In this document: positions 1 to 34,661 of the stretch, piece after piece
Numbering within the stretch: position 1 is the stretch's first letter
Layout: each line of letters opens with the position of its first letter
The notes under the pieces: generated by a model
What the model saw: the letters and a program-made list of their open reading frames with translations, nothing else
Database searches by the model: none
What the model was told of the DNA's origin: nothing
DNA from: Pseudomonadota bacterium
GTDB lineage: Bacteria; Pseudomonadota; Gammaproteobacteria; Steroidobacterales; Steroidobacteraceae
Reading direction: 5' to 3'
NCBI GenBank assembly: GCA_947453225.1
Contig: CANGFV010000010.1
Coordinates: 1 to 34,661 of the forward strand
DNA: 34,661 bases
Translations under genes and position numbers: made by a program

Positions 1-1047
1 AAATCCGGCAAAAAAATTGATAGCACAGACATAGCACTGTTCTCACGCCAGCTAGCAACTATGATGCATGCCGGCATTCCGATGGTACAAGCCTTTGATA
101 TTGTTGGTAAGGGTCATGAAAAACCCGCAATGCAAAAACTAATATTTGCAATTAAGGCAGATGTAGAAGCAGGTACCACACTGCACGAATCGCTGGCCAA
201 GCACCCGCTGTATTTTGATGATCTGTTTGTTAACTTGATTGAAGCGGGTGAGCACGCTGGCGCACTTGAAACCTTGCTTGAAAAAATCGCCACTTACAAA
301 GAAAAAACCGAAGCGCTGAAAAAGAAAATCAAAAAAGCATTGTTTTATCCCGCAGCTGTATTGGTGGTTGCTGTAATCGTCACCGTGATTCTTTTGCTGT
401 TCGTGATTCCTCAATTTGAAAGCATCTTTAAAGACTTTGGCGCAGACTTACCCGCTTTCACCATGATGGTAATTAACCTCTCTAAGTTTGTTCAAGCTTA
501 TGGCTCCATCCTTGGACTGATACTTGGCGGCGGCATTTATGCGTTCTTTTATTTTAAGAAACGTTCTAAGCCCATGCGTCAAAGCATTGACCGCTTACTG
601 CTGAAACTCCCAGTGGTCGGACAGATCCTGACCAAAGCCTCAATTGCACGCTTTGCCCGAACGCTTTCCACCATGTTTGCCGCCGGCGTACCGTTAGTTG
701 AAGCGCTGACTTCAGTGGCGGGCGCCACCGGTAACATTGTCTATGAAAATGCAACTTTGAAAATTCGTGATGAGGTCGCCACCGGCCAGCGTTTGCAGAT
801 TTGCCTTGAGCAAACTCGGCTGTTTCCTAATATGGTGGTGCAAATGATCGCCGTGGGTGAAGAATCAGGGTCACTTGATGCGATGTCGGCAAAAGTGGCT
901 GATTTTTACGAAGCGGATGTCGACGCTGCAGTCGATGCGATGAGCAGTCTGCTCGAACCATTGATCATGGTTGTGCTGGGTGTACTCGTCGGTGGCATGG
1001 TGATCGCCATGTACTTACCCATCTTCAAAATGGGCTCCGTGGTCTAA
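1..1047 (+). CDS. pilC: Type IV pilus inner-membrane platform protein PilC (5' partial)
   Basis: PilC is the polytopic inner-membrane platform of the type IV pilus machine, which couples the PilB/PilT ATPases to pilin assembly. The reading frame is open from base 1; the codons before the first ATG at 61 read FSRQLATMMHAGIPMVQAFD, the typical start of the first T2SSF/GspF domain, so the true start lies upstream of the window. A second copy of the domain begins near base 640 (ARFARTLSTMFAAGVPLVEAL). Strongly hydrophobic segments lie at about 350-410, 510-560 and 960-1020. The C-terminus (MYLPIFKMGSVV) is the family's usual ending. pilD follows 13 bp downstream on the same strand, the usual pilBCD order. 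PilB would be expected upstream. Confidence in the family is high. Confidence 0.97.
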   Translation, partial: KSGKKIDSTDIALFSRQLATMMHAGIPMVQAFDIVGKGHEKPAMQKLIFAIKADVEAGTTLHESLAKHPLYFDDLFVNLIEAGEHAGALETLLEKIATYKEKTEALKKKIKKALFYPAAVLVVAVIVTVILLLFVIPQFESIFKDFGADLPAFTMMVINLSKFVQAYGSILGLILGGGIYAFFYFKKRSKPMRQSIDRLLLKLPVVGQILTKASIARFARTLSTMFAAGVPLVEALTSVAGATGNIVYENATLKIRDEVATGQRLQICLEQTRLFPNMVVQMIAVGEESGSLDAMSAKVADFYEADVDAAVDAMSSLLEPLIMVVLGVLVGGMVIAMYLPIFKMGSVV

Positions 1048-1060
1048 TACCAGCAGCCAC

Positions 1061-1942
1061 ATGACTCTCGCCGAGCTTTATGCATCTCAACCCAACTGGC
1101 TGATTGGCACTGTTTTCATTGTCAGTCTACTGATCGGTAGCTTTCTCAATGTTGTGATTCACCGCCTACCCATCATGATGGAACGCGAGTGGCGATTACA
1201 GGCTGAAGCCATACTCAATACTGCACCGCAACAAGACAGCGGTCAGCCTTATAATTTAATCACCCCGCGCTCTGCATGTCCTCAGTGCCACACTCAACTG
1301 AGCGCACTACAGAATATTCCTGTGATCAGTTGGCTGTTATTAAAAGCACGTTGCGCACACTGCAAACACCCGATCTCGGCGCGTTATCCGCTAATAGAAC
1401 TAGTCACTGCACTTCTATCTGCTGTCGTGGCATGGCGCTTTGGGTTTAACTGGCATATGGCTGCCGCACTTGTACTGACATGGACACTGATCGCGCTTTC
1501 CGCCATTGATCTTGACCATCAACTGCTGCCGGATAGTCTCACTTTGCCATTACTGTGGCTAGGCCTGGCTTGCAGTTTAATGCCCAATCAACTTTCCACC
1601 ATCACAACTCAAGAAGCCTTAATGGGCGCAATGGTCGGATATCTAAGCCTGTGGCTTGTTTATCATTTATTTAAATTAGCGACCGGCAAGGAAGGCATGG
1701 GCTATGGCGACTTCAAGCTACTCGCTGCTTTAGGTGCGTGGCTCGGGTGGCAAATGCTACCGTTAATTATTTTATTGTCGGCTTGCGTCGGCGCCGCCGT
1801 GGGTATTGGTCTGATATTTTTTCGGGGTCGTGACCACAGCATCCCCATGCCGTTTGGTCCGTACCTGGCCGCCGCCGGCTGGATTGCCCTGTTGTGGGGA
1901 CAGCAAATTGTCTCAACCTATTTAGGATTTATTCAGGGCTAA
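1061..1942 (+). CDS. pilD: Prepilin leader peptidase / N-methyltransferase PilD
   Basis: This bifunctional inner-membrane aspartyl protease removes the prepilin leader and methylates the new N-terminus. The 293-aa length is normal. The N-terminus has the hydrophobic segment and SFLNVVIHRLP motif of the DiS_P_DiS domain. The zinc-type pair CPQC and CAHC (near residues 72-100) is intact. The two catalytic aspartates sit in AIDLDHQLLPD and in the GMGYGDFKLLAALGAW motif. Several transmembrane segments follow. It lies 13 bp after pilC and 1 bp before the coaE start, so the genes are probably one transcript. It probably also serves any type II secretion system of the host, which is inference. Confidence 0.97.
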   Translation: MTLAELYASQPNWLIGTVFIVSLLIGSFLNVVIHRLPIMMEREWRLQAEAILNTAPQQDSGQPYNLITPRSACPQCHTQLSALQNIPVISWLLLKARCAHCKHPISARYPLIELVTALLSAVVAWRFGFNWHMAAALVLTWTLIALSAIDLDHQLLPDSLTLPLLWLGLACSLMPNQLSTITTQEALMGAMVGYLSLWLVYHLFKLATGKEGMGYGDFKLLAALGAWLGWQMLPLIILLSACVGAAVGIGLIFFRGRDHSIPMPFGPYLAAAGWIALLWGQQIVSTYLGFIQG

Positions 1943-1943
1943 C

Positions 1944-2576
1944 GTGCATACCCATCGACCGCTGTGGATTGCCTTAACCGGCGGCATTGCCAGCGGCAAA
2001 AGCGCGGTCGCAAACGAGTTTTCCCGCCTTGGCGTGCCCATCATTGATCTAGATGTTCTGGCTCGGCAAGTCGTTGCGTCTGGCCAGCCTGCGCTGACTG
2101 CCATCATTGAGCATTTCGGCACCGCCCTATTAAACAATGACGGCAGCCTGAATCGAGCGCGTTTAAGGGAACTAATCTTCAGTGATCCCGCCAAGAAACA
2201 AGCACTTGAAAGCATCCTGCATCCGGCCATCCGTCACGCGCAACTTGCCCTTGCTGCCCAACTTGGCGGCCCCTACCAGATTCATGTCGTACCGCTGCTG
2301 ATCGAAACTCAACGCCAAGACAGATACGACCGTATTCTTGTGGTGACCTGTGACCGGGCAACGCAACTCAAACGTCTACTTCAGCGCGACGGCATCCAGC
2401 CACAGTTAGCCGAACAGATGCTCGATGCCCAAGTCAGCTCGGCAGAACGTTTGAAATACGCCAATGACGTGCTAGAAAATGACGGCTTGCCAAGCGAAAT
2501 AGCCGCTAAAGTCGCCGCTTTGCACCATCAATATCTTGCACTTGCGGGCAACCCGGCTGTAACAACCCCAAGGTGA
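1944..2576 (+). CDS. coaE: Dephospho-CoA kinase (GTG start)
   Basis: CoaE phosphorylates the 3'-hydroxyl of dephospho-CoA in the last step of coenzyme A synthesis in the cytoplasm. The P-loop GGIASGKS is at residues 13-20. The lid and substrate regions are recognisable (LRELIFSDPAKKQ, ILHPAIR, and VVTCDRATQLKRLLQRDG). The start is GTG at 1944, one base after the pilD stop; no ATG lies before the P-loop, and the length of 210 aa fits the family (about 200-210). The tight spacing to pilD suggests translational coupling. The pilD-coaE pairing is common in gamma- and betaproteobacteria. Confidence 0.96.
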   Translation: MHTHRPLWIALTGGIASGKSAVANEFSRLGVPIIDLDVLARQVVASGQPALTAIIEHFGTALLNNDGSLNRARLRELIFSDPAKKQALESILHPAIRHAQLALAAQLGGPYQIHVVPLLIETQRQDRYDRILVVTCDRATQLKRLLQRDGIQPQLAEQMLDAQVSSAERLKYANDVLENDGLPSEIAAKVAALHHQYLALAGNPAVTTPR

Positions 2577-2645
2577 AAAGCCATAGTTTTGGATAGTTAC
2601 TCAAAAGAGTTGGCTTGACCCTAGTCTGTAAAGCACAATAGCACG

Positions 2646-3446
2646 ATGACTCCAACAGATATTCAGAGCGGCACTCCACAAGCCGCCACCATCACCTACG
2701 AGCAACCGCTCAGTGAGCGCCTGCGCACCTATCTGCGACTGGAGTTTCTATATCGCCAAATGCAGTTTAATCAGCAGAACACGGATGCATGGTCTACACG
2801 TTCGGCAATGAATGCAATTTTGGACATTCTGGCAATCACCGCCCGAGGCGATTGCCGCACCGATGCCTTGAAAGAAATTGAACGGCAACTGGTGTTACTC
2901 AATGAATATAGACATCACACTGCGGTTGACACCGAGCGCTTGGATAACATCCTGCAACAACTGGCGCACCACCGTGGCGAACTGAACTCGGTGCCCGGTG
3001 CGTTTATGCAGAACCTGCGCGATTCAGAATTCTTAAATTCAATCCGCCATCGCAGTGCAATTCCAGGTGGCACCTGTGAATTTGATTTGCGCGACTACTA
3101 CTACTGGCTCAATCAAAGCTTTGCTATTCGACAGGCTGATTTAGATCTCTGGACGAAAGATATTCGTATCTTGTGCGAAGCCATCACTTGCTTGCTTTGG
3201 GTAATTCGTGAACAAGCAAAGACTCGCCGCGAAACTGCAGTAGGTGGTCAATTTCAATTGAACCTAGATAAAGACAATCACTGCCAGCTGATACGTGTGA
3301 CACTTCCATCAGGTAGTGATTTATATCCAGAAATCAGCGGTACTCACTATCGTTGCATCGTACGCTTCTTAAAATGGCAGGGCGTAGCCAGCAGACCTAT
3401 CCAAGCAGAAGCCGACATTCCATTTTTATTGACCACCTGCAGCTAA
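2646..3446 (+). CDS. zapD: Cell division protein ZapD
   Basis: ZapD (formerly YacF, DUF1342) binds the C-terminal tail of FtsZ and bundles Z-ring protofilaments. The family is recognised from the N-terminal block YEQPLSERLRTYLRLEFLY and the C-terminal region with GTHYRCIVRFLKWQ. The 266-aa length is close to the E. coli protein (247 aa), with a slightly longer N-terminus. It follows coaE after 69 bp and precedes yacG by 6 bp, matching the conserved coaE-zapD-yacG order. No strong ribosome-binding site is visible before the ATG. Confidence 0.95.
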   Translation: MTPTDIQSGTPQAATITYEQPLSERLRTYLRLEFLYRQMQFNQQNTDAWSTRSAMNAILDILAITARGDCRTDALKEIERQLVLLNEYRHHTAVDTERLDNILQQLAHHRGELNSVPGAFMQNLRDSEFLNSIRHRSAIPGGTCEFDLRDYYYWLNQSFAIRQADLDLWTKDIRILCEAITCLLWVIREQAKTRRETAVGGQFQLNLDKDNHCQLIRVTLPSGSDLYPEISGTHYRCIVRFLKWQGVASRPIQAEADIPFLLTTCS

Positions 3447-3452
3447 TCGGTC

Positions 3453-3644
3453 ATGCCCCATGTTAAATGTCCAACCTGTCAACGCGACAGCGAATGGTCA
3501 ATCAATAATCTATACCGTCCTTTTTGTAGCGAGCGCTGCAAGCTCATTGATCTTGGCGACTGGGCTGCCGAAAAACATGCAATTCCGGTGGTTGAATTAG
3601 ATGATGAATCGCAACTACCTGAAGACCTTAAGCCAGCGTCTTAA
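3453..3644 (+). CDS. yacG: DNA gyrase inhibitor / zinc-binding protein YacG
   Basis: YacG is a small zinc protein that binds GyrB and inhibits DNA gyrase in E. coli. This 63-aa protein has the CPTC pair near residues 7-10 and the CSERC pair near residues 26-30, giving the four-cysteine zinc site, followed by the conserved [14 protein letters not shown] block. It starts 6 bp after zapD and is probably in the same operon. Its last codons overlap, on the opposite strand, the end of a broken mutT (3628-3772), so this is where the ancestral yacG/mutT convergent junction survives. Confidence 0.95.
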
Positions 3645-3772
3645 CCAACGCAGCTATTAAAGGTAAGTCTGCCGGAAGTAAGTCAGCGGTATGCAACTCT
3701 GCCACACTGACCCACCGTAGGGCTTGATGATCTAAGGGTTGGGGTTCACCTATAAACTCAGTGACTAGCCAT
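3628..3772 (-). pseudogene. mutT: 3' remnant of mutT (first of three copies)
   Basis: On the minus strand this stretch encodes the last 48 codons of a MutT-like protein: WLVTEFTG, then [14 protein letters not shown] and finally [17 protein letters not shown], ending at TAA (3630-3628). It is clearly homologous to the two intact copies at 7665-8075 and 30577-30987, but more diverged from both at the nucleotide level. Homology breaks off abruptly at about 3772, where the amine oxidase gene begins; the Nudix box and start codon are absent. Its stop overlaps the end of yacG by 17 bp, so this is most likely the original chromosomal mutT, disrupted by the first accessory insertion. Confidence 0.88.
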
Positions 3773-5186
3773 TCCGAGCATTTAATATTCTGTTAGCTTC
3801 GCGCTCACCAGACTCAAATGCACCTCGCACTGTTGATGTGTGTTTCTGATAGGTCGCCTCACCAGCAAAATACAACTTATCACCCACAGGCTCGGATAGT
3901 GCTTCGTTATCTCTTCCGGTTGCTCCTGGCGGTAAGTAACTGTAGGAACCTAATGAAAAAGGATCCATACCCCAACGGGTCACTTTTATTGCAACTGGAT
4001 CACTCAATTTAGAGCCTAACATTTTGCGCAAAATTTGCATGGCAATCGCAGCAACTTCAGCGTCCGTCTTCTTTTCATTATCTAATGCCACCTGCCCTAC
4101 GTTATATCCAGCAAGAATAGGTGCATCCATAAATCTTGATAAGTTAACCCACTCACAGAACTGTCGGCTTTGCGAATCGGCGAAGTTAAATAAGTGAAGA
4201 TCAGGCCATTGCACTTTATCGAACCTCAGGCAGATTTTATTCATTAAACCAAATCCGATAGCCTGAATTGCCTTTAGTTTAGAAGCTGGCAACGGCGGAT
4301 CAAATTGCACAGCACCGGACTTCAATACACCTAAAGGCAAAGTGACGATAACGCGCTTAGATTTATAGCTTTTTTTATCTGTCACAACTGTCACATCACT
4401 GGTCGATGTATTTACTCGACGAACAGCTTCACCTAGATGAATATCTAGCTGCTTTGACAATAAAAGTGGGATTTGTGCATAACCTTTTGGCAATACAACA
4501 TCACCGCCTAGTTCATCCGCACCCTGATCATAGTGATAGAACGAGAGCTGATTAAGATCAGCGGCATATTCATGCTCAATTTCGTAATTAGCTTCAAAAT
4601 CTAATATCTCTCTCTGAGTAGCATTTGAAACACTAGAAGTCGCCACAGAACTCCATACCTTTTCCAATGGCAAATCAGGTAAATGCTGATCTCGATACAC
4701 CTTTCTCAATTGATTAACAGAGCCATTCACTCGCTTAAATAACTGTTCAGCAGTTTTAATCTGATCTTCAGACCACTCAGCACCATCACCACTAAAGACT
4801 TTTCTAGAGTCATAATCGGTCATAAATATAGGTAGAGCATTTGACTTGGCTATCTCTGCCAGTGGATTGCCAGTGATTCCATGAATCCACTGAGCCCCAA
4901 GATCCACAGAGACATCTGGGCCAAATAGATCTGTCCACACCCGTCCACCAATACGTTGCCTCGCTTCTACAACCACTACCCGTTGACCTGCCTGATGCAA
5001 CTTTCTTGCTGCAACCAATCCAGCAACTCCCGCTCCGATAACAATGCAGTCGTAAACTTTAGATTCAGCAGACCTAACGCGTTGGCCAACAGTAAGCGCG
5101 GCCGTCGCCAAAACCCCGCCTATCAACTCCCGCCGCGTATGCTTTTTCTGATGTGATTTAGGCTGGATATGCAATATATTTTTCAT
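3765..5186 (-). CDS. Tat-exported FAD-dependent amine oxidase
   Basis: This is a flavin-containing amine oxidase of the monoamine/polyamine oxidase (LSD1-like) family, which oxidises amines to aldehyde or iminium products with release of hydrogen peroxide. The N-terminus has a twin-arginine signal ([15 protein letters not shown]), which suggests export of the folded flavoprotein. The dinucleotide-binding motif [15 protein letters not shown] and the flanking GGRVWTD lie near residues 48-85. The C-terminal FAD-contacting motif [20 protein letters not shown] is intact. Length 473 aa is normal. Its stop codon lies inside the mutT remnant: the TAG at 3767-3765 comes from former mutT sequence, so insertion fixed the end of this gene. 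The substrate cannot be told from sequence; polyamine is a guess. Confidence 0.9.
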
Positions 5187-5339
5187 TTTTTTATAGCCGA
5201 ATAGAATGAAGTTTTCAAATGCGATTATAGACTATCGTCTTTGAAAGACATTAGTACACTACTTTCCCCAAAGTATTCATGATTCTCTTCGATATCACGA
5301 ATTACAAATTTTTTCTTCCATTAATCACTACTTACTTGT

Positions 5340-5387
5340 CCTTAAGCAGTAATGCTAATGTCAGAATTTGTAGGTTAAGACCGGAGA
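5340..5387. repeat. 48-bp direct repeat, left copy (candidate element end)
   Basis: This 48-bp sequence, starting CCTTAAGCAG and ending GACCGGAGA, recurs in the same orientation and at the same length at 25091-25138, with 42 of 48 positions identical by eye. The left copy lies 154 bp upstream of the amine oxidase start; the right copy lies 19 bp upstream of the 430-aa integrase start. The pair brackets about 19.8 kb. It may be an attL/attR pair or a shared regulatory region. In the 249-bp gap 5187-5435 I see no gene. Confidence 0.7.
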
Positions 5388-5435
5388 ATATTCTCTTATG
5401 AGCAAAGTTAAACACAGCAGGCTAATTTATTCGCC

Positions 5436-6140
5436 CTATTTTGAGATAGCTTTTATAAATTCGACCAGTAAGTTAGAGTCATCACCATCCATATCCGATA
5501 GATTATCATCGTCAAGCCAAGATTGGTCAGACTCAAGATGAGGACCAACCAGGCCTATATGTCCTAACTTATAGCTTTGTATCAGCGCAGCGGTTTCACC
5601 TGTTCTATAAACAGACCAGACATCCGATTTATCAGCATCATCAGTCTTGAATTCTGGTCCATCTTGAAAATAAACCCAACGTGGTTTACCGAGCCAGCTC
5701 ACATTTTCCATTCTTGCTTCGATAGTTTTGCTATGAGCTCGTATCTCGCCATTGAATAAGCCTAGTTCACTTCTGCTAGCAACATAAGCCCCGAGACACA
5801 CGCCTAAATAATTTCCGCCCTTTGCTACAAATTCCCTGATCGCAGCAGACTCCCCAGACTGCAATGCATCCATTAATTCCCGTACATCATCACCTCCAGG
5901 AATGGCGAATATCTTTACATCCTTGAGACTCTCCTTTGAGATACCGCCAGCATTTACTCTTCTTACTTCGTAACCTGACTTTTTGATGACCTTAGCCAAC
6001 GATTGTGGACACCCACTACATACACCAGGACCAAAGTAAACAAGAGCAACCGGTAATGATTGAGACTGGGCTGAATAGCATGGAGCAGCAATCATCAACA
6101 TCAGTAGTGCAAGAAAGCGACGAGTAATGAGGAATTGCAT
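5436..6140 (-). CDS. Exported glutamine-amidotransferase-fold (BPL_N-like) protein
   Basis: This 234-aa protein has an N-terminal signal peptide (MQFLITRRFLALLMLMIAA, probable cleavage near CYSAQS). The mature part has the class I glutamine-amidotransferase-like fold found in the BPL_N family: a first strand VALVYFGPGVCSGC, the FAIPGGDD loop and the nucleophile elbow GVCLGAYVAS with its cysteine. The partner His/Glu dyad of true amidotransferases is not obvious, so activity is uncertain. It is divergent from the neighbouring clostripain-family protease (80 bp between starts). Since both are exported they may act together in the periplasm, but that is inference. Local DNA is AT-rich compared with the flanking chromosomal genes. 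Confidence 0.75.
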   Translation of the reverse strand: MQFLITRRFLALLMLMIAAPCYSAQSQSLPVALVYFGPGVCSGCPQSLAKVIKKSGYEVRRVNAGGISKESLKDVKIFAIPGGDDVRELMDALQSGESAAIREFVAKGGNYLGVCLGAYVASRSELGLFNGEIRAHSKTIEARMENVSWLGKPRWVYFQDGPEFKTDDADKSDVWSVYRTGETAALIQSYKLGHIGLVGPHLESDQSWLDDDNLSDMDGDDSNLLVEFIKAISK

Positions 6141-6220
6141 ATATGTCCTAGAATTGGATATTCTGATTATGTTTATTTACAAATCTTTATTGTCAACACT
6201 AACTTCAGTTAATAACAAAA

Positions 6221-7411
6221 ATGTCACTCTTCAAGAGGCTAATTTTAACGTTTTTTGTCTTATTCGCCTTATCTAGTTATATAAAGCTTTTCCCTACTCA
6301 TTGGGGTAATAATAAAGAAAACAAAAATTCTCCCCCAAAATCTGAATGGACCGTCATGGTTTACATGTCTGGTGATAATGATCTAGAAGAATATATTGTC
6401 AAAGATATTGAAAATGAATTAGCAGCCACAGGGTCAACAGCTAAAGTACAAGTCATAGCACTGGCTGACCGTGGGCCAGACTACAATAAAAGTCGTGATG
6501 ACTGGCAAACTACAAAACTGTTCCATGTAAATAAGGGCATGTTAGCAAACTCACAGAGTGCTATTGCGGACTGGGGTGAGCGAAACATGGGCGACAAACA
6601 GACATTGATAGATTTTGTTACTTGGTCAAAAACAAACTATCCGGCAAAACACTATGCTCTATATTTTTGGGGTCATGGATGGAATTGGCATCCAGGGTAT
6701 GTCATGGAAGATGATACAGACAATGATTCGCTCGACATGGACGAACTTAGGAGCGCACTACCATCGTTAGGCTTCATAGACGTTGTTGGGTATGACGGTT
6801 GCAACATGGCATCTATAGAAGTTGATTTCTTATGGCATGGACACGCAACAGCCGTAAGTAGTTCTCAGGAATTTGTTGACTGGAGTGGTCTTGACTACAG
6901 CAAAATAATTTCTTCTTTATCTTCACACCCAGAAATGTCAGCAGACCAACTTGCCATTCTAAGCACACAAAGCGCGACAAATGATAAAACATGGTCAGCT
7001 TTGGCAGTAGATGATCGGTTGATCCCATTGATCAATGCTCTTAGTGAATGGGCTGGCTATATGGACAAGAACCGAAAAACAAGTCTGAAACTATTTGATT
7101 TATCGATAAAAAGCACCAAAGGATTTGCCGATGCCCCTCTAGATAAGGACCTATATAACCTTGCCGAGAAAATCAGCCTAAATACATCTGACAAAATACT
7201 TCAGGAGAGAAGTAAAGCATTAATGGATGCTTTTAATGGTGCTGTTTTAAATGAACATCATGCTAATGAATATACTAATGCACATGGTATTACCATTAGT
7301 ATTTTTGATAAGAGCAAAAATAATAATTCTGATTTAGATTATTACTTAAGCTTAGATTTTCCGATGCAAACCAAATGGGGTAGCTTTCTGGACCACTATA
7401 CTAGGCAATGA
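6221..7411 (+). CDS. Clostripain-family (C11) cysteine protease, membrane-anchored or exported
   Basis: The C11 family are caspase-fold cysteine proteases that usually cleave after basic residues. The protein begins with a hydrophobic segment (RLILTFFVLFALSSYIKLF) acting as signal or anchor. The catalytic domain starts at WTVMVYMSGDNDLEEY. The catalytic histidine is in YFWGHGWNWHPG and the catalytic cysteine in VVGYDGCNMAS; a conserved block SSSQEF follows. Length 396 aa fits the family. It lies divergent to the BPL_N-like gene and is followed after 31 bp by a phased palindrome block. The physiological substrate is unknown. The DNA is AT-rich, consistent with acquisition by transfer. Confidence 0.88.
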   Translation: MSLFKRLILTFFVLFALSSYIKLFPTHWGNNKENKNSPPKSEWTVMVYMSGDNDLEEYIVKDIENELAATGSTAKVQVIALADRGPDYNKSRDDWQTTKLFHVNKGMLANSQSAIADWGERNMGDKQTLIDFVTWSKTNYPAKHYALYFWGHGWNWHPGYVMEDDTDNDSLDMDELRSALPSLGFIDVVGYDGCNMASIEVDFLWHGHATAVSSSQEFVDWSGLDYSKIISSLSSHPEMSADQLAILSTQSATNDKTWSALAVDDRLIPLINALSEWAGYMDKNRKTSLKLFDLSIKSTKGFADAPLDKDLYNLAEKISLNTSDKILQERSKALMDAFNGAVLNEHHANEYTNAHGITISIFDKSKNNNSDLDYYLSLDFPMQTKWGSFLDHYTRQ

Positions 7412-7442
7412 TCAATATTTTCGTTCTTAGTTAACACCCACC

Positions 7443-7513
7443 TGTCGTTTAACACGACACTACAGGTACTGTCGCTTTAAACGACACCAGACCAACTGTC
7501 CGGTTTCCGGACA
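7443..7513. repeat. Three 17-bp palindromes at exact 27-bp period
   Basis: Three sequences of the form TGTC-N9-GACA lie at 7443-7459 (TGTCGTTTAACACGACA), 7470-7486 (TGTCGCTTTAAACGACA) and 7497-7513 (TGTCCGGTTTCCGGACA). Their starts are exactly 27 bp apart. The same three in the same order and period occur at 28752-28822, and related single, paired or inverted copies occur at 22134, 22277, 23728, 23758 and 27149. They sit just downstream of the C11 protease stop. They could bind a recombinase or regulator; there is no T-run, so they are poor terminators. Confidence 0.85.
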
Positions 7514-7529
7514 CTTGACCTAACTTTCT

Positions 7530-7664
7530 GCAAACCCTTCTGCCTAGCGTTTGCCTAACATTTGCATAACTCTCTCATTGGTTTTTCTATTTGTTGAGCA
7601 ATGCTTAGACCTGACTTTGACTATCCAAGCCTCCTTGTTCCTCCCTAACATTCGCCTAAACTCC
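7530..7664. repeat. Arm-like repeat sequence downstream of mutT (copy 1)
   Basis: This stretch is closely similar to 28829-28980 and 30439-30576. It contains short direct repeats around the motif TGCCTAAC: at 7541, 7552 and 7563 they follow an 11-bp period (TGCCTAGCG, TGCCTAACA, TGCATAACT), and further variants lie near 7644 and 7654. Together with the following mutT and a secA-tail copy it forms a block of about 590 bp (7530-8118) duplicated at 30439-31030. Phased direct repeats of this kind resemble arm-type integrase sites, but that is inference. Confidence 0.75.
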
Positions 7665-8075
7665 TCAGCCAAGCCTCTTAACTAACGCAGCTATTAATGG
7701 CAGGTCTGCCGGAAGTAGATCAGCCCCATGCAACTCTTCCACACTGACCCACCGTAGAGCTTGATGGTCTAAGGGTTGGGGTGTACCAGTAAACTCAGTG
7801 ACTAGCCATAACTCCAAGTGAACATGTCTGTCTTCATACTCATGCTCACAGCTGACCAAGTATTCAGCACTATTAACTTCTACGCCCAGCTCTTCTAGTA
7901 ATTCTCGCTGTAATGCCGCCAGTGGTGTTTCACCCTGATCTACTTTGCCACCAGGAAACTCCCATCCCCCAGCCATATGCTTCCCAATAGGTCGTTGCGC
8001 AATCAGTATCTGACCTTGCAACGACACCAATGCACCTGCCACAACATGGATGGCTTTTTTGGGTGCATGGGACAT
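7665..8075 (-). CDS. mutT: MutT-family Nudix hydrolase (second copy, intact)
   Basis: MutT hydrolyses 8-oxo-dGTP to the monophosphate and so prevents A:T to C:G transversions. The 136-aa protein carries a complete Nudix box at residues 43-65 (G43-x5-E49-x7-RELLEELGV). It differs from the copy at 30577-30987 at 11 of 136 residues, all in the second half apart from two just after the box glutamate. Unlike that copy it is not preceded by secA but only by the last 10 secA codons (8084-8118), so its ancestral promoter is lost unless one lies in the 8.1-8.27 kb gap. It is probably functional by sequence. Whether this copy or the secA-linked one is older cannot be decided here. Confidence 0.93.
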
Positions 8076-8083
8076 ACTTTAGA

Positions 8084-8118
8084 TTAGTTTTCTAGCGTAC
8101 CGTGGCAATGCTTGTATT
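8084..8118 (-). repeat. 35-bp copy of the secA 3' end (candidate attachment site)
   Basis: The minus strand encodes [10 protein letters not shown] followed by TAA, the last ten residues of SecA. The 32 bases beyond the stop codon are identical to 30999-31030 inside real secA; only the stop differs (TAA against TGA). Homology stops sharply at 8118. Sharp duplication of the 3' end of a conserved gene is the usual footprint of an integrase targeting that gene end, but recombination between related chromosomes could also give it. Confidence 0.8.
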
Positions 8119-8213
8119 GCTACGCGGCTGAATATCCGCTTGATTTTGCTGATGATTTTTCAGCATTTTTCTGCTGCCAAACATCTGCCTAACACTACCA
8201 AGGTCTGTCACCA

Positions 8214-8239
8214 TTAAAAATGTATGCTTTTCATACATT
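8214..8239 (-). terminator. Intrinsic terminator for the DUF6641/DUF6876 operon
   Basis: On the minus strand an 8-bp stem (AATGTATG / CATACATT, 8239-8232 with 8226-8219) with a 5-base loop is followed by a run of T (8219-8214 region). It lies about 33 bp past the DUF6876 stop. The stem is AT-rich, so it may be weak. The remaining gap 8119-8213 shows no gene, only a TGCCTAACA motif at about 8187 like those in the arm sequences. Confidence 0.55.
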
Positions 8240-8271
8240 CTTGCACGGCAGATATTGCTCCCCATTTCTCA

Positions 8272-8640
8272 CTAATACTCACTAGGCAGCATGGCCACCC
8301 AGTATTGGCCATCCCAGCAGGCGTATAGCTGGATGGTGGGTAGGGGGAAATCTGTGTACTCCACCACCTGACTGGCCAGCTGCCGGTCATTGCCGTCCTC
8401 AATTGATATGTACGCACCCCTGCCCTGTCGCACCATTTTCAGCACAGTAAATCGCTCTGCCTGATGATCTATTGAGACCAGGTGTGATGCATACAAGTCC
8501 AGTAGCCAGTAACAGCTGGCCTGATCAGCCAAGTACTTCACACCCTCAGTCACAATAAAGCGGTTAGTAATCCTGTAGTACTGAGTAGTACCGATAAAAC
8601 TGGCCAGTTCCGTGGCCAGTTGTTCATTGTTGATACCCAT
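8272..8640 (-). CDS. DUF6876 family protein
   Basis: This 122-aa protein resembles the DUF6876 family, often found on plasmids and integrative elements. Recognisable features are the N-terminal FIGTTQYYRI segment, then VTEGVKYLADQASCYWLLDL, and the C-terminal block with YTDFPLPTIQLYACWDG. No catalytic motif or membrane segment is visible, and the function of the family is not known to me. Its ATG overlaps the stop of the upstream DUF6641 gene by one base (TAATG), so the two are translationally coupled. The pairing with DUF6641 supports a mobile-element origin. Confidence 0.8.
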   Translation of the reverse strand: MGINNEQLATELASFIGTTQYYRITNRFIVTEGVKYLADQASCYWLLDLYASHLVSIDHQAERFTVLKMVRQGRGAYISIEDGNDRQLASQVVEYTDFPLPTIQLYACWDGQYWVAMLPSEY

Positions 8641-9071
8641 TAGCGATCAAAGCCACTGCGGATTTGACCCGATACAGCCGTAATCTGCGCATCTAACTCC
8701 CCAGTCAGTATGAGTGATTTGACTGTTTCCAGTGCCGACACCACGCCCGCCATGTCCGCCACTTCGATCGCATTGGCTTTGGCCGATAGCTGAAGCACTT
8801 TCGCCCCGTACCTGACCTGCAAGAAGGTCTTACCGGTATCGGTAAACCACCATGGCTTGATGCGTTTGGTCTTGGTGAACTCCACCCGATTGCCGTTCGC
8901 ATCCCGTGTGGTCTTGGTGCGGGTAGGTGCATAGGTTTCACCCTTACTCAGCGCATCCGCCAGCTTTATCTGTTCCAACAGTTTTTCACACAGCTTGTTA
9001 CGGCGTGTAACGTTCGGTGACCTGAGGGGCTTTTTGGCTGAAACCAGTTTGAGTGAAGCAAGTGTTGTCAT
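8640..9071 (-). CDS. DUF6641 family protein
   Basis: This 143-aa basic protein matches what I know of DUF6641: N-terminal TLASLKLVSAKKP, a central APTRTKTT and KRIKPWWF motif, the block TFLQVRYGAKVLQL and a C-terminal AVSGQIRSGFDR. It is first in a two-gene operon with DUF6876. The start is supported by a good ribosome-binding site (AGGAGA about 5 bases before ATG on the minus strand). Function is unknown; the pair is usually seen on mobile elements. Confidence 0.8.
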   Translation of the reverse strand: MTTLASLKLVSAKKPLRSPNVTRRNKLCEKLLEQIKLADALSKGETYAPTRTKTTRDANGNRVEFTKTKRIKPWWFTDTGKTFLQVRYGAKVLQLSAKANAIEVADMAGVVSALETVKSLILTGELDAQITAVSGQIRSGFDR

Positions 9072-9181
9072 CGGTGTCTCCTGTATTTATTCAAGTGACA
9101 CAACAGTAACTTCGCCTGATAGTGGATACGACCGGAGATAGACCGGCTGATTAGATCAACCTTGAAGTCTTTTGATTTTCA

Positions 9182-10110
9182 TATCAGTTGCCATGGATGG
9201 ACGAGATTGGCAGGCATGGCTACTGATACGCTCATATCAATAATTTACTGCTTTTATTATCACCGGCATAAATACCAGTACAAGTAAGCATAAGGTTGGA
9301 ACGCCGGTTGTGACAGTGCTGCAAACTCCGCTCTGATGTGTGGCGGTACGCAAACGAACCCTTACTGTTCGCCTCATCACTCTACCCAGTGCTTTTCAGT
9401 ACTGGATGCCTGAATGTCGCGCCTATGTCGCAGAAACATTAGTGATGTTGGAATGGTTGTGCGCAGAAGTGCGCAAAAGCTTCAGGTTTGAATGGGTTGT
9501 TCCATATATATGAGAAACAATGCCAGTTCATACCCAAGCTCAAGTGAGTGGGGGACAATTTCTAAACCCACAAACACACCCAATTGGCTGCTGATATAGG
9601 CTGTGGGTGGTGTTGCGTAAGACAAGCATGTAAAAAGGAGATCGCAAAACCTGCCTTTCCCTTGTGCGAACAAGTTGTGTGTATATCAGTTGATGTGAAA
9701 ACACCTCAGCAAGGGGTACCGCCCCTTACTTAAGTCATTGCCATTAAATTGGCATTGGCTTGAGCTTCCTAGCAAGGAGTACTTAAGAAGAGGATATAAA
9801 CACTCAGGTAAAAGCCAATTTAATTCAAATTGACCAATCAACTCCATTCTTATCGAAATGTATAGATCAGATGACCTAAATGCACGAAATGTCTGATGGC
9901 ACGAACGCAAGTGAGTTGCCAGAAGACATTGAGTTGATTGCGCGAAGTGCAATCATATAGCCCAGCCTACACTCACCTGCCATATGGCTATTTGATTAAG
10001 ATGAGCTTGAAATCAACAAGAGCAACTTGTAAGGACGGGTGCGGGCGCTTGAAATGCCAAACTGCATGGTTACAGGACGTTTCCTACTCAATTTACGTGG
10101 GATATACCTA
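9182..10110 (+). ncRNA. Candidate large structured non-coding RNA (family unassigned)
   Basis: This roughly 0.93-kb stretch has no convincing gene, yet it is full of hairpins. Examples: 9182-9195 with 9215-9228 (12 pairs); ACCGGC 9261 with GCCGGT 9302; CATCACT 9374 with AGTGATG 9440, enclosing two smaller hairpins; TGCGCA 9459 with 9469; ACCCACA 9565 with TGTGGGT 9601; AAGGGG 9710 with CCCCTT 9721; and a three-way junction closed by CTTAAGT 9728 and ACTTAAG 9780. Two hairpins end in GNRA tetraloops: CTTGT-GCGA-ACAAG (9660-9673) and 9888-9930. The latter also has two tandem GA/GA internal loops. GNRA loops and GA pairs fix the + strand as the RNA. The architecture recalls ornate phage- or island-borne RNAs such as GOLLD or ROOL, but I cannot assign a family. 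Ends are approximate. Confidence 0.6.
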
Positions 10111-10121
10111 CCGCTTCTGAA

Positions 10122-10151
10122 ATTGACAAACTGTGTCCGTTCGATTACACT
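10122..10151 (+). promoter_or_regulatory. Sigma70-type promoter of the toxin-antitoxin operon
   Basis: A perfect -35 box TTGACA (10122-10127) is separated by 18 bp from TACACT (10146-10151), a 4 of 6 match to the -10 consensus. Transcription would begin near 10158, the GTG of the toxin gene, so the toxin mRNA may be leaderless or nearly so. Confidence 0.55.
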
Positions 10152-10157
10152 GCGGCC

Positions 10158-10451
10158 GTGTACACCATTAAATCACTCCCTGAATTCACGCAATGGCTAG
10201 ACAAACTACCCGACCCCACTGTTCGAGGTATCGTTGTAGCCAGAATCAAGCGACTGGAGCGTGGACTAATGGGAGATGTCGCACCAGTAGGTAATGGTGT
10301 TTCTGAACTGAGAATACATGTTGGCGCTGGGTGGCGTATCTACTTTACGCAACGTGGTACTGAAGTAATCATTCTGCTGGTAGGTGGCTCGAAACGTAGT
10401 CAAGTTCGTGACATAACCAAAGCCAAGACCCTAGCCGACTTAATAGATTAA
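10158..10451 (+). CDS. higB: RelE/HigB-like toxin of a type II toxin-antitoxin system (GTG start)
   Basis: The 97-aa protein belongs to the small RelE/ParE-superfamily toxins of the HigB/phage Gp49 (addiction module killer) group, usually ribosome-dependent mRNA interferases. Characteristic blocks are FTQWLDKLPD, ARIKRLERGLMGDVAPVGNG, VSELRIHVGAGWRIYFTQRG and a C-terminal VRDITKAKTLADL. The start is GTG at 10158; no in-frame ATG precedes the first conserved block. Toxin precedes antitoxin with an 11-bp gap, the order seen in HigBA-type modules. A promoter of good quality sits directly upstream. The exact biochemical activity is inferred from the family. Confidence 0.88.
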   Translation: MYTIKSLPEFTQWLDKLPDPTVRGIVVARIKRLERGLMGDVAPVGNGVSELRIHVGAGWRIYFTQRGTEVIILLVGGSKRSQVRDITKAKTLADLID

Positions 10452-10462
10452 AGGTGAACCCA

Positions 10463-10768
10463 ATGACCAAGCGCATTAAAGCCAAAGACCTACCCGAATT
10501 CGATGCCGCTCCTTATTTAGATAATGAGAAGGCTATTGCTGCTTACTTAACCGACATCTTGGAAGAAAACGATCCGGGATTACTGGCGGCTGCACTGGGC
10601 GACATTGCACGTGCCCGAGGCATGACCGAAATTGCCAAATCAGCTGGGATAACTCGCGAAGCACTTTACAAAGCCCTTCGTGCTGACAGCGCACCCCGCT
10701 TTGATACAGTCAGTCGTGTATGTGAAGCATTAGGCGTTAGGCTGGTTGCTCAACCCCTGCATCCCTAA
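10463..10768 (+). CDS. higA: HigA-like antitoxin (addiction module antidote protein)
   Basis: The 101-aa partner of the toxin has the pattern of putative addiction-module antidote proteins: an N-terminal region with LPEFDAAPYLDNEKAIAAYL, then a helix-turn-helix (MTEIAKSAGITREALYKALR) and a C-terminal VSRVCEALGVRL. It should neutralise the toxin and repress the operon. I choose the ATG at 10463 over a GTG at 10454, because AAAGGTG at 10450-10456 then serves as the ribosome-binding site at proper spacing. The pair probably stabilises the island. Confidence 0.88.
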   Translation: MTKRIKAKDLPEFDAAPYLDNEKAIAAYLTDILEENDPGLLAAALGDIARARGMTEIAKSAGITREALYKALRADSAPRFDTVSRVCEALGVRLVAQPLHP

Positions 10769-10872
10769 TTGCTGATGCACTAGCTTCAGATTTTGATGTC
10801 GCGATGATTGCGCAAGCCTATAGTCACCATTGGCCACGATTACATTTCTAGTTGTCGCAATATCTTTCAAAT

Positions 10873-10910
10873 AAAAAAAGCCGCCTATCAGGACGTCTCC
10901 CGAAGGCGGC
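10873..10910 (-). terminator. Strong intrinsic terminator for the TGT-like operon
   Basis: On the minus strand AGGCGGC/GCCGCCT read as a 7-bp GC stem (10910-10904 with 10886-10880) with a 17-base loop, followed by seven T (10879-10873). It lies 24 bp past the stop of the TGT-like gene and also insulates it from the convergent toxin-antitoxin operon. Confidence 0.88.
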
Positions 10911-10933
10911 CAATTCACGTAACTACCAGTCAG

Positions 10934-12262
10934 CTACGCTGCTTCATCAACCTTTGTCTCAGCGACATAGGCGTTAGGCGCAACTGAATCAAGCAGCGCT
11001 TTGTGACCCAGTAAGAACTCGCGCCAGTTGTCCACTTCAAATGCCTCGCCGATCACATCAATCACATCCAAATACGCCTTGGGTGTCATCTCATGCCGCG
11101 CAACGCCAAATGCTGCCTCGTTTGCCTTCTGAATAGCATCCAGCTGCACATAGACATTGTGATGCGTCAACATATACAGACTCAAGCTATCAAAATGCTT
11201 CTTCGCTGTTTCACCGCCCTTCACGTTCAGGTCCCCCAGCGTCATCACTTCAGCCAGAGGTGAGGACTTATGCGGGAACAGCAATTGACTGCCACGATAG
11301 CGGAAACCCTGCTCACACAACTTTGTCGATAGCTTCCAGCTATTAGGCTCCACCCCCAGCTCAGGCGCCTGATATACCTTCTCATATACCATGGCAGTCT
11401 GAAACGGACTGCTCGAATCATAAGTAACCAGCAACTCTGGATACTGATTACGCAGTGCCTTCTGAATGGCCGTCAAAAATACAGCCCACTTCAGTGATGA
11501 CACACCCAGTGCATGCAGATTGTCTACTCCACCTTCAAATGCACCCCCATCCCGCATCATCAGAATGGTATACAGCACCTGATACAAGCCACCGCGAGCA
11601 CCCGCACCTCCGGCCAGCGACCAGCCTTCGAACTTGTAGCCCTTGACCGCATTCCACCAGTACTCGATTTCAGCAATGTGCACACCTTGTACAACATTGA
11701 TCCAGCGAGTATTGCCTTGGCGGTAGACGTCAATGTACTGCAAGTTATCCACAGTCATGGCCGTCAGCTGCTCGATGCTGCACCGAGCGAAGGGAGACTC
11801 GCCCGTTACAGACTGCGTAATACCCAGCGGCATATCCAGTGTCATGGCATGGGTAGCAAACGATTCTTGCCATGACAGTACCCACTGACGAACATGATGC
11901 GCAGACTCCCAGACTGACACTGCCTCAGTAGCAGGCATATTCGGGCGCAGGTTTTTGATGCCCTTCAGCTTGCCAGTACCCACCTGAAATCCGCCACTGT
12001 CAGCAAGAATCATCACCTTTGACTTGTCTGCACGCGTCACGGCATTGTCCACCCAGCTTCCCACTGTATGTAGCCCTGCCGAGTGCAGTATGTACGGGTA
12101 GTGAAACAACTTGTTACCCTCGTTCCAGAAGATCAAGTCACTGGGACTTAAGTCATCTGGGAAAGGACGGCCAGACTTCACCTCATCCAATACGCCTTTG
12201 GCAAAACTGTCGTTTACTGCCGGTAGATAGATAGCGTTATCTTTAGTGTTAATGTTACGCAT
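10934..12262 (-). CDS. tRNA-guanine transglycosylase superfamily protein, DpdA-like
   Basis: Members of this superfamily exchange guanine for a 7-deazaguanine base, in tRNA (TGT, archaeal TGT) or in DNA (DpdA). Seen here: the hallmark DSGGFQ at residues 88-93, LDMPLG at 142-147, VVQG at 190-193, GGAGARGG at 218-225 and LHALGVSS at 249-256. YDSSSP at 281-286 is in the position where archaeal TGT and DpdA have their nucleophile Asp in a DSxS motif. The bacterial DxxxPTR motif and the CxCxxC zinc cluster are not visible, so it is not a housekeeping Tgt. I start it at the ATG at 12262, which has AAGGAG nine bases upstream, giving 442 aa; this overlaps the upstream 643-aa gene by 8 bp. No preQ0 or queuosine synthesis gene is in the window. 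A DNA-modifying role is inference. Confidence 0.8.
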   Translation of the reverse strand: MRNINTKDNAIYLPAVNDSFAKGVLDEVKSGRPFPDDLSPSDLIFWNEGNKLFHYPYILHSAGLHTVGSWVDNAVTRADKSKVMILADSGGFQVGTGKLKGIKNLRPNMPATEAVSVWESAHHVRQWVLSWQESFATHAMTLDMPLGITQSVTGESPFARCSIEQLTAMTVDNLQYIDVYRQGNTRWINVVQGVHIAEIEYWWNAVKGYKFEGWSLAGGAGARGGLYQVLYTILMMRDGGAFEGGVDNLHALGVSSLKWAVFLTAIQKALRNQYPELLVTYDSSSPFQTAMVYEKVYQAPELGVEPNSWKLSTKLCEQGFRYRGSQLLFPHKSSPLAEVMTLGDLNVKGGETAKKHFDSLSLYMLTHHNVYVQLDAIQKANEAAFGVARHEMTPKAYLDVIDVIGEAFEVDNWREFLLGHKALLDSVAPNAYVAETKVDEAA

Positions 12263-14186
12263 AGAAGTCCACTCCTTCTGATTGATCAACACCAGGAATC
12301 AATAGCTCGCCTTCATGATCTTTTATCGAATGCTTGGCCATGATCTTGTTGATGTACTGCTCCTCCTGTTCTGCCTCATTCAGCTCACGTAAAGTGGGCA
12401 TATATTGACTGAACCCCACAGTCGAACGACGCTTGGCAGCGATGTCATATGTAGGTATCGCAATCAAGTAGTCTGCCGCACTGGTACTGAACGACAATGA
12501 CAACACATACTGATCAGCCTTTACTTGCACGCCACCAATAATAGGCAGGTATGCCAAACCAGCGAGTACAGGCATCAGGTCTTTCGTCAAGAACACTTGC
12601 TCAGTCAGCACGTTTGCTGACAGTCCGTCCCCGTATGAACAAGCCTTATGCTCCTTGAACTCACCACCCAGATACTTATAGCTGAACAACATCTGAGAAT
12701 CGGTGATACGCAGCTTGATCAGCTGATTCGAAGGGCGAACCATATGGGTACCAATGTTATCCAGCCAAGGCATTGCGAATTCATTGCCTACCTGTCCAAT
12801 GAACTCACAGGACACATTTACGCGCTTCTCGATTTGCATATCATAGGCATTGTCATAAACAGGCTGCCCACCATAGCTCCCCGTCTTCTCAATAAACGAA
12901 TGGAACAAGAGCGACATACGCATTGATTCATTTGCCTTGTTCACAAGATCCAAGCGGTGACTGAAAATCATGTTAGGGTCTTCGGTCTTAGGGATCTGCT
13001 CACCTTGCAATGGCTTGTATAAATTGAAATCAACATTACCAACCAAGCGTGTTTCCGCGCTGAATTTGCTGAAGGGAGCCATCACCACGTCGTGATCGAC
13101 TTTCTCAAGTACAGTACCGACGGGGGTCACTTGAGTGACTACCCCTGCACTCAGACCTACTTGGCTTAGCACGAACTGGTTAGACTGACTGATGTGCAGC
13201 AGGCGTGCACGCGCCAGCTTCTGATCATCAGCAGATGAACCCTCTGCATTAATCTCCACCAGCTCAGAATCATTAAGCTTCACATTGATTGGCAGCAGCT
13301 GAGTTCGCAGCGTTTCACATACTGTGCGCACACTCGCAGGCAATGCAGCGAACTGCTTACGATAGGCCGTGACCAGACCTTCGTTGATCAGCCCCTTGTC
13401 TATGACTGTATTCACCACCGAGTACTCGGTGCCATTGCGCTTTACCAGCACATAAGAGTAGCCATCGTCGTTAGCTGCTACTCCACTGCTGAAAGTAGCA
13501 AAGCCAAGAGGCTGATTTTGCGACCAGAAATCACCGGCTTCCTTCGACAGCACTTTGATTTTCTCCTTTTCTTTTATTTCAGGTTCGCCAGCCTTCTTGT
13601 TAGTTTTAACCACTTTGAAACTTACACCTAACTTGGCCAATTCAGCTGACATCGCTGCGTTTTGGTCTGCTTGTTGTGCCTCATGTTCCTCAGCAGCCAT
13701 TTCGTCCACCAACTCCTGATCAAGGTCTACGCTCAGCTCTGCTTTTTTGTAGCTGGGCTTCACCAGCTGAACCAGACCTCCAGACTTTTTGATAAAGCCT
13801 GTCAGTTTGGCCACAGCATCAAAGCGATAAGTCTGCGGATGGCGATTGAATTCATTGTTCAACGCATTCAAAGCACGACTCATCTTATTGCGCTCCTGAT
13901 CGCTCAGTGTTTTGCCAAACATCAGCATCAAGACCGGCGCATAGTTATAGCCATGAGCTACAGCCTGTAGGCGATAGTCCTTGAATTCAGCCAGCACGCC
14001 TTCCAGAAACCCCTCTACAGAGCTGGCCTCCTTCCACCACAGATAAATTTTCGCAAGATTCTCGTATTCCTTATGACGAGTACTTGCCACCAACCGAAGC
14101 ACCTTAGCGCAATCACGCTGCAGGTTATTCAGCTCCCGTATCAGACGATCATGGTCTGATTTCTTTACTTCAATTTCCGCATTCAT
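12255..14186 (-). CDS. Unknown 643-aa protein coupled to the TGT-like gene
   Basis: I do not recognise this protein. The first 170 residues are helical and charged (RELNNLQRDCAKVLRLV, LSDQERNKMSRALNALN). An acidic linker follows near residues 165-215, with a Lys/Glu-rich stretch (EIKEKEKIKV). The remaining 420 residues look like mixed alpha/beta, with a C-terminal strand-rich part (QYVLSLSFSTSAADYLIA). No Walker motif, nuclease motif, cysteine cluster, signal peptide or membrane segment is evident. The ATG is preceded by GAGGG at good spacing. Its stop overlaps the start of the TGT-like gene (ATGCGTAA), implying coupled translation and a shared task. It might supply DNA recognition or scaffolding for the base-exchange enzyme, but nothing in the sequence proves it. 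Confidence 0.85.
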   Translation of the reverse strand: MNAEIEVKKSDHDRLIRELNNLQRDCAKVLRLVASTRHKEYENLAKIYLWWKEASSVEGFLEGVLAEFKDYRLQAVAHGYNYAPVLMLMFGKTLSDQERNKMSRALNALNNEFNRHPQTYRFDAVAKLTGFIKKSGGLVQLVKPSYKKAELSVDLDQELVDEMAAEEHEAQQADQNAAMSAELAKLGVSFKVVKTNKKAGEPEIKEKEKIKVLSKEAGDFWSQNQPLGFATFSSGVAANDDGYSYVLVKRNGTEYSVVNTVIDKGLINEGLVTAYRKQFAALPASVRTVCETLRTQLLPINVKLNDSELVEINAEGSSADDQKLARARLLHISQSNQFVLSQVGLSAGVVTQVTPVGTVLEKVDHDVVMAPFSKFSAETRLVGNVDFNLYKPLQGEQIPKTEDPNMIFSHRLDLVNKANESMRMSLLFHSFIEKTGSYGGQPVYDNAYDMQIEKRVNVSCEFIGQVGNEFAMPWLDNIGTHMVRPSNQLIKLRITDSQMLFSYKYLGGEFKEHKACSYGDGLSANVLTEQVFLTKDLMPVLAGLAYLPIIGGVQVKADQYVLSLSFSTSAADYLIAIPTYDIAAKRRSTVGFSQYMPTLRELNEAEQEEQYINKIMAKHSIKDHEGELLIPGVDQSEGVDFYA

Positions 14187-14209
14187 TCACGAACCCTCTA
14201 AAAATATTC

Positions 14210-14224
14210 CTAGCAACTTGCTAG
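14210..14224. promoter_or_regulatory. Palindromic operator candidate in divergent promoter region
   Basis: CTAGCAACTTGCTAG is a perfect palindrome with 7-bp arms around one central base, 24 bp upstream of the 643-aa gene and 161 bp upstream of the divergent 328-aa gene. A related half-site CTTGCAACG is near 14250. It may bind a repressor for one or both genes. The rest of the gap 14187-14384 shows no further clear signal. Confidence 0.5.
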
Positions 14225-14384
14225 ATAAAAATTCGTTGCTCGTCGAAACTTGCAACGTGCCTGTAGCTACATGCCGTGGCATTTCGCTACGGGGAGAAGA
14301 TTCGCAACTTCAGCTTTTCAAAAAAAATACATTTAAGGCGACACCGCTTAAGTGTTCATGTTTTTCTAATGGAACCCTGTCCAC

Positions 14385-15371
14385 ATGCCCCCATCTGCCA
14401 CCCTCAAACCTAAAAAGCCGACATCCAGTGGCCTACAGCCCTACGTCATGCTGATGTTTGAATACCTCAGAATCAGCCCCAGCTATGCACTGGCAGCACG
14501 GATTAGTCATGAGAAGCCCAGCAAGGCCGAGCAAGCAGAGTGGGTATCCCAGCTGTATCAGGGAACCAATAAGAAACCGCTTTCTGCCGAAGACAAGCTA
14601 GCCTTATTAGATAAGTTCCAGCCAGTTTTGCAGATGTTCGAGGAATATGGCGACCTAATCTCTGTCAATTTCGCCACATGGTGGGCACAAACTGGCCAGT
14701 ACCTCTATGATCAAGATGGCTCCCGCCCCAAAACATATTCGATTGCTCAGCTTGAGAAAGGCGGCACCCTGACCCCACAGGTCATGGCGCAGATCAGCCA
14801 GTACTTTGAGGTAATGCGAGTAAGGGACGACCACCCTGCCGCTGTCATCATGGCCATTCCTCTGGGCATCCCGAAGAAGAAACAACTAGAGATGGTCTCT
14901 AAAAGCCTAGACCAACACAAAATCGGCTTGCCCATTAAAGCCGCCAAAAGCCGGCGCCCACTGGCTGCTGAGCGCCTTCGCAACCAGCCATTGATTCACG
15001 GACTTGGACTACTTTGGGCTCGGGCAAGGGAGCCAAAACTACCACTTTGGAAGGTGGGCGCCATTTGCAAGGTCAGCCCAACCTACAGCGCCAAAATTGA
15101 TCCACTCAAAGACAAGGCGCTGGAAAAGAACATTGAAACCCGTGAGACCTTAACCACCTTGACCTATCGGATGATTAAAAGAGCCCAATTGATTACTGAA
15201 AATGCCGCTCATGGCCTCTTCCCTTCGCACAGCTCTCGCCCCTTACCTCGCTTTGATGCTGAGGAGGCTTATCAGCGCATGATCAAATACAAACCGGAGA
15301 TGTCTCGTGACAAAAAATCCAAGCCCCAGCACCAGCAGGGCACGATACCCAAGACACCCCAGGCACAGTAA
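14385..15371 (+). CDS. Unknown 328-aa basic protein, possibly DNA-binding
   Basis: I do not recognise the family. The N-terminus (VMLMFEYLRISPSYALAARI) resembles the start of several uncharacterised mobile-element proteins. The protein is rich in Lys/Arg, has no signal or membrane segment, and ends in a disordered Lys/Gln/Pro tail. A segment PLWKVGAICKVSPTYSAKI near residue 225 could be a helix-turn-helix, but this is weak. It is transcribed divergently from the 643-aa/TGT-like operon across a palindrome, so a regulatory or accessory role in that system is plausible. It converges on the Pif1-like helicase gene. Confidence 0.75.
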   Translation: MPPSATLKPKKPTSSGLQPYVMLMFEYLRISPSYALAARISHEKPSKAEQAEWVSQLYQGTNKKPLSAEDKLALLDKFQPVLQMFEEYGDLISVNFATWWAQTGQYLYDQDGSRPKTYSIAQLEKGGTLTPQVMAQISQYFEVMRVRDDHPAAVIMAIPLGIPKKKQLEMVSKSLDQHKIGLPIKAAKSRRPLAAERLRNQPLIHGLGLLWARAREPKLPLWKVGAICKVSPTYSAKIDPLKDKALEKNIETRETLTTLTYRMIKRAQLITENAAHGLFPSHSSRPLPRFDAEEAYQRMIKYKPEMSRDKKSKPQHQQGTIPKTPQAQ

Positions 15372-15647
15372 AAAATGCCGAAATTGGCCGAAAAACGTCT
15401 CTAGTAAGTTTCTACCTCTCAAGTTGATGGGTTAGCCAATCTATCAAATTCGCCTGAATTGACCGAGATCACCGCCATTAAGTGACTGTTTTTATTCTGC
15501 CATTTCGCCAATCAAAAAAAGTTATCCACAAAAGTTGATAGATTCGACTTTTCACCTTGGTTGCACCAAAAATGGGCAAATAACCTCGCGCCCAATGTGT
15601 CACCCTTTTGGTTCTAACCGAGTTTTAGATGGATTTCGAAGAAGAAT
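15372..15647. other. 276-bp convergent gap with a DnaA-box match and inverted repeat
   Basis: No gene is visible. A perfect 9-mer TTATCCACA, the DnaA-box consensus, lies at 15522-15530 beside a short A-run. A 10-bp inverted repeat (AATCTATCAA 15438-15447 with TTGATAGATT 15535-15544) flanks the box. A single box may be chance; no cluster or iterons support an origin. Confidence 0.4.
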
Positions 15648-17087
15648 TTACCGCCCTTCCACCCCGAGTAACCTATAGAACTCTAGAACTGCCGTATCTA
15701 CTTTGACATTTCGCATAGCGATGGGTTTTGCCAAAGTAATTCCATCAATGGACTTGGCTCGCGATAGGCCAACATATAGCTGTCCGGCTGCAAACGTACC
15801 TGCACCCAAGTCCAGCGTCAGATGATCTAGCGTTAAGCCTTGAGACTTATGAATTGTGATAGCCCACCCAAGTGCCACAGGTAACTGCTGAAACGTTCCA
15901 ACCTGTTCTCGATCAATTTTCTTATCTTGGTGGTTATAGGTGTACTTAAATTTGTGCCAAGCTTCTTTAGTTACCATCACTACGTTATCGCTTTTGTCCT
16001 TTCTGACCCGAATATGGTCTTCCTCTAAACCCACGACTACTCCAGTGTCACCATTGATCCATTGAGGCTTATTGTTTTTCAGGAAAATAACTTTTGCCCC
16101 AATCTTAAGCTCCAAGCGATCAGGCACTGGCAACTTCCATTGATTGACCGGTACCTGACCTGCAACTGCGGCTTCGTACACACGCAAGTCACCAGACAGC
16201 TTATCTAGTTCGCGTGTATTGATGGACTTGGCAGCGGCATTGGTTGGCACTAAATACACGCCTTTTGACACATCTGTATTGGCACTGTAACAACGACGAT
16301 TAAGCAGCTCTACTGCGGCTTCTGCCTTATCATTTAATCGAATTCGGTTAAGTGCCTCAATAAACTCGCTATCAGACTGCCTTCTAACCTTGGTCAGATG
16401 CACAGGAATGACCTGCTGATCTTGGAATATGTCCGCCGAGAAAAAGTAAGGCGTCTTGTATCTATGCGAGTAAAACACTGCTAATTCCTGACTATCCACA
16501 ACCGGAGGCAGCTGCAATAGGTCGCCGATGAAGATCGTTGGCACACCACCAAAAGGAATATTGTTACGCCTGACCTTTTTTAGAATAGTGCTCATGGCAT
16601 CGACCACATTTGGCAATACCATCGACACCTCATCGACAATCAGATATTTGACGTTTTCTAGAATCGGTCGAGTTCTATCCTTGATGGTAAAGTTCCCATC
16701 TGGATCAATGTGCGCTGGAGGCAGCCCAAAAAATGAATGAATGGTATCGCCATGAACATTGATGGCAGCGATGGCCGTTGGTGCAACTACAGCACAACCC
16801 TGCAACTGCTGGCATAACCATTGGATAAGCGTCGATTTACCCGTGCCCGCCTTACCCGTGACAAATATTGAAGGGCAACCTGACTTGAGTGCCTGCAAGA
16901 TAAACTCGTATTCAGGCAACACCTCAATACCTTCTATTGCTGGCTGATATGAAGTGAAGGTCTTGTCTTCTCGTTTAGCATCCTCAGGCACAATCGCCTT
17001 ACCCAAAGCCGAGAAGTCAGCTGGAGCAGGCGCTTGATCTCCTAGAAATTCCTTGGCGAGTTTATTCACCTTATCCCAAACAGTCAT
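15648..17087 (-). CDS. Pif1/RecD-like DNA helicase
   Basis: This is a superfamily 1B ATP-dependent DNA helicase of the Pif1/RecD2 kind. Walker A is GKAGTGKS at residues 78-85, motif Ia is APTAIAAINVHGDTIHSFFG at 102-121 and Walker B is DEVS at 152-155. Motif III follows as IFIGDLLQLPPVV. Near the C-terminus are ITIHKSQGLTLD and GQLYVGLSRAKS (motifs V and VI). The 479-aa length is that of a compact Pif1 core. It starts 9 bp after the stop of the type ISP restriction gene on the same strand, so the two form one operon, and it may help process cleaved or translocated DNA. That link is inferred from position only. The last residues are VEGR before TAA at 15648. Confidence 0.9.
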   Translation of the reverse strand: MTVWDKVNKLAKEFLGDQAPAPADFSALGKAIVPEDAKREDKTFTSYQPAIEGIEVLPEYEFILQALKSGCPSIFVTGKAGTGKSTLIQWLCQQLQGCAVVAPTAIAAINVHGDTIHSFFGLPPAHIDPDGNFTIKDRTRPILENVKYLIVDEVSMVLPNVVDAMSTILKKVRRNNIPFGGVPTIFIGDLLQLPPVVDSQELAVFYSHRYKTPYFFSADIFQDQQVIPVHLTKVRRQSDSEFIEALNRIRLNDKAEAAVELLNRRCYSANTDVSKGVYLVPTNAAAKSINTRELDKLSGDLRVYEAAVAGQVPVNQWKLPVPDRLELKIGAKVIFLKNNKPQWINGDTGVVVGLEEDHIRVRKDKSDNVVMVTKEAWHKFKYTYNHQDKKIDREQVGTFQQLPVALGWAITIHKSQGLTLDHLTLDLGAGTFAAGQLYVGLSRAKSIDGITLAKPIAMRNVKVDTAVLEFYRLLGVEGR

Positions 17088-17096
17088 CGAAATGGC

Positions 17097-18779
17097 CTAT
17101 ATATCCAACTTGGGTAAACCGTTGACGATCTTCATGGTTTCAAGACTGACGGTAATAACACGCATGAACAGCTCCAATGGATATTTGGGGTTGTGCATGG
17201 TTTCGATTGCCCAGTCATTGGCATCATTAACAATGCCGCTGTCCTTGTCAGTCTTTACACACTGGCGTTCGACTACCCAGTCCAAAGCAGGTTTGCCGTT
17301 GACCACATAGTCATAAGCCTCTAGCGGAATACCGGTCAAAGTAATCCGGTTGTTGTAGTGCATGGTTGTAAGATCTTTATCCTTACCGTTCTTGCCATAC
17401 TTCATTTTTTCTACGCGATAGTCATCATCGGTCAAGGCCGTCTTGCCAGCGATTTCGATTTTCACTGAATAAGGCGTCACAGTTTCATAGTTCAAATGTA
17501 GATCAGCCAAATCGCGGCCTGCCTTAGAGAAATACCAGAAATCTTTGGCGGTTTTTACGGCGGGGATGCGCGGCAATTCTTTACTCAAGTTGTCAGCATA
17601 GCGTTCTCGGTAGTCTGGCGAGTGCAGCAAGCCGTACACGTAATAGAACAGATCTTCCTTGCTGATCTTCTCACTTGGATAAGCATCCTGAAAATGCTTC
17701 AGGCCTTCATCGGTGATGGCATCTTTACGGGCGTAATGACCATTACCAGTGGAAGGCTTCGTCTTTTTGGCAGCGAACAGATCACCAGTGCTTTCTAGCT
17801 CTATTTCGCCTTCATCTTCTGCTGTTTCGTAAATGTACATAGGGAAGCATTGACCTGTGTCAAGAGCATGGAAATTAGGAGGTGTATTTACTACTAATGC
17901 AGAAAATCCACTTCTGGCGCCAATACCCGATATACAAATAAGAAGGTTGCGCGCTGTACTCTGTGGGAATAGTGATGGTATCTGGTAAAGTGAATGGTTT
18001 AGTTGACGGTTGAAATATAACCATTGCTTTGTATACGGCCGATAACTGCTCTGAACTATGTATTCTCCGTTATATTGGATGCTTTTACCTTTCAATATTC
18101 CCTGTTTAAGGTTTACTCCCCAACTTATTTTCTGCGGATCGGTATCGATAAATTTCTCTAATTCTGGTCTTTCCATCTCGGGCAGGTCCTTGCATGCTTG
18201 CGCAAAGCGATCGACTTCCGCAGTATAGAAATCTATTGTTTTTTGTATATTTTTAGCTAACAACGACCGGCTATATTGGTAGCACCATGCATCTCTTGCT
18301 GTATTAACCCCATATGAGAATGTTTCAAAAAGTCGGACTGTTTTTTCACCCTTTTTTGCACCAAGAGGTAGAAAATTATTTGCGCTGTCATCGCGCTGAT
18401 TAAGCCAGTCTCCGTGCTGGTCTGGGGTTACTTTACACAACCGGCTTGTAGGAATTCCATTTATACTGGAATAACTCCTCAAAAGATCTCGCTTTTCTCT
18501 AGAGCTTAGGTCGTCACCTATGTCGTGATAAATAATTTTATTCCCGGACAGTGATGAGCTCTGGTTTTTGACTAAGACGGTAATAGCTATCCCAGTCATA
18601 CTCCCACTATCGAAGACATTACCTCCCTCTTTTGCACGTCCTTTGCTAAGCATGTTTTTACGTATGTCTCCACGCAAATTAACTACATGTATGCTAGTAA
18701 ATTCATCTACAAGACTACGACGCATTCCATCCATTGCAAACTTCTCTATATAGCCCGACCCGGATACAAAACTGATCAC
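17097..18779 (-). CDS. Type ISP restriction-modification enzyme, C-terminal part (split by frameshift)
   Basis: This 560-aa frame encodes the end of the methyltransferase and the target-recognition domain of a type ISP enzyme (LlaGI/LlaBIII kind). It reads VISFVSGSGYIEKFAMDGMR, the block that follows the NPPY motif in full-length homologues, and later FYYVYGLLHSPDYRERYADN, typical of the specificity region. The nominal start is a GTG overlapping the upstream stop (GTGA). However, the same frame stays open upstream to about 18845, where it reads SVYDSYIRAIRWASDRI, the expected family sequence. So the two parts are one gene broken by a one-base shift at 18842-18847. Whether this part is made separately, by coupling or frameshifting, or not at all is open. 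Confidence 0.85.
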   Translation of the reverse strand: MISFVSGSGYIEKFAMDGMRRSLVDEFTSIHVVNLRGDIRKNMLSKGRAKEGGNVFDSGSMTGIAITVLVKNQSSSLSGNKIIYHDIGDDLSSREKRDLLRSYSSINGIPTSRLCKVTPDQHGDWLNQRDDSANNFLPLGAKKGEKTVRLFETFSYGVNTARDAWCYQYSRSLLAKNIQKTIDFYTAEVDRFAQACKDLPEMERPELEKFIDTDPQKISWGVNLKQGILKGKSIQYNGEYIVQSSYRPYTKQWLYFNRQLNHSLYQIPSLFPQSTARNLLICISGIGARSGFSALVVNTPPNFHALDTGQCFPMYIYETAEDEGEIELESTGDLFAAKKTKPSTGNGHYARKDAITDEGLKHFQDAYPSEKISKEDLFYYVYGLLHSPDYRERYADNLSKELPRIPAVKTAKDFWYFSKAGRDLADLHLNYETVTPYSVKIEIAGKTALTDDDYRVEKMKYGKNGKDKDLTTMHYNNRITLTGIPLEAYDYVVNGKPALDWVVERQCVKTDKDSGIVNDANDWAIETMHNPKYPLELFMRVITVSLETMKIVNGLPKLDI

Positions 18780-21700
18780 TCCACTCTCTCCGATTCTGTC
18801 AGATGCCCATCGGATAGCGCGTATATAAGAGTCGTAAACAGATTTTTACCAATAGCTTGAGAAGACGCAGCAACATAAGTGTTTCGAATACGACTATCTA
18901 GATGTGGGTAGCCTAGGTTGTCATTATTGTCGTTCTCACTTTTCTGGCCGACTGAGTAGGGTGGGTTTCCTATAATCACTCGTATATCCAGCTTCTTCTG
19001 CCGCTTACGTCGAGCACTGTTGTTTACCAGAATTTGATCGACCAGATCTTCTTTCTCATACAACTGAAAGGTATCCGTTAAGCAAATGCCCTCAAACGGT
19101 TGATAGTCACCACCAACAATGCTGTGATAGACCGCTTCGATATTGATAGCTGCAATGTAATAGGCCAGCAACACAATCTCATTGGCGTGAATTTCATGCT
19201 TGTATTTATGTGGCAGCTCTTCTGGCTTGATCAGACCGCTTTGTAGCAGTCGCGTGATAAACGTACCTGTTCCAGTAAATGGATCGAGGATGTGCACACC
19301 CTTGCTACCCAAGGTCTGATTAAACTCAGTTTGTAGAATGTGATTAACGCTGTGGATAATAAAATCCACCACCTCTACTGGCGTATAGACAATGCCCAGC
19401 CGTTCAGTCATTTTTGGGAAGGCATTGCGGAAGAACTTGTCATACAGTTCCACCACAATCTTCTGTTTACCTTCAGCGTTAGTAATACCTTCGGCACGAA
19501 GTTTCACGCTGGCATAGAACTTTTCCAGTGTGTCGGCTTCTTTATCTAGATTGTGTTCCTGCAATACATCCAATACACCTTGCATCGCCTGTGACATGGG
19601 ATTGTGCTGTGCAAAGCTATAGCCTTCAAACAAGGCATCGAATACCGGCTTGGTGATCAAGTGCTGCGCCAGCATTTCGATGATTTCGGTATCGCTAATG
19701 CTGTCATTCAAGTCATCACGCAATTCATGGGCAAAAGCGTTAAAGGCTTTCAATTCTTTGGTATTAGCTGGGTTCTCCAAAATACCGGTGATGCGATCAA
19801 TGTGCGTGCGAGCAATTTTGGCAATGTCATTTGCCCAGTCCTCCCAGTGACTGCGATTACCACACTTCTGTACGACCTTGGCGTACAAGGCACGCTCGAT
19901 TTCACCCACTTCAAATTGCAAATCGAGGTTATCTTCCTTGCCGTATTTTTTCGGCACAGGTTCGCCGATAGTAAAGCCACCTTTGGCAACTTCATCTTTC
20001 TTCTTACCGGTGGCTTTATCAGATTTCCTGCGAATTTCATCAGTGATAGCGACCACTTCCATTTTCGACTTGTCATTGCCTGCCAGCTCCAGCTTATTGA
20101 TCATGGCATCGAAGCGATCATCGTGTGAGCGCAAGGCTTGAAGCACTTGCCACACGACCTTATAGGTTTTGTTGTCATCCAGTGCTTGATGGGCTTCAAC
20201 TCCAGCAGGAATAACCACTGGCAAAATCACATAGCCGCGTTTCTTGCCCGGCGCATTTCGCATCACACGGCCAACGGATTGCACCACATCCACCTGTGAG
20301 TTACGTGGTGTTAGAAACAACACAGCATCTAGCGCAGGTACATCCACCCCTTCAGATAGGCAGCGCACATTGCTGAGAATGCGGCAGGTGTTGGCGGGGG
20401 TGTCTGCTTTCAACCACGTGAGTTTTTCTTCCTTTTCGGTGGCATTCATACCACCATCGACGTGCTCCGCTTCGCAGACCAATCGAGCGCCATCTTCAAT
20501 TTCTTCCTGCTCCTGATAAGCCTCTACTACACGTTGGAACATGCCAGCAATTTGCTTGGAGCTGACTTTGTGTACTTTTCCATTATTGTTAGCTTCAATC
20601 ACTTGGCAGAACGCTACTGCACGTCGCATCGGATCGGTGTCACCACTAAGCTCCTCAGCAGTGCCGATCTTGGCTAACGCCTTCCAGCAACCCACAATCT
20701 TGCCAGCGTCGTCAACTTTAAGGCCATTATTTCCATCATCTAGAAGAACTTGCAAACGGCGACTAACATGCATGGCATCTACCGTAAGTACTATGACCTT
20801 GTAATCGCATAACAAGCCACGCTTGACTGCTTCTGAGAAAGTGATGACGTAAAGCTCTTTGCCATACAGCTTTTCATCGTCCATTGAGCAGAGTGCAACA
20901 TTGTCTTTGTCAGCCATTGCTTTGGCCATGTCACCATAGATGCGTGGTGTGGCGGTCATGTACAAACGCTTGGCGGAGCGTAGATAGTTATTATCGTGCA
21001 CCTTAACAAAGGCACTTTCATCTTCATCATCAAAAGTAGCGCCCGTTGTACGATGCGCCTCATCACAGATAATCAAATCGAAATCTGCCATCTTGTGTTG
21101 ATGCTGCGCCTTACTGATTACATCAATTGAATGGTAAGTACTGAACACCACACTCATGTGGCTGCTATCGTGTCGCCTTTCCATTTCAGCAGCGAGGCGC
21201 TTGGGTTCGGTAGTGGCTGGATAACGCAGTTCATGGGCAAATGTTTGAACTTTATCGTCATCCCCTTTGCCTTTTTTCTTACCTACGTCGCTGTCAGAAC
21301 AGACTGCAAAGCTGTGCAACGGAATATCACTTTCCTGCGTCCACTCAGTGAGTGTTTGAGACAACAGCGCCAAACTTGGTACTAAAAACAGTACTCGCTT
21401 GCCTTTACCCGCTACCGTTTCTGCCACTTTGAGTGCGGTAAAGGTTTTGCCAGTTCCACAGGCCATGATCAGTTTGCCGCGACTGGCTTCCTGAAAGCCT
21501 GATTGCACAGCGGTCAGTGCAGTTTTCTGATGCTCACGGAGCTGTTTTTTGGATTTCAGGACAGGCGACTTTTTGGGCTGGTACCTACTCCAGTCAATCT
21601 GACTACTTTCCAGATCGTTCAGATCAATCTTGCTAACTGGTGGATGCTGATCATAAAGCGCCACTTCGGCGTTATCGCTCCAGTTACTTGTTGTAGTGAT

Positions 21701-22039
21701 AATCACCCGATGAGAAAAGGTTTTCTTACCCGAAGCGGTGAAAAAACTGTCTATGTCTGCTTTGACTACCCGATGATTTTCAGCATAGAACTTACACTGG
21801 ATGGCGTGGAACTGATCGGTGGCATGAGTTTTGGCCACGAGGTCTATACCAGTGTCATTTTTGGGCAATCCTTGCAGCTGCGCCCAGTCCGCGTAAGTCC
21901 ATACATCGCTGTATAGGTCACGATAGGTGGCCTCATTCTTCAGGTACTGAATGCACAGCTCTTCGAAGTAAGTACCCTTTTCGCGTTCGGTGACAGCAGC
22001 ATTGCGAAAAGTGGTCAGTAGTGTTTGGAGGGCAGTCAT
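18776..22039 (-). CDS. Type ISP restriction-modification enzyme, nuclease-helicase-methyltransferase part
   Basis: Type ISP enzymes are single-chain restriction-modification proteins of about 1600 aa that translocate DNA and cut when two converge. Here 1087 aa contain an N-terminal Mrr-like nuclease with D66 and Q81-x-K83, a helicase with Walker A ACGTGKT 193-199, DEAH 326-329 and QSVGR 587-591, and an N6-adenine methyltransferase with DPFTGTG 919-925 and NPPY 1025-1028. After K1065 the frame leaves the family sequence and ends in an unrelated 22-residue tail, because of a one-base shift in or next to the T5 run at 18843-18847. The nuclease, motor and both methyltransferase core motifs remain, but the target-recognition domain is in the next frame. 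It leads an operon with the C-terminal part and the Pif1-like helicase. Confidence 0.9.
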   Translation of the reverse strand: MTALQTLLTTFRNAAVTEREKGTYFEELCIQYLKNEATYRDLYSDVWTYADWAQLQGLPKNDTGIDLVAKTHATDQFHAIQCKFYAENHRVVKADIDSFFTASGKKTFSHRVIITTTSNWSDNAEVALYDQHPPVSKIDLNDLESSQIDWSRYQPKKSPVLKSKKQLREHQKTALTAVQSGFQEASRGKLIMACGTGKTFTALKVAETVAGKGKRVLFLVPSLALLSQTLTEWTQESDIPLHSFAVCSDSDVGKKKGKGDDDKVQTFAHELRYPATTEPKRLAAEMERRHDSSHMSVVFSTYHSIDVISKAQHQHKMADFDLIICDEAHRTTGATFDDEDESAFVKVHDNNYLRSAKRLYMTATPRIYGDMAKAMADKDNVALCSMDDEKLYGKELYVITFSEAVKRGLLCDYKVIVLTVDAMHVSRRLQVLLDDGNNGLKVDDAGKIVGCWKALAKIGTAEELSGDTDPMRRAVAFCQVIEANNNGKVHKVSSKQIAGMFQRVVEAYQEQEEIEDGARLVCEAEHVDGGMNATEKEEKLTWLKADTPANTCRILSNVRCLSEGVDVPALDAVLFLTPRNSQVDVVQSVGRVMRNAPGKKRGYVILPVVIPAGVEAHQALDDNKTYKVVWQVLQALRSHDDRFDAMINKLELAGNDKSKMEVVAITDEIRRKSDKATGKKKDEVAKGGFTIGEPVPKKYGKEDNLDLQFEVGEIERALYAKVVQKCGNRSHWEDWANDIAKIARTHIDRITGILENPANTKELKAFNAFAHELRDDLNDSISDTEIIEMLAQHLITKPVFDALFEGYSFAQHNPMSQAMQGVLDVLQEHNLDKEADTLEKFYASVKLRAEGITNAEGKQKIVVELYDKFFRNAFPKMTERLGIVYTPVEVVDFIIHSVNHILQTEFNQTLGSKGVHILDPFTGTGTFITRLLQSGLIKPEELPHKYKHEIHANEIVLLAYYIAAINIEAVYHSIVGGDYQPFEGICLTDTFQLYEKEDLVDQILVNNSARRKRQKKLDIRVIIGNPPYSVGQKSENDNNDNLGYPHLDSRIRNTYVAASSQAIGKNLFTTLIYALSDGHLTESERVE

Positions 22040-22636
22040 AGCTCTACACGTTCAATGTGATGGGTAGACAGTTTTGTAGTCCCTAATTGTGCCAGCATAT
22101 AGGCACCAGAGCATATATTTGCAACGTGATATTTGTCGGGTAACCCGACATTCACCCATGAGACAAGCGGGTATCTGGTGCTGCCTTACATCGCGTCTCC
22201 TTGTTTTCATCTATTACGCCAAAAGACCTGCTCGCCTCTTCGTTCGTGATGAAAATCGTCACCTTGTCAACCTAAATGTCGGGTTACCCGACAATAATCA
22301 GGTGCCCTGTTCTGCAAATGGGCAACTAACTGCACAGCGCACACACGGAGCTGCCATGGCAAGCGCCCAGCTGTAAAAACACTTACACGCGGCGCAAGCC
22401 CAAATCAGCACTCAACTACTAGCCCTGTAGCTTATCACCGCTTAAAACGCATCTAACGCAGCTGCACTCTTTTGTGGCATTTCGCAGCAGTGCATAAATA
22501 CAACTCATAAGGAAATGCACATTTTCTTATCGAAGCCTATAAGTCATTGAAATCAAATGTGGAAAAAATCGGTCGCGAAATTGGCGATATGAAAACACAA
22601 TAAACACACGATTTAACTATCAGGAGCAACACTACA
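22040..22636. other. 597-bp intergenic region upstream of the minimal recombinase
   Basis: No convincing gene is present. It holds two perfect palindromes (TGTCGGGTAACCCGACA at 22134 and TGTCGGGTTACCCGACA at 22277) spaced 126 bp apart. It also contains an open stretch at 22511-22603 that reads HFLIEAYKSLKSNVEKIGRE before a stop, without a start codon. The last 30 bp contain the recombinase ribosome-binding site (CAGGAGCA). Confidence 0.6.
22134..22293. repeat. Pair of perfect 17-bp palindromes bracketing 126 bp
   Basis: Palindromes at 22134-22150 and 22277-22293 both follow TGTC-N9-GACA with a GGGTWACCC centre, and short flanking AT tracts also agree in inverted sense. They belong to the same family as the phased triplets at 7443 and 28752 and lie upstream of the 189-aa recombinase, which makes that enzyme a candidate user. 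Confidence 0.8.
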
Positions 22637-23206
22637 ATGCCAAAACAAGCACGTACTTTGAATGATCGAGAACTGCAAAAACTACTGGAATTTGTCAGCA
22701 AGAAAAACAACGCACGCAGAAATCGCACAATGATTTTACTCACCCATTTATCAGGCATGAGGATTGGTGAAGTGGCTGCTGTACGTTACTGCGATGTTGT
22801 TGCAGCAGATGGCACGATACGCAGTGAAATCAATTTAAGCGCCAATCAAACCAAAGGCGATCGTGGTCGTACTGTACTTTTGAATGAACGCATGCGTGGT
22901 GAACTAGCTGCTTACGTAGCGGGTCGACGTATTAAAGATACCAAACTCCCACTGTTTCCAACACAGCGCAGTGCAGGATTTTCAGCTAACTCACTGACAC
23001 AGGTAATCAACAGCTTATACAAGCAAGCTGGCTTTGATGGCTGTTCTAGCCATTCAGGAAGGCGTGGGTTTCTTACAAACTTATCCGAAAAAGGCGTCAG
23101 TGCTCGCGTAATGATGGCATTGGCTGGCCATAAAAATATGGCGACCACTCAGCGTTACATTGATTTGAGACCGGGTGTACTTAGAAATGCTGTCGAACTG
23201 ATCTAG
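22637..23206 (+). CDS. Minimal tyrosine recombinase (189 aa)
   Basis: Tyrosine recombinases cut and rejoin DNA through a 3'-phosphotyrosine. This protein consists almost wholly of the catalytic domain, like FimB/FimE, and lacks the usual N-terminal core-binding and arm-binding domains. All active-site residues are visible: R42 (SGMRIGE), K73 (TKGDRGR), H139 and R142 (SSHSGRR), H165 (LAGHKNM) and Y174 (TTQRYIDL). A good ribosome-binding site precedes the ATG. It converges on the small repeat protein with a 3-bp gap. Its location between two palindrome pairs suggests it may act on them. It could be an inversion or module-exchange enzyme rather than an element integrase. Confidence 0.92.
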   Translation: MPKQARTLNDRELQKLLEFVSKKNNARRNRTMILLTHLSGMRIGEVAAVRYCDVVAADGTIRSEINLSANQTKGDRGRTVLLNERMRGELAAYVAGRRIKDTKLPLFPTQRSAGFSANSLTQVINSLYKQAGFDGCSSHSGRRGFLTNLSEKGVSARVMMALAGHKNMATTQRYIDLRPGVLRNAVELI

Positions 23207-23209
23207 GCA

Positions 23210-23587
23210 CTAACGCAAAGTTTTGAATAACGTCTGCTGTGCTCTAACTGTCTTCTGCCTTGTACGTTCAGACTTGAGAGCAGCATCAGCACGAGCTTTA
23301 TTCTGCTTCAGTGTGTTGATACGTGCTTGCTCTGGTGACGCTGCTGGCTTAATGGGCTTGATGGGCTTGATGGGTTTTATAGGCTCGATATTTTCATAAG
23401 CAGCCACAACGTCATCAAAGCGTGGGTAGTTATTTCCATCTTCAGCCATAGCTTGAGGCTGTCCAATTAAGCTACCCATGCCAAATCGGTAATCAACAAG
23501 CAGCCTTGCGTGTACTGCACTTTCAGCGTCAATGATTGTTCTAACGTTTTGTCCCTGTATCTTCACTGTCACCAAATATCTGTTCAT
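23210..23587 (-). CDS. Small unknown protein with IKP repeats
   Basis: This 125-aa protein is unknown to me. Residues 1-60 (MNRYLVTVKIQGQNVRTIID and following) look like a small alpha/beta domain. A run of four Ile-Lys-Pro units follows, then a basic helical tail (KARADAALKSERTRQKTVRA), suggesting nucleic-acid binding. I prefer the ATG at 23587 to a TTG 24 bp upstream. It converges tail to tail with the minimal recombinase, so it may be an accessory factor of that enzyme; this is a positional guess. Confidence 0.65.
   Translation of the reverse strand: MNRYLVTVKIQGQNVRTIIDAESAVHARLLVDYRFGMGSLIGQPQAMAEDGNNYPRFDDVVAAYENIEPIKPIKPIKPIKPAASPEQARINTLKQNKARADAALKSERTRQKTVRAQQTLFKTLR
23346..23381. 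repeat. 9-bp tandem repeat, four units, coding for IKP
   Basis: Four tandem units of GGCTTGATG (first and last degenerate) encode the Ile-Lys-Pro repeats on the minus strand. As the unit is a multiple of three, slippage would change linker length without breaking the frame. Confidence 0.85.
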
Positions 23588-23727
23588 AACAGTATTTAGT
23601 TTTGGCTTCAAATCGACGGTTATTAAGCCGATTTATATGCGTTTTATAAAATCGTGGTGGGACGGATGAGAGGCATAGCGAGAATACTTTCTGTGCATAC
23701 TCAAAACACAATGCTCACCACCCCAAG

Positions 23728-23774
23728 TGTCCGGTTTCCGGACACTTGTACCCAAACTGTCGCTTTAAGCGACA
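23728..23774. repeat. Palindrome pair immediately downstream of the integrase gene
   Basis: TGTCCGGTTTCCGGACA (23728-23744) and TGTCGCTTTAAGCGACA (23758-23774) start 30 bp apart. The first extends to a 23-bp palindrome with 10-bp arms (AAGTGTCCGG/CCGGACACTT). They are the second and third members of the 7470-7513 block in inverted order, ending 5 bp from the integrase stop. No gene is seen in the rest of the gap 23588-23779. Confidence 0.85.
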
Positions 23775-23779
23775 TTCCA

Positions 23780-25072
23780 TCATCCCCCCAACATTGTGGC
23801 CTTGTTCAGTGCTGTAACACTCCGTCCGTAATAGAGCTCAATATTCTGCACACTGGTACCCATATTCCTTGCAATGTCGAACACAGGTACATTTTTCTCT
23901 AACATGCGTGCAGCGTAGAAGTGCCTGAGGCTGTAGAGCGTGTACTTTTCCCCGTACCTGTTCTTATCAGTATCAATGTGTTTTAGGTAGATCTGAAACT
24001 GGTCTATCAGTGTAATGACCCGATTGCCGTCCAACATGCGGAAGAACCAATCAGCCCGGTTTTCATTTTTGGCTTTGCGGTGTGCCCTAAAACTGCCCTT
24101 ATATGACTTTTGGTACTGATTCAGCTCCAATACAGCCTCAATACTGGCCACAGCTGACTTAAGTGGAATAACTACTCGTGCGCCAGTCTTACCTTTGACC
24201 TGTAATTGATAGTTTTTCTGACCATACCCGTCAGTAAAGGGGTGAATATCACTAGTCAGTAAGTTATTGGCTTCGCCTACCCTAAGCCCACTTTTGGCTA
24301 GGATGTCTACATAGTGTCTAAGTAGCTGGCGGTGATAGTGCCGTTCACTATCCCCCTCTGCCGATTTAATCCAAGCCCTAAATCCCCACTGTACCCGTGC
24401 CATTTCACTGACTGTAAAGGCTGGTCTGACTATTCTAGTTTTAGACTTAAAACGCCAAGTCGGTAACTGAGCTTGCCCTCTGTAGCCCCGTTCGTGCGCA
24501 TACTTGAGTAGAGTTTTAGCTAAGGTGATTTCCCATTCCAGCGTCTTGTCGGCCGGATTGGGGCGTGCATTACGAGGCCATTGGTCTTGGGGCTTGCGGT
24601 GATAGTAGTCCCGTCGCCACTGTACGTAGTCCCTCAATACCGTACTGTCTACCCGACCTACCGCCCGACCTCCACAGTACTCCAACCAAAACCGACTAAC
24701 ACGCTTAATTTGCCTCAGCATCCAAATGCTGGTTTCACGTTGGTGTGAATGGTTGACGGGCATTCGTTCACTACGGTCATACTGGGCTTGTCTCAGTGCA
24801 ATGTACTCTTCAATGACCTGACCAAAGGTTTTGGACCTGAGTGGCAACTGTTCGGACTTTCTGAACTCGACTTCATAGTAGAACTGTGAGGCCAGCTTTC
24901 TAGCCAAGTCCAAGTCACGTGTTCTAAGACTACGGTAGAGATAACGGCGATCACTATCAGCCGTATTGATGCGAGCTTGGAAGATACCTTTGCGAGTGAA
25001 GAGAAATAGCTTACCAGCTTCTAAATACTCTTCATGTTCTACTAAAAGACTATCAACAACTTTTTCTAACAT
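23780..25072 (-). CDS. Tyrosine-type integrase (430 aa)
   Basis: This is a phage/island-type integrase with N-terminal arm-binding region (FTRKGIFQARINTAD), a SAM-like core-binding domain near residues 80-195 and a catalytic domain. Active-site residues are R264 (SGLRVGEANN), K295 (KGKTGARV), R383 in YSLRHFYAARM and the tyrosine Y414/Y415 in MGTSVQNIELYYGRS. The usual first His of HxxR is Tyr and the GH before the Tyr is GT, as in a known subset of such integrases. The gene abuts palindromes at its 3' side and the 48-bp direct repeat at its 5' side. It is the best candidate for moving the 19.8-kb segment between those repeats. Confidence 0.92.
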   Translation of the reverse strand: MLEKVVDSLLVEHEEYLEAGKLFLFTRKGIFQARINTADSDRRYLYRSLRTRDLDLARKLASQFYYEVEFRKSEQLPLRSKTFGQVIEEYIALRQAQYDRSERMPVNHSHQRETSIWMLRQIKRVSRFWLEYCGGRAVGRVDSTVLRDYVQWRRDYYHRKPQDQWPRNARPNPADKTLEWEITLAKTLLKYAHERGYRGQAQLPTWRFKSKTRIVRPAFTVSEMARVQWGFRAWIKSAEGDSERHYHRQLLRHYVDILAKSGLRVGEANNLLTSDIHPFTDGYGQKNYQLQVKGKTGARVVIPLKSAVASIEAVLELNQYQKSYKGSFRAHRKAKNENRADWFFRMLDGNRVITLIDQFQIYLKHIDTDKNRYGEKYTLYSLRHFYAARMLEKNVPVFDIARNMGTSVQNIELYYGRSVTALNKATMLGG

Positions 25073-25090
25073 TGCACACTGCTTAACTAC

Positions 25091-25138
25091 CCTTAAGCAG
25101 CAATGCTAATGTCAGCGTTTATAGGTTGCGACCGGAGA
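25091..25138. repeat. 48-bp direct repeat, right copy (candidate element end)
   Basis: This matches 5340-5387 at 42 of 48 positions in direct orientation. It partly overlaps an 8-bp inverted repeat (CTGCTTAA 25079-25086 with TTAAGCAG 25093-25100) just upstream of the integrase ATG, so it may be an attachment site, the integrase operator, or both. The CGACCGGAGAT part recurs at 9129-9139. Confidence 0.7.
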
Positions 25139-25257
25139 TTTAGTGAGACCGTTAACTGGGGTTTTTAATTGTTAATCAAAAAGACATTAAATCTTAATCA
25201 AACCGCAACTTAATATCTTTAGGGTTCAGCAGTCTTTGGTCTATTGCTACCCAAATC

Positions 25258-27084
25258 ATGCAGGCAAACAAAAGCTTAGAAGTACCTTTTGATAATTCAG
25301 CCAACCCATTCTCTCTAAATACTCCATTAACGCGTCTTCGAGTATTTGGGCCACTGATCAATACAGTGGCCACCCATACGCTGGCACTGGAGAAAATAAC
25401 TCAAGTTTATTATGAGCTTCAGGACTGCACTGATATTGGACAATTCACCAAAAAGGCACTCGATTTATTTGGGGTGAGCTATCAAATTAGTGATAACTGC
25501 TTGTCAAACATACCTTCTGAAGGTCCAGCCATTGTAATAGCCAATCATCCCTATGGCGGATTAGATGGCCTTCTGCTAATGAATTTACTCTTACAGCGCC
25601 GTAAGGATGTGCGTTTATTAGCCAACCAAATGCTATGGCGCATCCCTGAATTGCGCGATATTTTAATTCCTATTGATATTCTCGATCCTAGCAAGAAGCA
25701 ATCCAACCTACGCGGATTAAGAACTGCGCTTGCACATGTAAAATCAGGCGGTCTATTAGCAACATTCCCAGCAGGTGCGGTGTCGCACTTGCACTTAAAA
25801 AATGGATATGTCGTTGATCCACAATGGAGCCAGACAGCAGTTAGGCTTATAAGAAAGTGTGAAGCTCCAGTTACGCCAATTTACTTCTCGGGTGGCAACA
25901 GCACAAAGTTCCAATTAGCAGGCCTAATTCACCCCATATTTAGAACAGCTCTTCTGCCTCGCGAGCTCGCAAACAAAAGTCGTCACACAATTAATGCAAA
26001 GGTTGGCAATAAAATCACCAATGAGCAAATACAGGCTACAAGCGATGACGTCTCACTCAGTAATCTGCTCCGTCTACATACTTATGCTTTAGATAAAGGG
26101 CAGCACAATAAGGAACTTAAATTAACAGCCCTAGATAAAACTAAACACTTACATCCTGTAGCTATTCAGATTAATCCAAGCTACGTTACTGCAGAGTTGA
26201 ATAGCTTACCAAGCTCACAACAATTAATTGAAATAAATGGGCTTAGAGTCGCATACGGTCAAGCCAAGCAATTACCTTGGACCCTTCAAGAAATCGGTCG
26301 TCTGCGTGAAATTACATTTCGTAGCGCAGGGGAAGGTACTGGCAAGGAACGTGATATCGATCTATATGACAATTATTACACACACCTTATTTGCTGGAAC
26401 TCATCATCTGGGGAAATTGTTGGCGCTTATCGTATAGGAGCTGTTGATCAGATTCTTAACCACTATGGAGTGCGCGGCCTATATACACACTCACTATTCA
26501 AGCTAAACAAGAAACTTTTTCAGCAGGAAGAAATGGCACAAGGCAGTGCGCTTGAACTTGGCAGATCATTTATTAGAGAAGAGTACCAACGTAATTTTGC
26601 TCCACTCTTAGCGCTGTGGCGTGGCATTTGTTGCTATGTTGTTAGACATCCTCAATATAGAGTCTTATTTGGACCAGTAAGTATCAGCAATGATTACTTG
26701 CCAACATCAAGACTGATGCTCATAGATTTTCTTAAGCAGCACCATTTAGATGAAAATTTATCCAAATTAATCAAGGCAAGAAATGGTGTAAAACGGCGCC
26801 ATCCACTAGCCGGCTTAAGCCAGGAAATTGTTAGAGATAGCAGCCTCGATAATTTTTCTAACTTGCTATCAGGCATAGAGCCAGACCGCAAAGGCATTCC
26901 TGTGCTTATCCGTCAGTACATCAAATTTGGTGGGAAGTTACTTGGCTTTAATCTTGACCCACATTTTGGAAATGTAATTGATGGACTGATTATGGTTGAC
27001 CTACCTAAAACAGAACTCAAGACGCTACAGCGATACATGGGCAAGGATGAGGCTATCAGCTATACAAGATTACACATTCCGTAA
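25258..27084 (+). CDS. olsF: Fused lysophospholipid-acyltransferase / OlsB-like acyltransferase (OlsF-like)
   Basis: The N-terminal half is a PlsC-type O-acyltransferase with the HX4D catalytic motif in IANHPYGGLDG (near residue 97) and the second motif LATFPAGAVSH. The C-terminal half is a GNAT-like N-acyltransferase of the OlsB type: WTLQEIGRLREITFR, DIDLYDNYYTHLI, GAYRIG, and ALELGRSFI with the downstream GPVSIS block. This domain order matches OlsF, which makes ornithine lipids alone by N-acylating ornithine and then O-acylating the lyso product. At 608 aa the length fits. If so, it gives phosphorus-free membrane lipids, often linked to phosphate limitation; the neighbouring exported phosphoesterase suits that idea. 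Assignment rests on motifs. Confidence 0.8.
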   Translation: MQANKSLEVPFDNSANPFSLNTPLTRLRVFGPLINTVATHTLALEKITQVYYELQDCTDIGQFTKKALDLFGVSYQISDNCLSNIPSEGPAIVIANHPYGGLDGLLLMNLLLQRRKDVRLLANQMLWRIPELRDILIPIDILDPSKKQSNLRGLRTALAHVKSGGLLATFPAGAVSHLHLKNGYVVDPQWSQTAVRLIRKCEAPVTPIYFSGGNSTKFQLAGLIHPIFRTALLPRELANKSRHTINAKVGNKITNEQIQATSDDVSLSNLLRLHTYALDKGQHNKELKLTALDKTKHLHPVAIQINPSYVTAELNSLPSSQQLIEINGLRVAYGQAKQLPWTLQEIGRLREITFRSAGEGTGKERDIDLYDNYYTHLICWNSSSGEIVGAYRIGAVDQILNHYGVRGLYTHSLFKLNKKLFQQEEMAQGSALELGRSFIREEYQRNFAPLLALWRGICCYVVRHPQYRVLFGPVSISNDYLPTSRLMLIDFLKQHHLDENLSKLIKARNGVKRRHPLAGLSQEIVRDSSLDNFSNLLSGIEPDRKGIPVLIRQYIKFGGKLLGFNLDPHFGNVIDGLIMVDLPKTELKTLQRYMGKDEAISYTRLHIP

Positions 27085-27409
27085 TCATCGCCAATGAATT
27101 GATTTTTCCAATATTCCAATCTGTCTCTATACAAAAAACCTGACCAAGTGTCCTGTTTCCGGACACTTTCCCCTAACTTATTCAATTATATTTTAATAAT
27201 ACGCATATGATTTTTATTTATAGCCCACCGAATTCCACCTAAGAGTATTAATAATTCATTTGCCTGTAAATAAACCGAAATATTTTACCAATAAATTCAT
27301 TAAGGCCTAATGCACTGGGTTTCACCCGAAATATTCCACAGCCAGTACAGCTGCAGATTATTTTTTATCAGCTTTTAGTCAATATTTTCAGGTTAAGCGG
27401 AGCGAATTT
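27085..27409. other. 325-bp intergenic region with one palindrome
   Basis: The gap between the OlsF-like gene and the metallophosphoesterase is AT-rich and has no gene. A single palindrome TGTCCTGTTTCCGGACA lies at 27149-27165, one mismatch from the 23728 version, 65 bp past the OlsF-like stop. A ribosome-binding site (GCGGAG) lies 8 bp before the next ATG. No PhoB box or clear promoter could be identified. Confidence 0.7.
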
Positions 27410-28672
27410 ATGAAGAAATTACTTCCCCTATCGATCTTACTTACTACTGGAGTTATCACAGCACTTCCTGCATTGGCAGATCGTGATGACTACCAAGAAT
27501 CGCAATCTGAGCGTAGCTTTTCTATCGCGGTTTATGGCGATGCTCCTTATGGGTGTAAAGCACCTACTGCTGCCGCCGCAGCAGATGAATGCCCAGTAGG
27601 ATCAATATTCGTTCCTGACAGCGCCAATGGACCGATTCCTGGCGACACAAGACAAATTGCTGCCACACCAGCATTCATCGCAGCTATTAATAGGGACCCA
27701 AAAGTTGACTTGGTCATTCATACAGGTGACATTCACTCTGGTAGCACTTACTGCACACTGGCTTACAACCAAACAGTTTTTAATCTTTGGACACAATTCA
27801 AAGATCCGTTGGTATATACCCCCGGCGACAACGAGTGGACTGATTGCCAAAAGTCAAAAGAAGGCGGTGGCGTTAAAAACTCATCAAATGAGTACGTAGA
27901 TTATGCAGCAGGTCATCCAGTAGCAAATCTTGCACTAGTCCGCTCCATGTTCTTTCCCGAAGCTGGTAAAACACTTGGCGGCCGCACTAAGTACGTAACT
28001 TCACAAGCTCAAGCATTTGATCCATCTCATCCTGCTGATGCAGAGTATGTTGAGAACGTACTATGGGAGCAATCTCAGGTCATGTTCGTAACAATCAATG
28101 TACCCGGCGGTTCAAACAATGACGACGATACATGGAATACAGGTGCATTTGGCGCGACTAAATCTGGACCACAGATTCAAGAAGCAGCTCAAAGAACTGC
28201 AGCAGACCTACGCTGGCTTGAAGCTGCTTTTGCTTTAGCAAAGGCGCACGGTGATAAGGCTATTGCCATTATTGAGCAGGCTGACATGTGGGATCTTGAT
28301 GGCGCTCCTATGACACACATTGCAAACTACGAGCCTTTCATTGCAAAAATCGCGGCTCTTACCAAAGACTTCAGCAAGCCAGTCTTGTTGGTCAACGGCG
28401 ATTCTCATAAGTTCCGATCTGATAACCCACTACAGAACAATGCTGCTTGTATTATTGAAACTGCCACAGGAACTGATACTGCGGCTTGTACAGATGATAA
28501 CTATGATAACCATCCTTACTATGCCGATGGCGTTGCTAATTTCCACCGGTTAGTGGTGCATGGCAGTACATTCCCTTTACAGTACACACGACTAACTATT
28601 AATCCACGTGTTAATAGCCCAGTCACTGCAACCAGCTTTGGCCCGTTCAGTTGGGAACGTGTTATTCCTTAA
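27410..28672 (+). CDS. Exported calcineurin-like metallophosphoesterase
   Basis: This 420-aa protein starts with a signal peptide (KKLLPLSILLTTGVITALPALA, cleavage likely after ALA). The mature domain has the dimetal phosphoesterase pattern: VYGDAPYG, then VIHTGDIHSG (GDxxxG), TPGDNEWTD (GDN) and a C-terminal LLVNGDSHKF (GDSH). It therefore probably hydrolyses phosphomono- or diesters in the periplasm or outside the cell. The substrate is unknown. It follows the fused acyltransferase on the same strand after 325 bp and is followed by an intrinsic terminator and then the second phased palindrome triplet. Confidence 0.85.
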   Translation: MKKLLPLSILLTTGVITALPALADRDDYQESQSERSFSIAVYGDAPYGCKAPTAAAAADECPVGSIFVPDSANGPIPGDTRQIAATPAFIAAINRDPKVDLVIHTGDIHSGSTYCTLAYNQTVFNLWTQFKDPLVYTPGDNEWTDCQKSKEGGGVKNSSNEYVDYAAGHPVANLALVRSMFFPEAGKTLGGRTKYVTSQAQAFDPSHPADAEYVENVLWEQSQVMFVTINVPGGSNNDDDTWNTGAFGATKSGPQIQEAAQRTAADLRWLEAAFALAKAHGDKAIAIIEQADMWDLDGAPMTHIANYEPFIAKIAALTKDFSKPVLLVNGDSHKFRSDNPLQNNAACIIETATGTDTAACTDDNYDNHPYYADGVANFHRLVVHGSTFPLQYTRLTINPRVNSPVTATSFGPFSWERVIP

Positions 28673-28683
28673 TTGGTAACCCA

Positions 28684-28722
28684 CACTGGAACGTCAACCG
28701 TCATGGCGTTCCAGTGGCTTTC
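28684..28722 (+). terminator. Intrinsic terminator after the metallophosphoesterase
   Basis: A perfect 10-bp stem (CACTGGAACG 28684-28693 with CGTTCCAGTG 28707-28716) with a 13-base loop is followed by GCTTTCT, 12 bp past the stop codon. Confidence 0.75.
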
Positions 28723-28751
28723 TAAACGAGCACACGTACTCGCTTCTCACC

Positions 28752-28822
28752 TGTCGATTAACACGACACTACAGCTACTGTCGCTTTAAACGACACCTGA
28801 ACAACTGTCCGGTTTCCGTACA
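28752..28822. repeat. Second set of three 17-bp palindromes at 27-bp period
   Basis: TGTCGATTAACACGACA (28752), TGTCGCTTTAAACGACA (28779) and TGTCCGGTTTCCGTACA (28806) repeat the order and exact 27-bp spacing seen at 7443-7513; the last has one mismatch in its right arm. They lie downstream of the metallophosphoesterase terminator, within the gap 28673-28995. Confidence 0.85.
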
Positions 28823-28828
28823 CTTGCT

Positions 28829-28980
28829 CAAAACCTTTTGCCTAGCGTTTGCCTAACATTTGCATAACTTGCCCATTAGTTTTTCTACTTGTTGAGCAAT
28901 GCTTAGACCTGACTTTCACTATCCTAACCTCCTTGTTCCTGCTCGTTCCCCACCTAAAGTTCTCAGCTAAACCTCTGAAC
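28829..28980. repeat. Arm-like repeat (copy 2) ending at the last codons of mutT
   Basis: This copy follows 7530-7680 closely, including the three TGCCTAAC-type units. Its homology continues into CCTCTGAAC, the last few mutT codons (compare 30585-30593), and then stops at about 28980, just before the DUF418 gene ends. So a mutT copy was probably removed or replaced here. Confidence 0.75.
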
Positions 28981-28995
28981 TTTTGTTATAAATCA

Positions 28996-30282
28996 TCAAC
29001 GGAGCATGGGCTGACTATTCCAATATGTCAGGGAGCGTAACAACCATTCTAACGGGCCATACTTAAAGCTTCGTAACCATATTGGAGTAATAACTAACTG
29101 CACGCACCATATCGCAATCACAACAATATATAGCTGGTAGTAATCAAGACGACCATAAAGCTCAAACCCATACCCTGTAAATATGACTGAAGTAATCAAT
29201 GATTGAAAAATATAGTTACTTAAAGCAGTTTGACCAATTAAAGCCAGTCGCCCTGTGAACCACTGCATTAACCCAGATTTTACAATCAGCATTAGCAACG
29301 CAATATGTCCAAAAGCAACCAGCAACCTACCTACATCATAAGTAGTACTCATTAAGTCCATTGTAAATGGATCAAACTGGCTTTGAACAATCTGCCAAGC
29401 AGTAAATGAATTAATTAGCACCCCCACCCCATACCCGAACAATAAAAACTTTAAATAAAAACTTTGGCTTTTTTCCCCAGTCAGAATACCTAACCTTAAT
29501 AAGGCCATTCCTACCAGCATCATGCACCATACGTCATACTTAGTATTCCCAAACGAATATATTGGATCTGAGTGATTATCAAACACTTCTTCAGCCCTTG
29601 TTTTTAATACTTCGAGTGCACTTCCTCGCCAAGGCCTAGCTTCTTTTTCCATCTGCCTTAGAGTTGGCGTACTGTATTTAGACCAGTCGTTGTAATCATT
29701 GAGATCTTCTGCCTGTTCCTCCGTCAATTCTTGATTATTGCTGCTAGCCTCCATAGCAGCTTTACCAAGGGAAATGACAGAGCGTGTCTCAGCTGCCCTT
29801 TGGTAGGAAACATATGCATTCATCCCAATAATTAGAGCTGCAATGCCAAACAATACCTTTGGATTTAACTTTCTGAATGGATAAAGAAAAAGCCCACAAA
29901 TTGCATAGGTAAACAAAATATCACCATCAAATAATAAGTAGGCATGCGCTATGCCAAACACGAATAGCCATAGCGTTCTGCGGAAGTATATGTCAGCACT
30001 TTCTGTGCTTTGTTGCTCCAGACGGGAAGTCAAAAAGATGATTGTTGCACCATACATTATTGAAAATAATGCACGCATTTTTCCCTCCATAAAAATATGA
30101 AGGAATATCCAGATACCCGTGTTTAGATTGCCCGCATGTCCGAACATCAGAGGATTGTCATATGCACGCCATAACCCACCCATTGAAACAATATTCATGA
30201 GCAAAATACCCAGCAGAGCAAAACCCCTGATCACATCTAGATGTTTAAAACGTTCAGCTTCGGTAATGGGGGAAATTTTCAT
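28996..30282 (-). CDS. DUF418 (YeiB-family) integral membrane protein
   Basis: This 428-aa protein has the opening of the family (ERFKHLDVIRGFALLGILLM) and about nine hydrophobic segments. The diagnostic C-terminal region is present: RLALIGQTALSNYIFQS and later YGPLEWLLRSLTYW. Function of DUF418 proteins is not established; they are related to acyltransferase-3-like membrane proteins. It stands alone on the minus strand between two mutT-linked repeat copies. A soluble acidic loop lies near residues 175-240 (NNQELTEEQAEDLNDYNDW). AT-rich DNA suggests transfer. Confidence 0.88.
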   Translation of the reverse strand: MKISPITEAERFKHLDVIRGFALLGILLMNIVSMGGLWRAYDNPLMFGHAGNLNTGIWIFLHIFMEGKMRALFSIMYGATIIFLTSRLEQQSTESADIYFRRTLWLFVFGIAHAYLLFDGDILFTYAICGLFLYPFRKLNPKVLFGIAALIIGMNAYVSYQRAAETRSVISLGKAAMEASSNNQELTEEQAEDLNDYNDWSKYSTPTLRQMEKEARPWRGSALEVLKTRAEEVFDNHSDPIYSFGNTKYDVWCMMLVGMALLRLGILTGEKSQSFYLKFLLFGYGVGVLINSFTAWQIVQSQFDPFTMDLMSTTYDVGRLLVAFGHIALLMLIVKSGLMQWFTGRLALIGQTALSNYIFQSLITSVIFTGYGFELYGRLDYYQLYIVVIAIWCVQLVITPIWLRSFKYGPLEWLLRSLTYWNSQPMLR

Positions 30283-30349
30283 AAAATGCCCTTATTATTA
30301 AATCCACATGCATCATGAGCCAATTGCTCTGAGCACTTGTTACATTTTT

Positions 30350-30413
30350 ATTAGAATTTTAATCGCAGCTTTTTTATGGTTACTAAGTCGATACTCAGCT
30401 AAGTAATTCTAAT
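30350..30413. repeat. 9-bp inverted repeat upstream of DUF418
   Basis: ATTAGAATT (30350-30358) and AATTCTAAT (30405-30413) form an inverted repeat 46 bp apart in the AT-rich region upstream of the DUF418 gene. It could be a regulatory site or chance in AT-rich DNA. Confidence 0.35.
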
Positions 30414-30438
30414 TTACCACTCAGCGATGTATTGATCT

Positions 30439-30576
30439 ACCCCAAACCCTTCTGCCTAACGTTTGCCTAACATTTGCATAACCGGCTCATTAGTTTTTCT
30501 ACTTGTTGAGCAATGTTTCACCCTTACTTTGACTATATAAACCTCCTTGTTTCTCCCTAACATTCTCCTAAAGTTC
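30439..30576. repeat. Arm-like repeat sequence downstream of mutT (copy 3, no palindromes)
   Basis: Homologous to 7530-7664 and 28829-28980, with the TGCCTAAC units at an 11-bp period (TGCCTAACG, TGCCTAACA, TGCATAACC near 30453-30484). Unlike copies 1 and 2 it is not preceded by the palindrome triplet; homology starts at CCAAACCCTTCTGCC. Confidence 0.75.
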
Positions 30577-30987
30577 TCATACAAGTCTCTGAACCAACGC
30601 AGCGATTAATGGCTGGTCTGCCGGAAGTAAATCAGATTCATTCAACTCTTCCACACTGGCCCACCGTAGAGCTTGATGGTCTAAGGGTTGGGGTGTGCCA
30701 GTAAACTCAGTGACCAGCCATAACTCTAAGTGAACATGCCTATCTTCATACTCATGTTCACAGCTGACCAAGTATTCAGCAGCAGTAACTTCTACGCCCA
30801 GCTCTTCTAGTAATTCTCGCCGCAATGCCGCCAGTGCTGTTTCACCCTGATCGACTTTGCCACCAGGAAACTCCCATCCCCCAGCCATATGCTTCCCAAT
30901 GGGTCGTTGCGCAATCAGTATCTGACCTTGCAACGACACCAATGCACCTGCCACAACATGAATGGCTTTTTTGGGTGCATGGGACAT
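30577..30987 (-). CDS. mutT: MutT-family Nudix hydrolase (third copy, next to secA)
   Basis: This 136-aa 8-oxo-dGTP diphosphatase has a complete Nudix box at residues 43-65 and starts 8 bp after the secA stop, so it is transcribed with secA as in many gammaproteobacteria. It matches the copy at 7665-8075 at 125 of 136 residues. Downstream is the arm-like repeat rather than yacG, so even this copy is separated from its ancestral 3' neighbour. It is the copy most likely to supply the housekeeping function, because it keeps the secA promoter. Confidence 0.95.
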   Translation of the reverse strand: MSHAPKKAIHVVAGALVSLQGQILIAQRPIGKHMAGGWEFPGGKVDQGETALAALRRELLEELGVEVTAAEYLVSCEHEYEDRHVHLELWLVTEFTGTPQPLDHQALRWASVEELNESDLLPADQPLIAALVQRLV

Positions 30988-30995
30988 AGGTTAGA

Positions 30996-33728
30996 TCAGT
31001 TTTCTAGCGTACCGTGGCAATGCTTGTATTTCTTTCCAGAGCCACACGGACATGGATCATTGCGTCCCACTTTGGGACCTTCACGTACGACTTGTTCACG
31101 GGTTGGCTCATTAGTCGCTTCTTGGTCTTGCGGTAACTGATCGTCCGAACCTACTAGTGACTGAGGCGCAGCATGTTGAGTTTGTAATGCAGCCTCTAGC
31201 CGCTTTTGTCGTGCAGCGGCTTCAGCTTCTATTTCGGCTTCACTACGAACATGAAGACGAGACAATAACGAAACCGTATCGTACTTAATGCGATCTAGCA
31301 TTGCGCCAAACAACTCAAACGCTTCACGCTTATATTCTTGTTTAGGATCTTTTTGCGCGTAACTACGCAAATGAATACCCTGACGCAAATAATCCATCGC
31401 TGCCAAGTGATCACGCCAATGCGTATCTAACTGCTGTAACATCAATGTTTTTTCTAAATGACGCATCACTGGCCCACCATAACTGGCACTCTTAGCCTGA
31501 TACGCCAAATCAACTTGCTTGACCACGTAATCAGCAACATCTTGTGCACTTGGAGCGGTTTGAGATTTAGCCCAAGACTGTAAATCAATTAGCACATTGA
31601 AATCACGGCCCACTTGCTCGGTCACTGCCTGAAGATTCCACTGCTCTTCAACACTAAGCTGCGGCACATGTCGCACTACCAGCTCTTCAAGCACTTCCTG
31701 ACGAATTGCCGTGACCGCATCAGCCATATCGGCTGCCCGCATAATTTCTGAACGCTGGTGATAAATTACCTTGCGTTGATCATTCGCAACATCGTCATAT
31801 TCAAGAAGATTTTTACGTGCATCAAAGTTATGCGCTTCAACCTTACGCTGCGCACGCTCGATCTGCTTGCTGAGCATACGACTTTCGATTACTTCGCCTT
31901 CTTTCATACCAGCAGTTTGCAACCAACGCTTGGTACGCTCCGGATCACCAAAGATACGCATCAAGTTATCTTCAATAGAAAGATAGAAGCGACTTGAGCC
32001 AGAGTCACCTTGACGACCCGAGCGGCCACGCAATTGATTATCAATACGACGTGACTCGTGTCGCTCAGTACCAATAATGTGCAAACCACCGGCTGCTAAC
32101 ACCGCATCATGACGCTGCTGCCATTCAGCTTTAACCCGTGCACGTGTGGCTTCATCAATCTCACCACCTTGAGTATGCAACTCCACTTCAAGGTTACCGC
32201 CCAAGACGATATCTGTACCACGACCTGCCATGTTGGTTGCAATGGTCACCGCACCTGCACGACCGGCCTGCGCAACAATCATCGCTTCACGTTCATGCTG
32301 TTTTGCATTAAGCACTTCATGCGGGATATTTTGTGCCTGCAATAGGCCTGATAAATATTCAGAAGTTTCGATGGAAGTTGTACCTACTAAAACCGGCTGC
32401 TGACGCGCTACACACTCTTTAATGTCAGCAATAATGGCATCGAACTTATCTTTCTGAGAGAGATACACCAGATCCGCATGATCTTTACGAACCATTGGAC
32501 GATGCGTTGGAATCACCACTACTTCCAGTCCATAGATTTGCTGAAATTCAAATGCTTCGGTATCCGCAGTACCTGTCATTCCAGACAACTTGCTATACAT
32601 GCGGAAGTAATTTTGGAAGGTCACAGACGCAACAGTCTGATTTTCTTCATTCACTTTAACGCGTTCTTTAGCTTCGATTGCCTGATGCAAGCCATCTGAC
32701 CAGCGTCGACCCGCCAAAGTACGACCGGTAAATTCATCAACGATCAATACTTCGCCATTGCGCACAATATAAGCTACATCGCGTTGATACAAAGAATGTG
32801 CACGCAGAGCGGCGTTTAGATGATGCATCAAACGAATGTTCGTCGGGTCATACAAACTTTGATCTGCTCTAAGTAGCCCAGCTTCGATAAATAATTGCTC
32901 GGCACGTTCGTGACCGCTGTCCGACAAATGAACTTGCCGACTTTTTTCATCGGCCCAGTAATCGCCTTCACCTTCTTCACTGGCTTGGCGCTTTAATTGC
33001 GGCACTAAAGTATTAATTTTGACGTAGAGCTCAACGCTCTCTTCAGCAGGACCAGAAATGATCAGCGGTGTACGCGCTTCATCAATCAGGATCGAATCAA
33101 CTTCGTCAACAATGGCATAACTCAACTCACGCTGAGCGCGGTCTTCTAAACGGAAAGCCAAGTTATCGCGTAGGTAATCAAAACCAAATTCATTATTGGT
33201 GCCGTAAGTAATATCAGCTGCATATGCTGACTGCTTTTCTTGCGGGGCTTGTCCGCTACGAACAACACCCACGGTCATGCCTAAGAATTCATACACTGGA
33301 CGCATCCAGTCTGCATCGCGTTGTGCCAAGTATTCGTTGACGGTTACGACATGCACACCCTTACCTGGCAGGGCATTAAGATAGACTGGCAAGGTTGCCA
33401 TCAAGGTTTTACCTTCACCAGTACGCATTTCTGCAATCTTTCCTTGATGCAAGGTCATGCCGCCGATCAACTGCACATCAAAGTGACGAAGCCCTAGCGT
33501 ACGATGCGAAGCTTCACGCACTGTCGCAAAGGCTTCAGGCAGTAGCGCGTCGAGTTCGATGCCCGAAACAATACGCTGGCGAAATTCACTGGTCTTATCG
33601 CGCAGCTGCGAATCACTCAGCGCCCGGTACGCAGGCTCCAGCTCATTGATGCGGGCCACCAGCCTGCTATAACCTGCCACCAGTCGCTGATTACGACTAC
33701 CAAACAGGGAAGTTATCCAATTAGCCAC
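30996..33728 (-). CDS. secA: Preprotein translocase ATPase SecA
   Basis: SecA drives secretory proteins through SecYEG by ATP hydrolysis. Seen: RTGEGKT Walker A within [37 protein letters not shown], the second nucleotide-binding domain with [20 protein letters not shown], and the C-terminal zinc SEC-C motif [15 protein letters not shown] choose the GTG at 33728 (protein begins [16 protein letters not shown], 910 aa) because GGAG stands six bases upstream and homologues begin at this point. A GTG at 33773 would add 15 unrelated residues and overlaps its own ribosome-binding site. The last ten codons are duplicated at 8084-8118. Confidence 0.97.
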
Positions 33729-33899
33729 GCCAGACTCCAATCCACATTGAAAAGTACGATATTGTACACGCACTCCTTAAGACTGATCTGCCTTCCAAAG
33801 GAACCTTAACGGTCAAGGTCGTTTTATCCAACCTGCAGAAGCCATTTTAGGCTAACAAATGACATAATTAGCACCCTAAAAGCACCCTCGACTGCACTG

Positions 33900-34205
33900 A
33901 TGACCAGCACATTCAAATCCTTCTTATCGGATGACTCTGGGGCGTTGGCCAATTTGGAACAGCGCGCCAAACGGGTCATGAGCCTGACCGCCAAGGTGCG
34001 CAACGCGCTGGCCGGACCAGAGCGGCACCATGTACTGGCGGCTGCATACCATGAAGATACCTTGGTGGTGACTACAGACTCGGCCGCATGGACAGCGCAA
34101 ATTAGATTTACTCAAGATGAGCTGCGCAAATATTTAGTTGAAGCCGGCGAGAAAACCTTCGTCCACTTGAAGGTTAGAGTCGGCAATGCACGCGAACTAG
34201 GCTGA
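33900..34205 (+). CDS. dciA: DciA-type helicase-loading protein (DUF721)
   Basis: The 101-aa protein has a DUF721 fold: [21 protein letters not shown], then [20 protein letters not shown] and [16 protein letters not shown]. DciA is the ancestral loader of the replicative helicase DnaB in bacteria that lack DnaC. Its place between secA and lpxC is conserved in many gammaproteobacteria. It is divergent from secA (171 bp between starts; promoter signals there are not clear) and its 3' end overlaps the convergent lpxC end by 9 bp. Confidence 0.88.
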
Positions 34206-34661
34206 GGCAAATGCCGCCGCTGCGCTAAAGGCAATGGGTGCAGGCTCAGCGTCGGTAAATGTAACTACCTCAGTGGCATTAGCATCAGACAATACCGCAC
34301 GCAGTAATTTGTTATTCAACCCGTGTCCTGACTTATAGCCCGTGAATTCACCCAACACGGGACCACCAATCAAATACAAGTCGCCAATCGCATCCAATAT
34401 TTTGTGCCTTACAAACTCATCTTCATAACGCAGGCCATCTTCGTTAAGAATGCGGTAATCATCTAGAACAATCGCGTTTTCCAATGTGCCGCCTAAGGCT
34501 AGATTACGTGAGCGCAAAAACTCCAAATCTTTCACAAAACCAAAAGTACGAGCACGACTAATTTCTTTTAAGAACGCCGTGGTGGAAAACTCCATGGTGC
34601 CAGTTTGATCTCGCTTTCTGAACACAGGATGATCAAATTCAATTTCTATATTCAGTTTGAA
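34197..34661 (-). CDS. lpxC: UDP-3-O-acyl-N-acetylglucosamine deacetylase LpxC (5' part off the window)
   Basis: LpxC is the zinc deacetylase that commits UDP-GlcNAc to lipid A synthesis. The window holds the C-terminal 154 codons. The zinc ligands His and Asp are in HKILDAIGD and the catalytic histidine in [25 protein letters not shown] and [11 protein letters not shown] are also diagnostic. The frame stays open to base 34661, so the start lies beyond the window. The last residues are AFASA before TAG. Normal neighbours would be ftsZ and ftsA upstream. Confidence 0.97.

Follow-up and report, generated by a model that had tools for sequence, protein, structure and literature searches.

A large pseudoknotted RNA of integrative islands that contains the Polynucleobacter-1 motif as its 5' part in one of two subtypes

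Introduction

To our knowledge, bacteria have few large ornate RNAs, whose functions are unknown. A first-pass annotation of a 34,661-nt stretch of DNA (hereinafter, the window), made from its letters alone, placed a further candidate on the + strand, namely, a 0.9-kb, gene-free, hairpin-rich region of a mobile island (positions 9182 to 10110) that was likened to the large RNAs GOLLD and ROOL. The window is a single 34.7-kb contig of a 1.86-Mb assembly in 116 contigs. Does this locus encode a structured RNA, how far does such an RNA extend, to which family does it belong, and what might it do for the island that carries it?

Gene content and folding of the candidate region

Besides the gene-free stretch, the island in the window includes genes for DUF6876, DUF6641, a HigBA toxin-antitoxin pair, a PIF1-like helicase, and a type ISP restriction-modification pair, together with several unknown genes. 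It also has two tyrosine recombinase genes (PF00589), so that integrase genes, as expected of an integrative island, are present. The restriction-modification pair consists of a type ISP enzyme (18776-22039) and a 560-aa protein (17097-18779) with only the ISP C-terminal specificity domain. Between the DUF6641 gene and HigBA (from 10158), there is no convincing gene, as the first-pass annotation had it: the open reading frames (ORFs) are short, and Pfam has no match to the longest of them (88 aa, minus strand). The HigBA pair carries its own upstream sequence, since its homology to plasmid copies begins at about 10114. A promoter-like site lies at 10123-10151; in the region, neither such sites (2 vs. 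2.5 expected) nor terminator-like sites (1, on the minus strand, vs. 0.8 expected) are more frequent than chance predicts. The coordinates of the features discussed below are collected in Table 1.

Table 1. Features of the RNA and of its genomic neighborhood (positions are those of the window unless a locus is named)
Feature	Position	Strand	Evidence or remark
DUF6641 gene	8640-9071	-	Pfam PF20346; constant neighbor of the RNA
TAAATA box, possible -10 element	9269-9274	+	Immediately 5' of the conserved blocks
Conserved extent of the RNA, subtype A (~678 nt)	9277-9954	+	First conserved blocks ATACAAATGAG-like (window, AGTACAAGTAAG); last block is the 3' hairpin; true ends inferred
5' domain	9291-9548	+	Alignment A4; middle part is the counterpart of RF01718 in subtype B
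Core domain, hairpins H2-H8 and pseudoknot	9566-9771	+	Alignment A3, pair counts
Core pseudoknot, 5' strand CTGATATA	9591-9598	+	Pairs with 9682-9689
Hairpin H5, AAGG-[AGATCGCAAAACCTG]-CCTT	9635-9657	+	Conserved loop is the search motif; invariance partly reflects motif-based collection
Core pseudoknot, 3' strand TATATCAG	9682-9689	+	Pairs with 9591-9598
Tandem-GA stem of the 3' domain (internal loop UGA/GAA)	9889-9929	+	Strict recurrence test
3' terminal hairpin GATTGC-GCGAAGT-GCAATC	9936-9954	+	Follows the tandem-GA stem in most copies having the stem
rec189, 189-aa tyrosine recombinase	22637-23206	+	PF00589; second frequent island gene
430-aa integrase	23780-25072	-	PF00589; homologs in 9 of the 11 stretches L210-L220
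p175 (175-177 aa)	L019, 11263-11790; L023, 9550-10080		TAAATA box precedes the gene

Folding of the region 9182-10110 against shuffled sequences gave z scores of -4.1 on the + strand and -2.6 on the - strand (20 shuffles of each), and the + strand was the most negative fold among 46 of the 68 planned 929-nt strand-windows. When z was scaled to a fixed standard deviation of 8.5, the + strand of the candidate (-4.1) was followed by the minus strand of the 929-nt window at 8182 (-3.8) and by the minus strand of the candidate itself (-3.4). In 120-nt tiles, however, the region was unexceptional and the + strand no better than the - strand (mean z of -0.99 and -1.23, respectively, vs. -0.47 and -0.46 for the contig). 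Because the tiles were unexceptional, a single sequence is insufficient to settle the candidate. No match to the window reached the gathering score of any Rfam family, and the only match over 9060-10200 is of the kind expected by chance (E value of 9.8).

Collection of homologs

BLASTN, the route to homologs that the first-pass annotation had recommended, found none of the region in plasmids or phages and nothing there for two relatives. Among 217 genomes of the family and 396 of the order, to which BLASTN only and not the motif pattern was applied, nothing convincing was found: the matches were short, with 35 nt beside a DUF6641 gene (G112) and 26 to 29 nt in two further genomes (G119 and G123). 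A 34-nt match in a ribosomal protein L25 gene (G234, L006) was dismissed as coincidence. Viral scans with DUF6641 and HigB revealed no relative; of the two HigB loci they gave, neither had a profile match, and one (L007) has, by eye, coding sequence upstream. Pattern matches in viral contigs were not this RNA.

The copies were found instead via a motif pattern. An island protein (10934-12292) used as a query led to related islands in genomes G112 and G135, and DUF6641 led to G190 and others. This query, a 452-aa protein, resembles by eye a tRNA-guanine transglycosylase (DpdA-like) and has no Pfam or NCBIfam match; beside it lies a 643-aa protein (12255-14186) without a Pfam family, and relatives of both co-occur in G112 and G135. 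On the minus strand of the G135 locus (L021), a block in the syntenic place, AAAAGGAGACCGCGAAACC-ACCCTT, is shared with the window (AAAAAGGAGATCGCAAAACC-TGCCTT). When a 17-mer pattern of this block was run over genome contigs, most matches were due to chance, and at least eight true copies were recognized by wider flanking similarity among the 118 loci listed (L046, L047, L094, L103, L104, L133, L134, and L147), with hosts in the Comamonadaceae (Limnohabitans included), Polynucleobacter, and one unclassified Burkholderiales assembly. With up to two mismatches, the pattern occurred in 10 of 90 genomes in the genus of Limnohabitans G442 and in 26 of 151 genomes in the genus of Polynucleobacter G443; a reversed control pattern occurred in none of either set.

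After deduplication, at least 44 distinct copies were retained, including 18 of a subtype A (the window among them) and 26 of a subtype B, from Polynucleobacter, Limnohabitans and other Comamonadaceae, and the window's own family. Six loci were dropped as duplicate cores (L173, L175, L176, L178, L179, and L194), and L047 was dropped as lying in the same place as L185; L200, L234, and a third copy in G613 stand outside the set, and L215 and L216 show the L134 and L182 copies in longer stretches, so that these copies were counted once. The two subtypes have the core motif, the architecture, the pseudoknot, and the DUF6641 slot in common. The subtype A core profile matches subtype B loci (E values of 1e-9 for L245 and 7e-12 for L247), and the subtype A 5'-domain profile also matches L245 (1e-4).

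Covariation and strand of the core domain

In the subtype A core alignment (A3; 16 of 18 copies, with L181 and L187 left out as misaligned), the model comprises 50 pairs, of which 91.1% of the cells are paired and 26 pairs are changed on both sides (15.0 in shuffles). The covariation score (0.358 vs. 0.162 in shuffled alignments) was reached by 0 of 500 shuffles, a control that ignores kinship among copies drawn mostly from two genera and collected via the core motif, whose invariance is partly by construction. The pseudoknot, in which the H3 loop pairs with the strand that follows GTTGTG, is changed on both sides in 8 of its 9 pairs across these 16 copies. Control structures slid along the same alignment paired 30 to 40% of cells, and over all three alignments they paired 25 to 46%, vs. 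91 to 92% in the model.

Subtype B gave a similar picture. Its core alignment (A2; 25 of 26 copies, with L198 left out as incomplete) contains 44 pairs with 91.9% of cells paired; changes on both sides affect 14 pairs and 84 cells, compared with 9.6 and 36.2 in shuffles, and the covariation score was again reached by 0 of 500 shuffles. A count of further pair types was not above shuffles (242 of 500). The equivalent pseudoknot varies from CCACTT/AAGTGG to GCACTT/AAGTGC. Helix H7 is weaker in both subtypes, being paired in 71.6% (A) and 82% (B) of cells.

The two alignments also bear on the strand. GU pairs outnumber AC mismatches by 65 to 20 in subtype A and, less clearly, by 28 to 18 in subtype B (other mismatches, 48 and 70), which indicates that the + strand is the RNA, clearly in subtype A and more weakly in subtype B.

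The 5' domain and its relation to Polynucleobacter-1

The 5' domain was aligned from 15 of the 18 subtype A copies (A4; L147, L183, and L187 left out). It comprises 37 pairs, with 90.7% of cells paired and 20 pairs changed on both sides (11.0 in shuffles), and its covariation score was likewise reached by 0 of 500 shuffles; further pair types were not above shuffles (452 of 500), and a second pseudoknot proposed in this domain is only 66% paired. The profile of the domain matches the window at 9238-9568 with an E value of 5e-58, the window itself being part of the profile.

Part of this domain has a counterpart in Rfam, homologous in position and fold. The Polynucleobacter-1 family (RF01718; threshold, 37 bits) does not match the window, and none of the 17 other subtype A loci reached the threshold, the one match among them (L177; 31.4 bits) lying at the equivalent place. 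Above-threshold matches were found in all 20 subtype B loci scanned (53 to 104 bits) and in L184, and each of them falls in the 5' domain. The one subtype B copy that is interrupted (L021) had no match at the gathering score, and 4 of the 26 subtype B copies (L046, L094, L198, and L208) were outside the scan. In seven whole genomes picked for holding the core, 10 of 10 RF01718 matches lie 121 to 139 nt upstream of a core motif, with one extra core (the third copy of G613) lacking a match, and 14 control genomes had no RF01718 match. Because each of the 10 matches precedes a core in this way, the two domains form one unit. Polynucleobacter-1 hence represents the 5' domain of subtype B and not a complete RNA: RF01718 covers 141 nt, whereas we estimate the whole RNA at roughly 550 to 680 nt. 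The first-pass reader had recognized no known family, which holds for the window itself but not for its sister subtype. The window RNA is a new subtype that greatly extends a family of which little has been described, and not an RNA of unprecedented kind; in the open-access PMC literature, Polynucleobacter-1 is named only in PMC2864571.

The 3' domain, absence of a reading frame, and extent of the RNA

The stem with two GA internal loops that had been described toward the 3' end is present. Under a strict definition, the tandem-GA stem recurs in 19 of 43 copies, the window included (L198 had too little sequence), whereas 20 shuffles averaged 0.5 and never exceeded 2; among the 19, the match in L177 looks like one due to chance. 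The outer arms vary among copies (GTGAT/ATCAC, TGTGT/ACACA, GTGCT/AGCAC, GTTTC/GAAAC, and ATGTC/GACAT). A K-turn reading of the stem was rejected, as the bulge does not fit by eye. Other details of the original description fared less well. The GNRA loops GCGA and GCAA are present as described, but GCGA is not conserved, other copies having, for example, UUAAAU, UUCAAU, or GUAA in that hairpin, and the three-way junction closed by CTTAAGT/ACTTAAG is not conserved either, the AAGT of those letters belonging to hairpin H8.

No conserved reading frame was seen among the homologs: the median longest open run is 82.5 aa over 42 copies, vs. 72.75 aa in shuffled sequences, and two spacer lengths are distributed over all three frames. 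A conserved small ORF was rejected on this basis.

The proposed extent of 9182 to 10110 proved too wide. Conservation sets in with the TAAATA box and continues into ATACAAATGAG-like sequence (together, window 9269-9290), whereas 5' of the box the sequence is variable. The box occurs in 31 of 32 aligned copies, L177 having TAAGTA. Conservation stops after the hairpin that ends at 9954, so that the first hairpin originally described (9182-9228) and all sequence past 9954 fall outside the conserved RNA. A promoter scan of the RNA ends gave no sigma-70 consensus match at the TAAATA box, and a terminator scan gave no intrinsic terminator on the + strand.

These results show that a large structured RNA, with multiple domains and at least one pseudoknot, is encoded at window positions 9277-9954 (+), and that the candidate is real and not a chance collection of hairpins. 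The first-pass proposal, in which a mobile island carries a large and ornate RNA on the + strand, is supported by the covariation found in the core and 5' domains, which was the test named in the proposal, by the balance of GU pairs and AC mismatches, and by the lack of a conserved reading frame among the homologs.

Genomic neighborhood of the RNA

The constant neighbor of the RNA is DUF6641, which lies within 3 kb in 42 of the 44 copies and is divergently oriented in 39. Of the remaining two, L094 has DUF6641 at 0.85 kb in a larger stretch (L212), and the sequence of L187 is short. A rec189 homolog is found in 30 of the 44 loci, several of the others being short stretches. Across 11 larger stretches (L210-L220), DUF6641 is present in 11, rec189 in 10, and an integrase of 408 to 469 aa in 9, and the cargo is variable, including AAA ATPases in L212, L216, and L219. 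In most copies, the RNA family thus sits between DUF6641 and a small tyrosine recombinase gene in betaproteobacterial integrative islands.

Several observations concern the islands themselves. In the window, a mutT (NUDIX) repeat is found at 7531-8121 and 30443-31033 (591 nt, 91.5% identical in DNA), and additional mutT 3'-end fragments or repeats lie at 3631-3772, 7439-7683, and 28748-28981; the arrangement has the appearance of islands inserted one behind another at a mutT integration site. Paired copies in the same orientation on one contig were seen in Limnohabitans (L103 and L147, ~15.8 kb apart) and in a Comamonadaceae assembly (L094 and L046, ~8.9 kb apart), which suggests neighboring islands. 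Near an RNA-bearing island, L217 has a group I intron match at 19172-19430 (RF00028; 54.6 bits).

The RNA is not universal in the islands. Among the 151 Polynucleobacter-genus genomes, DUF6641 is present in 81 and the core motif in 26, and at 21 DUF6641 loci without the full RNA, other ORFs occupy the slot; an accessory or cargo role is therefore possible. The G135 copy (L021) is a natural disruption of the RNA, with a transposase-bearing insertion at ~16880-18090 between the 5' domain (18276-18093) and the core (16787 onward).

Possible roles

GOLLD and ROOL are typically borne by phages or prophages, often near a tRNA cluster. The window RNA is like them in being large, ornate, and non-coding, in having pseudoknots, and in residing on mobile DNA. 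It differs in that the window has no Rfam match to either family and no tRNA genes, and in that the RNA was not found in the phage or viral collections searched. Solved examples of the two families measure 659 and 833 nt, form RNA-only particles, and have no known function, as described in PMC12286853. Long, abundant non-coding transcripts are described for the phage ICP1 and the phage satellite PLE (PMC7567579), and the likeness of these to the window RNA is one of description. STAXI, as described in PMC2864571, is a pseudoknot motif that lies close to genes whose products handle DNA, XerDC-type integrases among them; unlike the window RNA, it is a short motif of Enterobacteriales that is repeated twice or three times, and it has no Rfam match in the window. 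The window RNA is probably a free-standing RNA of a mobile element, comparable to GOLLD or ROOL.

The best explanation, which taken as a whole we judge somewhat probable, is that 9277-9954 (+) is a structured, island-borne RNA that would be transcribed from a promoter of its own as a free-standing RNA, and not as the leader of a neighboring gene. It may act in trans at some stage of the island's life cycle (excision, replication, or transfer), either as a folded RNA or as a scaffold of RNA and protein, much as GOLLD and ROOL do in broad terms.

The alternative that fares best, although we regard it as unlikely, is an RNA with a function in regulation or replication (antisense, primer, or copy-number control), which would govern the copy number or transfer of the island. 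The case for it involves p175, a protein of ~175 to 185 aa whose gene adjoins DUF6641 in the same slot of the islands in G112 and G190. Profile search did not find the RNA core in those stretches (20 kb and 19 kb, respectively). Strong p175 matches occur in 7 of the 151 Polynucleobacter-genus genomes, next to a DUF6641 match in 6 of the 7. The G112 protein has a HUH-like HLHFAIG motif by eye, the G190 protein has a weak match to the PHROG "replication initiation protein" (E value of 0.0096), and a TAAATA box lies ahead of p175 in L019 and L023 (by eye) as it does ahead of the RNA; clamp-loader-like ATPases in islands L216 and L219 point in the same direction. However, the HUH reading stems from a motif seen by eye in a protein without a Pfam match above the cutoff, unrelated ORFs occupy the slot as well, and three of the p175 genomes (G541, G561, and G606) hold the RNA too, at other places. 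Known copy-control RNAs are also far less elaborate than the window RNA. The slot shared with p175 makes a role in replication or transfer worth testing, and the other genes found in it weaken that case. We consider it doubtful that the RNA represents a further class of giant ornate RNA that, as its own particle or as a ribonucleoprotein, replaces in one lineage of integrative elements the HUH-type replication or mobilization protein of the same slot in sister elements.

Equally doubtful is a single-stranded DNA structure, that is, a folded recombination site or an origin of transfer or replication used by rec189 or a HUH protein. The small tyrosine recombinase gene near many copies and a palindromic TTATTTGG-N-CTAAATAA at the 5' edge of several would suit such a site, but the excess of GU pairs over AC mismatches on the + strand, weak as it is in subtype B, is not expected from DNA folding, and the length, the three domains, and the pseudoknot would be unusual. 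As a repeated cassette recombination site, the palindrome was rejected: the pattern occurs at most twice per stretch and is absent from most stretches.

Slightly less probable still is that the RNA serves the next gene as a leader with cis-regulatory function or as a riboswitch. Table 1 of PMC2864571 (2010) lists Polynucleobacter-1 as probably an RNA and probably cis-regulatory, with an ambiguous riboswitch status ("cis-reg y, switch ?"), and most copies point away from DUF6641 toward other island genes. However, the conserved unit extends beyond RF01718, which is only its first part, and the downstream gene differs between islands, being HigBA in the window and rec189 or cargo elsewhere; together with three copies that are inverted relative to DUF6641 (L103, L147, and L168), this variation speaks against the RNA being the leader of any single gene. 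It is very improbable that the RNA splices or cleaves itself, or is what remains of an RNA that did: size, pseudoknot, and invariant loop sequences would be compatible with this, but the window has no Rfam match to a ribozyme or intron, and no catalytic core was recognized.

Implications for the RNA family

The tentative cis-regulatory label of Polynucleobacter-1 is probably wrong. The 2010 Rfam entry is a fragment of a larger RNA, and the databases had only that fragment. The RNA is now represented by dozens of copies, some of them in named genera (Polynucleobacter and Limnohabitans), and its recurring neighborhood, two subtypes, natural insertion, and sister islands without the RNA make its role testable.
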